Assembly: GCF_002845745.1 (NCBI RefSeq)
Contig: NZ_PIUM01000034.1
Span: 1 to 64,000, forward strand
Reading direction: 5' to 3'
DNA: 64,000 nt
DNA from: Telmatospirillum siberiense
GTDB taxonomy: Bacteria > Pseudomonadota > Alphaproteobacteria > Rhodospirillales > Magnetospirillaceae
Shown here piece by piece: positions 1 to 64,000 of the stretch (positions are counted from its first letter, which is position 1; each line of letters begins with the position of its first letter). Under the pieces are notes generated by a model that saw only the letters and a program-made list of their open reading frames with translations, was not told the origin of the DNA and did not search any database. The position numbers and the translations under genes were made by a program.

Positions 1-19
1 AGATGTGTATAAGAGACAG
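1..19 (+). other. Nextera/Tn5 mosaic-end adapter remnant
   Basis: The first 19 bases, AGATGTGTATAAGAGACAG, are identical to the Tn5 transposase mosaic end used in Nextera library preparation. This is untrimmed adapter at a contig edge, not chromosomal DNA. It shows that the window starts at the end of a short-read assembly contig, so nothing can be inferred about what lies upstream. Confidence 0.95.
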
Positions 20-88
20 GGGCTGGACTTTCTGACTAATTCTTAAGTTATTATGATTAAAAACTATGCAAGGGCGTGGGGCTGCCCT

Positions 89-255
89 CATCTGTGCCTA
101 TCTGAACTCATCTGTGTTCATCTGTGCTCCTTTTGACAAGGCCCCGGTCCGGGACCGGGCCTTCGGGAGCAGCCCGATTGGCCCCGGGGATGACCCGCCG
201 GAATCGATCATAAGGAAACACAGATCACCACAGATGAACGCAGATGAGCTCAGAT
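89..255. repeat. Inverted repeat of CATCTGTG/CACAGATG units
   Basis: Three CATCTGTG units at 89-126 face CACAGATG-type units at 219-255. The longest arms, 100-126 and 229-255, are complementary at about 25 of 27 positions. Between the arms is a GC-rich hairpin (140-161, GGCCC...GGGCC). No gene is visible from 20 to 384. CATCTGTG-type inverted repeats are common intergenic elements in environmental bacteria; the function is unknown and the name is descriptive only. Confidence 0.6.
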
Positions 256-384
256 TTGGATCGAAGCGCTCCAGGCTGCGGAACTCCGAACTCAGGTTTC
301 GATTTTGGTAACCGGGATTCGTTGCTCGGGGTAAATCCTTTCCCGGTTGACGGGGCGGGCTAAAAGCTGTCAAACCCCGCCACC

Positions 385-2552
<2,168 letters not shown>

Positions 2553-2564
2553 TGGGGATCGATC

Positions 2565-3029
2565 ATGGCAGAAACCATCTATGACTCTCTGACGCAACTG
2601 GGCGGGCCGGCCAGCATCCCGGCCAGTCCCGATCAGGCGGTGCTGGAGACCGTCCGCAATCCGCATCCGGGAACGCTTTATCTGGTGCGCTTCGCCGCGC
2701 CGGAATTCACCTCGCTCTGCCCGATCACCGGCCAGCCGGATTTCGCCCATCTGGTCATCGATTACGTGCCCGACGAATTGCTGGTGGAAAGCAAGTCGCT
2801 GAAGCTGTTTCTCGCCAGTTTCCGCAATCACGGCGCCTTCCATGAGGATTGCACCGTAGGAATCGGCAAGCGTCTGGTCGACGCCCTGTCGCCGCTGTGG
2901 TTGCGCATCGGCGGCTACTGGTTCCCGCGCGGCGGCATTCCCATCGACGTCTTCTGGCAGACCGGCGAGGCGCCCGACGGCCTGTGGCTGCCCGATCAGG
3001 GCGTCGCCGCCTATCGCGGGCGCGGGTAG
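2565..3029 (+). CDS. queF: NADPH-dependent 7-cyano-7-deazaguanine reductase QueF
   Basis: QueF reduces the nitrile of preQ0 to the aminomethyl group of preQ1, the substrate of Tgt. The 154 residues match the short, unimodular, homodecamer-type QueF. The catalytic Cys lies in [11 protein letters not shown] together with the conserved Asp, and the substrate-binding [16 protein letters not shown] and FHEDC blocks are intact. The start ATG at 2565 is 12 bp behind tgt. Order and spacing place it third in the queuosine operon. Confidence 0.96.
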
Positions 3030-3074
3030 GGCGCCTGAGCTGGCCGAAGCCGGAGGCGAAGGGATCACAAAGAG

Positions 3075-3115
3075 CCTGCTCGAACATGTCATTTTAGATA
3101 ACATGTTCGAGCAGG
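3075..3115. other. 15-bp perfect hairpin between queF and queG
   Basis: CCTGCTCGAACATGT (3075-3089) is perfectly complementary to 3101-3115, with an 11-nt AT-rich loop. No T-run follows on either strand, so it is not a standard Rho-independent terminator. It may modulate queF/queG transcript stability or be a small palindromic repeat. Confidence 0.6.
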
Positions 3116-3144
3116 GCGGCTTATCCGAACCTGGGAGCCTGCCG

Positions 3145-4245
3145 ATGAAGGAAGCCATTCGCGCCAAGGCCCTGGAACTGGGATTCGCCGAGGCGCGATT
3201 CGCCCCGGCCGCGCCGGTGCCGGGGGCGGCCCCGGGGTTGGCCGGCTATCTGGCGGCCGGCTGCCACGGCGAGATGGCCTGGATGGCCGAGACGGCGGAG
3301 CGCCGCGCCCAGCCGCGGGCCTTGTGGCCCGAAGCCGCAAGCGTCATCGTGCTGGGCGAGAATTACGGTCCTGGCCGCCATCCGCTGGCCGCCCTGGATC
3401 ATCCCGACCGGGGCCATATCAGCGTCTATGCGCGTGGCCGCGACTATCACGATGTTTTGAAAAAGCGGTTGAAGGCCCTGGCCCGCTGGTTGGTCGAGCG
3501 TCACGGCGGAGAGGTCAAGGTCTTCTCCGATACGGCGCCGGTGATGGAAAAACCGCTGGCCGCCGTCGCCGGTCTGGGATGGCAAGGGCGCCATACCAAT
3601 CTGGTGTCGCAACGGTTCGGCTCCTGGCTGTTCCTGGGCGAAGTGTTCACCACCCTGGAAATTCCCCCCGACCCGCCCGAGGGCGATCATTGCGGCCGTT
3701 GCCGGGCTTGCGAGACCTCCTGTCCGACCGGCGCCCTCGTCGAGGGCCGTATCGATCCCCGCCGCTGCGTGTCCTATCTGACCATCGAGCACAAGGGGCA
3801 TATTCCCCGAGAGCTGCGCGCTTTGATGGGAAACCGCATCTACGGATGCGACGACTGTCTCGCGGTCTGTCCGTGGAACAAATTCGCCGTGCCGACCGCC
3901 CACGCCGATTATCTTCCCCGCGCCGAATTGCTGGCGCCCCGTCTCGCCGATCTGGCTTCGCTGGACGACGAGGCCTTCCGGTCGTTCTTCTCAGCCTCGC
4001 CGATCAAGCGAATCGGACGAGACCGCTTTCTGCGCAATGTCCTGATCGCCCTGGGCAACAGCACCGACCCCGCCTTTGCTCCGGTGGCGCGGCGAATGGT
4101 CGGGGACGCCTCCCCCCTGGTTCGGGGCTCGGCGATCTGGGCCTTGCGCCGCTTGCTGCCCATCGACGATTTCACGGCCTTGCGCGCTCTCCTCGCCGGC
4201 GAGGAGAGCGATGCCGCCGTCGCGCTGGAATGGGGCGAGGTCTGA
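3145..4245 (+). CDS. queG: Epoxyqueuosine reductase QueG
   Basis: QueG carries out the last step of queuosine synthesis, reducing epoxyqueuosine in tRNA with cobalamin and two [4Fe-4S] clusters. Two ferredoxin-type Cys clusters are visible, CGRCRACETSCPTGAL and CDDCLAVCPWNKF. The C-terminal HEAT-like segment (NSTDPAFAPVARRMV... SAIWALRRLL) is present. The ATG at 3145 is chosen because GGGAG lies 8 nt upstream and MKEAIRAKALELGF matches the family start; the frame is open upstream to 3103, but that part would run through the hairpin. The product is 366 residues, a normal length. Confidence 0.95.
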   Translation: MKEAIRAKALELGFAEARFAPAAPVPGAAPGLAGYLAAGCHGEMAWMAETAERRAQPRALWPEAASVIVLGENYGPGRHPLAALDHPDRGHISVYARGRDYHDVLKKRLKALARWLVERHGGEVKVFSDTAPVMEKPLAAVAGLGWQGRHTNLVSQRFGSWLFLGEVFTTLEIPPDPPEGDHCGRCRACETSCPTGALVEGRIDPRRCVSYLTIEHKGHIPRELRALMGNRIYGCDDCLAVCPWNKFAVPTAHADYLPRAELLAPRLADLASLDDEAFRSFFSASPIKRIGRDRFLRNVLIALGNSTDPAFAPVARRMVGDASPLVRGSAIWALRRLLPIDDFTALRALLAGEESDAAVALEWGEV

Positions 4246-4303
4246 CGCCTGCGCGATGAGACCCCGGCTGGCCGGACGACCGCCGGCGTGATAGCATTTA
4301 CCG

Positions 4304-4900
4304 ATGACGCAACCGCTGCATCCCCCGCTCGATCGGCCGGCCCGCCGGCGCGAAATCGTCGAGACGGCGCGAAATATCGCCGCCGAACAAGGGTGGCCGG
4401 CGGTCACCGTGCGGGCCATGGCGGCGCGCATCGGATGCAGCGCTCCCGCCATCTATCAATATTTCCGCGACAAGGACGCCGTTCTGGAGGCGCTTGCCGA
4501 GGACGGTCGTGCCCTGTTGGCGGCAAATCTCGACGAGGCCGTCGCCGGGCAGTCCGGTGCCGGTAAAAAATTACGGGCGACGATTCGTGCGCTTTGGGCG
4601 TTCTCCGAGGTGAACCGGGAACTCTACGCCGTCATTTTCGGGCTTGATGGATTGGCGCCGCATCGCGGGGCGCGGGACGGTCTGGCCCCCTCGGGAATGA
4701 TCCGATTGGCGGCGGAATTTTTGGATAAACGGGGAAATCCCGAAACCGCCGGCGATCTGGCCGATCGTCTGATGGCGACCGCGCACGGATTCATCTGCGT
4801 GGCGGCTGCCGATGATTTTCCCGGCGGACGCGACAAGGCTTTCGACCTGCTGATGCTAACCGTCGAAGCCCTTCTCAAGGGCGTCGTGCGTCACAACTAA
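4304..4900 (+). CDS. TetR/AcrR-family transcriptional regulator
   Basis: A 198-residue regulator with an N-terminal TetR helix-turn-helix at about residues 15-60 (EIVETARNIAAEQGW...VTVRAMAARIGCSAPAIYQYFRDKDAVLEAL). A helical ligand-binding domain follows, with the WHG-type segment RATIRALWAFSEVNRELYAVIFGLDG. It is followed by no co-directional gene, so the target is not evident; TetR members often act on a neighbouring efflux or metabolic gene, but none is obvious here. No good Shine-Dalgarno precedes the ATG. The ligand is unknown. Confidence 0.9.
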   Translation: MTQPLHPPLDRPARRREIVETARNIAAEQGWPAVTVRAMAARIGCSAPAIYQYFRDKDAVLEALAEDGRALLAANLDEAVAGQSGAGKKLRATIRALWAFSEVNRELYAVIFGLDGLAPHRGARDGLAPSGMIRLAAEFLDKRGNPETAGDLADRLMATAHGFICVAAADDFPGGRDKAFDLLMLTVEALLKGVVRHN

Positions 4901-4950
4901 GGGTCTTGCGTATTTCCATGGAAGGCGCCTTCGGCCTGCATCGGGCGCAC

Positions 4951-4984
4951 AACCGGCACACCCGCGTTTGCGCGGGAGCCGGTT
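4951..4984 (+). terminator. Putative terminator hairpin after the tetR-type gene
   Basis: AACCGGC (4951-4957) pairs with GCCGGTT (4978-4984), and inside it CCCGCG pairs with CGCGGG around a TTTG loop. Only a weak T-rich tail (CCGTCGTTTCT) follows. Its position 50 bp after the regulator stop suggests transcription termination, possibly for both converging genes. Confidence 0.45.
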
Positions 4985-5055
4985 CCGTCGTTTCTCCGGG
5001 CCAAGCCCCTCATCGCCTTGGTTGAGCGATGGAAGGGCTCCGCGCGGAGGTTGTT

Positions 5056-5460
5056 TCAGGCCGATAACGTTGCTTCAGCCGCCAGCACCCGGGCCAACTG
5101 GCTCAGGGCTTCCTGATGGCGCTCATTGGAAATGCTCGAGAAATTACGCGCCAATTCCAGGCACATACGTTGGCGGGCCGTCAAATCGGATGCGCGACGG
5201 CTTTCCAATCCTTCGAAAAAATACCCGACTGGAATGCCGAGTACTTGAGCAATTTCGTGGAGACGCCCAGCCGAAATCCGGTTGATCCCCCGCTCATACT
5301 TGTGGGCTTGTTGATAAGTGACGCCTATCAAGTCAGCCATCTGTTGCTGGGAAAGACCGAGCATGATCCGCCGTTCTCTGATGCGAGCACCAACAAAACG
5401 ATCGGTATCATTCGCTTTATTTGGCGTCTTTGCCACTTTGATTTCTTCGTTGTTCGACAT
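5056..5460 (-). CDS. XRE-family (PraR-like) transcriptional regulator
   Basis: A 134-residue protein with a Cro/CI helix-turn-helix at about residues 24-80 (VGARIRERRIMLGLSQQQMADLIGVTYQQAHKYERG...), followed by a short helical tail. The arrangement VGxRIRxRRxMLGxSQ...QxxxKYExGxNRIxAxRL...FFE is characteristic of the alphaproteobacterial PraR-like family of stand-alone regulators. The ATG at 5460 opens the conserved part; the frame stays open upstream, but in AT-rich sequence that does not look coding. It faces the tetR-type gene convergently. The target is unknown. Confidence 0.88.
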   Translation of the reverse strand: MSNNEEIKVAKTPNKANDTDRFVGARIRERRIMLGLSQQQMADLIGVTYQQAHKYERGINRISAGRLHEIAQVLGIPVGYFFEGLESRRASDLTARQRMCLELARNFSSISNERHQEALSQLARVLAAEATLSA

Positions 5461-6022
5461 GATCCATTGCTTATTGCTATGCGGTCCTAGCACTAAGGGC
5501 CATTTGTTTATGAGGAAGTGCCTGAAGGTGATTATGCGGAATTGACGTTCCAAGCAACCAATTATTTTCTGTTGCCCAATTGTTCTACAACAAATTTTAA
5601 CTAAATTCAGATTAATTGGATTGGTTATTATTGACGCAACCGATGGGTTAGTATGTCGGATCGGTTGCCACTCTCTTCCTTTCACGAGAGCTAACCCGGC
5701 GTAATTGCTTGATTTGCATCCTGCCATCAGGGGATTTTGACTCTGGGGCGGGGTATCTTTAGCTGGTGTTCATCCATAGGTTATCACACGCGGGGTGAAT
5801 ACCAAAGCATGCTCTATACTAAAGGTATAATACGTCAGACATATATCGCCGACGTGCTTTTGGCATCCCCAGATGAATATCGGGGGATGCGAATCCTTTT
5901 GGATATGGGGGGCGCGTGGAGCGGTTCGATAACGGCTGGACCCAAGGGGCGCGCGCCAACTTAAGGCCTGTCGTCAGTTACCGCTCTTCCGGTTTTTTAG
6001 TTTTGCGATTCAATCAAAAGAC
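5461..6022. other. AT-rich gene-free stretch upstream of the XRE regulator
   Basis: About 560 bp without a convincing gene. The first 250 bp are clearly more AT-rich than the surrounding DNA (for example 5565-5640). A TATAAT box (5826-5831) and an 8-bp hairpin (5863-5870 with 5883-5890) are visible, but there is no matching -35 box. The short open frame 5737-5964 has no recognisable features and is not called. Confidence 0.5.
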
Positions 6023-6118
6023 GTCATGCCCGGCCTTGAGCCGGGCATCCACGCCCCCGAACAAGTCTCCGTCGTTCGCTCCCACCACGTGGATGGCCGT
6101 GTCGAGCACGGCCATGAC
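6023..6118. repeat. Palindromic intergenic repeat (GTCATGCCCGGC type)
   Basis: GTCATGCCCGGCCTTGAGCC (starting 6023) through CCACG (ending 6053) is mirrored by CGTGG (6088) through CCATGAC (6118). The two arms are about 31 nt each and largely complementary, separated by 34 bp. Repeats of this kind are dispersed between genes in many alphaproteobacterial genomes. It sits just downstream of phaR. Confidence 0.75.
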
Positions 6119-6153
6119 GGTTTCTGAGGCAATCAGCACGATTGACGGCCGGC

Positions 6154-6738
6154 CTATTTCTTGGTTTCAGCCAGCAGTTCTTCCAACTGCTGCTGCATGG
6201 CATTGAGACGGCCCTGCAGTTCGCTGACGCTGGCCTCGTTCGAAGGGGAATTTTCCGTCGCTTCGGCGGGGTTGCCGGAAGCGTTGTAGAATGGGGCGAA
6301 TATCTTGAAGGCACTTTCGAACAAGGCGGCGTTCTGTTTGTTCATTTCCTCGATGGGATTGAACGGGAACAGGCCTCCCAGCGCGCTTTCCATATATTGA
6401 CGCATCTGCTGTTCGTTCCGGTGGAATGCTTGCATGCTGTATTCGAGATAACGCGGGACCAAACCACCAAGCGAGTCGCCATAAAAACCGATCAATTGCC
6501 GCAGGAACGGAATTGGCAGAAGATTTTGTCCCCCTTTGCCTTCCTCCTCGACAATGATCTGCGTCAGGACCGAGCGGGTAATGTCTTCGCCGGTCTTCGC
6601 GTCGTAAACGACGAAATCGGCGTTGTCTTTTACCATCTGACACAGGTGATCCAGCGTCACGTAACTGCTTGTCGCCGTATTGTATAGGCGGCGGTTGGCA
6701 TATTTCTTGATCGTGATTGGCGTGGCGGTGCTCGTCAT
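6154..6738 (-). CDS. phaR: Polyhydroxyalkanoate synthesis repressor PhaR
   Basis: PhaR binds both DNA and PHA granules and represses phasin/PHA genes until granules form. The 194-residue protein carries the N-terminal PHB/PHA accumulation regulator DNA-binding domain (ITIKKYANRRLYNTATSSYVTL, residues 8-30) and two following PHB_acc-type helices (ITRSVLTQIIVEEEGKG... and LPIPFLRQLIGFYGDSLG). The tail ends in a Gln-rich coiled segment. It is divergent from the PHA synthase genes with a 159-bp shared upstream region, so it probably regulates them. Confidence 0.95.
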   Translation of the reverse strand: MTSTATPITIKKYANRRLYNTATSSYVTLDHLCQMVKDNADFVVYDAKTGEDITRSVLTQIIVEEEGKGGQNLLPIPFLRQLIGFYGDSLGGLVPRYLEYSMQAFHRNEQQMRQYMESALGGLFPFNPIEEMNKQNAALFESAFKIFAPFYNASGNPAEATENSPSNEASVSELQGRLNAMQQQLEELLAETKK

Positions 6739-6897
6739 TGGAATGATGTTCCCTGCTGCGACCGGAGCGCACTTTAACAGATTTTTTTGGGATTATAATG
6801 CATTGCGGCGATAAATTTGTCGCGGCCCCGTTCGGAGCCCCAAAGTCCCAGCTTCTCCCGCTGGTCAAGGCCTCGGCCGGCAAGGTATAGTCGGTCC

Positions 6898-7308
6898 ATG
6901 ACAGACGCGCCGGACATTGAGCAACTCGCCCGCCGTTATTTCGACCTCTGGCAGGATCAGGCGGCGGCCATGATCAACGATCCGGCATTCGCCGAGACGG
7001 CCGGACGGAGCTATGCCCTGATGGGCAAGGCCTTGTCCGCCGTTCTTGCCGCAGCTTCGTCGGAGCGAGCGCCAGGAGAGGGGGGAGCAGAGTCCGCCGA
7101 TGTCCAAGCGCCCACCGCCCCCCCAGCTTCGTCCGCGCCCCCGACTGGGGCCTCGCCCCCTGCCTCAACATCTGGCGCTGCTGGCATGGACCATGCTGAG
7201 CTCACAGCTCGTCTTGCCATCCTGGAAGAACGGGTCCTTCGGCTGGAAACCGCATTTGCGGCCGGCGGCGGAGGAAATGCGCCCCCTTCTCGGAAAACTC
7301 GACGATAA
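6898..7308 (+). CDS. Small PHA-synthase partner (PhaE/PhaR-subunit-like)
   Basis: A 136-residue protein: an N-terminal helical part (ARRYFDLWQDQAAAMINDPAFAE), a Pro/Ala/Ser-rich linker (about residues 65-100), and a C-terminal coiled-coil-like segment (LTARLAILEERVLRLETAF). This shape recalls the accessory subunits of class III (PhaE) or class IV (PhaR subunit) PHA synthases; the small size is closer to class IV. The last 32 bases overlap the synthase gene. Identification rests on context and architecture, not on a diagnostic motif. The upstream in-frame extension to 6817 lies in promoter-like sequence and is rejected. Confidence 0.6.
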   Translation: MTDAPDIEQLARRYFDLWQDQAAAMINDPAFAETAGRSYALMGKALSAVLAAASSERAPGEGGAESADVQAPTAPPASSAPPTGASPPASTSGAAGMDHAELTARLAILEERVLRLETAFAAGGGGNAPPSRKTRR

Positions 7309-8341
7309 GGTTTTCCAGCGCGCCCTGATGGCCGAGGGGATCGGCCGGATCGCGGCCTTCCTCGCCGGAGTCGAAGCCTACCGCCGTCATCCCTACCGTC
7401 GCTCGTTGGCCGAGCCGCCCGTTATCTGGCAGGAGGGAACGACCCGTTTGCTCGATTACGGGGCGTCCGGGGCGGGGGGTGTCCCGGTCCTGGTGATCCC
7501 TTCGTTGATCAACCGGGCCTATGTTCTCGATCTTACGGCTCGGCGCAGTTTTTTGCGCCATCTGGCCGGTCGGGGGATGCGTCCCTTCCTGGTCGATTGG
7601 GATGCGCCCGGAGCCGGGGAAGCCGCATTCGGCCTTGAGGACTATATCGCCGGGCGCCTGGGGCGAATCCTCGATGTGGTGACGGCGAGGGCCGGGCCTC
7701 CCGTGATCGCCGGCTATTGCATGGGCGGCTTGCTGGCGCTTGGCCTTGCCTCGTTACGGCGCTCCGACGTGCGGGGATTGCTTCTCTTGGCGACTCCCTG
7801 GGACTTCCACGCGCCGTCGGCGCGGCAATCCCGGATGGTGGAGCATCTCCGGTCGGCTTTCGAGGATGCGATCCGCCTGTTCGGCGGATTACCGACGGAT
7901 TTCCTGCAGGCATTGTTCGCCACCATCGAGCCTTATGGCGTCATCCGGAAATTCATCACCTTCGGCCATTTTGCCGCCGGGGAAGGAAAGGCGCGGGATT
8001 TCGTCGCTCTCGAAGATTGGCTCAATGACGGGGTGCCCCTCGTCGCGGCCGTGGCCAGGCAATGCCTGTTCGAATGGTATGGGGACAATCTTCCGGCGAA
8101 AGGCGAATGGACTCTTCTCGGCCAACCGGTCCTGCCGCAGACTTTTGACAAACCGTGTTTTTCGCTGATTCCAGAGCATGATCGCATCGTGCCGCCGGAA
8201 TCGGCCCTGGCCCTGGCGGGGGCTCTGCCGAACGGACGCCATCTCCTCGTGCCCTTGGGACATATCGGAATGATGGTGGGATCGCGGGCGTTGGCGGCCG
8301 TTTTCGCGCCTGCCGTCAAATGGCTCTCTTCGATGGAATGA
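7277..8341 (+). CDS. phaC: Class III-type poly(3-hydroxyalkanoate) synthase
   Basis: An alpha/beta-hydrolase-fold PHA synthase that polymerises 3-hydroxyacyl-CoA. The catalytic Cys sits in the lipase-box-like GYCMGG. The Asp is in PEHDRIVP and the His in LGHIGMM. The conserved NRAYVLDL, LVDWDAPG and TPWDFH segments are present. The 354-residue length is that of class III/IV synthases (about 355) rather than the roughly 600 of class I/II. The ATG at 7277 follows GGAGG closely and overlaps the preceding gene, so translation is probably coupled. An in-frame extension further upstream overlaps the partner gene entirely and is rejected. Confidence 0.88.
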   Translation: MRPLLGKLDDKVFQRALMAEGIGRIAAFLAGVEAYRRHPYRRSLAEPPVIWQEGTTRLLDYGASGAGGVPVLVIPSLINRAYVLDLTARRSFLRHLAGRGMRPFLVDWDAPGAGEAAFGLEDYIAGRLGRILDVVTARAGPPVIAGYCMGGLLALGLASLRRSDVRGLLLLATPWDFHAPSARQSRMVEHLRSAFEDAIRLFGGLPTDFLQALFATIEPYGVIRKFITFGHFAAGEGKARDFVALEDWLNDGVPLVAAVARQCLFEWYGDNLPAKGEWTLLGQPVLPQTFDKPCFSLIPEHDRIVPPESALALAGALPNGRHLLVPLGHIGMMVGSRALAAVFAPAVKWLSSME

Positions 8342-8560
8342 TCCCCCGATGCGATAATTTCGCGTCAAGCCGCCAAAGTGAACCCAACCATCTTGAAGAT
8401 ATTCCGTCCCCCCAAATATCTCGAAATGGAGAGAGGGGACTGTTCCGTTTCGCCTATAGCGTTTTTTTCTGGTTGTTTTTTCTCTCTAAAATTTATCATG
8501 TTAGATTGTTTCCAATAACGAAGGCGCCGGTCGAAGGCGAAAAAACGAAGGGAGAGGAAC

Positions 8561-9283
8561 ATGGGGCGCATAGCTTTGGTCACCGGAGGCACTCGCGGCA
8601 TCGGTCGGGCGATTTCGGTCGCCTTGAAAGACGCCGGATACCGCGTCGTCGCCAACTATTGCGGGAATGTCGAGGCCGCCGAGGAATTCACCAACGAGAC
8701 GGGCATTCCGGCCTATCGTTTCGACGTATCCAGTTTTCCCGAATGCGACGCCGCCGTGCAAAAGATCGTCGCGGAGATCGGCCCCATCGAGATCCTGATC
8801 AACAACGCGGGTATCACGCGGGATTCGACCATCCACCGGATGGCCTACCAGCAATGGGAGGACGTCATCCACACCAATTTGACCTCATGCTTCAACATGA
8901 CGCGGTCCGTCATCGAATCGATGCGTGACCGGGGGTTCGGGCGAATCATCAATATCGGGTCGGTGAACGGTCAGGCCGGTCAGTACGGACAGGTGAACTA
9001 TGCCGCCGCCAAGTCCGGAATTCATGGATTTACCAAGGCGCTGGCCCAGGAGGGGGCCGCCAAGGGCATCACGGTGAACGCCATCGCGCCGGGCTATGTG
9101 GACACCGAAATGGTTCGTTCGGTGCCGCATGCGGTGTTGGAAAAGATCATTGCGCGGATTCCCGCCGGCCGGTTGGGGCATGCCGAGGATATCGCCCGGG
9201 GTGTGGTTTTCCTGGTCGCCGACGAGGCCGACTTCATCACCGGCGCGACGCTGTCGATCAACGGCGGGCAGCATATGTACTGA
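8561..9283 (+). CDS. phaB: Acetoacetyl-CoA reductase PhaB
   Basis: This NADPH-dependent short-chain dehydrogenase makes (R)-3-hydroxybutyryl-CoA for the adjacent synthase. Its 240 residues carry the Rossmann motif TGGTRGIG near the N-terminus, NNAG, and the catalytic Ser/Tyr/Lys set (INIGSVNGQAGQYGQVNYAAAKSG). The C-terminal INGGQHMY matches PhaB proteins. AGGGAGAGGAAC provides a strong ribosome-binding site. A 219-bp AT-containing gap separates it from phaC, so it may have its own promoter. Tandem terminators follow. Confidence 0.95.
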   Translation: MGRIALVTGGTRGIGRAISVALKDAGYRVVANYCGNVEAAEEFTNETGIPAYRFDVSSFPECDAAVQKIVAEIGPIEILINNAGITRDSTIHRMAYQQWEDVIHTNLTSCFNMTRSVIESMRDRGFGRIINIGSVNGQAGQYGQVNYAAAKSGIHGFTKALAQEGAAKGITVNAIAPGYVDTEMVRSVPHAVLEKIIARIPAGRLGHAEDIARGVVFLVADEADFITGATLSINGGQHMY

Positions 9284-9318
9284 TTTCGCTCTCGGGCTTC
9301 CTCCGCTTAAGCTTCGGG

Positions 9319-9351
9319 GCTCTCATCGCGTCACCGCGGCGAGAGCTTTTT
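9319..9351 (+). terminator. Rho-independent terminator 1 after phaB
   Basis: GCTCTC (9319-9324) pairs with GAGAGC (9341-9346) and is followed by TTTTT (9347-9351). It lies 36 bp after the phaB stop. Confidence 0.75.
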
Positions 9352-9393
9352 CGAAAGAGCAACTCGCGGGCGATCACCCGATTATCCCGCCCG

Positions 9394-9431
9394 AAAGCCC
9401 CCTTCCGGATTGCCGGATGGGGGCTTTTTTT
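9394..9431 (+). terminator. Rho-independent terminator 2 after phaB
   Basis: AAAGCCCCC (9394-9402) pairs with GGGGGCTTT, an inner CCGG/CCGG stem extends it, and a seven-T run follows (9425-9431). This is the stronger of two tandem terminators and isolates the PHA genes from the exporter gene downstream. Confidence 0.88.
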
Positions 9432-9469
9432 GCAAGATGGCCCGTCAATGATCGGCGAGGGTGCGAGGA

Positions 9470-10354
9470 ATGCAGGCCAAGGCGACGCGGTTGGGGATCG
9501 GGGCGTTGCTTTTGTGGTCGACCTTGGCGCTGCTCAGCACGTTGACCGGGACGGTTCCGCCGTTCCAACTGGTCGGCATGGCCTTCGCGCTCGCCACCTT
9601 GGTGGCCGTGGTCAAATGGTGCTGGAGCCGGCAATCGCCCCTGACCCGCCTGAGGCAGCCATTGGGCGCCTGGATGCTGGGGGTCGCCGGTCTGTTCGGC
9701 TATCACTTCTTCTATTTCCTCGCCCTGCGTCTGGCCCCGCCGGTCGAAGCCAACCTTTTGAATTATCTCTGGCCGCTTTTGATCGTCGTGTTTTCCGCCC
9801 TGTTGCCCGGTCAACGGTTGCGGGCGCATCACCTCGCGGGAGCCGTCGCCGGATTGGCCGGAGCGGCTTTGCTGATCGCCAAGGATGGGGGGGCCGCCTT
9901 CGCCGGGCGTTATGCCGTGGGATATGGCTCCGCCCTCGCCTGCGCCGTCATCTGGGCCGCCTATTCCGTCGCCAATCGTCGTTACAAGGCGGTGCCCAGC
10001 GATGCCGTCGGCGGGTTTTGCGGCGCCACGGCCTTGCTTGCCCTGTTCTGTCACCTCGCCTTCGAGGAAACGGTGATGCCGGTGGGAGGGCAATGGCTGG
10101 CCATCCTGGCGCTCGGCCTGGGGCCGGTGGGGGCCGCTTTCTTTCTGTGGGATCATGCTTGCAAGCATGGAGACCTCAGCGCCTTGGGAAATCTCGCCTA
10201 CGGCGTGCCGTTGCTGTCCAACGGCCTGCTGATCGCCGCCGGCCGTGGCACCTTGACCTGGCAGGTGGCGGTGGCGGTGCTGCTGATCGTCGGCGGTGCC
10301 ATTCTTGGCACGGGAACCGTATCCCGGATGGGTCACGCGGTGAGGGAGCGCTGA
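9470..10354 (+). CDS. DMT-superfamily (EamA) exporter, YddG-like
   Basis: A 294-residue inner-membrane protein with about ten hydrophobic segments in two EamA halves. The first half has GYHFFYFLALRLAPPVEANLLNYLWPLLIVVFSALL; the second begins around WAAYSVANRR. The AxxANLLNYLWPL pattern resembles aromatic amino-acid exporters of the YddG type, but the substrate cannot be read from sequence. The ATG at 9470 has GGCGAGGG about 8 nt upstream; an alternative GTG lies at 9461. It starts right after the phaB terminator and converges on the hydrolase gene. Confidence 0.88.
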   Translation: MQAKATRLGIGALLLWSTLALLSTLTGTVPPFQLVGMAFALATLVAVVKWCWSRQSPLTRLRQPLGAWMLGVAGLFGYHFFYFLALRLAPPVEANLLNYLWPLLIVVFSALLPGQRLRAHHLAGAVAGLAGAALLIAKDGGAAFAGRYAVGYGSALACAVIWAAYSVANRRYKAVPSDAVGGFCGATALLALFCHLAFEETVMPVGGQWLAILALGLGPVGAAFFLWDHACKHGDLSALGNLAYGVPLLSNGLLIAAGRGTLTWQVAVAVLLIVGGAILGTGTVSRMGHAVRER

Positions 10355-10365
10355 AGGTCCGGGGA

Positions 10366-11484
10366 TTATTGCCCGGGCGGTGCCTCCTCATCGATCATGA
10401 CGACCCGGCATGGCTGGGCGGTGTTCCGCCGGCAACGCTCCGTCGCCTGATTGGTGGCGGCTTGTGTATCTTTGACGCCGGCCCGCCAGCCGAAATGCCC
10501 GTCGGCCGACAAGGCAAAGGCTTTGTGTCCATGGGCGTCGAGAAAATCGAGGAAGGCGATTCGGCCCCGTTCGCCCAGTCCATCGGGATAGCGGGCGTCG
10601 GCCGTCCATTCGTCGGGCAGTGGTTGCCCGAGCAGTTTCAGCTGTTGTTTTTCCAGGAATGTGTCGACATATGCCGTCCAGATCGGCGCGCCGGCCCTTG
10701 AAAACAGGGTATGCCCGTCGGCTTCGAAAGGTGGCGCGGCGATGAACTCCGCCCGGCCGCCGGCTTCCGTGAAGGCCTGATAAAACCGCCGGGCCAGGGT
10801 GGGGCCGAAATAATGGTCGTTCTCGGAATAGACCCACAGCGTGGGAATGCGGGCCGTCTCGCCGAAGGTGCCGAAGGCCCCGACGAGGGCGGAATCATTG
10901 CAGACTTCGTCCGGACGGACGGAGCCGCGGCCGCCGGCAAAATTGATGGCCGCCACCAGACCGGGGGGTGGATCGGCGGCGAGGGCGACCGTGGTGAAAC
11001 CGCCGGTCGACCGTCCGACGCTGATGATTTTCGTGCCGTCCACGTAAGGCTTCTCCGTCATCAGCCGGATGACCTCGCGCGCGTCTTCGGCGGCGGCGCG
11101 GCCCGCCGGTTCATAGACCGCCGAGGAACAGGACACTCCGCTGCCCTCCGCGTAACTGCCGCCGGAGGCACCGAAAGCGCGGCGGGTGAAGGTGACGGCC
11201 GTCCAGCCGCGTCTGGCGAATTCGCGAGCCTGTCCGCGCATGCCGCTCGGGAAGACATTTTTCCGCTCGGCGCTATCGCGGGGCGTTCCATGGTTGATGA
11301 TGGCCAGAGGGTGGCGCCGCTCGTCATTGGGACGCACCACGAGCGCGTCGAGTGTGACCGTTTCCGACCCGAAGAGGTCTTGGAAGGTGGCGTGAAGCGT
11401 CAGCGGCTCCTCGATCAGTTCGCTGGCCGCGGCGGGGGGCGCGCCCAGGAACAGGGCCAGCAGCAGAATGCAGGGGCTTTTCAT
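10366..11484 (-). CDS. Secreted alpha/beta hydrolase (dienelactone-hydrolase/peptidase-like)
   Basis: A 372-residue protein with an N-terminal signal peptide (MKSPCILLLALFLGAPPAAA, cleavage likely after AAA). The body is a serine hydrolase: nucleophile in VGRSTGG, Asp in SENDHYF, His in ADGHTLF. The oxyanion region is INHGTP. The substrate is unknown; the fold group includes prolyl oligopeptidase-, CocE- and dienelactone-type enzymes. Cys pairs (VSCSS, EVCND, ERCRRN, QPCRV) suggest disulfides in the periplasm. AAGGAAA lies upstream of the ATG. It follows the antiporter by 13 bp and is the last gene of the gloB-gst-cupin-antiporter run. Confidence 0.8.
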   Translation of the reverse strand: MKSPCILLLALFLGAPPAAASELIEEPLTLHATFQDLFGSETVTLDALVVRPNDERRHPLAIINHGTPRDSAERKNVFPSGMRGQAREFARRGWTAVTFTRRAFGASGGSYAEGSGVSCSSAVYEPAGRAAAEDAREVIRLMTEKPYVDGTKIISVGRSTGGFTTVALAADPPPGLVAAINFAGGRGSVRPDEVCNDSALVGAFGTFGETARIPTLWVYSENDHYFGPTLARRFYQAFTEAGGRAEFIAAPPFEADGHTLFSRAGAPIWTAYVDTFLEKQQLKLLGQPLPDEWTADARYPDGLGERGRIAFLDFLDAHGHKAFALSADGHFGWRAGVKDTQAATNQATERCRRNTAQPCRVVMIDEEAPPGQ

Positions 11485-11497
11485 TCGGGGTTTCCTT

Positions 11498-13267
11498 TTA
11501 TCCTTCGGGAAGTCCGATGGCCGCGATCAGCCTGGCCTTGAACTTTTCCCAACCCGCGAGAGGTTTTTCTTCCGGTTCGAGAGCGATGCCAACCGAAAGG
11601 ATCCGGCCCTCCTGCATGTCGCGAACGATCAGATCGATCGGTCCGAGATGCAGACGGTCACCGATCTCCAAATCGGAGTGGTATTCCCGGCGGAATATCT
11701 CGCCGATGGTCCCCGTCTCTTCCTCTTCGCCGATTGGCAGGCCGTAGCTTTCGCGGAGCGCCTTCAGGGTCGCATCGGGTCCGATGGCGAAATCTCCGTA
11801 GAGACTGGCCTCGGTCGCACCTTCGTCCTTCATCTTGCCGAACAGCTTGTCGAGCAGCGGCAGTTGCGAAGGCGTTGCCAGCAGATAGATCCGGTCACCG
11901 GCCTGCAGCCTTCTGGGCGAGTATTGAACGGTTCCCTCCCGATGCAGCAGGAGGGGCCTGGCCCAGCGGGGCAACGGCCGTCCGTGGGCGATCGCGCTTT
12001 CCGGGTGCAATTGGTACGTCACCATTTCGCGGTCGGCCAGGCCGGGCAGATCGACCTCGACGCGTTCGACCAGGCCGGTCTTTTCCGGCACGATCAGTCC
12101 GAGCCAGCGGGCCAGGGGGCGGACCGTCCAGCCCTGGACGGCAAGCGAGACGAGCACGACGAGGAACGAAATTTCGAAGATGACGTCGCTGCCCGGCACG
12201 CCCCCCAGAACGGGAACCAGGGCGAGAAGCAGGGAAACCGCGCCCCGCAAGCCGACCCAGGCGATGAAAAAACGTTCCCGGGTACCGAACCGGAACGGAG
12301 CCAGGCAGCAAAAGACGGCGATCGGCCGAGCGAGAAAAATCAAAGCGGCGGCCAGAAGCGCGCTTGGCAGGGCAATGGCGGGAAATTGGCTGGGTCGGGC
12401 CAACAGCCCCAAAGTGACGAACATGCCGATTTGCGCGAGCCAGGTGATTCCGTCCTGGAAGCGGCGCAGGCTGCCGGCCGATTGCAGCCGCGCATTGCCG
12501 GCGACCAGACCGGCCAGATAGGCTGCCAGAAAGCCGCTGCCGCCGAGGAGGTTGGTCATGGCGTAAACGGCGATCGCCAGGCCCATGACGACGACGGGAT
12601 AAAGACCTGCTTCCAGCTTGACGCGATTGACGACGAGAACCATCGCCATGCCGCCGATCAGGCCGAACAGGACGCCGCCGCCCATTTGCCGGGCCAGGTC
12701 GACGGCGACGGCGGCGAGCCCTTGTCCATGTTGCCCGGCAACCACGCCGACCAGGGTCAACGCCAGGCAGGCCGCGACGGGGTCGTTGGTTCCCGATTCC
12801 ACCTCAAGCGTGGAGCGCACGCGGTCGCGGATGGTGATGCCGCCTACGCGCAGCAGGAAAAACAGCGCCGCCGCGTCGGTCGAACTCAACGACGTGGACA
12901 GCAGCAGCGACACGGGCCAGTCGAAACCCAAGAGGAAATGGGCCGGCAGAGCGAGCAGCCCGGCGGTCAGGACGACGCCCAGCGTGGCCAGGGTAATGGC
13001 CGGGGCCGCCGCCTGGCGATAGCTTTTCAGGCTGGTGTGGAACCCGCTGTCGAACAGAATGACCGCCAGGGCGGCGCTGGCGATCAGAAAGGCGCTTGGC
13101 CGATCGGTGAGCACGATGCCGCCCAGCCCGTCGCGGCCGGCCAGCAGGCCGATACAAAGGAACAGCAATAAAAGAGGCGCCCCGGCGCGGAAGGCCACCA
13201 CGCTGGTGAAGACGCTGGCCAGGGTCAGCCCCGCGCAGACCAGGATGATCAGATCGATTTCAGCCAT
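11498..13267 (-). CDS. CPA1/NhaP-type K+(Na+)/H+ antiporter with TrkA-C domain
   Basis: A 589-residue protein: about 13 transmembrane segments (residues 5-400) of the Na+/H+ exchanger fold, with LSTSLSSTDAAALFFLL and VESGTNDPVAACLAL, the latter holding the Asp expected for ion binding. A cytosolic TrkA-C/RCK-C-like part (about 410-490) and a C-terminal CorC/HlyC-type region follow. The architecture matches CvrA/NhaP2-type potassium/proton antiporters. The ATG at 13267 opens the first transmembrane helix. Its place in one run with gloB and a glutathione transferase suggests a role in pH/K+ adjustment during electrophile stress (inference). Confidence 0.88.
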   Translation of the reverse strand: MAEIDLIILVCAGLTLASVFTSVVAFRAGAPLLLLFLCIGLLAGRDGLGGIVLTDRPSAFLIASAALAVILFDSGFHTSLKSYRQAAAPAITLATLGVVLTAGLLALPAHFLLGFDWPVSLLLSTSLSSTDAAALFFLLRVGGITIRDRVRSTLEVESGTNDPVAACLALTLVGVVAGQHGQGLAAVAVDLARQMGGGVLFGLIGGMAMVLVVNRVKLEAGLYPVVVMGLAIAVYAMTNLLGGSGFLAAYLAGLVAGNARLQSAGSLRRFQDGITWLAQIGMFVTLGLLARPSQFPAIALPSALLAAALIFLARPIAVFCCLAPFRFGTRERFFIAWVGLRGAVSLLLALVPVLGGVPGSDVIFEISFLVVLVSLAVQGWTVRPLARWLGLIVPEKTGLVERVEVDLPGLADREMVTYQLHPESAIAHGRPLPRWARPLLLHREGTVQYSPRRLQAGDRIYLLATPSQLPLLDKLFGKMKDEGATEASLYGDFAIGPDATLKALRESYGLPIGEEEETGTIGEIFRREYHSDLEIGDRLHLGPIDLIVRDMQEGRILSVGIALEPEEKPLAGWEKFKARLIAAIGLPEG

Positions 13268-13322
13268 CCACCACCCGCCTGATCCATTCGCCGGGAATCT
13301 TGCCGGTTGCGGGGCGATTCCG

Positions 13323-13772
13323 TCAACCGGGTGGTTGCCATCCGGGCGGCGCCATTTCGAAGCCGCGGAACTGGAAGGCGGGAGACACCGTGCAGCCGAG
13401 CAGACTCCATGCCCCGGCGGGGCGCGCCGATTGCCACGCGCCGGCGATAACGACGGCTTGCGGTCGTTGTCCCAAGGCCAGTGCATTGCCAAGCCGAACG
13501 GTGACGGAAGCTTCGTCGGGCAGCGCTATCGACAGGTCCAGGGGGCCGCCGGCATACCAGTGCCAGATTTCCACCGCATCGATCCGGTGCCAGGCCGATT
13601 CCTCTCCGGCCGCCAGCAGATAATAAATGCTTGTGCAGGCGCCCCGTCCGCCGTCCGAAGGCTCATCCCGGTAGATCTCGCGATAGTGCCCACCTTCGGG
13701 ATGGATCCGGAGTTCCAGCAGGGCGATGACTTCGGCGGCGGTGAGGCCGTCAATCGCCATGGCGTTACCCAT
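13323..13772 (-). CDS. Cupin DUF985 family protein
   Basis: A 145-149 residue single-domain cupin. Typical DUF985 features are HPEGGHYREIYRD near the N-terminus, SIYYLLAAGEESAWHRIDAVEIWHWYAG in the centre and a C-terminal CTVSPAFQFRGFEMA. His/Glu residues suited to metal binding lie in the GGHYRE and WHRIDAVEIWHW segments. The start is either the ATG at 13772 (overlapping the gst stop, with GGAG 10 nt upstream) or the ATG at 13760. The biochemical role of the family is unsettled; sugar or nucleotide-sugar binding has been suggested for cupins of this type. Confidence 0.85.
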   Translation of the reverse strand: MGNAMAIDGLTAAEVIALLELRIHPEGGHYREIYRDEPSDGGRGACTSIYYLLAAGEESAWHRIDAVEIWHWYAGGPLDLSIALPDEASVTVRLGNALALGQRPQAVVIAGAWQSARPAGAWSLLGCTVSPAFQFRGFEMAPPGWQPPG

Positions 13773-14370
13773 TGGGTTTGGTCTCCGCGACGGAGGGCCG
13801 GCTTTCCTGGGCGGCGTACCACGTTGCCAAGGAGGGATGGCCCTGCCGCCAATCGAGGTCCGGCAGACGGAAATCGAGATAGCCCAGCGCGCAGACCAGG
13901 GCGATTTCACCGATGGAAAAGAATCCACTGAAACTGCCGGTTTCATTCTCGAAAGCATCGACGGCCCGGGTGATCGCGTTTCTCTGCCGATCGAGCCAGG
14001 CCGTCCAGCGATATTCGGCCGGTCGCGCGGTCGTCTCCACGCGGCAGACGAGGGCCGCATCCATGATCCCATCCGCCAGGGCCTGTCGTCTGAGTGCCGT
14101 CCATCGGGCCTCGCCGGCGGGAGGAAACAGCTTGGCGCCACCGTGCAGGCTATCGAGATATTCGCAGATGACCGGCGAGTCATAGAGATGCCCGCCTTCG
14201 TCGGTTATGAGAGCCGGCACCTTGCACAGCGGATTGTCGTGTGGAAGATCCGTATCGGCGGCCCAGGCATCGGTCGGAATCCGTTCGATCGCACCGCCAA
14301 GACCGATTTCCTGGGCGACGACGAGCACTTTGCGGGCAAAAGGAGAGGCGGGGCTATATCGGAGTTTCAT
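13765..14370 (-). CDS. Glutathione S-transferase family protein
   Basis: A 201-residue cytosolic GST. The N-terminal thioredoxin-like domain begins MKLRYSPASPFARKVLV, where SPFARK places the catalytic Ser. NPLCKVPALI contains the cis-Pro, and DSPVICEYLD is the glutathione-binding block. An alpha-helical domain follows. It lies 23 bp after gloB and overlaps the cupin start, so it is within one transcription unit. The conjugation substrate is unknown. Confidence 0.93.
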   Translation of the reverse strand: MKLRYSPASPFARKVLVVAQEIGLGGAIERIPTDAWAADTDLPHDNPLCKVPALITDEGGHLYDSPVICEYLDSLHGGAKLFPPAGEARWTALRRQALADGIMDAALVCRVETTARPAEYRWTAWLDRQRNAITRAVDAFENETGSFSGFFSIGEIALVCALGYLDFRLPDLDWRQGHPSLATWYAAQESRPSVAETKPNG

Positions 14371-14393
14371 GGGATCTCACTGATGGCTGTCGA

Positions 14394-15164
14394 TCAGAAG
14401 GCATCCTTGCGGCGGCGTATTTCGGCGAAGACCCGAATGGGATCCTCGCCGGGAAGGCCGACGCCTTTTTTCACGCTTTCGATATCGGCGCGCAAAAAGG
14501 GATTGGTCGCGCGTTCGATGGCCAGCGGCGAGGGAACCGTCGGCAGATCGCGGCTCCGCTTGGCGTCGATATCGTCGATCCGGGTCAGCAGGGCCTTGTT
14601 GTCCCGTTCGAGCAGGCGGGCGAAGCGGGCGTTGGATTGGGTATATTCGTGCGCGCAGTAGACCATGGTGTCGTCCGGCAGGCCGCGCAGTTTCAGCAGG
14701 GACGACCACATCTGTTCTGCCGTTCCCTCGAACAGGCGTCCGCATCCCAGGGCGAACAGGGTATCGCCGCAGAACAGAGCATGGCTTTCGGGGAACCAGA
14801 AAGCGATATGTCCCGACGTGTGGCCCGGCACCGCCATCACCACCGCGGCGGCTTCCCCCAACAGAAAGGAATCGCCGTCGGCCACCTGGGCGTCGATTCC
14901 CGGAATCCGCTGGGAATCGTTTCTCGCGCCGACGATCCGGGCCCCGTAGCGTTGCTTGAGCGCCAGATTGCCGCCGGTGTGGTCCCCGTGATGATGGGTA
15001 TTGAGAATATGAGTGAGCGTCCAGCCTTTCTGGGCCAGGCGCTCCTCGACCGGTTCTGCCACCGCCGGGTCGACCGCGGCCGTGGCCAGACTCGCCGGAT
15101 CGTGCAGCAGATAGACGTAATTGTCGGTGAGTACGGGTATTTGTTCGATCTGCAATCTGGACAT
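14394..15164 (-). CDS. gloB: Hydroxyacylglutathione hydrolase (glyoxalase II)
   Basis: GloB hydrolyses S-lactoylglutathione to D-lactate and glutathione, the second step of methylglyoxal detoxification. The 256-residue length is typical. The binuclear metal site is complete: THHHGDHTGGN (THxHxDH), PGHTSGH, FCGDTLFALGCGR and CAHEYTQSN. The start ATG at 15164 (MSRLQIEQIPVLTDNYVYLL) matches the family; the frame remains open upstream into the divergent promoter region. It is the first gene of the five-gene minus-strand run and is divergent from a methyltransferase gene across 126 bp. Confidence 0.96.
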   Translation of the reverse strand: MSRLQIEQIPVLTDNYVYLLHDPASLATAAVDPAVAEPVEERLAQKGWTLTHILNTHHHGDHTGGNLALKQRYGARIVGARNDSQRIPGIDAQVADGDSFLLGEAAAVVMAVPGHTSGHIAFWFPESHALFCGDTLFALGCGRLFEGTAEQMWSSLLKLRGLPDDTMVYCAHEYTQSNARFARLLERDNKALLTRIDDIDAKRSRDLPTVPSPLAIERATNPFLRADIESVKKGVGLPGEDPIRVFAEIRRRKDAF

Positions 15165-15290
15165 GGGTCGCATCCCTGCAAATGGCCCGTCGGCGCCGAT
15201 GCCGTCGGACCAAACCATAGCGCCTGGCGGCCGGTGGAGCCACGTTGATTTCACTTGCCGTCGCGAAGCGGGCGTTTCATTGATGGGGGT

Positions 15291-16028
15291 ATGTGGAGCG
15301 ACGTGATCGACCTTCGCGATTTTTACGATTCGAGCCTGGGGCAGACCGCCAGGAGAATGATTCGTAGACAAATCCGCGCCATCTGGCCCGATTCCCATGA
15401 CATGCGGGTCCTGGGGCTGGGTTTTGCCACGCCCTACTTGCGCCCGTTCCGCGACGAGACGGAACGGGTCGTCGCGGTGATGCCCTCGTCGCAAGGCGTG
15501 CTGCCCTGGCCGCCGGAGGGGCCGGGTCTCGTCTGTCTGGCCGACGAAGCCGAACTGCCGCTGGCCGATCGCTCCATAGATCGTGTTCTCCTCGTGCATG
15601 CCCTTGAATCCACCGAGCAGGTGCGGGGCACCTTACGCGAGATATGGAGGGTGTTGACCGACAGCGGACGCCTGCTGGTGATTACGCCCAACAGACGTGG
15701 CATCTGGGCTCGCCTGGACAATACCCCTTTCGGACAGGGACGCCCTTACACGCCGTCGCAACTTTCCAAGCTTTTGCGCGAAAACATGTACACGCCCTTG
15801 CAGACCGCCTCGGCGCTTTTCATGCCGCCGTTCCATTCCCGCTTCATCCTGCGCTCGGCGCCGGCCTGGGAACAGGTGGGAGAGCGATGGTTCCCGACCT
15901 TCGCCGGAGTTCTGATGGTCGAAGCCGCCAAACAGATCTATGCCGGCAGCACTCTTCGCGAACAGGCGCGCAAGAAACGCAGCTATCTGCCGATGCCGCA
16001 GGGCTTCCGCAAGATCGGGCCTGTTTGA
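15291..16028 (+). CDS. Class I SAM-dependent methyltransferase
   Basis: A 245-residue Methyltransf_11-type protein. The SAM-binding glycine motif appears as VLGLGFATPY, with an acidic LADEAELPLADRSIDRVLLVHALE segment (motifs II/III) and GRLLVITPNRRG as the post-I block. Its substrate is unknown. Methyltransferases of this type lie divergent from gloB in other alphaproteobacteria, from general knowledge. The ATG at 15291 is the likely start; GGGGGT lies directly before it. Confidence 0.85.
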   Translation: MWSDVIDLRDFYDSSLGQTARRMIRRQIRAIWPDSHDMRVLGLGFATPYLRPFRDETERVVAVMPSSQGVLPWPPEGPGLVCLADEAELPLADRSIDRVLLVHALESTEQVRGTLREIWRVLTDSGRLLVITPNRRGIWARLDNTPFGQGRPYTPSQLSKLLRENMYTPLQTASALFMPPFHSRFILRSAPAWEQVGERWFPTFAGVLMVEAAKQIYAGSTLREQARKKRSYLPMPQGFRKIGPV

Positions 16029-16127
16029 GGCGATGCCGCAGAGAGTCAAGGGTGTTAGACATTCATGCCGCCCATGCTCCCCGTTGCCTCTGGCTCCCCA
16101 ATGGCTTGAAAGACAACCGGAATTTTG

Positions 16128-16248
16128 AACCACCAAGGCACCAAGACACCAAGGCGGTGGAGTGTGCCACGGGCATTTTCCCGTCCTATGGTCGGCTGTC
16201 GGCCGGGTGATACGTAAGGCACCTTGGTGTCTTGGTGCCTTGGTGGTT
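16128..16248. repeat. Perfect 27-bp inverted repeat (ACCAAGG units)
   Basis: The 27 bases at 16128-16154, built of CACCAAG/GACACCAAGG words, are the exact reverse complement of 16222-16248, with 67 bp between. This lies in the 288-bp gap between the convergent methyltransferase and metW genes, which otherwise holds no gene. The perfect arms suggest a recently spread palindromic element. Confidence 0.85.
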
Positions 16249-16316
16249 AATCAAAAGCGGGACCACACAGGAGCCATCAGGAGGAAGACGCGCATCTGGC
16301 CAATTGCCAATACGAT

Positions 16317-16964
16317 CTAGCGTCTTTTCAAAAGGAAAACCGCCTGTTCGCCCAGCAGATTGGCCAGGCGGCCGCCGGCATCGAATCTGATGGTGCCTTT
16401 TGAGTCGAGGGAAATAGCCCGCTCGATGACGATTCCCAATTCATCGCAAAGCGCCATGAAATCGCGGATGGTGCACAGATGGATGTTGGGGGTGTCGTAC
16501 CACTGATAGGTCAGGGTTTCGGTCATCGGCATCCGGCCGTGGCGGAGCAGCGAAAGGCGGACCCGCCAATGCCCGAAATTGGGGAAGGAGACGATGGCCC
16601 GGCGGCCGATGCGGAGCATATGTTCGAGCACGCCTTTGGGTTCGCGCGTCGCCTGCAGCGTCTGGCTCAGGATGACGTAGTCGAAGGCGCCAGAGGGATA
16701 GTCCTTGAGATCGGTATCGGCGTCGCCCTGGATGACCGACAGGCCATGGGCGACGGCGGCGCGCACGCCGGCCATCGACAGTTCCATGCCTCGTCCGTCG
16801 ACCTGCTTGAAGCGGTGCAGATAGTCGAGCAGGATTCCTTCTCCGCAGCCAAGGTCGAGAACCCGGGAATTGGGCTCAACCATATCGGCGACCAATTGCA
16901 GGTCGACGCGGATGCTGGCGGCGCTCATGCCATTGGCGGATCCGTTAACCATGGCCGTTACCAT
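16317..16964 (-). CDS. metW: Methionine biosynthesis protein MetW
   Basis: A 215-residue methyltransferase-fold protein with [15 protein letters not shown] as SAM-type motif [21 protein letters not shown] and [22 protein letters not shown], all characteristic of MetW. MetW works with MetX in homoserine O-acetylation/methionine synthesis in many proteobacteria. Its ATG overlaps the metX stop by 7 bp, so the pair is translationally coupled. Confidence 0.94.
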
Positions 16965-18127
16965 CCCGCCCGGGGCAGGCCGCGGTGCTCCGCGGCCCCT
17001 TCGAGGAAACCATAAAGTGTGGCATGAAATTCCGGTTCGTCGAGAAGGAAGGCGTCATGGCCTTTGTCCGATTCGACTTCGACGAAACTCACATTGGCCG
17101 CGACAGCATTGAGCGCATGGACCACCGCGCGGCTCTCTCGCGTCGGAAACAGCCAGTCGCTGGTGAAGGAGATGACGCAGAAGCGGACCTTGGTGCCGCG
17201 GAAGGCATTGGCCAGGACGCCGCCATGGTCGGCCGCCAGGTCGAAATAGTCCATGGCGCGGGTGATATAGAGATAGGAGTTGGCGTCGAAACGGTCGACG
17301 AAACTGCTGCCTTGATGGCGCAGATAGCTTTCCACCTGAAAATCGGCATTGAAGCCGTAGGTAAGCTTGCGGCCCTGCAAATTGCGCCCGAACTTGCGAT
17401 GCAGGGCGGCTTCCGACAGATAGGTGATATGGGCGGCCATGCGGGCCACGGCGAGACCGTTTTGCGGCCGTTTGCCATGAAGCAGGTAATCGCCCTGGCA
17501 CCAGTCGGGATCGGCGATGACGGCCTGCCGGCCGACCTCGCCGAAGGCTATGTTTTGCGCGGAATGCCTGGCCGCCGAGGCGATGGGAATGGCCGTGAAC
17601 ACCCGGTGCGGGTAGCGGACCGCCCATTCCAGAACCTGCATGCCGCCCATCGAGCCGCCGATAACCGAGAACAATTGGTCGATGCCCAGATGATCGACCA
17701 GACGCACCTGGGCGCGAACCATGTCGGCGATGGTGATTCCGGGAAAGGTGACGCCCCAGGGCTTTCCCGTCGCGGGATTGATGTCGGCCGGTCCGGTCGT
17801 GCCCATGCAGCCGCCCAGGACATTGCTGCAGATCAGAAAATAGCGGTCGGTGTCCAGAATGCGTCCCGGCCCCACCAGTTCCTGCCACCAGCCGGGCTTG
17901 CCGGTGATCGGATGGATGTCGGCGACGTAATGATCGCCGGTGAGCGCGTGGCAGATCAGGATGGCATTGGATTTATCGGCGTTGAGGCGGCCGTAGGTCT
18001 GATAGGCGATGGTCACCGGCGCCAGATCCTCGCCGCAGTCCAAATGCAGCGGCGCGTCCGGTCCCAGGACCAGTTGATGGCCGGGGAGCACGGCGCCCGA
18101 GACGCTGTGGCTCTGGCTGGTGCTCAT
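16958..18127 (-). CDS. metX: Homoserine O-acetyltransferase MetX
   Basis: MetX acylates homoserine with acetyl-CoA in methionine synthesis. The 389-residue alpha/beta-hydrolase-fold enzyme has the nucleophile in [29 protein letters not shown] near the oxyanion hole, the Asp in SDWLFP and the His in DKGHDAFLL. The ATG at 18127 is preferred: GGAGAGG lies 6 nt upstream, whereas the TTG at 18142 would leave no room for a ribosome-binding site. A sigma70-like promoter precedes it. I see no recognisable SAM riboswitch in the 93-bp leader. Confidence 0.94.
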
Positions 18128-18154
18128 CGCGTGCCTCTCCAAAAAGGAAAGAGA

Positions 18155-18183
18155 TTGCTAGGAGGAGCTTGGTCGCCTGTCAA
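18155..18183 (-). promoter_or_regulatory. Putative sigma70-type promoter of metXW
   Basis: On the minus strand TTGACA (18183-18178) is followed after 17 bp by TAGCAA (18160-18155), 28 bp before the metX ATG. The -35 match is perfect, the -10 match fair, and the spacing ideal. Confidence 0.55.
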
Positions 18184-18220
18184 CGGTTTCTTTGATCGAG
18201 GAACCGGATAAGGTTCGATC

Positions 18221-20254
18221 TTATGCGGGCTGCGCGGGGATCGCCGTTTCCGTCCATAGTCTCCGATCGGGGGCGATCGGCCGGAATGCATGGCGCTGGG
18301 CCAGCTTCTCCTGCCACCACGCCTGGTAATCCTTGACGGTCTGGATCTCCTCGCGCTCGTAGTCTTGCCGACAGCCCAACTCGTGATAGGCGTCGAGATT
18401 GGTCAGGTCGGGGCGTGGCAGCGTACCCGCCTGCAAGTCGGACCACATGCCCTTGTACAGCTTTTCCAATTCGCCGACGAGAAGGGGGGTGTCGAACAAC
18501 ACGCAGGAATCCCGTCCGGCGAGAAGCCGTTCCCGATAGCCCTGCAGCGTCGCCTTGTTTCTGCCGAGCGCGACGGCGCGGTCGACATATTCCTCGGGGG
18601 AGACGCAGATCAATTCGGGCATTCCGGCGGCATTGAGCAGGCTGCCGCAGACCCGCGAGGCGAAGGAACGTCCGCTCAGGGTCAGCATAGGAACGCCCAT
18701 CCACAAGGCGTCCGAAGCCGTCGTATGGGCACCATAGGGCGAGGTGTCGAGGAACAGGTCGGCCAGCGGATAACGGGCCAGATGATCGGCGTTCGCCTTC
18801 TTTTCGGCGAAGATCAACCGCTCGGGGGCGATACCGCGCTGGCTGGCGAAGGCGCGCAGATTTCCACGGGCGGTCTCGGTGCTGTCGAGCAGCCAGAGAA
18901 CGCTTCCCGGAACCCTGTCCAGGATCGTCAGCCAGCGTTCGAAGGTGAACCGCGTGATCTTGTGCGTGCCATTGAAGCTGCAATAGACCATCGCATCCTC
19001 GGGAAGATGGGCTTCCTGGCGCGACGGCGTATTGGGGGAGACGAGGCGCTTGCGGTCGTTAGGCTGGTAGCAGGGCAGGCGGACCACTTTTTCGGAATAG
19101 TAGATTTCGTTCTCCGGCGGAACGATCCAATCGTCGGCGATGATGTAGTGGTGATAGGGGCTCGCCATGCTGCCGGGAAAGCCCAGCCAATTGACGATGA
19201 TCGGCGCCGGACGCAGGGACAGAAGCTTGGTGCGGCCGTCCCTGGTGTACCCGTTGACGTCGACCAGGATCTGGATTCCGTCGTCGGCGATCCGGCGGGC
19301 GGCGGTGGCATCATCCAGATGGCTGATCGGAATCCAGTGGTCGACAGAGGATTTAATGCGTTCCTGCATGGGCTGCTCAGCCTGCGGTCCGCAATAATAG
19401 GCATAGACTTCGACCGCCTGCCGGTCGTGCAATCCGAAAACCTCGGCCATCAGATAGCCGATGGCATGTTCGCGCAAATCCGAAGACAAATAGCCGATGC
19501 GCAGGGGTTCCGACGGACGGCGTTCCCTTGCCGCCCAATGGGATCCGACGACCCCGGCCGCGGGGATGCCCACGTCGCGCCGGTTATAGTTCCAGTTGGT
19601 GGCCAACTGCATTATCGGATCATCGGTATAGACCGAGATGGAAAGCGGCGAGATGCCCGCCATCAGCGTTTCCCGGTCCACCCGGTCCCAGGGCGAGACG
19701 ATCGGCCATTTGCACTGGCGTTGGCGCAATGCGATGTAATGTTGAATGGCTTCCGGCTGCTCCCGGTCGATCTCGATGCTTTGGCGAAGCATGATTTCCG
19801 CCGGATCGTCCTGGTTGCCGCCTTCGAGAACCCGCGCCATCTGATTGAGCGCGATGGTCTTGTGGGCAATGGCGCCGCCATTGATCGCGGACAGTTTGTC
19901 CACGGCCGCGGACCACTGACGGACCGCCTTGTCGGCTGCCCCTTGCCGTTCGTAAACCCGGCCGAGATTGATATGGGAGGGTATGAATTCAGGATTATGC
20001 GCGACCGAGCGTTCAAGCTTGTCGGCCGCTCCCGCCAGATCGTTCGTGTCCATGAGGGCCACGCCGAAATTGAAGAGGACCGCGTAAAGAAGCGGATCAT
20101 CCTGATTGTGCTTAAGCCAGGTTTCGTAAAGCGAGACGGCGCCGGCCAAGCCATCCGTGGCTTTCAGTACTTCCACCGTCCGGGCTAACTCGACGACGCT
20201 GAGATTGCGCTTTTCCGCGCGTTTCAGCATGGACGCCAGGATCTCACTCCCCAT
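18221..20254 (-). CDS. TPR-GT41 O-linked GlcNAc transferase/SPINDLY-family glycosyltransferase
   Basis: A 677-residue cytosolic glycosyltransferase of the OGT/SPINDLY (GT41) family. Residues ~30-190 form TPR-like helices (PEFIPSHINLGRVYERQG...). Residues ~250-650 are the GT-B catalytic part: RIGYLSSDLREHAIGYL (His263), APIIVNWLGFPGSMAS (349-364), FNGTHKITRF (Lys432, equivalent in position to the UDP-contacting Lys of human OGT), and LDTSPYGAHTTASDALWMG (His510-Thr-Thr and Asp515), the family nucleotide-sugar signature. GAGAG lies 6 nt before the ATG. It starts 21 bp after the stop of the giant Thr/Ser-rich protein on the same strand, which suggests that protein as its acceptor (inference). 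Donor sugar (GlcNAc, Glc or Fuc) cannot be read from sequence. Confidence 0.93.
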   Translation of the reverse strand: MGSEILASMLKRAEKRNLSVVELARTVEVLKATDGLAGAVSLYETWLKHNQDDPLLYAVLFNFGVALMDTNDLAGAADKLERSVAHNPEFIPSHINLGRVYERQGAADKAVRQWSAAVDKLSAINGGAIAHKTIALNQMARVLEGGNQDDPAEIMLRQSIEIDREQPEAIQHYIALRQRQCKWPIVSPWDRVDRETLMAGISPLSISVYTDDPIMQLATNWNYNRRDVGIPAAGVVGSHWAARERRPSEPLRIGYLSSDLREHAIGYLMAEVFGLHDRQAVEVYAYYCGPQAEQPMQERIKSSVDHWIPISHLDDATAARRIADDGIQILVDVNGYTRDGRTKLLSLRPAPIIVNWLGFPGSMASPYHHYIIADDWIVPPENEIYYSEKVVRLPCYQPNDRKRLVSPNTPSRQEAHLPEDAMVYCSFNGTHKITRFTFERWLTILDRVPGSVLWLLDSTETARGNLRAFASQRGIAPERLIFAEKKANADHLARYPLADLFLDTSPYGAHTTASDALWMGVPMLTLSGRSFASRVCGSLLNAAGMPELICVSPEEYVDRAVALGRNKATLQGYRERLLAGRDSCVLFDTPLLVGELEKLYKGMWSDLQAGTLPRPDLTNLDAYHELGCRQDYEREEIQTVKDYQAWWQEKLAQRHAFRPIAPDRRLWTETAIPAQPA

Positions 20255-20275
20255 GATTTTCTCTCAAGTGCAAGA

Positions 20276-23200
20276 TTATGATGCGGCGGCCTGCACAGCG
20301 GCAAGCTGAACAGCGCTCATACTATTTAATTGGGTGGTTGTAAACGCGTCGATCTGCGTGACATTCAAGGCGTCAAGCTGGGTTACCGTCAACTCGCTGA
20401 TGATCGTCGTGGTCAATCCGCTGATCTGGGTCGTGGTCAATCCGCTCATCTGACCGGGCGTCAGTATCGATACCTCTTCCTCGGTCAGCGCGGCGAGCTG
20501 GGTTACCGTCAATCCGCCGACCTGGATGGCGTTCCCCAGGGCATCCACCGTCATTCCGCCGATCTGGGTCGAGGTCAGGGCGGCGAATTGCGTCGTCGTC
20601 AGGGCCTGTATTTCCGCGGTGGTGAGGTTGCTGATCTGGGTCAGCGTCAACGCGGCGATCTGGGTCGTGCTCAACGCCTCGATCTGGCTCGCGCTCAAAG
20701 CGCGGAGCTGGGTGCGAACCAGCTCGCCAAGCTGGGTCACGGTCAGTTCCTGAATTTCCGTATTGGTCAGATAGCCGATTTCGGTCACGGTCAGGCCGCC
20801 CAACTGTGTCGCCGTCAGGCCGCTGATCTGGGTCAGCGTCATCGATTCGATTTCCGTCTCGGTGAGACCCGCGATCGCCGTCGCCGACAAGGCGCCCATC
20901 TGGGTAGAGGTCAGCGCGGAGAACTGGGTGGCGGTCAGGCTGGCGATCTGGACCGACGTCAATCCGCTGATTCCTGTCGCGGACAGAGCGCCGATCTCGG
21001 TGGTGGTGAGGCTGGCGATCTCGGTGCTGGTCAAAGCCGCAATTCCCGTCGCCGAGAGACCGCTGAACTGGGTAACGGTGAGGGCGGCGATTTCGGTGGC
21101 CGTAAGGCTGCTGATCTCGGTGGAGGTCAGGGCGCCGATCTGCGTGGCCGTCAAGCCGGCGATCTGCGTCAGATTGAGGGTCGTGATCTGATCCGTGGTC
21201 AGGCCGGAAATTCCGTCGGACGACAAGGCTCCGATCTGTGTCGACGTCATGCTGTTGATCTGGGTCGTCGTCAGAGCGCCGACCTCGGTGCTGGTCAGGG
21301 CGCTGAGCTGCGTGGTGGTGAGCGCTGCCAGATCGGTGGTGCTGAGATTGGCGATCTGCGTGGTCGTCAGCGCGCGAATCTCGGTGTAGGTCAACCCGGC
21401 GATCTGGGTGGTGGTGAGGGCGGCGAGTTCGGTGATGGTCAGCCCGGCGACCGCCGTGGTCGACAGGGCGCCGATCTGTGTCGACGTCAGTCCCTTGAGC
21501 TGAGTGGTGGTGAGCGTGGCGATCTGCGTATCGGCCAAACCGGCGAGCGCCGTGGTCGATAGCGAGCCGATCTGCGTCCAGGTCAACGCTCCCAACTGCG
21601 TCGAGGTCAGTTCGGAAAGCTCGGTCGAACTCAACGCCTTCACCTGGGTGGTGGTCAGCTTGGACATTTCGGTGGTGGTCAGCCCACTGATCGCCGAGGA
21701 ACTCAATGCGGCGATCTCGGAGGTCGTCAGCCCGCTCAGCTGATCGGTGGTCAGATTGGTCATCTGGGTGGCGGTCAAGCCGCTGACGCCATCCGTGGAC
21801 AGTGCCGCGATTTGGGTCGAGCGCAGAACGGAGATCTGAGAGGTGGTCAGTGCCGCGACTTGGGTGCCGGCCAGCCCGGCCAGCCCGGTGTTGGAGATGG
21901 CGCCGATCTGCGTCGATGTCAGGCTGGCGATCTGAGTGGCGCTGAGGCCGCTGATGCCGCTCGTCGACAAGGCCGCCATTTGCTGGGTGGTGAGGCCGGC
22001 GAGCTGGGTGGTCGAGAGCGCCGCCACTTCCGTGGCGGTCAGTCCGCCGATACCCGTGGTGGAGAGCGCCGCCAGCTCGGTAGAGGTCAGGCTGGCGATT
22101 TGAGTGGCGGTCAGTCCGCTGACGCCGGTGGAGGACAGTGCCGCGATCTGCGTCGCCGCCAGGGAGGCGATCTGCGTAGAGGTCAGAGCGCCGACTTGCG
22201 TGGCGACCAGTTCGCCGATCTGGGTGGTGTTGAATCCGGCCAGCTCGGTGCTGGTCATGTCTTTGATCTGCGTGACCGTCAGGGCGCCCATCTGCGTGGC
22301 GGTCAGGGCGTGCATCTGGATGGTCGAGAGGGCCGCCAGTTGGGTATCGGTCAGCGCCGCGATGCCCGTGGTGGACAGCGCCGCCATCTGGGTCGACTTC
22401 AGAATGCCGAGTTGGGTGGTGGAAAGCACCGCCACCTGCGTATCGCGTAGAGCGGCCATTTCGGTGGCGGTGAAAGCCGACAACTGGGTGGTGGTCAGGC
22501 CACTGATTTCGGTGGTCGACAGCGATTGGATCTGTGTCGCCGTCAGTCCGGCGATTTGGGTGGTGGTCAGGCCGCTGATGGTCGTGGCCGATAGCGCCGC
22601 AAGCTGATCGGTACTCAGGGCACCCAGTTCCGTCGCCGTCAGAGCCGCGATTTGCGTCGATGTCAGACTGGCGATCTGTGTGGCGGTCAGGCCGCTGACG
22701 CCGGTGGTCGACAGGGCGGCGATCTGCGTGTTCGCCAGGGCGGCGATCTGTGTGGTGGTCAAGGCCGCCACCTGCGTGTCGGTCAGGCCGCTGATTTCCG
22801 TGGTCGTCAGCGACCCTATTTCGGTGGCGTTCAGGCTGTGGATCTGGGCGACGGAGAGGGCGCCGACCTGCCTGGTGGTCAGAGCGTGCAGCTGGGTATC
22901 CGTCAAGGCCTGGAGCTGGGTCGTCGTCAGGCCGCTGATGCCGGTGGTCGAGATGGCGGCCATCTGGGTCGCCGACAGAGTGTCGATCTGGGTGGTGGTG
23001 AGCGCCGCCACCTGCGTATCGGTCAGGGCGCCGATTTCCGTGGTGGTGAGCGCCGATATTTCGGTGGTGGTCAAGCCGGCCAACTGGGTGGAGGTCAGGG
23101 CGGCGATCTGGGTGGCGGTCAAGGTCTTGACCTGGGTGGTGGTCAGCGAGACGAGCTGAGTGGTGCTCATGCTGCTGATCTGATCGGAACTCAGCGCGTT

Positions 23201-26200
23201 GAGTTCCGTCTGCGTCAGGGCGCGGAGCTGGGTGGAGGTCAGCGTGGCCAGTTGATTGGCGCTGATGCCGCTGATGGCGGTGGTGGACAGCGCGGCGACC
23301 TGCGTTGCCGTCAGGGCGGCGAGTTGCGTCGTGGACAGCGCGGCGAGTTGCGTGTCGACCAGCCCGCTGATGCCGGTGGTGGTGAGCGCCGAAATCTCGG
23401 TGGTGGTCAGGGCGGCGAGCTGATTGACGGAAAGAGTGCCGACCTGGGTTGCCGTCAGCCCCTTTATCTGGGTCGAGGTGAGCGCCGTGATTTCGGCTGT
23501 CGTCAGGCCTCCGATGGCCGTTACCGACAGGGCGCCGACCTGCGTCGAGGTCAGGGTGGCGAACTGGGTGGCGGTGAATGCCGCGATCTGGGTATCGACC
23601 AGTCCATTGAGTTCGGTGGTCGTCAGCGACTGGATCTGGGTTATCGTCAATCCGCCCAGCTCGGTGGTGGTCAGGGCGCTGAGTTCCGTTGCCGTCAATC
23701 CCTGGATCTGGGTGGTCGTCAGCAGTCCGATCTGCGTCGAGGTCAGCGATGCCAGTTGTGTGGCGGTAAGAGCCGCCATCTGCGTGGCGGTGATCGCATT
23801 GAGTTGCGTCGTGGTCAGCGCCTGCAACTGTGTCGTGCTGAGTCCGCTGATGCCGGTGGTCGACAGGGCCGACATCTGATCGACCGTCAAGACCGCAAGC
23901 TGGGCGGGTGTCAGCGCTTCGACCTGGGTTGCGGTCAGGCCGCTGAGTTCGGTGGTGGTCAGGACGCCGATCTGTGTCGTGGTCAGACTGGCGAGTTGGG
24001 TGGTGGTGAAGGCGCCGACTTCGGTCGCCGTCAATGCCCCCAACTGCGTGGTGGTCAGTTTGGCGATCTGCGTGGCGCTCAAGCCATCGATGCCGGTGGT
24101 GGACAGCGCCGCCATCTGCGTGGCGGTCAGGGCTCCAAGCTGCGCATCCGACAGTTCCGAGACCTGCGTATCCGTCAATGCCGCGATCTCGGTGGTGGTG
24201 AGCGCGGCGATCTCGGTGGTGGTGAGCGCGGCCAGTTCCGTCGAGGTCAAAGCGGCAATCTGGGTGGTGGTGAGTTGTCTGACCTGAGTGGTGGTGAGCG
24301 AAGCCAGTTGGGTCGAGCTCAACTTTCCAAGCTGGTCCGAACTCAAAGCTGCCAGTTCCGTCCCGCTCAAGGCGCGGAGCTGCGTCGTCGTCAGATTGGC
24401 GAGTTGCGTCTGGTTGAGGCCGCTGATGCCGGCGGTGGACAGCGCGGCGATCTGCGTCGTCGCCATCGCGGCGATCTGCGTGGTGGTGAGCGCGGCCACC
24501 TGGGTGTCGACCAGTCCGCCGATACCGGTCGAGGTCATGGCGGAAATTTCGGTGGTGGTCAGGGCGGCGATCTGGGCGGTGGTCAGGGTGCCGACCTGGG
24601 TCGCCGTCAGGCCTTTCATCTGGGTGGTGGACAGCTCGGCGACTTCGGTGGCGCTCAAGCCGCCGATAGCCGTGGTGGACAGGGCGCCGATCTGCGTCGA
24701 AGAGAATGCCGCCAACTGGGTGGCGGAGAACACGGCGATCTGGGTGTCGTCGAGGCCGGCCAGTTCGGTGGTGGTGAGCGACTGGATTTGGGTAACCGTC
24801 AAACCTCCGATTTCGGTGGAGGTGAGAGCCGCCAATTCAGAGGTCGTCAGGCTTTGAATCTGCGTTGTGGTCAGAAGTCCGATCTGCGTTGCCGTCAGCG
24901 AGGCGAGCTGGGTGTTGGACAGCGCCGAGATCTGCGTCGTGGTGAGAGCGTTGAGCTGTGTCGTGGTCAGCGCCCGCAATTGCGTCGTGCTGAGGCCGTT
25001 GATGGCGGTGGTCGACAAGGCCGCCACCTGATCGGCCGAGAAGGCGGCCATCTGGGTCGCGGTCAGGGCTTCGATCTGTGTTTCGGCAAGACCGGCAAGT
25101 TCGGCGGTGGTGAGAACCTTGATCTGCGTCGTGGTGAGCGCGGCGACCTGGGTGGTGGTCAACGAGCCAAGATCGGTGGCGGTCAGCGCCGCCAGTTGGG
25201 TCGTGCTCAGCGCCGCCAGTTGGGTCGTGCTCAGGCCGTTGACGCCAGTGGTTGACAGCGCCGCGACCTGCGTCGTCGCCAGAACGGCGAGCTGCGTGGT
25301 CGACAGCGCCGCGATCTGCGTGTCGGTCAGAGCCCCGATTTCCGTCGCCGTCAGCGCCGCGATCTCGGTGGTCGTCAGTCCGGCGATTTGAGTCGAGCTT
25401 AAGGTGGCGATCTGCGTGGTCGACAGCGAGGCAACCTGGGTGGTTGTCAAAGAGGTCAGTTCGGTCGTCGTCAGGCTGCCCAACTGGTCCGAATCCAGGC
25501 TGTTGAGTTCGGTCGCCGTCAGGGCGCGAAGCTGGGTCGTGCTGAGGGATTGGAGTTGGGTGGTGCTGAGCCCCGTGATCGCGGTGGTGGTCAGCGCGGC
25601 GATCTGCGTCGAGGCCAGAACGCCGAGTTCCGTCGTGGTCAGGGTGGAGATCTGAGTGTCCGCCAAGCCGCTGATCGCGGTGGTGGTCAGCGCGGCGAGC
25701 TCGGTGGTGGTCAGGGAATCGACTTGGGCGGCGGTCAGCGCGCCGATCTGCGAAGACGTCAGCCCCTTAATCTGCGTGGTGGTGAGCGACGACAGTTCCG
25801 TGGCGGTCAATCCACCGATCGCCGAGGTCGAAAGGGCGCCGATCTGGGTCGATGTCAGGGCGGAAAGTTGCGTGGAACTCAATCCGGCGATTTGTGTATC
25901 GACCAGGCTGGCGATCTGGGTGGTGGTCAGCGCACCCAGCTGGGTCGAGGTCAACGCCGACAATTCGGTGGTGTTCAGCGACGCCAGTTGGGTGGTGCTA
26001 AACCCGGAGATCTGGGTGGTGGTGAGCGAAGCCAGATCGGTTGCGGTCAGGCTGCCCAGTTGGCCGCCGTCCAGCGCGCTCAGTTGGGTCGACGTCAAAT
26101 TGTGAAGCTGGGTGGTGGTCAGGGCGGTCAACTGGTCGGTGGTCAGTCCGCCGATCGCCGTGGTCGACAGCGCCGCCAGCTGGGTCGCCGACAGGGAGGC

Positions 26201-29200
26201 GATCTGGGTGGTGGTCAATGCCGCCATCTGCGTATCGGTCAGGGCGGCGATCTGCTTGGTCGACAGTTCCGAAAGCGCCGTGCTCGACAGTCCGCTGATC
26301 TGCGTGCTGGTCATTGCCGCCAGTTCGGCCGCAGTCAGGCCTTCCATCTGAGTGGTGGAAAGCGCGGCCAGTTCGGTGGCGGTCAATCCGCCGACGGCCG
26401 TGGCGGACAATGCTCCGATCTGCGTCGAGGTCAGGGTGGCGAGCTGGGTGGTGGACAGCAATTGCACTTGCGTGTCCGTCAGGCTCGCCATCTGAGTGGA
26501 CGTCAGAGCTCCCAATTGAGTGACGGTGAGCGACGCGATCTCGGTGGTGTTCAGCGCGGCGATCTGGGACGTCGTCAGCCCGGCGATTTGCGAGGTGTAA
26601 AGGGAGGCGAAGTTCGTCGTCGTCAGATTGGCAAGCTGTTCGGACGTCAGGCTGCCGATTTCCGTGGCGGTCAGTCCGTGCAGCTGAACGGTGGTCAACG
26701 CGGCCATCTGCGTATCGGTCAGACCGCCGATAGCCGTCGTTGACAGGGCGCCCAATTGGGTGGCGGTCAGCACGGCGAGCTGGGTGGTGTCCAGCGCGGC
26801 GACTTCCGTATCCGTCAATCCCTTCATTTGCGTCGTCGTTAGGGCGGCGAGATCCGTGTTCGTCAGGGAAACGAACTGGCTTGTCGTCATGGCGCCCAGT
26901 TGCGTGATGGTCAGGGCCTTCACCTGGGTGGTGGTGAAGGCCGCCAGTTCGGTGGCGGTCAAGCCGCCGATGGCCGTGGTGGAGAGCGCCGCGACCTGTG
27001 TCGCCGTCAAGCCGGAAAGCTGCGTGGTGGAAAGTGATGCAATCTGCGAATCGACCAGATTGCCGATCTGCGTCGCCGTCAGCGCGGCCAGTTGCGTCGA
27101 GGACAATGCCGACAGCTCGGTCGTGGTCAAGGTGGAGATCTGAGTCGCCGTCAGGCCCTTGATCTGCGTCGCGGTCAGGTTGGCGAGTTCGTCCGCCGTC
27201 AAATTGCCGAGTTGATCGGCGCTCAAGGCGCCGATTTCCGTGGCGGTCAGGGTGGAAAGCTGGGTGGCGGTGAGCGCGGCCAGTTGCGTGGCGGTCAGAC
27301 CGCTGATGCCGGCTGCGGAGAGGGCGCTGAACTGGGTCGAGGTGAAGGCGGCGATTTGCGTAACCGTCAGGCTAGCCACCTGCGTGTTGGTCAGCCCCTT
27401 CACCTGCGTCGTGGTCAACGCCGCCATTTCCGTGCTGGTCAGGGAGGCGAGCTGGTCGGAGGTCAATGCTCCGACCTGCGTCGCGGTCAGGCCTGAGATC
27501 TGGGTGGTGGTCAGCGCCGCCAATTCGGTCGCGGTCAGTCCTCCGACCGCCGTGGTGGACAGGGCGCCGATCTGCGTCGAGCTGAAGCCGGCGAGCTGGG
27601 TGATGGTGAGCGCGGCCATCTGAGTGTCGATCAGGCTGCCGACTTGTGTGGCCGTCAACGCTCCCAACTGGGTGGAGGAGAGCGAGGAGAGTTCCGTGGC
27701 GGTGAGAGATCCCACCTGCTTGGTCGTCAGTCCCTTGACCTGCGTGGTGGTGAGCGCCGCCAGATCCGCGGCCGTCAGATCGCTGAGCTGCCCGGTGCTC
27801 AAGGCGCCGATCTGCGTTGCCGTCAAACCGCGCAATTGCGTGGTGGAGAGGGAGGCCACCTGCGTATCGGTCAGTCCGCCGATTTCCGTGGTGGTGAGCG
27901 CCGCCAGTTGGGTGGCCGTCAGTACACTGAGCTGTGTGGTGGTAAGCTGACCGATCTGAGTGGCGGTCAGTCCGGCGAGCTGCGTCGTTGAGAACTTCGC
28001 GAGTTCGGTCGTCGTCAGGCCGCTGAGCTGATCGGATGTCAAACTCGCCAGTTCAGTGACCGTTAACCCCTTGATCTGCGTGGTGGTGAGCGCCGCGATT
28101 TCGGTTGCGGTCAGCGAACCGATGCCGGTGGTCGACAATGCACTGATTTGCGTGGGCGACAAGGCTCCCAATTGAGTGGAGCTGAGCGCCGCTACCTGGG
28201 TGTCTCCCAGGCTGGCAACCTGTGTGGTGGTCAGCGCGGCGATCTCAGTCGTGGTCAGGACGGTCAACTGATCGGTGGTCAGGGACGACACTTGCGTGGT
28301 CGTCAGCCCCTTGATTTGGGTGGTGGTGAGGGCTGCGAGCTCAGTGGTCGTCAAACTGCCCAATTGGTCGGTACTGAGAGCGGCGATCTGTGTTGACGTC
28401 AGACTGTAGATTTGCGTGGCCGTCAAGGCGGCGATCTGAGTGGTTGCCAATCCGCTGATCGCCGTTGCCGAGAGAGCTCCCAGTTCCGTTACGGTCATGT
28501 CGGCGATCTGGGTGGTGGTCATGGCGGCGATCTGGGCCGCGGTCATTCCCTTGATCTGGGTGGCGGTGAGGGCGGCGAGATTGCTGGTACTGATCTCGCT
28601 GAGTTGCGTCGCCGTCATGCTGCCGATTTGTGTCGCGGTCAATCCTCTGATTTGCGCGGTGGTGAGGACCGCCAGCTCGGTGGCGGTCAGGCCGCCGATC
28701 GCCGTGGTGGTCAGCGACGCCATTTGTGTCGAGGTCAGACCGGAAAACTGATCGGTCGTCAGGGCAGCAATCTGGGTGTCGGTCAGGCTGGCGATCTGGG
28801 TGGCTGTCATCGAACGCAACTGCGTCGAGGTCAGGGCGGCCAGTTCGCTGCTGGAGAGCGAGGCTACCTGTGTTGCGGTCAGTCCTCTCAGCTGGGTGGT
28901 GGTCAGCGCGGTCAGATCGGTGGAACTCAGATCGCTGAGCTGGGTGATGCTGAACGCCGCCATTTGGGTAGCGGTCACGCCGCGCAATTGCGTCGTCGTC
29001 AATGCCGCGATCTGGCTATCGCTGAGACCGCCAATTTCCGCGCTGGTCAGCGCCGAAATCTGGGTCGCCGTAAGCGCGGCGAGTTGGGTGGTCGACAGTG
29101 CCGCGATCTGGGTCGCCGTGAATCCCTTGATCTGGGTGGCGGAAAGCAGCGCCATCTCGGTGGTGGTCAGGCAACTGATCTGATCGGTGCTGAGTACGCC

Positions 29201-32200
29201 GATCTGCGTCGATGTCAGTCCTCGGATCTGGGTGGTGGAGAGCGCCGAGATCTCGGTGGTCGTCAATCCGCCGATAGCGGTTACGCTGAGCCAGCTGACC
29301 TGGGTCGATGTCATGGCGGCCAGTTGGGCGGCCGAGAGATTTACTATCTGGTCGTCGGTCAGATAGTGGGCCTGTGTGGAGGTCAGGGCGGCAATTTGGG
29401 TGGTGGAGAGCGCCGCCAATTCAGTATCGGACAATGCCGCGACCTGAGTGGTGGTGAGGCCCTTGAGCTGGGTGGTGGAGAGCGCGGCCAAATCGGATGT
29501 CGTCATGGCGGCCAACTGGTCGCTACTGAGCGCTCCGATCTGTGTCGAGGTCAATCCTCGAACCTGGGTGGTGGAGAGCGTGGCGATCTCGGTCATCGCC
29601 AGCCCGCCAAGGGCGGTCACGTTAAGCCAGCTGATCTGGGTCGATGTCATCGAGGCCAGTTGGTCGAGTGAGAGAGCCGCCAACTGATTGCTGCTCAGAT
29701 AGTGGGCCTGCGTGTTGGTCAGGGCGGCAATCTGGGTGGTGGAGAGCGCCGCAATGTCAGCCACTGACAACGCCGTCACCTGGGTCGATGTAATGCCCTT
29801 GAGCTGGGTGGTGGAGAGCGCGGCGATCTCGGTCGTCGTCAGTCCGCCGATGGCGGTTACGCTAAGCCAGCTCACTTGGGTCGACGTCATCGCGGCCAAT
29901 TGGGCGAGCGAGAGAGCCGCTATCTGGTTGTCGCTCAGATAGTGGGTCTGCGTGTTGGTCAGGGCGGCAATCTGGGTGGTGGTCAGTGCCGCCAATGCGG
30001 TCTCGGACAGCGCCGCCACCTGAGTGGTGGTGAGTCCTTTAACCTGGGTAGTGGAGAGTGCGGCCAGCTCGCTCGTCGTCATGGCGGCGAGCTGGTCCGT
30101 GCTCATCGCGCCGATCTCCGTCGCGGTCAGCCGGCTGAGAACCGTCGTCGTCAGTTGTGCGATCTGATCGGCGGTCAACCCCTTGATCGCCGTGGTCGTC
30201 AAGGCTCCCATCTGTGTCGCCGTGAGGGTGGCAATCTGGGTGGTGTTGAGTGACGCTACCTGGGTAGCGGTAAGGCCTTTGACTTGAGTAGAGGTCAGAA
30301 TCGCCAGTTCCGTCGAGGTCATGGCGGCCAACTGATCGCTGGTGAGCGCGCTGATCAGGGTCGAGGTCAAGCCCTTGACCTGGGTGGTGGTGAGGGCGGC
30401 GACCTCGGTGGTGGTCAGCCCACCGATGGCGGTTACGCTGAGCCAGCTAACCTGGGTCGCCGATATTGCACCTATCTGGGCGAGCGAGAGAGACGCCATC
30501 TGGCTGTCGGACAGATAGTGGACCTGCGTCGTGGTCAGGGCGGTAATCTGGGTGGTGGTGAGCGCCGCCAGTTCGTCCTGGGACAGCGCCGCCACCTGAG
30601 TGGTGGTGAGCCCTTTGAGTTCGGTGGTGGTGAGCGCCGCCAGCAACGTCGCAGACATGCTGGATAGCTGATCCCCGCTCATCGAACCCAATTGGGTGGC
30701 GGTCAACCGGCTGATTTCCGTGGTGGTCAGTTGGGCGATTTGGGTTGCCGTCAAACCGTCGATGCCCGTGGTTGTCATCGCGGCCAACTGGGTCGCGTTG
30801 AGGGCGCCTATCTGGTCCAGTGACAAAGCCGAGACCTGGGTGTCGACCAGCCCTTTGATCTGTGTGGCTGTCAGGGAGGAAAGCTCGGTCGTGGTCAAGG
30901 CCGAGATCTGCTCAACCGATAGAACCTTGATCTGAGTTGAGGTCAATCCGGCAAGCTGAGTAGTGGTGAGCTGGGTGATCTCGGTGGTCGTCAGTCCGCC
31001 GATGGCGGTTACGCTGAGCCAGCTGACCTGGGTCGACGTCATCGCTGCCAATTGGGCAGACGAGAGACTTGTCATCTGGTTGTCGGTCAGATAGTGGACC
31101 TGCGTCGAGGTCATGGCGGCGATCTGGGTGGTGGTGAGAGCCGCCAGTTCGTCCTCGGACAATGACGCCACCTGAGTGGTGGTGAGTCCCTTGATCTGTG
31201 TGGCTGAGAGCATGGTCAGCTCGGTTGTCGTCATGGCGGCGAGCTGGTCGCTGCCGAGCGCGCCGACCTGCGTCGAGGTTAAGCCCTTGACTTGGGTGGT
31301 GGTGAGGGCGGCGATCTCGGTGGAGGTCAGCCCGCCGATGGCGGTCACGCTGAACCAGCTGATCTGGGTCGACGTCATCGCGGCCAGTTGGGCGAGTGAC
31401 AGAGTCGCCAGTTGGTTGTTGGTCAGATAGTGGGCCTGCGTGTTGGTCAGGGCGGCAATCTGGGTGGTGGCGAGCGCCGCAATATCGGTCACGGACAATG
31501 CCGCCACCTGAGTAGTGGTGAGTCCCTGGATCTGAGTGGTGGTAAGCGCGGTGACCTCTGCCGTCGTCAACCCACCAAGGGCGGAGGTCGACAAAGCTCC
31601 GATCTGCGTCGAGGAAAGTGCCGCAAACTGTGTTAGCGTCAAAGCGGCGACCTGGGTATCGGTAAGCTTCGAAACCTGGGTGGCGGTCAGGGCGCCCAGT
31701 TGCGTGGTCGTCAGGATGCCGATCTCGGTCAGGGTCAGGTCGGAGATCTGCGTCGCGGTCAGGCCGATGATCTGCGACGTCGAAATCGTCGACAGGTTGA
31801 GCGCGGAAAGGCAGCTTAGCTGGCCGTCGCTGAACGCAGCCAACTCGGTGGCCGTCAAGCCGAGAACCTGGGTGGTGGTCAGCGCGGCGATCTGCGTCGA
31901 GGAAAGGCCGCTGATGCCGGTGTTGCTCAGAGCTCCCATCTGGGTGGCGGTGAGTGCCGCGATCTGGCTGAGCGACAATTCGGCGATCTGGGTATCGGTC
32001 AGTCCCTTGATCTGCGTCGTCGTCAAAGACGAAATGTCCGTCGTCGTCAGGACGTCGATCTGATCTCCGGTCAGATTTTTGACCTGCGCGGCGGTCAGTC
32101 CGCCCAGTTGGGTGGTGGTGAGTTGCGTGAGCAGGGTGGTCGTCAGGTTCGAGATTTGCGTCACGGTCATCGCCGCGATCTGCGTCGAGGTCAGGGAGGC

Positions 32201-32905
32201 GATCTCGGTCGCATCGAGCGAAGCCAGCTCGGTGGCGGTCAATCCTTGGATTTGCGAGCCCGACAACGACGCGATTTCGGTCGTCGTCATGGCGTCGATC
32301 TGGGTCATCGCCAGCGCGCTCATCTGTGACGACGTCAAGCCGCTCATCTGGGTCGAGGTCAGGGCGGCGAACTGGGTCGCCGACAGATAGGAAAGCTGGG
32401 TGGTGGTCATCGCTCTGACCTGCGTCGAGGCCAGCCCGCCGATCTGGGTGGTGGTCAGGGCCTGCAGCTCGGTCGAGCTCAAGCCTTGCATTTGCGTGGC
32501 GGTCAAGGCTCCGATCTGCGTCGGTGTCAGGGCGGCGAATTCCGCGGGGGTCAGGGCCTGCAGCTCGTCCGCGGTCAGCCCCTTGATCTGCAAGGTGGAG
32601 AGGGAGGCGACCTCTTCGGCCCCCAAGGCCTCGACCTGAGCGTCGATAAGAACCGAAAGCTGTGTGGCGGTGAACACCATCTGGCTGACGGTCAACGCAT
32701 CGATCTGCGTCGTCGTCAGAGCCGCCACCTGGGTGGTCGTCAACGCCTGGAGCTGAGTCGTGTTCAGCTCTTCGATTTCCGTGACGGTAAAAGCGGCCAC
32801 TTGGTCAGTGGACAGGGATTTGATGTCGGCGGCCGTCAGCGATTTGATGGCCGTCGACGTCAGTCCGGCGATATCGGCAACGCTGAGAGATGACACGGAC
32901 GACAC
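20276..32905 (-). CDS. Giant 4,209-residue Thr/Ser-rich octapeptide-repeat protein
   Basis: An uninterrupted 4,209-residue reading frame starting at GTG 32905 with GGGAGG 9 nt upstream. After MSSVSS the protein is a head-to-tail octad array, consensus L-(T/S)-x-T-(Q/E/D)-(I/L/V/M)-x-(A/G/S). Its length fits about 523 octads plus one heptad (residues 71-77), one six-residue insertion (GNAIQV, near 4,120) and a VQAAAS tail. Cys is nearly absent and charge is low. Landmark octads with Ala/Gly at position 5 (LSTTAIGG, LSTTGISG) impose a 192-residue super-period. There is no signal peptide, transmembrane segment, RTX nonapeptide, LPxTG or other sorting motif that I recognise. Synonymous codons differ between repeats while residues are kept, indicating protein-level selection. 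Function unknown; a surface or extracellular fibre O-glycosylated by the adjacent GT41 enzyme is an inference. Confidence 0.93.
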   Translation of the reverse strand: MSSVSSLSVADIAGLTSTAIKSLTAADIKSLSTDQVAAFTVTEIEELNTTQLQALTTTQVAALTTTQIDALTVSQMVFTATQLSVLIDAQVEALGAEEVASLSTLQIKGLTADELQALTPAEFAALTPTQIGALTATQMQGLSSTELQALTTTQIGGLASTQVRAMTTTQLSYLSATQFAALTSTQMSGLTSSQMSALAMTQIDAMTTTEIASLSGSQIQGLTATELASLDATEIASLTSTQIAAMTVTQISNLTTTLLTQLTTTQLGGLTAAQVKNLTGDQIDVLTTTDISSLTTTQIKGLTDTQIAELSLSQIAALTATQMGALSNTGISGLSSTQIAALTTTQVLGLTATELAAFSDGQLSCLSALNLSTISTSQIIGLTATQISDLTLTEIGILTTTQLGALTATQVSKLTDTQVAALTLTQFAALSSTQIGALSTSALGGLTTAEVTALTTTQIQGLTTTQVAALSVTDIAALATTQIAALTNTQAHYLTNNQLATLSLAQLAAMTSTQISWFSVTAIGGLTSTEIAALTTTQVKGLTSTQVGALGSDQLAAMTTTELTMLSATQIKGLTTTQVASLSEDELAALTTTQIAAMTSTQVHYLTDNQMTSLSSAQLAAMTSTQVSWLSVTAIGGLTTTEITQLTTTQLAGLTSTQIKVLSVEQISALTTTELSSLTATQIKGLVDTQVSALSLDQIGALNATQLAAMTTTGIDGLTATQIAQLTTTEISRLTATQLGSMSGDQLSSMSATLLAALTTTELKGLTTTQVAALSQDELAALTTTQITALTTTQVHYLSDSQMASLSLAQIGAISATQVSWLSVTAIGGLTTTEVAALTTTQVKGLTSTLISALTSDQLAAMTSTELAILTSTQVKGLTATQVASLNTTQIATLTATQMGALTTTAIKGLTADQIAQLTTTVLSRLTATEIGAMSTDQLAAMTTSELAALSTTQVKGLTTTQVAALSETALAALTTTQIAALTNTQTHYLSDNQIAALSLAQLAAMTSTQVSWLSVTAIGGLTTTEIAALSTTQLKGITSTQVTALSVADIAALSTTQIAALTNTQAHYLSSNQLAALSLDQLASMTSTQISWLNVTALGGLAMTEIATLSTTQVRGLTSTQIGALSSDQLAAMTTSDLAALSTTQLKGLTTTQVAALSDTELAALSTTQIAALTSTQAHYLTDDQIVNLSAAQLAAMTSTQVSWLSVTAIGGLTTTEISALSTTQIRGLTSTQIGVLSTDQISCLTTTEMALLSATQIKGFTATQIAALSTTQLAALTATQISALTSAEIGGLSDSQIAALTTTQLRGVTATQMAAFSITQLSDLSSTDLTALTTTQLRGLTATQVASLSSSELAALTSTQLRSMTATQIASLTDTQIAALTTDQFSGLTSTQMASLTTTAIGGLTATELAVLTTAQIRGLTATQIGSMTATQLSEISTSNLAALTATQIKGMTAAQIAAMTTTQIADMTVTELGALSATAISGLATTQIAALTATQIYSLTSTQIAALSTDQLGSLTTTELAALTTTQIKGLTTTQVSSLTTDQLTVLTTTEIAALTTTQVASLGDTQVAALSSTQLGALSPTQISALSTTGIGSLTATEIAALTTTQIKGLTVTELASLTSDQLSGLTTTELAKFSTTQLAGLTATQIGQLTTTQLSVLTATQLAALTTTEIGGLTDTQVASLSTTQLRGLTATQIGALSTGQLSDLTAADLAALTTTQVKGLTTKQVGSLTATELSSLSSTQLGALTATQVGSLIDTQMAALTITQLAGFSSTQIGALSTTAVGGLTATELAALTTTQISGLTATQVGALTSDQLASLTSTEMAALTTTQVKGLTNTQVASLTVTQIAAFTSTQFSALSAAGISGLTATQLAALTATQLSTLTATEIGALSADQLGNLTADELANLTATQIKGLTATQISTLTTTELSALSSTQLAALTATQIGNLVDSQIASLSTTQLSGLTATQVAALSTTAIGGLTATELAAFTTTQVKALTITQLGAMTTSQFVSLTNTDLAALTTTQMKGLTDTEVAALDTTQLAVLTATQLGALSTTAIGGLTDTQMAALTTVQLHGLTATEIGSLTSEQLANLTTTNFASLYTSQIAGLTTSQIAALNTTEIASLTVTQLGALTSTQMASLTDTQVQLLSTTQLATLTSTQIGALSATAVGGLTATELAALSTTQMEGLTAAELAAMTSTQISGLSSTALSELSTKQIAALTDTQMAALTTTQIASLSATQLAALSTTAIGGLTTDQLTALTTTQLHNLTSTQLSALDGGQLGSLTATDLASLTTTQISGFSTTQLASLNTTELSALTSTQLGALTTTQIASLVDTQIAGLSSTQLSALTSTQIGALSTSAIGGLTATELSSLTTTQIKGLTSSQIGALTAAQVDSLTTTELAALTTTAISGLADTQISTLTTTELGVLASTQIAALTTTAITGLSTTQLQSLSTTQLRALTATELNSLDSDQLGSLTTTELTSLTTTQVASLSTTQIATLSSTQIAGLTTTEIAALTATEIGALTDTQIAALSTTQLAVLATTQVAALSTTGVNGLSTTQLAALSTTQLAALTATDLGSLTTTQVAALTTTQIKVLTTAELAGLAETQIEALTATQMAAFSADQVAALSTTAINGLSTTQLRALTTTQLNALTTTQISALSNTQLASLTATQIGLLTTTQIQSLTTSELAALTSTEIGGLTVTQIQSLTTTELAGLDDTQIAVFSATQLAAFSSTQIGALSTTAIGGLSATEVAELSTTQMKGLTATQVGTLTTAQIAALTTTEISAMTSTGIGGLVDTQVAALTTTQIAAMATTQIAALSTAGISGLNQTQLANLTTTQLRALSGTELAALSSDQLGKLSSTQLASLTTTQVRQLTTTQIAALTSTELAALTTTEIAALTTTEIAALTDTQVSELSDAQLGALTATQMAALSTTGIDGLSATQIAKLTTTQLGALTATEVGAFTTTQLASLTTTQIGVLTTTELSGLTATQVEALTPAQLAVLTVDQMSALSTTGISGLSTTQLQALTTTQLNAITATQMAALTATQLASLTSTQIGLLTTTQIQGLTATELSALTTTELGGLTITQIQSLTTTELNGLVDTQIAAFTATQFATLTSTQVGALSVTAIGGLTTAEITALTSTQIKGLTATQVGTLSVNQLAALTTTEISALTTTGISGLVDTQLAALSTTQLAALTATQVAALSTTAISGISANQLATLTSTQLRALTQTELNALSSDQISSMSTTQLVSLTTTQVKTLTATQIAALTSTQLAGLTTTEISALTTTEIGALTDTQVAALTTTQIDTLSATQMAAISTTGISGLTTTQLQALTDTQLHALTTRQVGALSVAQIHSLNATEIGSLTTTEISGLTDTQVAALTTTQIAALANTQIAALSTTGVSGLTATQIASLTSTQIAALTATELGALSTDQLAALSATTISGLTTTQIAGLTATQIQSLSTTEISGLTTTQLSAFTATEMAALRDTQVAVLSTTQLGILKSTQMAALSTTGIAALTDTQLAALSTIQMHALTATQMGALTVTQIKDMTSTELAGFNTTQIGELVATQVGALTSTQIASLAATQIAALSSTGVSGLTATQIASLTSTELAALSTTGIGGLTATEVAALSTTQLAGLTTQQMAALSTSGISGLSATQIASLTSTQIGAISNTGLAGLAGTQVAALTTSQISVLRSTQIAALSTDGVSGLTATQMTNLTTDQLSGLTTSEIAALSSSAISGLTTTEMSKLTTTQVKALSSTELSELTSTQLGALTWTQIGSLSTTALAGLADTQIATLTTTQLKGLTSTQIGALSTTAVAGLTITELAALTTTQIAGLTYTEIRALTTTQIANLSTTDLAALTTTQLSALTSTEVGALTTTQINSMTSTQIGALSSDGISGLTTDQITTLNLTQIAGLTATQIGALTSTEISSLTATEIAALTVTQFSGLSATGIAALTSTEIASLTTTEIGALSATGISGLTSVQIASLTATQFSALTSTQMGALSATAIAGLTETEIESMTLTQISGLTATQLGGLTVTEIGYLTNTEIQELTVTQLGELVRTQLRALSASQIEALSTTQIAALTLTQISNLTTAEIQALTTTQFAALTSTQIGGMTVDALGNAIQVGGLTVTQLAALTEEEVSILTPGQMSGLTTTQISGLTTTIISELTVTQLDALNVTQIDAFTTTQLNSMSAVQLAAVQAAAS
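20987..31930 (-). repeat. Nineteen consecutive 576-bp (24-octad) super-repeats
   Basis: Within the giant gene, landmark octads begin at residues 326, 438, 518, 630, 710, 822, 902, 1014, 1094, 1206, 1286, 1398 and so on to 3974. Spacing alternates strictly 14 and 10 octads (112 and 80 residues). From 326 to 3974 this is 3,648 residues = 19 x 192, that is 10,944 bp = 19 x 576, without a phase slip. I checked the phase on the DNA: leucines 494, 1182 and 3974 fall at the predicted codons 31424-31426, 29360-29362 and 20984-20986. Confidence 0.88.
29363..31426 (-). repeat. HY...SW cassette repeats in the N-terminal third of the giant protein
   Basis: Residues 494-1181 hold five blocks of 14, 24, 24, 10 and 14 octads. 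Each is preceded by an octad ending in His-Tyr and opens with L(T/S)xxQ...AQ(L/I)(A/G)A, an (M/I)-T/S-x-T-Q-(V/I)-S-W octad and then the landmark (F/L)(S/N)VTA(I/L)GG. A sixth copy opens at residue 1182. His, Tyr and Trp are almost absent elsewhere in the protein, so this cassette marks a distinct, more recently homogenised zone. Confidence 0.85.
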
Positions 32906-33030
32906 GGCAACACACCTCCCACCACTTTACGAGCAGGCTTTCCCAGCCTTCTCAATGTTCCAAGCCGACCGAGAGTTGGGTGGCCACTCGGCGAGTTCCC
33001 TGGGCCTTGTTTACCGGGGGCGATATGGGA

Positions 33031-33083
33031 TTATTGCTTTAGTAAAATTCTCGGATATCAACCAAACGTGTTCTAAGCAATAA
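33031..33083. promoter_or_regulatory. Inverted repeat upstream of the giant gene
   Basis: TTATTGCTTTAG (33031-33042) faces CTAAGCAATAA (33073-33083) with 30 bp between. The match is 11 bp with one bulged T. It lies in AT-rich DNA 126-178 bp upstream of the giant gene start, where its promoter is expected, so it could be an operator or a long hairpin. The rest of the 460-bp gap (32906-33365) contains no protein gene. Confidence 0.4.
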
Positions 33084-33242
33084 AGACAAAAATAGGCACC
33101 ATCACCCTTTTGTAATAGTGCGACTACCCCTTGTGCTCCCTTCGAAGACCCGGATGACACGGATTCCCTCACGGGATCTAGCAAATGTGGGGCCATCCTC
33201 TTTAAGAAAATATTAATATATTGAAATTTATGAATTTTTTCG

Positions 33243-33367
33243 AGGCGGGGGGTACCTGCCGGGGCACGGAAAGCTGGTCATTTGCTTCCCGTTGCCCGGC
33301 AGGTTTTGCCTATTGGGGCGTTCCATGCCCATCCAGGACTGATGAGCACCGGCGATGGTGCTTTTTT
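33243..33367 (+). ncRNA. Candidate small RNA between the giant gene and lysK
   Basis: An AT-rich stretch (33200-33240, with TATATT at 33217-33222) is followed by about 125 bp of GC-rich sequence. This contains a 20-nt inverted repeat (33255-33274 with 33284-33303, two mismatches and one wobble, 9-nt loop) and ends in a Rho-independent terminator. The order AT-rich promoter, hairpin, terminator is typical of a stand-alone sRNA on the plus strand. It would be antisense to the leader of the minus-strand unit and to the last bases of lysK. No known RNA family was recognised. Confidence 0.4.
33345..33367 (+). terminator. Rho-independent terminator of the candidate sRNA
   Basis: AGCACC (33345-33350) pairs with GGTGCT (33357-33362) around a 6-nt loop, and a run of six T (33362-33367) follows in the plus direction. 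The T-run abuts the lysK stop codon. The only plus-strand transcript it could serve is the candidate sRNA. Confidence 0.6.
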
Positions 33368-34982
33368 ATCCGCGTGCCGCCGTCGCTTGCGCCGCCAGAT
33401 CCTCGCCGGCCAGAACCCGCTTGATCAAGGCGACGGTCTCCTCGACCCCGTAGAGCGCGATGAAGGAACCCATCCGTGGTCCCTGATCCTGGCCGAGAAG
33501 AATTTCATAAAGGGCGAGGAACCACGCGCGGAGATCGGCAAATACGGGGTGATGCTTGCCCACTTCGTAAACCGCCGTTTGGATGGCCTCCGCCTCGGCT
33601 TGCGCCGGCAGCGAGGTCAGGGCCTCGGCCAACTCGGCCAGTGCCGCCCGCTCGTCGGCCGATGGTGTCCGGTAGCGCTTATTGGGTTTGACGAAGTCCT
33701 GATAATAGGCCACCGCGTAATCGACCAGCTTGTCGAGGAAGGGGGCGTTGTCCGGTGTCGCCTCAGGCACGTAGCGGCTGATGAAATGCCACAACACGGT
33801 GCGGTCCTCGGCATGGCAGACCGAAGCCAGGTTCAGCAGGATATTGTATGACAGGCCGGTTTCCGGCTTGGGCGGATGGCCGTGATGGATGTGCCACACC
33901 GGATTGTTGAGGCGCTTGGCGTCCTCTTCGGACGGAAATTTTTCCACGAAAGTCAGATAATCGTCGACGGTCCGCGGAATGATATCGAAATAAAGCCGCT
34001 TGGCCGCCTTCGGCTTCTGATACATGAACAGGGCCAAGCTTTCCGGCGGCGCATAGCGCAGCCAGTCCTCCACCGAAAGGCCGTTGCCCTTCGACTTCGA
34101 AATTTTCTGTCCCTTTTCGTCCAGGAACAGCTCGTAGCTCAGATTCATCGGCGGCGTGCCACCCATGATCCGACAGATGCGGCTGGCCAACTGATAGCTG
34201 GGGATCAGGTCCTTGCCCGACATTTCATAATCGACGCCCAGCACATACCAGCGCATGGCCCAGTCGGCCTTCCACTGCAGCTTCACCCGTCCCCCGGTCA
34301 CCGGCGTCTCGACGAGAGAGCCATCCTCGTCCTTGTAGACGATGGTGCCGGCCTGGGCATTCCGCTCGACCACGGGAACTTGCAGAACCTTTCCGGTTTT
34401 CTGGCAGACCGGCAGAAACGGGCTGTAGGTCTGCTGGCGTTCCTCGCCCAAGGTCGGCAGCATGACGTCCATGATGGCGTCGTAATGCTCAAGGACCTTG
34501 CGGCAGCCCTCGTCGAAACGACCCGAGAGATACCAGTCGCTGGCGCTTTGAAATTCGTATTCGAACCCGAAGGAATCGAGGAATCCCTGCAGCATGGCGT
34601 TGTTGTGATGGCCGAAGGACGGATGGGTGCCGAAAGGATCTGGAATCTTGGTCAGCGGCATGCCCAGGTATTCGCGCACCATGTCCTTGTTGGGAATGTT
34701 GTCGGGGACTTTCCGCAGGCCGTCGCGGTCATCGGAAAAGGCGAACAGGCGGGTCGGAATGTCCGGGGCCAGCAATTCGAAGGCCCGTCGCACCATGGTC
34801 GTGCGCGCCACCTCCCCGAACGTGCCGATGTGGGGCAGGCCCGAGGGGCCATAGCCGCTTTCGAACAGAACATACCCTTTGGCCGGTTTTTCCCCTTTCA
34901 ACCGTTGATCGAGCAGGGCCACGGCTTCCTGACAGGGCCAGGCGGTGGCGGAGCGGGCTAGGTCGCGAAGGGTGTCGGACAT
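33366..34982 (-). CDS. lysK: Class I lysyl-tRNA synthetase
   Basis: A class I (archaeal-type) LysRS, as found in most alphaproteobacteria in place of the class II enzyme. The 538-residue protein has the HIGH-type signature PHIGTFGEV near residue 50, the KMSKS-type signature KISKSKGN and a C-terminal helical anticodon-binding part. The ATG at 34982 (MSDTLRDLA) is the likely start; a TTG three codons upstream is possible. It lies upstream of the giant gene on the same strand, but 460 bp away, so it is probably a separate unit. Confidence 0.96.
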   Translation of the reverse strand: MSDTLRDLARSATAWPCQEAVALLDQRLKGEKPAKGYVLFESGYGPSGLPHIGTFGEVARTTMVRRAFELLAPDIPTRLFAFSDDRDGLRKVPDNIPNKDMVREYLGMPLTKIPDPFGTHPSFGHHNNAMLQGFLDSFGFEYEFQSASDWYLSGRFDEGCRKVLEHYDAIMDVMLPTLGEERQQTYSPFLPVCQKTGKVLQVPVVERNAQAGTIVYKDEDGSLVETPVTGGRVKLQWKADWAMRWYVLGVDYEMSGKDLIPSYQLASRICRIMGGTPPMNLSYELFLDEKGQKISKSKGNGLSVEDWLRYAPPESLALFMYQKPKAAKRLYFDIIPRTVDDYLTFVEKFPSEEDAKRLNNPVWHIHHGHPPKPETGLSYNILLNLASVCHAEDRTVLWHFISRYVPEATPDNAPFLDKLVDYAVAYYQDFVKPNKRYRTPSADERAALAELAEALTSLPAQAEAEAIQTAVYEVGKHHPVFADLRAWFLALYEILLGQDQGPRMGSFIALYGVEETVALIKRVLAGEDLAAQATAARG

Positions 34983-35094
34983 GGGTTTCAATCACATAAG
35001 AGTTGGGGAAAGCTGGAAAAACTAGGCTGCTCTGCCGGGCTCGTCAACGATGACGCTTGCTGTGACCCTCTCTTCCATCTTTATATTGCCCGCC

Positions 35095-37881
35095 ATGAGC
35101 GCTGCCGAACCCCCTCGTCTTCTTCTGCCTGCCGTTTCCGCCCTGGTGGCCCACCCCGGTGGGGCTCAGTGGCTGAGCGCGGACGGCGAGATGGAAACCT
35201 TGAAAATCCCCGAGGCTATCCGCCGCTTGCGGGCGGCGCCCGTCATGCTGGTCCATCGACCGGCGGTGGCGGCGCGGCTGGCCATCAAGGGCGATCCCTT
35301 CCCCGCCTTCGATCTGCTGGAGCTCTTCGCTTTCGTGCGGCCCGCCACCTTCTGCGTGCCCACCGTTCGCGGCTTGGCCGATGCTCTCGACCTGCCGGTG
35401 CCCCACACGCACGAGGACGAGGTGGAAAGCCTGGCGCGGGCGGCCCGGCATCTGCTGGACGAACTGGTTCGCGCGACGCCTCTTCTGCATGCCGCAAAGC
35501 AGGCCGACGCGCGAGGGCTGGCCTGGGTTCTGGCCCGGGCCGGCTGGCCTTGGGCGAGCGCGGTGCTGGCGGCCCTGGGCGGTGCCCATGACCAGGGCCG
35601 CGGTGCGAGCGCGCTGCAGGTCTGGGACCGTTTGGGCGAGTGGAGCGATCATGCTCCCGAACCGCCCCCGGGCAATGTGCCGGTCGAGCCGGGCGAAGCC
35701 CGTCAACGACTGGCCGAAATTCTGGGACAGGGGGCCGAGCAGCGGCCTACCCAGGCCGATTACGCGTCCGCCGCCGCCCTGGCCTTTGCGCCCCGGCAGA
35801 TGGCGGGGGCGCCCAATCTGGTGTTGGCGGAGGCCGGGACCGGAACCGGCAAGACCCTGGGCTATATCGCGCCGGCCAGTCTGTGGGCCGAGAAGAACCT
35901 GGGACCGGTGTGGATCAGCACTTATACCCGCAATCTGCAACGCCAGTTGGATGGCGAACTGGGCCGGCTTTATCCGGACCCGGCGCTCAAGGCGCGGAAG
36001 GTGGTGATCCGCAAGGGCCGGGAAAACTATCTCTGCCTTCTCAATCTCGAAGAGGCGGTGCAGCGGTTCCGCGCCCGCAAGGACGGCGGCGGCGACGAAG
36101 CGGTCGCTTTGGCTCTGATGGCCCGATGGGTTCTGGCCAGCCGCGATGGCGACATGGTGGGAGGGGATCTGCCGGGCTGGCTGGTCGATCTTCTGGGCAA
36201 GCCGCGCACCATCGGTCTGGCCGACCGTCGCGGCGAATGCATCTATTCCGCTTGTCCGCATTTCCGCAAATGTTTCATTGAAAAGACCGTTCGGCGGGCC
36301 CGGCGGGCCGACATCGTGGTGGCCAACCACGCCCTGGTGATGATGCAGGCGGCGTTTGGCGGCCTGGACGACGGGGTTCTGCCGACCCGCTATGTCTTCG
36401 ACGAGGGCCACCATGTCTTCGAGGCGGCGGACAGCGGTTTTTCCGCCGATTTGTCGGGCATGGAGGCGGCCGAGTTGCGCCGTTGGCTGCTGGGCGCCGA
36501 GTCCGACGGGGCGCGCACCCGTGCCCGTGGCCTGAAACGGCGGTGCGAGGATCTGCTGGGGGGACAGCAGGCGGCCCTGACCGCCCTCGACGACGCATTG
36601 CAGGCCGCTCGTCAATTGCCGTCGACAGGGTGGCATCAGAGGCTGGCGGAAGGCCAGCCGCAGGGCGCCGCGGAAACTTTTCTGACCTTGCTTCGCCAGC
36701 AGGTCTATGCGCGCACCTCAGGCCCCGATTCGCCTTACAGCCTTGAATGCGATCCCAGGCCGCCCGTCGACGGCCTGATCGGCGCGGCCGAAGCCCTGTC
36801 GCAGGCTCTCGACCGTTTGGCCAAACCCTTGCGGGTGTTGTCCAAGGCGCTGGGGGATCTGCTCGATGACGAAGCCGCCGAATTGGAAACCGCCACCCGT
36901 GGGCGTATCGAAGCGATCATGCGGAGCATCGACCGGCGGGCTTTGACCCCGGCGGCGGCCTGGCGCGACATGCTGGGTGGACTGTCGGCCGAACCGCGAG
37001 AGGAATTCGTCGACTGGTTCGCCGTCGAGCGGATCGACGGCCGCGACATCGACATCGGTTTTTCGCGTCACTGGATCGATCCGACGATTCCCTTCGCCAA
37101 ATTCGTCGCCGCGCCGGCGCATGGCGTGCTGATCACCTCGGCGACCTTGCGTGACGGTACGGGGGAGACGGAAGCCGACTGGGATACGGCGGAACAGCGG
37201 ACCGGGGCGCATCATCTTCCGTTGCCGGCGGTGCGGGCGGCGGTCGCCTCGCCCTTCGACTATGTGGCCTGTACCCGGGTGCTGGTGATCACCGACGTGC
37301 GCAAGGACGATCTCGCCCAGGTCGCCGCCGCTTACCGCGAGCTGTTCAAGGCGGCCGGAGGCGGCGGCCTTGGCCTGTTTACCGCCGTCAGCCGCCTGAA
37401 GGAGGTCTGGAGACGGATCCGGGAACCGCTGGACGCCTGCGGGATCGACCTTCTGGCTCAGCATGTGGAGGGGATGGATACCAGCACCATCGTCGACATC
37501 TTCCGTGCGGAGGAAGATGCCTGCCTGCTGGGAACCGATGCCGTGCGTGACGGGGTAGATGTGCCGGGACGTTCGCTGCGGCTCATCGTCTTCGACAGGG
37601 TGCCCTGGCCGCGTCCCGACATCCTGCATAAGGCGCGCCGCGCCGCTTTTGGCGGCAAGGCCTATGACGACATGATCACCCGGCTTCGGCTGAAGCAGGC
37701 ATTCGGCCGTCTGATCCGCCGCTCCGGCGATGCCGGCCTGTTCGTCCTCCTCGATCCGATGATGCCGTCGCGTCTGGCCGGCGCCTTCCCGCCGGGTGTG
37801 GTGCCCGAACGGGTCGGCTTGGCCGAGGCGGTGGCGATCACAAAGGACTTCCTGGGACGGAACCAGGCGCAGGACGAGTGA
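35095..37881 (+). CDS. DinG/Rad3-family ATP-dependent DNA helicase
   Basis: An XPD-like superfamily 2 helicase of 928 residues. Walker A is AEAGTGTGKT (about residue 245). An iron-sulfur cluster site is suggested by four Cys (NYLC, GEC, SAC and KCF). The DEAH-type box reads DEGHHVFEAAD, preceded by VVANHALV. The C-terminal helicase motifs include LITSATLRDG, GTDAVRDGVDVPG and KQAFGRLIRRSGD. The ATG at 35095 (MSAAEPPRLLLPAVSALVA) is preferred; an upstream ATG at 35050 adds 15 residues. Role: probably repair of stalled forks or R-loops, as for DinG. Confidence 0.92.
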   Translation: MSAAEPPRLLLPAVSALVAHPGGAQWLSADGEMETLKIPEAIRRLRAAPVMLVHRPAVAARLAIKGDPFPAFDLLELFAFVRPATFCVPTVRGLADALDLPVPHTHEDEVESLARAARHLLDELVRATPLLHAAKQADARGLAWVLARAGWPWASAVLAALGGAHDQGRGASALQVWDRLGEWSDHAPEPPPGNVPVEPGEARQRLAEILGQGAEQRPTQADYASAAALAFAPRQMAGAPNLVLAEAGTGTGKTLGYIAPASLWAEKNLGPVWISTYTRNLQRQLDGELGRLYPDPALKARKVVIRKGRENYLCLLNLEEAVQRFRARKDGGGDEAVALALMARWVLASRDGDMVGGDLPGWLVDLLGKPRTIGLADRRGECIYSACPHFRKCFIEKTVRRARRADIVVANHALVMMQAAFGGLDDGVLPTRYVFDEGHHVFEAADSGFSADLSGMEAAELRRWLLGAESDGARTRARGLKRRCEDLLGGQQAALTALDDALQAARQLPSTGWHQRLAEGQPQGAAETFLTLLRQQVYARTSGPDSPYSLECDPRPPVDGLIGAAEALSQALDRLAKPLRVLSKALGDLLDDEAAELETATRGRIEAIMRSIDRRALTPAAAWRDMLGGLSAEPREEFVDWFAVERIDGRDIDIGFSRHWIDPTIPFAKFVAAPAHGVLITSATLRDGTGETEADWDTAEQRTGAHHLPLPAVRAAVASPFDYVACTRVLVITDVRKDDLAQVAAAYRELFKAAGGGGLGLFTAVSRLKEVWRRIREPLDACGIDLLAQHVEGMDTSTIVDIFRAEEDACLLGTDAVRDGVDVPGRSLRLIVFDRVPWPRPDILHKARRAAFGGKAYDDMITRLRLKQAFGRLIRRSGDAGLFVLLDPMMPSRLAGAFPPGVVPERVGLAEAVAITKDFLGRNQAQDE

Positions 37882-37891
37882 AACGGCCGAC

Positions 37892-38884
<993 letters not shown>

Positions 38885-38941
38885 AACGCTGCTCCTGGTG
38901 GAAAAGGGGGGAGAGCGGGTGATGTTGACAGACTTGGGCCC

Positions 38942-39250
38942 CATCGTTGGGAATTTTCCAAAGATGGGCGGGATTTGAGCGTGGCCGTGCCGGCCGCGCT
39001 GCTTCTCAACGACAACGGGCGGATCTATGACGCGGCGCTCGCCGGGGTCGGCTTGGCTTACGGCGTCGAGGCCCGCGCGGCGCCTTATCTGGCGTCCGGC
39101 GCCCTGGTGCGCGTCCTCGACGATTGGTGCCCGACCTATCCGGGCTTTTTCCTCTATTATCCGTCCCGCAGCCATTTACGGCCGGCGCTGCGGGCCCTGA
39201 TCGATTTCATCAGGGACAATGCGGCAGGCCATCCGTCAGTCCGACGGTGA
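38942..39250 (+). pseudogene. C-terminal remnant of a LysR-family regulator
   Basis: About 100 codons match only the end of a LysR substrate-binding domain: [18 protein letters not shown], then [46 protein letters not shown] and LRPALRALIDFIRD. The DNA-binding N-terminus and most of the sensor domain are absent; upstream sequence is the aldo/keto reductase start region. The remnant shares its last 41 bp with the 3' end of the GH31 gene. It is best read as a deleted regulator of the adjacent reductase. Confidence 0.82.
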
Positions 39251-41636
39251 GAACCCGCCAACCATCCCGGTATCCTTCGGCAAGGAGAACGCCTTGCTTC
39301 AGATGGATGGATCTGCTTTCCGAGCGCGGCAAAAGGACGTCGATCCGCGACGCCGTCGGGGGGACCTTCCCGGCGGCGGCGATATCGATGACGAGATCCC
39401 GGACGGACGTTTCGAGCGCGATGTCCCAGGTCCCATAAAGTCCCTGCCGGTAATCCCCGCCGTCGCCGTCGTCTTCGAAAATCGTCGTCGCGAAGCGTCC
39501 CGGCGCGGCGGGCGGAAATATGGCGAAGCCACGCTCGTCGGCCGGTTGGTTGAAGTGCTGCTCGGCGAGGTTGAGGGGCAGGATCGCGCCGGCCCGGACC
39601 AGCAGGGGCGGGCGATCCCAGGGGGCCGCCAATTCGATCTCCCGGCCGCCGACGAAATATTGGCCGGTCCAGTAATCGTACCAGTCGGCGCCGGCGGGCA
39701 GGTAGACCCGTCTCGACAGGACGCCCGGCTCCACCACCGGTGCGACCAGCAGGTTCGCCCCCAGCAGCATGTCGTCGTTTTCCTCGAAACATCTGGGATC
39801 GTCCGGAAAGTCGTGGAAGGTCGGACGGATCATCGGTTCGTAGCGGCTGTGTGAGCGCCACAACAGGTCGTAAAGATAGGGAACCAGACGGGCGCGGAAT
39901 TTGATCAGGTCGCGGATGAAAGGGGTGAGCGCCGGATACATCCAGGGTTCGTTGGCCGTTTGATCGTCGTTCCAGGAATGAATGGAGAAACGCGGGAGGA
40001 AAATGCCGAACTGCACCCAGCGCAGGAACAGTTCCGGATCGGGGCGGGGACCGGCGAATCCGCCGATGTCGTGGCCGAGGTTGGAGACGCCGGACAATGC
40101 CAGCCCGCAGCCCATGCGGACGTTGTATTTCAACGTTTCCCAGCTCGTGTAATTGTCACCCGACCAGGTCTGCACATAGCGCTGCATGCCGGCGGCGCCC
40201 GAGCGCGAGATCAGAAATGGCCGCTTGTCCGGCGCGTGGATCTCCTGGGCCCGCTTCGATGTCTGGAGCATCAGCAGGGTATGCAAGGGTTTGGCGTTGC
40301 GGGCCGGTTGGGCTGTGCCGAAACCGTCGATCAGCGCGTCGTCGCTCCAAATTTCGAATTCGTTGTTGTCGTTCCAGGTGGAGGCGATGCCGTAGTCGAG
40401 CAGCGCGTCCGTCACCCTGGAGCGCCACCAGGCGATGGTCTTGGGATTGGTGAAGTCGAGATAGGCGCCGGTCTCGTCCCAGAACTGTACTGCGGTCGGC
40501 GCGCCGTCTCGGCCGTGGACGAACAGTCCCTCCCGCTCGGCTTCCGCGAACCGGGGATGATCCTTGAGCAGGCATGGCTTGATGTTGGCGCACAGGCGGA
40601 CGCCGTGATCCAGATAGCGCTGGGCAAAACCTTGGGGATCCGGGAATTTGTCGCGGTTCCAGTGGAACACGTAGCGCTTTCCGGCGATCGAGGTGTAGCC
40701 CGACGACAGATGAAAGGATGTGCAGAGGATATCGTGCGTCCGGCAATTCTCCAGAAACTCTTCCATCCGCTCCTGGGCGTTCGGCGCGTCGGTATAGCTC
40801 ATGGTCGAGCCGGAATATCCCAGGCTCCATTTCGGCATGAAGGCAGGCCGGCCGGTCAGCCAGGTGAAGCGGCGCGTGATGTCGGCGGGCTCGGTTCCAC
40901 CGATCACGTAGTAGTCGAGATCGCCATGCTCGGCGATGAAATGGCGGTACAGCCCGTGATAATTGTCGAGTTCGCGGCCCATGTCGAAGGTGCAGTCGGC
41001 CAGCGTGTCGTAGAAGAAGCCCAGGGGAACCCGGCTGGCGCTTTTCCAGACCATGTAAAAGGGGATGTGCTTATAAAGCGGATCCGTGGTTCGCGCGCTG
41101 TATCCCATCGCATCGATATTGGTCATGCGATAGCTCTGGCCGCAGCGGTCGGCTGCGCCGGCCCGCTCGCCCAGGCCGAAATATTTTTCGTCGGTTTCAC
41201 GTTTCAGATAGTGGTACACGCGACGGTCCCACCAGCCGAAATTGTAGCTTTGCGTTTCCCTGTCCGCGGCGGCCGGGCGCCATGCTCCGTCGAGGAAACT
41301 TTCCCACCGGCAGAAGAATCCCTTCAAGACGATCGTGAGGCGCAGGCAGGCGGTGGACAGGATCAGCCGGTCGGGATGTTCGTCGACGGAGTAGGAAGGC
41401 AGCGTGAATCCGGAAAGGTCGAAGCGGTCCCGGCCTTCCGTCGGAACATCGTCTCCGCCGGGCGCGATGGCCCAGGTGCGCGGAAAGCGGAGTTCGGAAA
41501 ACGGCAGGACCATCACCCGGATGATGTCGTTCTCCAGCGGAAAGACATGCGCGGTATGCCCTTCGGCGCAGCTCAGCACGAGATGGTTGCCTGTCTTTTC
41601 CGTCAGCGAAAAAAGGGGGGCGGTGGCTAGGGTCAT
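39210..41636 (-). CDS. Glycoside hydrolase family 31 (alpha-glucosidase/alpha-xylosidase)
   Basis: An 808-residue GH31 enzyme. The nucleophile motif is STWNDNNEFE (WNDxNE type), the acid/base lies in TWSGDNYTSWE, and RPFLISRSGAAGMQRYVQTW and GHDIGGF are typical catalytic-barrel blocks. An N-terminal beta-sandwich (residues 1-240) and distal C-terminal beta domains are present. There is no signal peptide, so it acts on an imported alpha-linked sugar in the cytosol. It follows the MFS gene by 42 bp on the same strand, and both are probably controlled by the divergent LacI regulator. The exact glycoside cannot be assigned. Confidence 0.93.
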   Translation of the reverse strand: MTLATAPLFSLTEKTGNHLVLSCAEGHTAHVFPLENDIIRVMVLPFSELRFPRTWAIAPGGDDVPTEGRDRFDLSGFTLPSYSVDEHPDRLILSTACLRLTIVLKGFFCRWESFLDGAWRPAAADRETQSYNFGWWDRRVYHYLKRETDEKYFGLGERAGAADRCGQSYRMTNIDAMGYSARTTDPLYKHIPFYMVWKSASRVPLGFFYDTLADCTFDMGRELDNYHGLYRHFIAEHGDLDYYVIGGTEPADITRRFTWLTGRPAFMPKWSLGYSGSTMSYTDAPNAQERMEEFLENCRTHDILCTSFHLSSGYTSIAGKRYVFHWNRDKFPDPQGFAQRYLDHGVRLCANIKPCLLKDHPRFAEAEREGLFVHGRDGAPTAVQFWDETGAYLDFTNPKTIAWWRSRVTDALLDYGIASTWNDNNEFEIWSDDALIDGFGTAQPARNAKPLHTLLMLQTSKRAQEIHAPDKRPFLISRSGAAGMQRYVQTWSGDNYTSWETLKYNVRMGCGLALSGVSNLGHDIGGFAGPRPDPELFLRWVQFGIFLPRFSIHSWNDDQTANEPWMYPALTPFIRDLIKFRARLVPYLYDLLWRSHSRYEPMIRPTFHDFPDDPRCFEENDDMLLGANLLVAPVVEPGVLSRRVYLPAGADWYDYWTGQYFVGGREIELAAPWDRPPLLVRAGAILPLNLAEQHFNQPADERGFAIFPPAAPGRFATTIFEDDGDGGDYRQGLYGTWDIALETSVRDLVIDIAAAGKVPPTASRIDVLLPRSESRSIHLKQGVLLAEGYRDGWRVLTVGLTDGLPHCP

Positions 41637-41678
41637 CTTGAATGTCGTTCCTGTTTTTCGGTGGGCTGGCGTCGGTTT

Positions 41679-42962
41679 TCAGGCCTTCTCGGCCACGGCG
41701 GTATCTTCGACGACGAGATTGCCGAGCAGCGTGATGGCAATGCAGGCCCCCAGCAGATCGAACACCGTCAGGCAGACGAACAGCGGATTGTAGCCGATGG
41801 TGTTGGCGAGCGCCCCGACGACCAGTGAAAAGCTCAATCCGCCGATCCACGAGGCCATGCCGGTCAGGCCGTTGGCCGTCGCCACTTCGTGACCGGGGAA
41901 GACGTCCGCGCTTAAGGTGTTGATCAATGCCGAGATGATCTGATGGGCGAAGCCGCCCACGCAAAACAGCGCGATGGCGGTGTAGGCGTCGGAGACCAGG
42001 CCGATACAGCCCGGGCCGATCATGCAGATCGCCCCGAAAACGATGCCGGCGAGGCGCGAGCGGACCAGATTCAGTTTGAAGTGCTTCATGAAGAAGGGGG
42101 ACAGATAACCGCCTAAAATCCCGCCCATGTCGGCGGCCAGGAACGGCAACCAGGCGAACATGGCGATTTCCTTGATGTTCATGCCCCTTTCCGTGGTCAG
42201 ATAAAGGGGAATCCAAAAGCTGAAGGTCTGCCAGGCCGGCTCGGCCAGGAAGCGCGGCAGGGCGATGCCCCAGAACCGTTTGGTGGAGAGGATTTCGCCG
42301 ATCTTCGGCTTCGGCCGGCTGCCGTCCGCCATCAAGACCGGCGGGGTCTGGCCGTTGACGATGTAATCCCGCTCGCCGTCGGTCAGCGCCGGATGATCTT
42401 TCGGCGAACGATAAAACAGCCACCACAAGGCGGCGAACAGGAAACCCAGCGCGCCGGTCACGAGGAATGCGGCCTTCCAGTTGTATTGGAGCTGGACGAA
42501 GATCACCAGGGGCGGGGCCAGCATGGCTCCCAGGGAGGTGCCGGCGTTGAAATAGCCGACCGCCACCGACCGTTCCTTGTTCGGAAACCATTCCGCCACG
42601 GCCTTGATGCCGGCGGGGATGGCCGCCGCTTCGCTGATTCCCAGGAGGCCTCGGAAAAAGGCCAGCGACATCCATCCGGTGGCGAAACCATGGAAGCAAC
42701 TGGCGATTGACCAGAACACGGCGAACAAGGCGAATCCGGCCTTCAATCCCAGAAAATCGAGGATGTAGCCGCAAACCGGCTGCATAACCGTGTAGGCCAG
42801 CTGAAAGGCCCCAACCACATAGGAATATTCCTGCGTCGAGAAATTGAGCTCGGTTTTCAGGGTCGGCGCCATGACGCCCAGGGAGTTGCGGGCCAGATAG
42901 TTGATGATGGTGCCAAGGCAAATGAGCCCGATGATCCACCACCGGAGTCCTGAAATTTTCAT
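41679..42962 (-). CDS. MFS transporter, anion:cation symporter (hexuronate/glucarate-like) family
   Basis: A 427-residue, 12-TM permease. The N-terminal MKISGLRWWIIGLICLGTIINYLARNSLGVMAP and FRGLLGISEAAAIPAGIKAVAEWFP are characteristic of the ACS family (ExuT, GudP). The large cytosolic loop between TM6 and TM7 is present (SPKDHPALTDGERDYI). It precedes the GH31 gene and faces the LacI gene across 209 bp containing a palindromic operator. The likely substrate is a sugar or uronide cleaved by the GH31 enzyme; the specific compound is not deducible. Confidence 0.92.
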   Translation of the reverse strand: MKISGLRWWIIGLICLGTIINYLARNSLGVMAPTLKTELNFSTQEYSYVVGAFQLAYTVMQPVCGYILDFLGLKAGFALFAVFWSIASCFHGFATGWMSLAFFRGLLGISEAAAIPAGIKAVAEWFPNKERSVAVGYFNAGTSLGAMLAPPLVIFVQLQYNWKAAFLVTGALGFLFAALWWLFYRSPKDHPALTDGERDYIVNGQTPPVLMADGSRPKPKIGEILSTKRFWGIALPRFLAEPAWQTFSFWIPLYLTTERGMNIKEIAMFAWLPFLAADMGGILGGYLSPFFMKHFKLNLVRSRLAGIVFGAICMIGPGCIGLVSDAYTAIALFCVGGFAHQIISALINTLSADVFPGHEVATANGLTGMASWIGGLSFSLVVGALANTIGYNPLFVCLTVFDLLGACIAITLLGNLVVEDTAVAEKA

Positions 42963-43040
42963 CGTTTCCTCGTCTTGTCGTTGTGTCGACAGCCGCTGGT
43001 CGATAGTCGGCTATCGGGGCCTGACGCTTCGGAAAGTATC

Positions 43041-43058
43041 TTGGCAAACGTTTGCCAA
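43041..43058. promoter_or_regulatory. Perfect 18-bp LacI-type operator
   Basis: TTGGCAAACGTTTGCCAA is an exact palindrome with a central CG and AAACGTTT core, the form typical for LacI/GalR-family operators. It lies 79 bp upstream of the MFS ATG and 114 bp upstream of the lacI-type start, between the divergent genes, so it can control both. Confidence 0.85.
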
Positions 43059-43171
43059 AGCTGTCAATGGGCCGATATCGGGAAAGTCGCCATCCAGTCC
43101 TGGCGTCTTGCCGGTATCGCGGTTTATTCAATAATCGGTGATAAGGCGCATGACGCCCTGTAACGACATGG

Positions 43172-44212
43172 ATGAAAGTTGACGGGCTGATGACAGGTGT
43201 CAGGCGAAAGAGCGGGAGCGTCCCGGTGTCGTTGGCTACCGTCGCTGCGGCGGCCGAGGTGTCGATTTCGACCGTCTCGCGCATCGTCAACGGACAAACC
43301 CATCGCGCCTCGCGGGAAACGATCGAACGCGTGCGCGGGGCGATCGAAACCCTGGGCTATCGCCCCAACCAGCTTGGCCGGGCGCTGAAGCGCGGCGAAA
43401 GCAGGGTGGTGGCCATGTTGACGGCCAATCTCAATAATCCGGTGATGGCCACGGTCGCCTCTTCGGCGGAAGCGGCATTGCGCGCCGCCGGCTATGTGAT
43501 GATCCTCTGCGACACCCATGACCGGCCGGAGTTGCAGGACGAATATCTGAAAGCCATGCGTTCGCAGGCGGTGCAGGGCTATATCCTGGTGACCAACGTG
43601 AAAAGTCCCGGCCTCGCCGAGTTCGTCGCGCGCGGCGAGCCGGCCGTCTTCGCCTGTCGCCGCAATCCTTATGCGTCCGGGGCCTTCGTCGGTATTGATA
43701 ATGTCGGGGCGGGGGCCGACGCCGCGGATTATCTGTGGTCGCGGGGCTGTCGCGAGCCGGCCGTGCTCTTTCCCGCCCAATCGTCATCCACCATAGAGGA
43801 TCGTCTGGCCGGCTTCTCCATGCGTCTGTTGGAACTTGGCGGGCGGTGTTCGAAGGCCGAGGCTCCGGGATTGTCCCATCTCGACGTCGGTTACGAGGCG
43901 GCCCGCAGTCTTCTGGACAGGGCGTCGCTGCCGCAGGGCGTGATGTGTCTCAGCGATCAGATCGCCTATGGAGCCCACCGTCTTTTTTTCGAGCGGGGTC
44001 TCCGGGTGCCGGACGATTGCGTCATGGTCAGCATCGACGGCAGCACCCTCAGTTCATGGCTGGCGCCATGGCTGACCTCCGTCAGGGTGCCGTACCACGA
44101 ATTCGGCAGGCATATCGTCGATCTTCTCGGGGAAATCTGGCGGGGAGAGGCATCCGGCGAGCGGATTCTGCCTCACGCCTTCCAGTCGGATGTGTCATCC
44201 GACTTTGAATAA
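43172..44212 (+). CDS. LacI-family transcriptional regulator
   Basis: A 346-residue repressor. The helix-turn-helix and hinge are at about residues 20-68 (VSLATVAAAAEVSISTVSRIVNG and YRPNQLGRALKRGESRVV), followed by a periplasmic-binding-protein-like effector domain with DNVGAGADAADYLWSRGCR and CLSDQIAYGAHRLFFERG. It probably binds the palindrome at 43041-43058 and represses the GH31/MFS operon until a sugar ligand is present. ATG codons at 43172 and 43190 are both possible starts. Confidence 0.93.
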   Translation: MKVDGLMTGVRRKSGSVPVSLATVAAAAEVSISTVSRIVNGQTHRASRETIERVRGAIETLGYRPNQLGRALKRGESRVVAMLTANLNNPVMATVASSAEAALRAAGYVMILCDTHDRPELQDEYLKAMRSQAVQGYILVTNVKSPGLAEFVARGEPAVFACRRNPYASGAFVGIDNVGAGADAADYLWSRGCREPAVLFPAQSSSTIEDRLAGFSMRLLELGGRCSKAEAPGLSHLDVGYEAARSLLDRASLPQGVMCLSDQIAYGAHRLFFERGLRVPDDCVMVSIDGSTLSSWLAPWLTSVRVPYHEFGRHIVDLLGEIWRGEASGERILPHAFQSDVSSDFE

Positions 44213-44215
44213 AGA

Positions 44216-44240
44216 CGACCGGGCGCAGGGCGCCCGGTCG
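44216..44240. other. Hairpin between convergent lacI-type and ompV genes
   Basis: CGACCGGGCG (44216-44225) pairs perfectly with CGCCCGGTCG (44231-44240) around CAGGG. There is no T-run on either side. Its position 3 bp after one stop and 10 bp from the other suggests a shared transcription end or mRNA 3'-end stabiliser. Confidence 0.55.
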
Positions 44241-44250
44241 TGGAGACTTA

Positions 44251-45081
44251 TCAGAAATGATAAGCGAGGCCGGCGCCCGTGAATACCTGTCCCTTGTCCT
44301 GGACGATCGGGCTGTCGGCGGCGTCGCCGACGAGTTCCGAGACTTTGGCGATGCCGAACAGCAGCCAATGGGGGCTGATCTGATAGGTGGCGTTGGCTCC
44401 GACGGAGATATCGTTGAGGCCTCCGTTCGCGGTGTAGGTGGACAAGCCGGAGTTACGGGATTGGGTCCCGGTGACACCGAAATACCGCTTCATGTGGTCG
44501 GAATCGGCGAAAGACAATTGCGGGCCCACCTTGACCATCCAATCGGTAGCCGGATGCAGGGCGTAAGTGACGCCCACCGAGCCCACCAGACCGTTGCCGC
44601 TATGGGTGACGGCTTGCAGGACTTTGGTGCGGACTTCGAAGCCTTGCCATTGGTAGGCAGCATACCCGCCCATCTGCAATGACCCCGAGATGTTGCCCAG
44701 CCCCTGGAGGTGGGGGTCGTCATTTTCATCTCGCCCACTGGTGTATCCGACAAGCAGACCAGCCCGGAAACCCCCGGATTTTACGATGTTGGCGCCAAGC
44801 CCCTCCGGCCCAATGGAGCCTAGTCCCGAGTAGGAAACCGAACCATAGGGAATCGGGGTGAAGTGATAGCGTTTGGCACCTTCGAAACGAGGTGCGTAAC
44901 CAGCGCCGAGACCCAATGTGACATTCCACGGGCCGCTTGATGGATGATCCGCATCGGTTGGCTGCTCAAGTTGCTGATCGAGGGTTTCCTCAGCCTTCAC
45001 CGAAGCTGCACCGATGCATAGACCAAGGGAGAGCACTGGGATGAGCATATGGCGATGGAAACAAGGAAAGGGAGATTGCAC
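44251..45081 (-). CDS. MipA/OmpV-family outer-membrane protein
   Basis: A beta-barrel protein of about 276 residues. A signal peptide core (MLIPVLSLGLCIGAASVKA) precedes the mature EETLDQQ. WNVTLGLGAGYAPRFEGAKRYHFTPIPYGSVSY is the hallmark MipA/OmpV start, and the protein ends in the outer-membrane C-terminal Phe (GAGLAYHF). The GTG at 45081 is chosen since GGAG lies 8 nt upstream and adds a His/Arg n-region; the ATG at 45048 is the alternative. MipA scaffolds murein synthesis in E. coli, but most family members are uncharacterised porin-like proteins. Confidence 0.9.
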   Translation of the reverse strand: MQSPFPCFHRHMLIPVLSLGLCIGAASVKAEETLDQQLEQPTDADHPSSGPWNVTLGLGAGYAPRFEGAKRYHFTPIPYGSVSYSGLGSIGPEGLGANIVKSGGFRAGLLVGYTSGRDENDDPHLQGLGNISGSLQMGGYAAYQWQGFEVRTKVLQAVTHSGNGLVGSVGVTYALHPATDWMVKVGPQLSFADSDHMKRYFGVTGTQSRNSGLSTYTANGGLNDISVGANATYQISPHWLLFGIAKVSELVGDAADSPIVQDKGQVFTGAGLAYHF

Positions 45082-45163
45082 TTCAATGACTCCGATGATA
45101 GGGACGCGGCAGCTTAGCACGAGAGTCTCGCGATGCGAGCCTTCGAGGGCTGCGGTTGTGGCA

Positions 45164-45192
45164 TGTCTGCGTTAAGTTTTATTAACGAGACA
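45164..45192. promoter_or_regulatory. Inverted repeat upstream of the ompV-type gene
   Basis: TGTCT-G-CGTTAA pairs with TTAACG-AGACA (one bulge, 6-nt loop GTTTTA) about 85 bp upstream of the OmpV start. It is AT-rich at the centre and could be an operator or the 3'-end hairpin of the S24 regulator transcript. Confidence 0.35.
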
Positions 45193-45219
45193 GGCTATTG
45201 GTTTGATGCTGGGAAGGGA

Positions 45220-45852
45220 TTATTGGCTCGCCCAGACGATACGTGCCAAGGATACCACTTCGTCGACCGGCAGGCTGAGTTCCACGTCATTGGCTGCCAG
45301 TGGCTGTAGTTCGATCCGTTTGGCGGTATGTCGGATGAGACGGCGAACAAAAATTTCCCCCTTGGTCGTGCGGACCAGGACGCGGTCTCCCCGGCGCGGC
45401 GCCATGGATGGCGAGACGATCAGAATGTCGCCGTCCTGATAGATCGGCGCCATCTGATTGTCGGTGATCTCCAAGGCGAAGGCATGAGGGTCGGCGATCT
45501 GAGGCAGGGCGATTTCGTCCCAATCGCTGCCGATCGGAAAGCCCGAAGCGTTGAAACGCCGGTCCATATCGATGTCATGCAGATTGGTCAGGGGTACCGT
45601 CTGATGGGGGGGCAAGGTTTGGTCGGGGCGGACCAGACCGACGAAATGAGCGAAGCTCGCCCCGGTGGCTTCGAGAATCTTTGCGATGCTCTCGGTACTC
45701 GGCCAGCGGGCCTTGCCTTCTTTCGTGATGCGCTTGCTGCGATTGAATGTCGTCGGATCCAATCCGGCCCGTCGAGCCAGTCCAGATGCCGTCATCCGGT
45801 TTTCCTGGGCCAGGCGATCGATGGCCGCCCAAATATCTGCATGCGTCAACAT
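45220..45852 (-). CDS. HTH/S24-domain transcriptional regulator without the catalytic dyad
   Basis: A 210-residue CI/LexA-like protein: N-terminal HTH (residues 1-65, MTASGLARRAGLDPTTFNRSKR) and a C-terminal S24 fold (about 110-205, FALEITDNQMAPIYQDGDILIVSPS, RRGDRVLVRTTKGEIFVRRL). In LexA/CI proteins the nucleophile Ser lies in GDSM; here the position reads DNQM (Gln133). The general-base Lys of VKRL is Arg170. Self-cleavage therefore looks impossible, so it probably acts as a constitutive or ligand-responsive regulator. No phage genes are nearby. Confidence 0.88.
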   Translation of the reverse strand: MLTHADIWAAIDRLAQENRMTASGLARRAGLDPTTFNRSKRITKEGKARWPSTESIAKILEATGASFAHFVGLVRPDQTLPPHQTVPLTNLHDIDMDRRFNASGFPIGSDWDEIALPQIADPHAFALEITDNQMAPIYQDGDILIVSPSMAPRRGDRVLVRTTKGEIFVRRLIRHTAKRIELQPLAANDVELSLPVDEVVSLARIVWASQ

Positions 45853-46237
45853 GGGAACACGATCTCAAAAAGAGAGGGATCGAACGGCGCCGGGGACATG
45901 CTTGCGCGCATGATATGAACCTTTTGGTTGATGGAGCATTTTTTATAAAACAGGTTCTAACCAAGCGGAAAAGAAAGATTCTTAATCAGAGAAAAAAATG
46001 ACTCTCGAGCTGCGCGGTTCGAGGTCTATCTACTGTACGGCGATAAGCGGCGGAAGGGAATAGGGTCTTACTTCGATTGTTATCGAAGGCCTGATTGGCC
46101 TGGGGGCATGGGGGGACGCCGCTTGTCATAAAATCTCCATTTCGGCGCCGATTGCTAAACCGTCTGTTACAGCGTATTGAGGAGCCGATTCGCGCCGTCA
46201 TCCGGCGCATTGGCAGTCAACGTGACGGGAGGAGCTA
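45853..46237. other. Intergenic region upstream of the ABC permease gene
   Basis: About 385 bp between the divergent S24 regulator and ABC permease genes. The part from 45910 to 46000 is AT-rich (for example the TTTTTTATAAAA stretch) and is likely to hold the promoters. I see no gene, RNA or clear operator. Confidence 0.5.
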
Positions 46238-47974
46238 TTGCCGAGAACGATCATTCCGGCCGCCGTCAGCTTTGGTCCCGCCCTTCGGCCCAATGTTTGG
46301 GATCTGGCCGTCTTGCCGTTGGTGTTGGCCATCCTCTGGGTTCTCGCCTTCGGTGGCGCCCAGATGGCCACGCCTTACAATATCGGCGATCCCTTGTCGA
46401 TCACTCTCGATCCCGAGGCGCTGCCCTATTATCTGTTGCGGTCGTTCCTGCGGATGGCGGCCGGGCTTCTGGTGTCTTTGGTTTTCACCCTGGTCTATGC
46501 GACCCTGGCGGCGAAAAGCCGCTATGCCGAAAAGATCCTGATTCCCGTCCTCGACGTGCTGCAGTCGATCCCGATTCTCGGTTTTCTGTCGATCACGGTG
46601 ACCGGGTTCATCGCTCTTTTTCCCGGCAATCTGCTGGGGGTGGAATGCGCGTCTATTTTCGCCATCTTCACCTCCCAGGCCTGGAACATGACCTTCAGCT
46701 TCTATGCGTCGCTGCGGACCGTCCCCCACGACCTGCATGAGGTCGCCGACATGTTCCATCTGTCGGTGTGGCAGCGGTTCTGGCAGTTGGAATTGCCCTT
46801 CGCGGCTCCCGGACTGATCTGGAACATGATGATGTCGGTTTCGGGGGGATGGTTTTTCGTCGTCGCCTCCGAGGCGATCACGGTCAACGGCCAGACCATC
46901 ACGCTGCCCGGCATCGGCTCCTACATCGCCATGGCGATCAGTGAGCGGAATCTGCCGGCGATCGGTTGGGCGATTCTCACCATGCTGATCGGTATCATTA
47001 TTTACGATCAGTTGTTTTTTCGTCCGCTGGTCGCCTGGGCCGACAAGTTCAAGTTCGAATCCCTGCCCGGCGAGGAAGTTCCCACCTCCTGGTTGCTTGA
47101 CACGCTGCAGAGGACGCGTCTGCTTCGGGTCTTCAGCGCGGTGCCGGTGCTGCTGTGGGAATGGTCCCTTCCGGTATTCCGCAAGCGTTTCGATGGATTG
47201 GCGGCCACGGACAGATTGAATTTCCGTCTGCCGTGGTTCGATCGCGTGTGGACGTTGTTTTTGTTGGGAATCGCCGCTTACGCCGTCTATCGGATCGGCG
47301 AATATGTCCAGGCCGAGGTCGGCCTGGACGAGGTGCTCCATGTCTTCGTTCTCGGCTTGGCGACGGCGGTCAGGGTGATCGTGCTGATCGCCATTGCCGC
47401 GCTGATCTGGGTGCCGATCGGCGTCTGGATCGGCTTTCGTCCCAAGCTGGCCCAGGCGGTGCAGCCGATCGCGCAGTTCATGGCGGCGTTCCCAGCCAAT
47501 CTGATGTTCCCGGTGGCCGTCATTCTGATCTTGCATTTCAACGCCAGCGTCGAAATCTGGACCAGCCCCCTCATGATCCTGGGCACCCAGTGGTACATCT
47601 TGTTCAACGTGATTTCCGGAGCCATGTCGATGCCGAGCGACTTCCGTTCGGTGGCCGATAATTTCGGATTGAAGGGGTGGCTGCGTTGGAAGCGTCTGAT
47701 CCTGCCCGGTATCTTCCCGTCCTTCGTCACCGGCGCCATCACCGCTTCGGGGGGGTCATGGAACGCCAGCATCGTGTCGGAAATGGTCAGTTGGGGGGAT
47801 ACAACCCTGATGGCCACGGGTATCGGATCCTATATCGCGGACAATACGCAGAAGGGGGATTTTCCCCGCATCGCTCTCGGGGTGGCGGTGATGTGCTGCT
47901 ACGTGATGCTGTTCAACCGCCAGATATGGCGTCGCATGTATCGTCTGGCCGAAGAGCGCCTGAGAATCGATTGA
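46238..47974 (+). CDS. Fused double-module ABC permease (nitrate/sulfonate/taurine type)
   Basis: A 578-residue inner-membrane protein made of two BPD_transp_1 permease halves. Each half has an EAA-type ATPase-contact loop: PHDLHEVADMFHLSVWQRFW...LPFAAPG in the first and PSDFRSVADNFGLKGWLRWKRLILPGIFPS in the second. Starting at TTG 46238, it has GGGAGG just upstream. The fused layout plus an AAA-associated ATPase partner identifies the NitT/TauT-like class. No periplasmic binding protein gene is next to it, so the substrate cannot be inferred. Confidence 0.88.
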   Translation: MPRTIIPAAVSFGPALRPNVWDLAVLPLVLAILWVLAFGGAQMATPYNIGDPLSITLDPEALPYYLLRSFLRMAAGLLVSLVFTLVYATLAAKSRYAEKILIPVLDVLQSIPILGFLSITVTGFIALFPGNLLGVECASIFAIFTSQAWNMTFSFYASLRTVPHDLHEVADMFHLSVWQRFWQLELPFAAPGLIWNMMMSVSGGWFFVVASEAITVNGQTITLPGIGSYIAMAISERNLPAIGWAILTMLIGIIIYDQLFFRPLVAWADKFKFESLPGEEVPTSWLLDTLQRTRLLRVFSAVPVLLWEWSLPVFRKRFDGLAATDRLNFRLPWFDRVWTLFLLGIAAYAVYRIGEYVQAEVGLDEVLHVFVLGLATAVRVIVLIAIAALIWVPIGVWIGFRPKLAQAVQPIAQFMAAFPANLMFPVAVILILHFNASVEIWTSPLMILGTQWYILFNVISGAMSMPSDFRSVADNFGLKGWLRWKRLILPGIFPSFVTGAITASGGSWNASIVSEMVSWGDTTLMATGIGSYIADNTQKGDFPRIALGVAVMCCYVMLFNRQIWRRMYRLAEERLRID

Positions 47975-47986
47975 GAGGATTTGCCC

Positions 47987-49333
47987 GTGACCGATGACAA
48001 TGAACTGCTGATCGATCTCGAAGGCGTGCGCAAATTTTTCCGGGCCCCCGATCATTCCGATCGGGTGGTGCTGGAGGATGTGAACTTCCAGTTGAAGCAG
48101 GGCGAGATCGTCGCTCTGCTGGGCAAATCCGGGTCGGGAAAGTCCACGTTGCTGCGGATCATCGCCGGGCTGATCGACGCCAACGGCGGCAAGGTGCTTT
48201 ATCGAGGCAAAAGCATCAGCGGGCCCGTGCATGGGGTCTCGATGGTGTTCCAGTCCTTCGCCCTGTTTCCCTGGCTTACGGTTCAGCAGAACGTCGAATT
48301 GGGGTTGGAAGCTTTGGCCGTGCCCGCCGCGGAGCGCGAGGAACGGGCGCTGGAGGCCATCGACGTGATCGGTCTCGGCGGTTTCGAATCGGCCTATCCG
48401 CGCGAGCTTTCCGGAGGCATGCGCCAGCGGGTCGGGTTCGCCCGGGCGCTGGTGATGCGCCCGGACGTTCTGTTGATGGATGAACCTTTTTCCGCTCTCG
48501 ACGTGCTGACGGCAGAAACCCTGAGCGCCGATTTGCTGGAGCTTTGGCAGGAACGCAAGATTCCGACGAAGGGTATCCTTTTCGTGTCGCACAACATCGA
48601 AGAGGCGGTGGCGATGTCGGATCGAGTCTTGATCTTCTCTTCCGATCCCGGCCGCGTGAAGGCCGAGGTGCCGGTTCCCCTCGCCCATCCGCGAGACAAG
48701 GATCTTCCCGCTTTCAAGGCGATCGTCGATCAGGTCTACGCGATAATGACCCAGCGGCCGCTACGGCCCGCCGGAGCAGAGGCCCTGAGCCTCGGCTATC
48801 GTCTGCCGTCGGCCACGCCGCATAAGATCGAGGGCATGATCGAGACGCTGATCGAGCCGCAGTTCGACGGCAAGGCCGATTTGCCCGCCTTGGCCGACGA
48901 ACTGCAACTTCCCGACGATGCCCTGTTCCATCTGCTGGAGGCGGGAGCCCTTCTGGGATTCATCCGCGTCGATGAGGGCGATGCCATTCTGTTGCCGTTG
49001 GGGCGTACTTTCGCCGAGGCCGAGACGACCGAGCGCAAGGAGTTGTTCGCCGAGCAATTGATGTCTCATATCTCGTTGGCCAGCCATATCCGCCACGTTC
49101 TGGACGAGCGGCGCGATCACCGCGCGCCGGAGGGCCGGTTCATTCAGGAACTGGAGGATTTCCTCAGCGATGATGAAGCCGAACGGGTGCTGGAACAGGT
49201 GATCGCCTGGGGGCGTTACGCCGAAATCTTCGACTATGACTATACGTCCGGCGTTCTCTCCTTGCCGGAGGAGGACGAGGAGGAGAGGGGGGACGGCGAG
49301 GCGTCATCGGGTGAGGATGCCGCGGCCGAATAG
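47987..49333 (+). CDS. ABC transporter ATPase with C-terminal AAA-associated domain
   Basis: A 448-residue ATPase. Walker A is LLGKSGSGKST, the Q-loop VFQSFALFPWL, the signature LSGGMRQRVGFARAL, Walker B VLLMDEPFSALD and the H-loop FVSHNIEEAV. Residues ~290-430 form an AAA-associated C-terminal domain (YRLPSATPHKIEGMIETL...) found in a subset of NitT/TauT ATPases. The end is very acidic (PEEDEEERGDGE). The GTG at 47987 has AGAGGA 7 nt upstream; a TTG at 47981 is less likely. It follows the permease by 12 bp. Confidence 0.92.
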   Translation: MTDDNELLIDLEGVRKFFRAPDHSDRVVLEDVNFQLKQGEIVALLGKSGSGKSTLLRIIAGLIDANGGKVLYRGKSISGPVHGVSMVFQSFALFPWLTVQQNVELGLEALAVPAAEREERALEAIDVIGLGGFESAYPRELSGGMRQRVGFARALVMRPDVLLMDEPFSALDVLTAETLSADLLELWQERKIPTKGILFVSHNIEEAVAMSDRVLIFSSDPGRVKAEVPVPLAHPRDKDLPAFKAIVDQVYAIMTQRPLRPAGAEALSLGYRLPSATPHKIEGMIETLIEPQFDGKADLPALADELQLPDDALFHLLEAGALLGFIRVDEGDAILLPLGRTFAEAETTERKELFAEQLMSHISLASHIRHVLDERRDHRAPEGRFIQELEDFLSDDEAERVLEQVIAWGRYAEIFDYDYTSGVLSLPEEDEEERGDGEASSGEDAAAE

Positions 49334-49390
49334 GGGGGCGGTGCATCCCGCGCTTGTCCAAGGCCCGTTCTTTCGGATAGGGTCCGGCGC

Positions 49391-49738
49391 ATGAGCACTT
49401 CCATCTATCACATGTGCCGGCTCGCCGAGTGGCAGGCGGCCGTGGCCGCCGGGGCCTATCCGGGATCGTCACAGGATCTCGCGGATGGGTTCATTCATTT
49501 TTCCACCGGGGCGCAGGTCCGGGAATCGGCGCGACGCCATCGCGCCGGGCAGGACGGTCTGGTTCTTCTGGTGGTCGACGGCGCCCGTCTGGGGGAGGCT
49601 CTGCGTTGGGAAGAGGCGCGCGGGGGCCAGTTGTTTCCCCACCTTTACGGAGCCCTTCCCCTCGACGCCGTGATGGCGGTTCACGACCTTCCCCTCGACG
49701 CTCGAGGGGAACACCGTTTCCCTTTGCTCGAAGATTGA
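49391..49738 (+). CDS. DUF952 family protein
   Basis: A 115-residue cytosolic protein matching DUF952: IYHMCRLAEWQAAVAAGAYPGSSQDLADGFIHFST near the N-terminus and the later GGQLFPHLYGALPLDAV. The conserved His and Phe in DGFIHFS and the PHLYG motif suggest an enzymatic pocket related to ADP-ribosyl-transferase-like folds, but no function is established. It is followed by pyrD after 4 bp, so the two are co-transcribed. Confidence 0.9.
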   Translation: MSTSIYHMCRLAEWQAAVAAGAYPGSSQDLADGFIHFSTGAQVRESARRHRAGQDGLVLLVVDGARLGEALRWEEARGGQLFPHLYGALPLDAVMAVHDLPLDARGEHRFPLLED

Positions 49739-49742
49739 GATT

Positions 49743-50804
49743 TTGTTCGATTATTACCGCTTTGCCGGTCCGCTGATCCGCCTGCTGCCCGCCGAGGCGG
49801 CGCATAATCTTTCGATCGCGATTCTGAAGACGGGATTGGCGCCGCGTCAGCCCGCCGTCGACGATCCGGCGTTGAAGATATCGTTGTGGGGGCGTGAGTT
49901 CCCCAATCCCATCGGATTGGCCGCCGGTTACGACAAGAACGCCGAGGTTCCGGACGCGTTGTTGACGCAAGGCTTCGGCTTCATCGAAGTCGGTACCGTG
50001 ACCCCGCAACCGCAGCCCGGAAATCCCAAGCCCCGCCTGTTTCGTCTGGTCGGGGAAAAGGCGGTGATCAACCGCATGGGTTTCAATAATCAAGGCGCTC
50101 AGCGCGTTGCCGGTCGTCTGGCTCGCCGCCGTTCCGCCGGTATCGTCGGGGTCAACCTGGGAAAGAACAAGACGACCGAGGACGCCGCCGCCGACTATGA
50201 AAAGGGTGTGCGGATCCTGGGGCCGCTGTCCGACTATCTGGTCATCAATGTTTCCTCCCCCAATACGCCGGGCTTGAGGGCCCTGCAGAGCCGGTCCGCT
50301 CTTGAGGATCTGGTCGGGCGGGTACGCCACGCCCTGCACGAACTGCCCTCGCAGCCGCCACTTCTCCTGAAGATCGCCCCCGATCTCGGGGAGGACGACC
50401 AGCGCGACATCGCCGAGGTGGTGCTGGCGGCCGGGCTCGACGGGTTGATCGTCACCAACACCACCATTGGCCGTCCGGACGGCCTGGTTTCGAAAAACAA
50501 GACCGAGACGGGCGGCTTGTCGGGACCACCGTTGTTCGAGCCATCCACCCGCATGCTGCGCGAGATGTACCGATTGACCGGAGGGCGGTTGCCGCTGATC
50601 GGGGTTGGTGGCATCACCACCGGCGCCGAGGCCTATGCCAAGATCCGCGCCGGGGCATCTCTGCTTCAGATCTATACGGCACTTATCTATCACGGTACCG
50701 TGCAAGTGACCAGGATCAACCGTGAGTTGTCTCAACTGTTGCATCGCGATGGTTTTCGCAAATTGGCCGATGCCGTCGGCGCCGATCATCCGAGTGCCGG
50801 ATGA
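49743..50804 (+). CDS. pyrD: Dihydroorotate dehydrogenase (quinone), class 2
   Basis: PyrD oxidises dihydroorotate to orotate with electrons passing to the quinone pool. The 353-residue class 2 enzyme has an N-terminal membrane-associating helix (FDYYRFAGPLIRLLPAEAAHNLSI). It also has GLAAGYDKNAE for FMN binding, the catalytic Ser in NVSSPNTPGLR, GLSGPPLFEPS and GVGGITTGAEAYAKI. The start is TTG at 49743. It overlaps the next gene by ATGA. Confidence 0.96.
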   Translation: MFDYYRFAGPLIRLLPAEAAHNLSIAILKTGLAPRQPAVDDPALKISLWGREFPNPIGLAAGYDKNAEVPDALLTQGFGFIEVGTVTPQPQPGNPKPRLFRLVGEKAVINRMGFNNQGAQRVAGRLARRRSAGIVGVNLGKNKTTEDAAADYEKGVRILGPLSDYLVINVSSPNTPGLRALQSRSALEDLVGRVRHALHELPSQPPLLLKIAPDLGEDDQRDIAEVVLAAGLDGLIVTNTTIGRPDGLVSKNKTETGGLSGPPLFEPSTRMLREMYRLTGGRLPLIGVGGITTGAEAYAKIRAGASLLQIYTALIYHGTVQVTRINRELSQLLHRDGFRKLADAVGADHPSAG

Positions 50805-51676
50805 GCGTGCCGATCCTGACGGGCTTACGCCAGATCGCCGATCACTATGACGGGTTCATTCTCGATCTCTGGGGGATCATCCACGACGGTTTCACCCGCT
50901 ACCCGGGAACCCGGGAAACCCTGGCGGAGCTGAAGCGGCGGGGCAAGCGGACCGTCATGCTGTCCAATGCGCCGCGCCGCGCCCGATCCCTCATCGATCT
51001 GATGACGGAGCTGGGCATCGAGCGTGACCTCTACGGCGATATCATCACTTCGGGAGAGGCGGTCTTCCTTGAATTGCACTCGCGTCGTGATCCGTGGTTC
51101 GCCGCTCTCGGTCGCCGCTGTCTCCATGTGGGAACCGAGCGGGACAAAGATCTCTTCGAGGGGCTCGCCCTCGATCTGGTCGAGGAGGTGGATCACGCCG
51201 AGTTCCTGTTGGTGACCGGTCCTTTCCGGTTCGATGACCGGGTTGAGGACTCCGCGCCCCTGTTGCAGGCGGCTGCGACGCGTGCATTGCCGATGGTTTG
51301 CGCCAATCCGGATCTCGTGGTGATCAGTGAGGGGCGTCCACTCGTCTGCGCTGGTGCGTTGGCGGCCTATTACGAAGACATCGGTGGCGACGTCCGGTAT
51401 CGCGGCAAACCGGATCCTGCGATTTACGACGTTTGCATGGAGCGTCTGGGCATCGCCGACCGAGCCCGGGTGCTGGCGGTGGGCGACGCTTTCCGGACCG
51501 ATGTGGCTGGTGCCCAGGCGGCGGGATTGAGCAGTCTGTTTTGCAGCGGCGGCATTCACGCCGAGGAGATCGGGACCGTCTACGGGCAAACGCCCGGCGC
51601 CGACGCGCTCGAAGCGGCGATTGTCAGGCACGGAGGTTTGCGGCCCACGGCCGTCATCGGGGGCTTTATCTGGTAA
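50801..51676 (+). CDS. HAD-superfamily hydrolase, class IIA (TIGR01459-type)
   Basis: A 291-residue HAD phosphatase. The nucleophile motif appears as FILDLWGIIHDG (DxWG instead of DxDG, as in the TIGR01459 group). The class IIA cap region follows, and motif III/IV is RVLAVGDAFRTDVAGAQAAGL. It resembles NagD-like and pyridoxal-phosphate-phosphatase-like proteins. The substitution at the second Asp of motif I raises a question about catalytic activity. It is translationally coupled to pyrD by a 4-bp overlap. Confidence 0.88.
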   Translation: MSVPILTGLRQIADHYDGFILDLWGIIHDGFTRYPGTRETLAELKRRGKRTVMLSNAPRRARSLIDLMTELGIERDLYGDIITSGEAVFLELHSRRDPWFAALGRRCLHVGTERDKDLFEGLALDLVEEVDHAEFLLVTGPFRFDDRVEDSAPLLQAAATRALPMVCANPDLVVISEGRPLVCAGALAAYYEDIGGDVRYRGKPDPAIYDVCMERLGIADRARVLAVGDAFRTDVAGAQAAGLSSLFCSGGIHAEEIGTVYGQTPGADALEAAIVRHGGLRPTAVIGGFIW

Positions 51677-51778
51677 AGAAGAGCCCGGCGTATGCATTAT
51701 TACATATGAAATATTTAAAATACTGTCTTTGTCCCGATGGTGGGGGCGGTGATCCTTCCGTAGACTGAAGGCTCCGGC

Positions 51779-54700
51779 ATGCTGCCATGCCCGGCCTCCT
51801 GGTGGACGAAAATGATCTTCCCGCCTGGCGTGCGTCAATTTCTGGCGTTGTTTCTTCCTTCCGCGATTCTAATCGTCATGGGGGGCGCGCTTTACGGCCG
51901 GGCGGAAACCCGGCGTGAAATCAGTCAGAGCCAATCCTTGCAAACCGTTGAGGTGGCTGGGGGCGCGGATGCCCTGCGCCATAGCCTGCGGGCGGTCTCG
52001 GCGGATGTGGCCTTCCTGGCCGCCTTGCCGCGGCTTCATCAGGCGATCAACGAGCCCAGTCCCGCCAATCTGGCGTTTCTTTCCGCCAATTTCATCGCCT
52101 TCGCGGAAACCTCCGGAATTTACGACCAGATCCGCTGGCTGGATGAAACCGGCATGGAGCGGGTGCGGGTCAACTACGCGGACGGCCGGGCCTGGGCGGT
52201 TCCGGACAGCCAGCTCCAGAATAAGGCTGATCGTTACTATTTCAGCGAAGCCAGTCGGTTGGGAGAGGGGGAGATCTATCTGTCGTCCTTCGATCTCAAT
52301 ATCGAGCGTGGCGAGATCGAGACGCCTCTCAAGCCGACGCTGAGGCTGGGCGCGCCGCTCATCGATTCGGCAGGACGGCGACATGGCGTCGTTGTCCTCA
52401 ATTATCTGGGGCGGGATCTTCTGGATGCCTTCTCCGAGGCCGGCAGCCGTTCGGAAAGCTCTCTCGGATTGATCAATCAGGACGGCTTCTGGCTGAAGGC
52501 CGAGGATTCCCAGGATGAATGGGGCTTCATGTTCGGCCGCGACGACGCCACGATGGCGCGGAAAAATCCCGAGGCTTGGCAAAGGATCCACTCGGCCGCC
52601 GAGGGACAGATGGAATTGTCCGATGGATTGTGGACCTGGCAGACGGTTTTCCCGTCGCTTCAGGTTGCACGCGCTCCCTCCCGGAAGGCGGAGCGGCGTG
52701 AAGCGGCTCCCGGCGGTGAGCGATGGACGGCGGTCGCCCATCTGCCGAAGGCGCGGCTCGACGAGGTTCGTCGTCACATTTGGGGGGTCCTTGTCCCGAT
52801 CACCGCGCTATTGACCGGACTGGCCGGGTTGGCCTGCGGTTTCCTGGCCCGGTCGCGCCGCCGCATCGCCTTGCTGAACGACGATCTCGCCCGCAGAGTC
52901 GAGGAGGCCGAGGCGGCGAACCAGGCCAAAGCCAGATTTCTGGCCAATATGAGTCATGAAATCCGCACTCCGATGAACGCCATCCTCGGTTTGGCTCATT
53001 TGTTGGAAAATGCCGAATTGGGGGCCAACGAACGGGATCTGGTCGGAAAGATCTCCATTTCCGGAAAATCCCTCCTCGGCACCATCAACGACATTCTCGA
53101 TCTTTCCAAGATCGAGGCCGGGCGGTTGGAGATCGAACATGTGCCGTTTCGCCTATCCGACGTCCTGGACGATCTGGCGGCCATCCTGGCGACCAGTGTC
53201 GCCGTCAGCGACATGGAACTCATCATCGGTCCGCCACCCGCCGAAGCCCAAGCGGTAATCGGCGATGCTTTGCGGCTTCGCCAGGTCCTGGTCAATCTGG
53301 CATCGAACGCCATCAAATTCACTCAGGCCGGTGAAGTGGCCGTGCAGGTGGCTCTGGTGAGCCGGGCCGATTCTCTCGTGACCTTGCGTTTTTCGGTGAG
53401 CGATACCGGGGTGGGGATTCCTCCGGATCAGCAGGCTGCCATTTTCGCACCCTTCGCTCAGGCCGATTCCTCGACGACCCGCAGATTTGGAGGTTCCGGG
53501 TTGGGGTTGACCATCTGCCATCATCTGGTCGCCGCCATGGGGGGGAAAATAGGGGTGGTTAGCCAACCGGGGCAGGGCAGCGAATTCTGGTTCACGGTTC
53601 CCTTGGAGATCGCCGCGGATCAACCCCTGGCGATTCCGATGATGGCCCGGCTGCATCTTCTGATCGTCGATGACAACAAGATGGTCCGGGATATTCTACA
53701 GGCCACCGCCCGCTCCTTGAACTGGACGGCGGAAGCGGTAAGCTGCGGCGAGGTGGCCGTCGCCAGGCTCCGGGCGTCCGATGGCGAGACCAAGTTCTGC
53801 GACGTCGTTCTGATCGACTGGGCCATGCCCGGCCTTGACGGCCTGGCCACGGCGCGCGCCATCAGGCAGATCGATATGCCGTCGCGGCGGTCGTTGATTC
53901 TGATCATGGTGGCCCCCTTCGCCAGGGCCGAGGTGGTCGAGTCCCTGGCCGCGCAGCAGGGCGGCGTGGACGGCCTTGTCACCAAACCGGTGACGGGATC
54001 ATCTCTCTATGACGCTGTCGGACGCGCGCTTCGCTGGCGTGACGGGGGACTGGCCGCAGCGGCTCAGGATGAGCAGATGCCTCCGCGTGGCCGGCGGTTG
54101 GCGGGGTTGCGTCTTCTGGTGGTCGACGACAACGAGATCAACCGGGAAGTCGCTCGCCGTATCCTGGAGGTCGAAGGGGCCACCGTGGCTCTCGCCGGGG
54201 ATGGCGCGGTGGCGCTCGCCTATCTCGCGGAACGGCCGGATAAGGTCGATGTCGTGCTGATGGATATCCAGATGCCGGTGATGGACGGCTATGAAGCGTG
54301 CCGGCGTATCCGGGCGGATCTGGGGCTCGCCGGGCTTCCCGTCATCGCCTTGACCGCGGGGGCGCTGTCCAGCGAACGCGAGGCGGCGCTTCAGGCGGGG
54401 ATGAACGACTTCATCCCCAAACCGATCGACGTCAATCGGATGATTGCCGTGCTCAGGCGGATCAATTGGACGCCTCCGTTGGCTTCCTCCGCCGACGGCA
54501 AAATCGTCTCGCCGATCGGGGCGGGGGCTCCTGGGGATGTCGTCCGGGCAGCAGCGGCGGCGGCGGCGGGGATGACCGGAGAGTTGCTTCATGCGTTGAA
54601 GCGGGCACTGGACAATTCCGATCCGGGGACCGCCCGGTCCCTCCTGGCTGCCTTGGCCGGTCATTTGCCTGCTGATCAGCTCAGCCTTTTGGTTGAGCTG

Positions 54701-54793
54701 ATCGGGGCCTCAGATCTGGTCGGCGCGCGCGCTCTGGCTGCGGATCTGGCAATCCGTCATGGGATGGGGGCGGTTTGGGAAGGAGGGGAATAG
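51779..54793 (+). CDS. Hybrid sensor histidine kinase with two receiver domains
   Basis: A 1,004-residue membrane kinase. A TM segment lies at about 16-37, a periplasmic dCache-like sensor at 40-335 and a second TM at about 340-362. The HisKA phosphoacceptor is His393 in MSHEIRTPMNAILG. HATPase motifs are LVNLASNAIKFT, DTGVGIP and FGGSGLGLTICHHL. Receiver 1 is at about 630-750 (LLIVDDNKMVRDIL, LIDWAMPG) and receiver 2 at about 778-895 (LLVVDDNEINREVA, LMDIQMPVMDGYE). The Ala-rich C-terminal tail has no clear HPt His. ATGs at 51779 and 51812 are both possible. It is not next to an obvious output regulator. Confidence 0.93.
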   Translation: MLPCPASWWTKMIFPPGVRQFLALFLPSAILIVMGGALYGRAETRREISQSQSLQTVEVAGGADALRHSLRAVSADVAFLAALPRLHQAINEPSPANLAFLSANFIAFAETSGIYDQIRWLDETGMERVRVNYADGRAWAVPDSQLQNKADRYYFSEASRLGEGEIYLSSFDLNIERGEIETPLKPTLRLGAPLIDSAGRRHGVVVLNYLGRDLLDAFSEAGSRSESSLGLINQDGFWLKAEDSQDEWGFMFGRDDATMARKNPEAWQRIHSAAEGQMELSDGLWTWQTVFPSLQVARAPSRKAERREAAPGGERWTAVAHLPKARLDEVRRHIWGVLVPITALLTGLAGLACGFLARSRRRIALLNDDLARRVEEAEAANQAKARFLANMSHEIRTPMNAILGLAHLLENAELGANERDLVGKISISGKSLLGTINDILDLSKIEAGRLEIEHVPFRLSDVLDDLAAILATSVAVSDMELIIGPPPAEAQAVIGDALRLRQVLVNLASNAIKFTQAGEVAVQVALVSRADSLVTLRFSVSDTGVGIPPDQQAAIFAPFAQADSSTTRRFGGSGLGLTICHHLVAAMGGKIGVVSQPGQGSEFWFTVPLEIAADQPLAIPMMARLHLLIVDDNKMVRDILQATARSLNWTAEAVSCGEVAVARLRASDGETKFCDVVLIDWAMPGLDGLATARAIRQIDMPSRRSLILIMVAPFARAEVVESLAAQQGGVDGLVTKPVTGSSLYDAVGRALRWRDGGLAAAAQDEQMPPRGRRLAGLRLLVVDDNEINREVARRILEVEGATVALAGDGAVALAYLAERPDKVDVVLMDIQMPVMDGYEACRRIRADLGLAGLPVIALTAGALSSEREAALQAGMNDFIPKPIDVNRMIAVLRRINWTPPLASSADGKIVSPIGAGAPGDVVRAAAAAAAGMTGELLHALKRALDNSDPGTARSLLAALAGHLPADQLSLLVELIGASDLVGARALAADLAIRHGMGAVWEGGE

Positions 54794-54808
54794 TGATTGT
54801 CCGGTGTT

Positions 54809-55576
54809 TCAGGGCATGAACTGCTCGGCGAGAATCCGCTCTTCCAGATTGTGTTCGGGATCGAACAGAAGATCCAGGCTGGTACTTCGGTCCTCATAGA
54901 CCTCGACCTGCGCGACATCGCGGACCTCGGTATAATCGGCAACGGCGGATATCGGGCGCTTTTCGTTTTCCAAAACCTCGAACGACACCTTGGCTTTGTG
55001 GGACAGCAGCGCTCCGCGCCATCGTCTGGGGCGAAAAGCCGAGATGGACGTCAGGGCGAGCACTCCGGCACCCATCGGGATGATCGGTCCATGCGCCGAC
55101 AAATTGTAGGCCGTGCTGCCCGCCGGCGTGGCGACCATGACGCCGTCGCAGATCAGTTCCTCGAGGCGAACCCGGCCGTCGATGCGAATCCGGATCTTCG
55201 CGGCCTGGCGGGTTTCTCGCAGCAGCGAGACCTCGTTGATGGCCAGGGCTTCGTGCGTCTGTCCGTCAACGGTGACGGCCCGCATGACCAGAGGATAGAG
55301 CCGGACGGTTTCGGCCCGTTCAAGACGATCCAGCAGGCTGTCGTCGCTATAGACGTTGAGCAGGAAGCCAACGGTTCCCCGGTTCATCCCGTAGATCGGA
55401 ACATGACGGTCGATATGGCGATGCAGGGTTTCCAGCATGAATCCATCGCCGCCCAGGGCGACGATGACGTCGGCCTGATCGGGCGTCGCCGTTCCGTAAC
55501 GTTGGCGCAGATGTTCCAAGGCACGCTGCGCGGCGTCATTCTCGGCAGCGACGAAAGCAACACGGGCAAATTTCAT
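54809..55576 (-). CDS. nadK: NAD kinase
   Basis: NadK phosphorylates NAD to NADP. The 255-residue protein carries the family GGDG motif ([16 protein letters not shown]), [10 protein letters not shown] and [18 protein letters not shown], with [12 protein letters not shown] later. The ATG at 55576 ([10 protein letters not shown]) opens the conserved domain; the frame stays open upstream into a region with a strong hairpin, which is rejected. It converges on the histidine kinase gene. Confidence 0.95.
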
Positions 55577-55653
55577 CGATATGTTTCCGCTGGTGAGGGG
55601 GCGAGTATAGCGTAGCGGAGCATCTTCGCCATCGTGAGGTGGGGATTTAAGGG

Positions 55654-55694
55654 CCCAAGGGTGTGGCGCGAAATAATCGCACCACACCCTTGGG
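55654..55694. other. Strong hairpin between moaA and nadK
   Basis: CCCAAGGGTGTGG (55654-55666) pairs perfectly with 55682-55694. A further GCGA/TCGC pair inside leaves an AATAA loop. TTTGAT follows in the plus direction; on the minus strand, which carries moaA and nadK, no T-run follows. It may mark the moaA transcript end. Confidence 0.55.
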
Positions 55695-55792
55695 TTTGAT
55701 ATGACGCCTCCGCTCCGCTGTCGGCGGGCGAGAGGCGCCGCTCGGGCCAGAGGGCCTGGTTCGGTAATTCCGTCCCAGGCCCTAGGCGGAAA

Positions 55793-56782
55793 TCAGCCGC
55801 CCGTCGTGCTCATGTAGCGGGCCAGGGCGGGGCGCCTGTGATCGTGGTCGATGACGAAATCATGTCCTTCCGGCTTGTGCGAAATCCCCCGCAAGATCGC
55901 CTCTTGGAGACCGCTGTCGGATTCGCCCGCCCGCAATGGCGCGCGCAGGTCGAGCGCGTCTTCCTGTCCCAGGCAGGGAAAGAGCGTGCCGGTGCAGGTG
56001 ACGCGGACGCGGTTGCAACTGGCACAGAAATGTTCGGTCAAAGGCGTAATGAACCCGAGCTTCCGGCCGGTTTCGGCGACCCTTACAAAACGCGCCGGGC
56101 CGCCGCTGGAGAACGTAATGGGCTCCAGGGTCCAACGTTTCTCAAGACGACGCCGCACGGCATTCAGGGGAACATACTGATCGAGGCGGTCGCCCCCGAT
56201 CTCTCCCAAAGGCATCGTCTCGATCAGGGTCAGGTCGAATCCCTGTTCTCCGCACCATGCGACGAGGTCGTCGATCTTATCCCCATTGACGCCCTTCAAG
56301 GCCACCGTGTTGATCTTGACCGCCAGTCCCGCGGCCTTGGCGGCTTCAAGGCCGGCGAGAACCTTGCCCAGATCGCCGATGCGGGTGACCTGCCGGAAAA
56401 TATCCGGATCGAGACTATCGAGGGAGACGTTGATACGCCGCACACCGGCGGCGGCCAGTCCGGCGGCGTGGGCTGCAAGCTGCGTTCCATTGGTGGTCAG
56501 CGTCAATTCATCGAGATGCCCGGCCGCAACCTGAGCGCCCAGGTTCGCGATCAGATCCATGATGCCCCGTCTGACCAGGGGTTCTCCGCCGGTCAGGCGC
56601 AGTTTGCGAACGCCGAGGCGCATGAAGGCGACCGCCACCCGTTCCAGTTCCTCAAGGCTTAAAACCTCGGCCTTGGGAAGGAATTCCATATCCTCGGCCA
56701 TGCAATAGACGCAGCGGAGATCGCACCGGTCGGTAACGGAGAGCCGCAGATAGGTGATCTTACGGCCGAAAGGATCAATCAT
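55793..56782 (-). CDS. moaA: GTP 3',8-cyclase MoaA
   Basis: This radical-SAM enzyme performs the first step of molybdenum cofactor synthesis. The N-terminal cluster is CDLRCVYCM (CxxxCxxC), the SAM-binding motif [10 protein letters not shown], and the C-terminal cluster [18 protein letters not shown] (CxxCx13C). The 329-residue length is normal, though the usual terminal GG is followed by no further residue (STTGG end), as in active MoaA. The ATG at 56782 ([20 protein letters not shown]) is the family start. No other moa genes adjoin. Confidence 0.95.
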
Positions 56783-56880
56783 CAGAGGTGTTCCGCCTTT
56801 TTCTGAAACGGTTCCGAACCTTGCCTTATATGGCGATGGTTCGGCTCCGCGTCCAAGTCCGTTCTTTAAAATCATTCGCA

Positions 56881-56954
56881 GGACCGCGTCAAATGGATAG
56901 GGGCCGCAACGGGGTAATCGCTTGAACGCGATAGTCCCGGTTAAATTCCGGTCC
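56881..56954 (-). promoter_or_regulatory. Structured leader element upstream of moaA
   Basis: Within the moaA leader, 100-170 bp before the ATG, GGACCG (56881-56886) can pair with CGGTCC (56949-56954), enclosing a 5-bp hairpin ATCGC/GCGAT (56917-56921 with 56928-56932). A CCGG/CCGG hairpin (56937-56940 with 56948-56951) competes with the outer stem, giving mutually exclusive folds. This could be a regulatory RNA; it does not obviously match the Moco riboswitch. Confidence 0.3.
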
Positions 56955-56979
56955 CTCATGCGCCGGGCGGGACCATCCG

Positions 56980-57702
56980 TCAGCCGTAGAGGCGGTAGAA
57001 GCGGTCGAAGCTTTGGCGCAAGTCCGACAGGGCGGCCCGGATGGGGGCGTGCCGGCCTCGCAAGACCGCCGCCCTCAGTCCTCGGACCTGACGCGACAGG
57101 TTTTCCAGGGCATCCAGGAATTCCGGTTCGCCGGCCCAGCGTGCCGGGGCCCGTTTTTCCAGTTTTTCTCCCAGATAGGCCAGGACGCCGACCTGTTCGC
57201 AGAGTTGGACGAACTGATCCGGTGAAATCTCTTCTTCGTCGAGGTCGTCGTCGGTGGTCTCGGACAACTTGTCATCGAACGCATCGAGAGGGGCCGCGTA
57301 ATCATGCGGTTCGCCGGCATGCCGCAAATCCGTCAACATCGGGCGGATTTGCGACAGCGTGAGATGCGCCTGGTCCAGGCGGCCCCGGTCGTTTTGCAAT
57401 TCCGCCTTTTCCGCGACGTCGGCGATGTCTTGAACGCGCTGTTCCACCTCATCTTCCTGTATCGGTCGGCAGGGCGCGCAATCGGCAGCGCGTTCGGCCA
57501 CGGCGCGCCAGGCGACGCGGAACGCCGCCAGCGCGGAGTTCGCCGCCGCGCCGTCCTGATGCAAGGGGTCGGATTGAAAGAGGGCCTCTCGATAATAAGC
57601 CGTCGCCGCGCCCATCAGCTCCTCGCAGGTCAGGACGTCCTCGGCGTCGGCCGGACTGGTGCTTAAAAATAGGGCCAGGGCCAAGAGTTGGAGTTTCGTC
57701 AT
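56980..57702 (-). CDS. Secreted helical protein of unknown function
   Basis: A 240-residue protein with a clear signal peptide ([20 protein letters not shown], cleavage before EDVLTCEEL). The mature part is predicted all-helical, with Cys in LTCEE, ADCAPC and QLCEQ and an acidic central loop ([11 protein letters not shown]). I recognise no family. It lies upstream of moaA on the same strand, about 200 bp away, and is divergent from the ChpT-like gene. Confidence 0.75.
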
Positions 57703-57981
57703 GACGGCATCATTCCCGGCAATGGTTGCTTAACGAGATGTTACCTATCCCGCCGTCATTATGAATTACCTCAAGATCGAGGCAATGCCTCCGGACGGCG
57801 GGGGAGGGAGCTTATCCTGACGACAAAAAAAGGCATTGGTGGCATTTTTATTGTGATCTGTCCCCAAGTGAGGACTGTGGAGGGGCGGCAGCGGCGATAA
57901 GGTGACCATGACGAAACGGTGTGAAAAGAAAATTTCCCGCGCCGAGTTGTTCCGGAAGCCGGCGTTTTCGGGGGGGCGGGA

Positions 57982-58650
57982 ATGAAGTGCGATGATCCTG
58001 CGGTCTTGGCGGAACTTCTTTGCGCTCGTCTCTGTCACGATTTGGCGGGCGCGGTCGGCGCCGTAGGGACCGGAGTGGAACTACTGGCCGACGACGGCGT
58101 CGGCGGTGAGCTGGCTGACGATGCCCTGGCCCTGTTGGCGGGAAGCGCGGCGGCGGCGATCCATCGGTTGAAGTTTTTGCGTGTGGCGTTGGGGGGGGCT
58201 GGTTGTGCGATGTCCTCCGATCAGATGCGCGCAATAATTGGCGATTTCTTGAATTCCCGGATGGGGGAGGCCGACATGGTGCGCCTCGAGTGGCGGGACG
58301 GCGAACAGCGGAACTGGGACGGCGACGAGGTCAAGCTGCTGCTGAATATGGTCCTGCTGGCCCGTGATTGTCTTCCCCGGGGCGGAAGCGTGAGTGTCGA
58401 AAGGTTGCCCGCCGCATCATGCGGGCTCCGCATCACGGCGCAGGGGGTGGGGATGATGACGGCGGAATCGGTCAAGGCCCTGCATGCGACGGATGTCTCC
58501 ACCTTGAGACCACGCGGCGCGCAAGGGTTTTATACGGCGCTTCTTGCGAGCAGGATGAGTTTGTCGATCAATTATGAAGACAGTCATGATCGTATGGTAT
58601 TCGTAACGATCCAAAAACAAAAAAATGAAAAAGGAGGGGCGGGCTTCTGA
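57982..58650 (+). CDS. ChpT-like histidine phosphotransferase
   Basis: A 222-residue HPTransfase-family protein: a dimerisation-helix pair followed by a degenerate ATPase-like domain. The phospho-accepting His is in ARLCHDLAGAVGAVGTGVELL (His20), equivalent to the helix of Caulobacter ChpT. The C-terminal domain keeps the general fold (LLLNMVLLARDCLP, LRITAQGVGM) but no clear ATP-binding N/G boxes. ChpT normally passes phosphate from CckA to CtrA/CpdR. Its place just ahead of cheA (113 bp) suggests a separate paralogue connected to this chemotaxis cluster (inference). Confidence 0.82.
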   Translation: MKCDDPAVLAELLCARLCHDLAGAVGAVGTGVELLADDGVGGELADDALALLAGSAAAAIHRLKFLRVALGGAGCAMSSDQMRAIIGDFLNSRMGEADMVRLEWRDGEQRNWDGDEVKLLLNMVLLARDCLPRGGSVSVERLPAASCGLRITAQGVGMMTAESVKALHATDVSTLRPRGAQGFYTALLASRMSLSINYEDSHDRMVFVTIQKQKNEKGGAGF

Positions 58651-58763
58651 AGCCAGGCTTTCTCAAGGTAACGGCGCATGCTATTAATTAGTTTCTTAAG
58701 GCGTGGGGTCCCGATCGCGCCAAGGAATCCGGGGGCCACACCAGGACGGCAAAGGGTAGTGTA

Positions 58764-61406
58764 ATGGACGATCTTCTGAGTGAGTTCTTGACGGAGACCT
58801 CGGAGAGCCTTTCAACTCTCGATGTGGAGTTGGTCAAGCTCGAGCAAAATCCGGAACCGAAAATCCTGTCCAACATCTTCCGTCTGGTCCACACCATCAA
58901 GGGGACTTGCGGTTTTCTTGGTTTGCCGCGGCTTGAGACGGTGGCCCACGCGGGTGAAAACGTGCTTGGCAAGTTTCGCGATGGCGAATTGCAGGTCACG
59001 CCCGGCGCCGTCACCCTGATTCTCAACTGTCTCGATCGCATCAAGATGATCCTTGGGCATATCGAGGCGACCGAAGCGGAGCCGGAAGGCGACGACAAGG
59101 ATCTGATCGCCCAGCTCAATGCCGCGGCGGAAGGTCGGGTTCAGGAGGCCTCGCCCGCTCCGGCGGCGGAGCCAGCGCCCGCGCCGGTGGTGGAACCCGA
59201 GCCCGCCGCGCCTGAGCCTGCCGTCCCCCCCGCTGCGCAAGCCGCTCCCGAGCATGAACCGGAACATGTCGAGGCTCCGGTGCCGGTCGCGGCTCCCACG
59301 CCGGTTGCCCCTTCGACGGCGCTCGCGGCTCCCACGCCGACCGAGGTTCCGAAGGAATCTGCCGTGGCGGCGCAAACCATCCGCGTCAATGTCGAGCTGC
59401 TTGAAAATCTGATGACGCTGGTGTCCGAGTTGGTGTTGACCCGCAACCAGCTTCTCCAAATGGTTCGCGGCAACGATGACAGCGAGTTCGCCACTCCCCT
59501 TCAGCGCCTGTCCCATATCACCACCGATCTGCAGGAAGGCGTGATGAAGACGCGCATGCAGCCCATCGGCAATGCCTGGGCCAAGCTGCCGCGTATCGTG
59601 CGTGATCTGTCTGTCGAAATGAACAAGAAGATCGATCTCCAGATGATCGGCGCCGAGACCGAGTTGGATCGGCAGGTTCTGGAGTTGATCAAGGATCCGC
59701 TCACCCATATGGTCCGCAACTCCGCCGACCATGGTCTGGAATCGACCAACGAGCGACGTCTCATCGGGAAGCCGGAAGTCGGCAAGATCGTTCTGAACGC
59801 CTATCACGAAGGCGGCCATATCATCATCGAGATCGCCGATGACGGACGGGGTCTGAATATTGCCCGTATCCGTCAGAAGGTCGCGGCCAATGGCCTGGCC
59901 ACCGAGGGCGAACTTGAGCAGATGAACGATCAGCAGGTCGCCCAGTATATCTTCCGTGCCGGCTTCTCCACCGCCGAAAAGGTTACGTCGGTTTCGGGCC
60001 GGGGCGTCGGCATGGACGTGGTTCGGACCAACATCGAAAAAATCGGCGGTACCATCGAGCTGAAGACCCAGCAGGGTAAGGGCACCAGCTTCATCATCAA
60101 GATCCCGCTGACCTTGGCCATTGTTTCGGCGTTGATCGTCGAATGCGCTGGCGAGCGTTTCGCCATCCCCCAGATCAGCGTGCTCGAACTGGTCCGGACG
60201 ACGGCCAATTCCGAACATGGCATCGAGGTGATCAACAACGCGCCGGTGTTGCGCCTGCGCGACCGGCTGTTGCCTCTGGTCAGCCTGCGGACGCTTCTGC
60301 GTCTTGGCGGCGACGCCGGCGAGCGGGGCGAGACCTTCATCGTGGTGACCCAGGTCGGCGCCTATACCTTCGGCATCATCGTCGATCGCGTCTTCGACAC
60401 CGAGGAAATCGTCGTCAAGCCGGTCGCTCCGATCCTGCGGCATATTTCCATGTTCTCCGGGAACACCATTCTCGGTGACGGTTCGGTGATCATGATCCTT
60501 GATCCCAATGGCATCGCCGGCAGCACCGGTGAAATCGTCGGCGGCAGTCAGGCGACGGCGGAGGCTTCGACCTCGCGGGATCTGCATGCCGAGGATCGTC
60601 AGTCCCTGTTGGTTTTCCGCGCCGGAGGTATCGATCTCAAGGGCGTGCCGCTGGCCCTGGTCGCCCGTCTCGAAGAGATCGAGGTCGGTCAGATCGAACA
60701 TTCGCATGGCAAGCCGGTGGTCCAATATCGCGGCAAGCTCATGCCTCTGGTCACCATCGACGGTTCGTTCGACGTCCGGACAGAAGGGCGCCAGCCGGTC
60801 CTGGTGTTCGCCGACCGCGAGCGCAGCATGGGACTCGTGGTCGACGAGATCGTCGACATCGTCGAGGAGCGCTTGAAGGTGGAGCTGTCCGTCGACCAGC
60901 CGGGTCTGATCGGAACAGCCGTGGTTTCCGGCAAGGCAACCGACATCATCGATGCCGGCTTCTATCTGACCCAGGCCTGGGGCGATTGGTTCGGGTCTCC
61001 CGATCAGGAGTTCCAGGGCGACACGGAGGCCAAACGCATTCTTCTGGTGGACGACAGTCCCTTCTTCCGCAATCTGCTGACCCCGCTGCTTTCGGTGGCC
61101 GGTTACGAGGTGACTTCGGTCGACAGCGCGGACAAGGCATTGTCTCTGAGGGAATCCGGCGATAATTTCGATGCCATCATCAGCGACATCGAAATGCCCG
61201 GCATGGACGGCTTCGATTTCGCCCAGGCGGTGCGATCCGAAGGCCGTTGGGCCAAGATACCGATGGTCGCCCTGTCTTCCCATGCGACCGAGAAGGACTT
61301 CGAACGTGGCCGTGAGGTCGGGTTCACCGACTATGTCGCCAAATTCGACCGTGATGCGCTGTTGCAGACCCTGGCGCAGTCTCTTTCGGCTAAAGGTGCC
61401 GCATGA
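58764..61406 (+). CDS. cheA: Chemotaxis histidine kinase CheA with duplicated CheW domain and receiver
   Basis: An 880-residue CheA. HPt is at 1-105 with His43 in LVHTIKGTCGFLG. A Pro/Ala-rich linker (about 125-205) takes the place of a P2 domain. Dimerisation and HATPase domains follow (HMVRNSADHGLE, IADDGRGLN, GRGVGMDVV). A P5 CheW domain lies at about 450-600, and a second CheW-like domain at about 610-745 (SLLVFRAGGIDLKGVPLALVARLEE). A C-terminal receiver is at about 757-878 (ILLVDDSPFFRNLL, ISDIEMPGMDGFDF, Lys in YVAKFD). It overlaps cheW by 4 bp (ATGA). Confidence 0.95.
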   Translation: MDDLLSEFLTETSESLSTLDVELVKLEQNPEPKILSNIFRLVHTIKGTCGFLGLPRLETVAHAGENVLGKFRDGELQVTPGAVTLILNCLDRIKMILGHIEATEAEPEGDDKDLIAQLNAAAEGRVQEASPAPAAEPAPAPVVEPEPAAPEPAVPPAAQAAPEHEPEHVEAPVPVAAPTPVAPSTALAAPTPTEVPKESAVAAQTIRVNVELLENLMTLVSELVLTRNQLLQMVRGNDDSEFATPLQRLSHITTDLQEGVMKTRMQPIGNAWAKLPRIVRDLSVEMNKKIDLQMIGAETELDRQVLELIKDPLTHMVRNSADHGLESTNERRLIGKPEVGKIVLNAYHEGGHIIIEIADDGRGLNIARIRQKVAANGLATEGELEQMNDQQVAQYIFRAGFSTAEKVTSVSGRGVGMDVVRTNIEKIGGTIELKTQQGKGTSFIIKIPLTLAIVSALIVECAGERFAIPQISVLELVRTTANSEHGIEVINNAPVLRLRDRLLPLVSLRTLLRLGGDAGERGETFIVVTQVGAYTFGIIVDRVFDTEEIVVKPVAPILRHISMFSGNTILGDGSVIMILDPNGIAGSTGEIVGGSQATAEASTSRDLHAEDRQSLLVFRAGGIDLKGVPLALVARLEEIEVGQIEHSHGKPVVQYRGKLMPLVTIDGSFDVRTEGRQPVLVFADRERSMGLVVDEIVDIVEERLKVELSVDQPGLIGTAVVSGKATDIIDAGFYLTQAWGDWFGSPDQEFQGDTEAKRILLVDDSPFFRNLLTPLLSVAGYEVTSVDSADKALSLRESGDNFDAIISDIEMPGMDGFDFAQAVRSEGRWAKIPMVALSSHATEKDFERGREVGFTDYVAKFDRDALLQTLAQSLSAKGAA

Positions 61407-61903
61407 ACCAGATCGTTCCCGCAACCACCCGGCAAGGTTCTCATGAAATTCTCTCGACCGAGGATCATGAGGAATTCGTCACCATGTTCATCGAGGGCCA
61501 GATGTTCGGCATCCCGGTGTTGATGGTGCAAGATGTGCTGGGACCGCAAAAAATTACCCGCATTCCTCTCGCTCCCCCTGAGGTGGCCGGTTCCCTCAAT
61601 CTGCGAGGGCGCATCGTCACGGCCATCGATGTCAGGCTGCGGTTGCGTCTGCCCGCCCACAACGAGGAAGCGGGCGATGCAATGAGCGTGGTCGTCGACA
61701 TGCGCGGAGAGCTCTATTCCCTGCGTGTCGATTCGGTGGGCGAGGTCTTGAGTTTGCCGGCTGCCAAATTCGAGCGGAATCCTCCGACGTTGGATCCGCT
61801 GTGGCGTGAGTTCAGCACCGGAATATATCGGTTGGAAAACAAGCTCCTCGTCGTGCTCGATGTTCCTCGGTTGCTCGATTTCACCAAATCGGAAGCCGTA
61901 TAA
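61403..61903 (+). CDS. cheW: Chemotaxis coupling protein CheW
   Basis: A 166-residue adaptor coupling chemoreceptors to CheA. The CheW fold is seen in VTMFIEGQMFGIPVLMVQDVLGPQKITRIPLAPPEVAGSLNLRGRI (shown in the sequence in this order, residues ~25-70) with the receptor/CheA-contact RGRIVTAIDVR. A second half, VVVDMRGELYSLRVDSVGEVL, follows. It is translationally coupled to cheA and precedes cheY. Confidence 0.95.
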   Translation: MNQIVPATTRQGSHEILSTEDHEEFVTMFIEGQMFGIPVLMVQDVLGPQKITRIPLAPPEVAGSLNLRGRIVTAIDVRLRLRLPAHNEEAGDAMSVVVDMRGELYSLRVDSVGEVLSLPAAKFERNPPTLDPLWREFSTGIYRLENKLLVVLDVPRLLDFTKSEAV

Positions 61904-61913
61904 GGTCGAACGG

Positions 61914-61936
61914 GTCGGCCCGGAAGGGCCGACTTT
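61914..61936 (+). terminator. Intra-operon hairpin between cheW and cheY
   Basis: GTCGGCCC (61914-61921) pairs with GGGCCGAC (61926-61933) around a GGAA tetraloop and is followed by TTT. The short T-run suggests a partial terminator or processing/stabilising hairpin that could set cheA-cheW against cheY-cheB-cheR expression. Confidence 0.5.
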
Positions 61937-61968
61937 AAGTCCGCGTCCCGAAGAAAGCGAAGGGTGGC

Positions 61969-62334
61969 ATGAAGTCCTGCTTGATCGTTGATGACTCCAA
62001 AGTCATTCGCATGGTTGCCAAGAAAATTTTAAACGAGCTTGGTTTCCGTACGGAAGAAGCTGAAGACGGGATTGTGGCTCTTGACCGTTGTATCAAGCAG
62101 ATGCCTGATGCCGTGCTTCTCGACTGGAACATGCCCAATATGAATGGGCTCGAATTTCTGCATGAGCTGCGAAAGCTTCCCGACGGTGATCGTCCCATAG
62201 TGGTGTTCTGCACCACCGAAAACGACATTGATCATATTCAGGAAGCGATTACGGCAGGTGCGAATGAATACATTATGAAGCCTTTCGATAGTGAAATTCT
62301 TCAAGCCAAGTTTTCGCAAGTCGGCCTGCTTTGA
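61969..62334 (+). CDS. cheY: Chemotaxis response regulator CheY
   Basis: A 121-residue single receiver domain. The acidic pair and phosphoacceptor are seen in CLIVDDSKVIRMVA and AVLLDWNMPNMNG, Thr/Ser in VVFCTTENDI and Lys in EYIMKPFD. No output domain, so it acts by binding the flagellar switch or as a phosphate sink. A 65-bp gap with a hairpin precedes it. Its stop overlaps the region where cheB begins. Confidence 0.95.
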   Translation: MKSCLIVDDSKVIRMVAKKILNELGFRTEEAEDGIVALDRCIKQMPDAVLLDWNMPNMNGLEFLHELRKLPDGDRPIVVFCTTENDIDHIQEAITAGANEYIMKPFDSEILQAKFSQVGLL

Positions 62335-62342
62335 ACGGTGGT

Positions 62343-63533
62343 ATGTGTATGGTTTTCGAGTCCGGAACATCTCGTCCCAGTACCACCGCTTCCGCTGCGG
62401 ATCCTATCCGCGTCATGGTTGTGGATGATTCTGCGGTCGTGCGGGGCCTTATAACCAGGATGCTCGAGGAGGATTCCGGCTTTTCCGTAGTGGCGTCTGT
62501 CGGCAATGGGCAGATGGCCGTCGCGGCCCTTGAGCGACACGATATCGAAGTGATTATTCTCGATATCGAAATGCCGGTCATGGACGGTTTGACGGCTTTG
62601 CCGAAACTGCTGAAAGTCGACCCCGACCTTCAGATCATTATCGCCTCGACTCTCACTCTGAAAAACGCCGACATATCGATGCGGGCTTTGGAGGCCGGCG
62701 CCGCCGACTACATACCGAAGCCGACCTCGTCGCGCGAAATCAGCGGCGGAGCCGACTTCAAGCAAGAACTTATCGGCAAGGTCCGGGCTTTGGGGGCCGT
62801 GCGTCGGCGTTCGGTGCGAAAACCGCGTCCGGGGGTGAGCACTGTTGGTTTGGCTGCCTCCGGAACGCCGCTTTCTTCGGCGCCGCCGGTCCGGACGCCG
62901 GTTCAGATTCATCCGCACGCCGGACCCTTATCGCTTCGGCAGGCATCGGCGGAAACTCCGGATGTGATCGCCATCGGCTCATCGACGGGGGGGCCCCAGG
63001 CGCTGTTTGCCGTGCTGGGCGCAATCAAGGCCGGGTCTCTGAAGCAGCCCATTCTGATCACCCAGCACATGCCTCCGACCTTCACCACCATTCTGGCCGA
63101 ACATATCTCGCGGATCAGCGGATGGGCGGCAGCCGAAGGTAAGGATGGCGAAGTCATCCAGGGAAATCGGATTTATATCGCTCCCGGCGATTTTCATATG
63201 GTGGTCGAGGTGAGGGGAACCGATAAGGTCATTCGTCTCAATAAAAACCCGCCGGAAAATTTTTGTCGCCCATCGGTCGATCCGATGTTGCGCAGTATTT
63301 CGGCTGCCTGGGGCCGTCGTGTGCTGACGGTCATTCTAACGGGAATGGGCTCTGATGGCATGAAGGGGGGGCAGGTGGTAGTCGGCGCCGGAGGTACCGT
63401 GGTCGCCCAGGATGAGGCGAGCAGCGTGGTGTGGGGAATGCCGGGGGCGGCAGCGACGGCTGGAATATGCAGCGCGGTCCTGCCTTTACCGGAAATTCCC
63501 CAGTACATCATGCGTTTGGCCTCGAGGCGTTGA
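62343..63533 (+). CDS. cheB: Protein-glutamate methylesterase/deamidase CheB
   Basis: CheB demethylates chemoreceptors for adaptation. It has an N-terminal receiver (RVMVVDDSAVVRGLI, VIILDIEMPVMDGL, Lys in DYIPKPTSS), a linker and a C-terminal methylesterase. The active Ser is in AIGSSTGGPQAL, His in ITQHMPPTFT and Asp in MGSDGMKGG. About 396 residues from ATG 62343; a TTG at 62331 overlapping the cheY stop is an alternative start. It is followed by cheR after 1 bp. Confidence 0.95.
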   Translation: MCMVFESGTSRPSTTASAADPIRVMVVDDSAVVRGLITRMLEEDSGFSVVASVGNGQMAVAALERHDIEVIILDIEMPVMDGLTALPKLLKVDPDLQIIIASTLTLKNADISMRALEAGAADYIPKPTSSREISGGADFKQELIGKVRALGAVRRRSVRKPRPGVSTVGLAASGTPLSSAPPVRTPVQIHPHAGPLSLRQASAETPDVIAIGSSTGGPQALFAVLGAIKAGSLKQPILITQHMPPTFTTILAEHISRISGWAAAEGKDGEVIQGNRIYIAPGDFHMVVEVRGTDKVIRLNKNPPENFCRPSVDPMLRSISAAWGRRVLTVILTGMGSDGMKGGQVVVGAGGTVVAQDEASSVVWGMPGAAATAGICSAVLPLPEIPQYIMRLASRR

Positions 63534-63534
63534 T

Positions 63535-64000
63535 ATGTTGCGCCCGGAAGATTTTGATTTCCTGGCCAAGCTCCTGAAGGAGCGGTCGGGATTGGTGATC
63601 ACTCCCGACAAGGCTTATCTCCTGGAGAGTCGCCTGACGCCTTTGGCGCGGGCGCGCAATTTAAAGGGGATCGAGGATATCGTCGCGAAGATGCGTGGCC
63701 ACGACGAGGCTTTGGCCCGTGACGTGACCGAAGCGATGACTACCAACGAATCCTTCTTCTTCCGCGATACCAAGCCGTTCGATCAATTCAAGGACATCGT
63801 GCTGCCACAGGTTATGGCTGCCCGAATGGCAAAAAAATCCATCCGGATATGGTCCGCCGCCTGCTCCAGCGGGCAGGAGGCCTATTCGCTGGCGATGCTT
63901 TTGAAAGAGCAATCGGCCAAGCTGAACGGCTGGCATGTCGAGATCGTCGGAACCGATATTTCGGTGGAGATGCTCGATAAGGCCAAGGCCGGCCTTTATT
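63535..64000 (+). CDS. cheR: Chemotaxis protein methyltransferase CheR (cut by window end)
   Basis: The first 155 codons of CheR, which methylates receptor glutamates using SAM. The N-terminal all-alpha domain (MLRPEDFDFLAKLLKERSGL, LTPLARARNLKGIEDIV) and the signature TTNESFFFRDTKPFDQFKDIV are present. The start of the Rossmann-like SAM domain follows, IRIWSAACSSGQEAYSLAML and VGTDISVEML. The reading frame is open to base 64000, so the gene continues beyond the window. Confidence 0.95.
   Translation, partial: MLRPEDFDFLAKLLKERSGLVITPDKAYLLESRLTPLARARNLKGIEDIVAKMRGHDEALARDVTEAMTTNESFFFRDTKPFDQFKDIVLPQVMAARMAKKSIRIWSAACSSGQEAYSLAMLLKEQSAKLNGWHVEIVGTDISVEMLDKAKAGLY

Follow-up and report, generated by a model that had tools for sequence, protein, structure and literature searches.

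The octad–GT41 locus

The window, i.e., the whole 64,000-nucleotide stretch of Telmatospirillum siberiense DNA under analysis, encodes on its reverse strand a giant repeat protein and a TPR-bearing glycosyltransferase (GT) of family GT41. The initial annotation placed both open reading frames on the same strand, with 21 bp between the stop codon of the first and the ATG of the second, and these positions proved exact:

20276..32905, reverse strand: giant octad (ALTTAQ) repeat protein, 4209 aa, the proposed acceptor (GTG start; Pfam)
20255..20275, reverse strand: gap of 21 bp between the octad stop codon and the GT ATG (sequence)
20261–20265, reverse strand: GAGAG, likely ribosome-binding site of the GT gene (sequence)
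18221..20254, reverse strand: TPR-GT41 glycosyltransferase, 677 aa, the proposed enzyme (ATG start; Pfam, motifs)
19721..20080, reverse strand: TPR region of the GT, about residues 59–178 (Pfam TPR matches; limits approximate)
18455..19525, reverse strand: GT41 catalytic region, about residues 244–600 (Pfam and motifs; limits approximate)

The GTG start of the octad gene is consistent with the frames of its orthologues, which open with (V)VSSxSS. Near the pair lie metX, metW, a class I lysyl-tRNA synthetase gene and a GH31 set. No glycan-specific genes were found among the scanned neighbours in the window, nor any HlyB/HlyD-type genes beside the pair. At 39210–44212, a GH31 glycosidase, an MFS transporter and a LacI-type regulator adjoin one another, likely as a sugar-use set unrelated to the octad–GT41 finding.

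The genome (G000; 6.2 Mb in 81 contigs) holds four further GT41-like matches (25–33% identity) and a second octad gene, C37:7760-14953 on the forward strand (L029), with a Thr-rich product of 2397 aa. No GT41 was found near this gene within C37:1-40000, and its product may be modified in trans or left unmodified. Another giant frame of the same genome, 7454 aa long, contains a TPR-like match at G000:C22:86257-86439.

The giant octad repeat protein

Octads with the consensus LTTTQIAA, about 528 of them in register, fill nearly the whole protein. It belongs to the Pfam family PF20080 (ALTTAQ_rpt), which it matches with 1726 bits (cut-off 26.4) in 146 stretches. Shifted against itself, the frame shows residue identities of 0.41 (lag 8) and 0.45 (lag 32); for lags of up to 31 outside the multiples of 8, the values are 0.04–0.13. 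From position 1 to position 8, the octad columns read L; T or S; T, A or S; T; Q or E; I, L or V; A, G or S; and A, G or S, a pattern that would correspond to an N-cap at position 2 and a short helix, with hydrophobic residues at positions 1 and 6.

Ser and Thr make up 1417 of the 4209 residues. The initial annotation had estimated two or three per octad and on the order of a thousand possible acceptors; averaged over 468 stringently selected octads, the count is 2.7, and positions 2–4 of the 528 octads carry 1206. Thr is strongly preferred over Ser at position 4 (411:23) and more weakly at positions 2 (325:150) and 3 (207:90). The 528 octads comprise 439 distinct protein sequences, and those that are identical as protein mostly differ as DNA (LTTTQVAA, for example, occurs in six copies and five DNA versions). 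The repeat is therefore old and kept at the protein level, without fresh slippage.

Class, motifs and putative donor of the GT41 enzyme

The 677-aa protein matches PF13844 (Glyco_transf_41) with an E-value of 3.7e-85 and 286.7 bits (cut-off 25), and TPR_2 with 28.3 bits (cut-off 27), the combination of a TPR N-terminus and PF13844 that marks the OGT/SPINDLY branch. Residues H263, K432, H491, R494, H510 and D515 are invariant in 26 aligned members of its clade, and we take them to be the equivalents of OGT His498, Lys842, His901, Arg904, His920 and Asp925. With a loose regular expression, all three catalytic motifs are found in 32 of the 42 GT frames of the named loci, ten frames missing at least one.

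Against solved structures, the clade profile matches OGT at 1e-139, XcOGT at 2e-115 and SPINDLY at 2e-93, and HMW1C-like or N-glucosyltransferase structures weakly, at about 8e-7 to 9e-7. Of the two models offered by the initial annotation, OGT and HMW1C, the former thus stands, on the OGT/SPINDLY (O-linked) side. An HMW1C-type N-glycosyltransferase is ruled out by the NGTferase score (23.8 bits against a cut-off of 1000), by the match of about 9e-7 to HMW1C-like structures and by the presence of TPRs.

The part of PMC10027727 on which we draw names residues of the donor site, with OGT Cys917 at the position of SPINDLY Tyr744. Among the 72 clade frames caught by the motif, the equivalent of OGT Arg904 is Arg in all 72; that of Leu866 is Leu in 68 (two have Ile and two were not read); and that of Cys917 is Tyr in 65, the seven with Cys being second copies. 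Since the OGT-type uridine pair Arg and Leu, as identified in the same part of PMC10027727, is kept, these residues suggest that the donor is a UDP-sugar, possibly one without an N-acetyl group. Tyr at the Cys917 position was dropped as a mark of the clade, as 11 of 16 more distant GT41s also have it. The UDP-glucuronate decarboxylase (UDP-xylose synthase) UXS was likewise considered as a donor marker and is uninformative in the window's family: it is near universal there (50 of 55 genomes) and so does not name the donor.

Conservation of the pair across genomes

Among 55 genomes of the window's family, PF20080 octads occur in 29 and the GT41 of the window's clade in 25 (threshold at least 679 bits in the family search; next match 408). 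All 25 lie within the 29, and the clade GT is found in none of the 26 octad-free genomes (Fisher 1e-11, a value that is too good since related genomes are treated as independent). All 25 have an octad gene adjoining the clade GT; in 24 it lies immediately upstream and on the same strand, and in one (G002) downstream. Two tandem clade GTs follow the octad gene in six family genomes, and G001 has two convergent ones. Octads without a main-clade GT are limited to four of the 29 genomes (G005, G006, G008 and G031); in G006, a GT41 of the sister subclade sits between two octad genes, and the octad contig of G008 was left out of the reading. In G034, G039, G040, G043, G044 and G047, a further non-clade GT41 lies about 15–19 kb from tandem clade GTs.

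When named genomes were scanned with the GT alignment, at least 595 stretches matched, of which at least 586 were confirmed as relatives. In the best 80 of these at least 586 relatives, an octad frame was detected by score at 69, and L152 was added after inspection of its lag-8 signal. With these 80 included and the duplicates L093, L095, L098, L104 and L106 removed, 104 distinct clade loci were counted, and an octad gene is present in the fetched flank at 94. It lies upstream on the same strand at 63 loci (within 300 bp at 62 and within 50 bp at 19), upstream on the opposite strand at 18, downstream on the same strand at 12 and downstream on the opposite strand at one. No octad gene was found in the fetched flanks of the remaining ten (L127, L149, L150, L151, L154, L171, L172, L177, L192 and L200), some of them short contigs; UXS is present in L149, L151 and L172, and HlyD in L151.

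That the pair persists although gene order varies argues for a functional tie more strongly than a single frozen operon would. The initial annotation had named beforehand the lack of a conserved neighbourhood across homologues as grounds for abandoning its reading; the neighbourhood is conserved in 25 of 25 family genomes and at 94 of 104 loci. The octad–GT41 pair is, thus, a real, conserved two-gene system. The pairing had also been described as dedicated, which holds insofar as it is conserved across genomes and survives rearrangement, and does not hold as a strict one-to-one relation, given the octad gene without a GT41 on C37.

In a class-wide sample of 289 genomes, octads (E ≤ 1e-6) occur in six and the clade GT in four, all within those six. 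For the other two (G086 and G174), a 20-kb stretch containing the octad gene was read and no GT41 was found in it. Nor was one found in the sequence read near the octad genes of L231, L234 and L235, or of L227 and L119, two loci cut by a contig end.

Seven clade GT loci (L139, L168, L127, L128, L133, L134 and L138) fall in non-alphaproteobacterial bins, named Marinimicrobia, Verrucomicrobia, Methylacidiphilaceae, Desulfovibrio, Solidesulfovibrio and Polyangiaceae. L139, L134 and L138 nest among alphaproteobacterial GTs in the tree. Such loci represent either transfer of the pair or misbinned contigs.

Control loci and the enzyme tree

A first control consisted of 24 hand-picked loci, namely 20 of the 78 family-search rows with lower GT41 scores, and the four GT41-like matches of the window's own genome. 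It left out G006:C86, which lies between octad genes, and one row each of G034, G039, G040, G043, G044 and G047. No octad gene was found at any of the 24. The full control took all 78 lower-scoring rows, in 77 loci, eight of them shorter than 10 kb. An octad gene is present at one of the 77, L118 (the G006:C86 locus), with octads on both sides and a GT of the sister subclade. The comparison of clade loci with the full control gives a Fisher value of 1e-38, which treats related loci as independent and is too good for that reason. Chance adjacency is rejected on the basis of the 94 of 104 clade loci with an octad gene, against 0 of 24 and 1 of 77 control loci.

In a quick tree of 89 GT41 rows from 75 loci, rooted at the midpoint only, all 56 octad-linked rows fall inside one group of 68 rows (SH-aLRT 100), composed of a main part of 58 rows and a sister part of 10 (GT41'). 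The sister part includes the second GT41 of the Azospirillum- and Roseomonas-type loci. Of 22 rows from octad-less loci, 21 lie outside the 68-row group; the exception, L209 (G002), is probably a cut member, because HlyD and HlyB adjoin it and the contig ends there. The octad label changes 11 times on the tree, against a mean of 26.7 when shuffled. The nearest relatives of the window GT are found in genomes of the same genus and in bins named Magnetospirillum and Phaeospirillum. The GT belongs to a distinct group of OGT/SPINDLY-type GT41.

Genes linked to the pair

Sugar-nucleotide genes are present at 43 of the 104 clade loci and at none of the 77 control loci. UDP-galactopyranose mutase (GLF) occurs at 30, UXS, which matches the solved enzyme 4gll at 7e-125, at 13, and GalE at eight. 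Nearly all the mutase loci belong to Rhizobiales, so they are not independent events. Gene names rest on a separate annotation, the first clusters of neighbour genes including antisense artefacts.

Type I secretion system (T1SS) genes are found at 11 of the 104 loci (HlyB at 10, HlyD at 10 and both at nine); in the control, HlyB and HlyD occur at one of 77, the sister-subclade locus L209. In L229 and L230, the order is UXS–GT41–GT41'–HlyD–HlyB–octad, within 15 kb. The HlyD of L229 scores above the NCBIfam type I cut-off, and the best match of its HlyB is the HlyB model, below the cut-off. The T1SS genes lie directly before the octad gene in L139, L144, L146, L158 and L168. As a general partner of octads, this T1SS subfamily was not upheld in the 55 family genomes, where 19 of the 29 genomes with octads and 7 of the 26 without have a match at 1e-120; the best match in the window's genome is 38% identical.

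A conserved unnamed gene, possibly a transferase, is present at 15 of the 104 loci. Pfam gives only Methyltransf_FA for it, and no match was found in the PDB. Finally, an FkbM methyltransferase occurs at five of the 104.

Octads as putative acceptors

In 55 GT-linked octad proteins (the longest octad frame of each hand-picked locus), a median of 87% of the octads carry Ser or Thr at position 3 or 4 (range 61–100%). Solo octad genes include both poor types, with shares of 0.47 (L231), 0.46 (L235) and 0.53 (L232, 19 octads), and types as rich as the linked ones, with 0.87 (L029 and L234), as well as 0.85 (L119) and 0.73 (L227), giving a mixed picture in which Ser/Thr richness does not separate linked from solo octads. 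Rhizobial octads have mostly Ala or Asp, not Thr, at position 4. Thr at that position is thus not upheld as the universal acceptor, and no single acceptor position is universal.

The chain of HeliScrew4 (PDB 9zem) aligns with the octads at 6e-15, a score of the kind that simple repeats inflate, as TAL effector repeats match too. Its octads have mostly Pro at position 3 and Glu or Asp at position 4, which means that Thr is not needed there for folding, if the fold is the same. Thr that is dispensable in this way would fit an acceptor role and be no proof of it.

The proposed system and alternative explanations

Taken together, the two genes are probably a single operon and encode a dedicated system of protein O-glycosylation, with the octad protein as its putative substrate. 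The hyperglycosylation proposed in the initial annotation gains support from the conserved pair, the OGT-type motifs that are kept and the sugar-nucleotide and secretion genes that gather at the loci. The GT would act in the cytosol, its TPR region gripping the newly made octad protein, and would place sugars from a UDP-sugar on Thr and Ser at octad positions 2–4, producing a rod of short helical repeats with a dense sugar coat. Where such genes are linked, a second GT41 or another transferase may extend the glycan, with galactose or galactofuranose in rhizobia and with xylose in Caulobacteraceae, Azospirillaceae and Roseomonas. In lineages with linked T1SS genes, the octad protein would then be brought to the surface by type I secretion.

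A broader proposal, which we put forward only tentatively, is that hyper-O-glycosylation of this kind could be widespread in Alphaproteobacteria. In the cytosol, a dedicated OGT-type GT41 might coat each rigid rod (about 600–4600 aa; dozens to hundreds of octads, each a short helix) with simple sugars, hundreds to more than 1000 of them (xylose, or galactose with galactofuranose added to it, rather than GlcNAc). The rods might then leave the cell, in several lineages through type I secretion, and form mucin-like filaments at its surface.

The octad protein could instead remain cytosolic, serving as a ruler or a scaffold and glycosylated only for solubility, which is rather unlikely but deserves consideration. 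No signal peptide was seen by eye in the octad frames inspected, and T1SS genes are linked at only the 11 loci described above and show no tie to octads within the window's family, all of which would suit a cytosolic protein. However, T1SS substrates need no N-terminal signal peptide, and the T1SS genes stand between GT and octad gene in two loci and directly before the octad gene in five others. The octad arrays begin near the N-terminus and reach the C-terminus, which type I secretion fits where these genes are linked. Moreover, a short octad array lies within a protein bearing a bacterial cadherin-like domain in G174 (L232 7567-10989, forward strand), suggesting an extracellular setting.

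An improbable explanation is that the substrate of the GT41 is a different protein, for example flagellin, and that the octad protein serves as a scaffold or regulator or is a partner exported along with it. It would resemble FlmG of Caulobacter, an alphaproteobacterial, cytosolic, TPR-bearing O-glycosyltransferase according to the part of PMC7591256 consulted. Flagellin genes lie in the flank at five of the 104 loci (four from Shinella and one from Phenylobacterium) and FlgE-type genes at three, with a flagellar hook (FlgE-type) gene opening 11–12 bp after the clade GT in L147 (12037-13587) and L102 (16092-17642). Nevertheless, the loci are few and those with flagellin mostly from one genus, the 8 of 104 are not clearly above the 2 of 77 in the control, so that the flagellar link is unconvincing, and octad genes are present at 94 of the 104. 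That the adjacency is incidental, an inherited gene order without a functional tie, is very improbable: metX after the GT is also kept in four loci of the window's genus, but the octad–GT41 pairing has survived inversions and changes of gene order and is found in many families, and the lower-scoring family GT41s pair with octads at one of 77 loci.

If the O-glycosylation system is as proposed, a physiological substrate would be assigned to a clade of bacterial OGT-like enzymes, with genome context naming one target for the whole GT41 clade. A role would also be offered for the Pfam ALTTAQ repeat, and the two genes would provide a simple set for making glycan-coated helical rods.

Comparison with known systems

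OGT, SPINDLY and XcOGT combine TPRs with a GT41 catalytic part and share motifs with the octad GT. OGT and SPINDLY transfer GlcNAc or fucose to many proteins of the cytosol or nucleus, and we know of no pairing of OGT, SPINDLY or XcOGT with a repeat protein. To our knowledge, natural substrates have been established for few bacterial OGT-like GT41 enzymes. The octad of the giant protein is that of the PF20080 ALTTAQ repeat, and the HeliScrew4 chain aligns with it; we know of no function for PF20080. Among open-licence PMC papers, none was found on ALTTAQ, PF20080 or HeliScrew, nor did any listed title or abstract describe an octad–GT41 pairing.

In Haemophilus, HMW1C is a cytoplasmic enzyme of the GT41 family that serves the high-molecular-weight exported adhesin HMW1, as the part of PMC3012730 consulted describes. 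Unlike the octad GT, HMW1C is N-linking and without TPRs, and HMW1 is exported by two-partner secretion. The TPR-bearing N-terminal part of Caulobacter FlmG, a cytoplasmic O-glycosyltransferase, binds the substrate, as stated in the same part of PMC7591256. FlmG differs in its substrate (flagellin), its sugar (pseudaminic acid) and the flagellar export, and the likeness to the octad GT is one of description, not of sequence.

In serine-rich repeat protein (SRRP) systems, a Ser-rich repeat adhesin is O-glycosylated on Ser/Thr, with priming glycosyltransferases and extension enzymes clustered and a dedicated export (PMC6973325, in the part consulted). The octad–GT41 pair resembles the Gram-positive SRRP/GtfA/GtfB/accessory Sec arrangement described there in having repeat protein and glycosyltransferase genes together and Ser/Thr as proposed acceptors. 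It differs in the type of glycosyltransferase, the linked enzyme being a GT41 with TPRs and not a GtfA/GtfB-type priming enzyme, in the repeat and in its hosts, which are mainly Alphaproteobacteria here. SRRP export depends on SecA2/SecY2, whereas the octad system has a T1SS where one is linked. If the proposal is correct, the pair would represent in Gram-negative bacteria what serine-rich repeat adhesin systems are in Gram-positive ones, and the O-glycosylation of its protein might be very dense. In summary, the octad–GT41 pair would work like the known systems of a glycosyltransferase plus a giant adhesin, yet it belongs to none of those tested.
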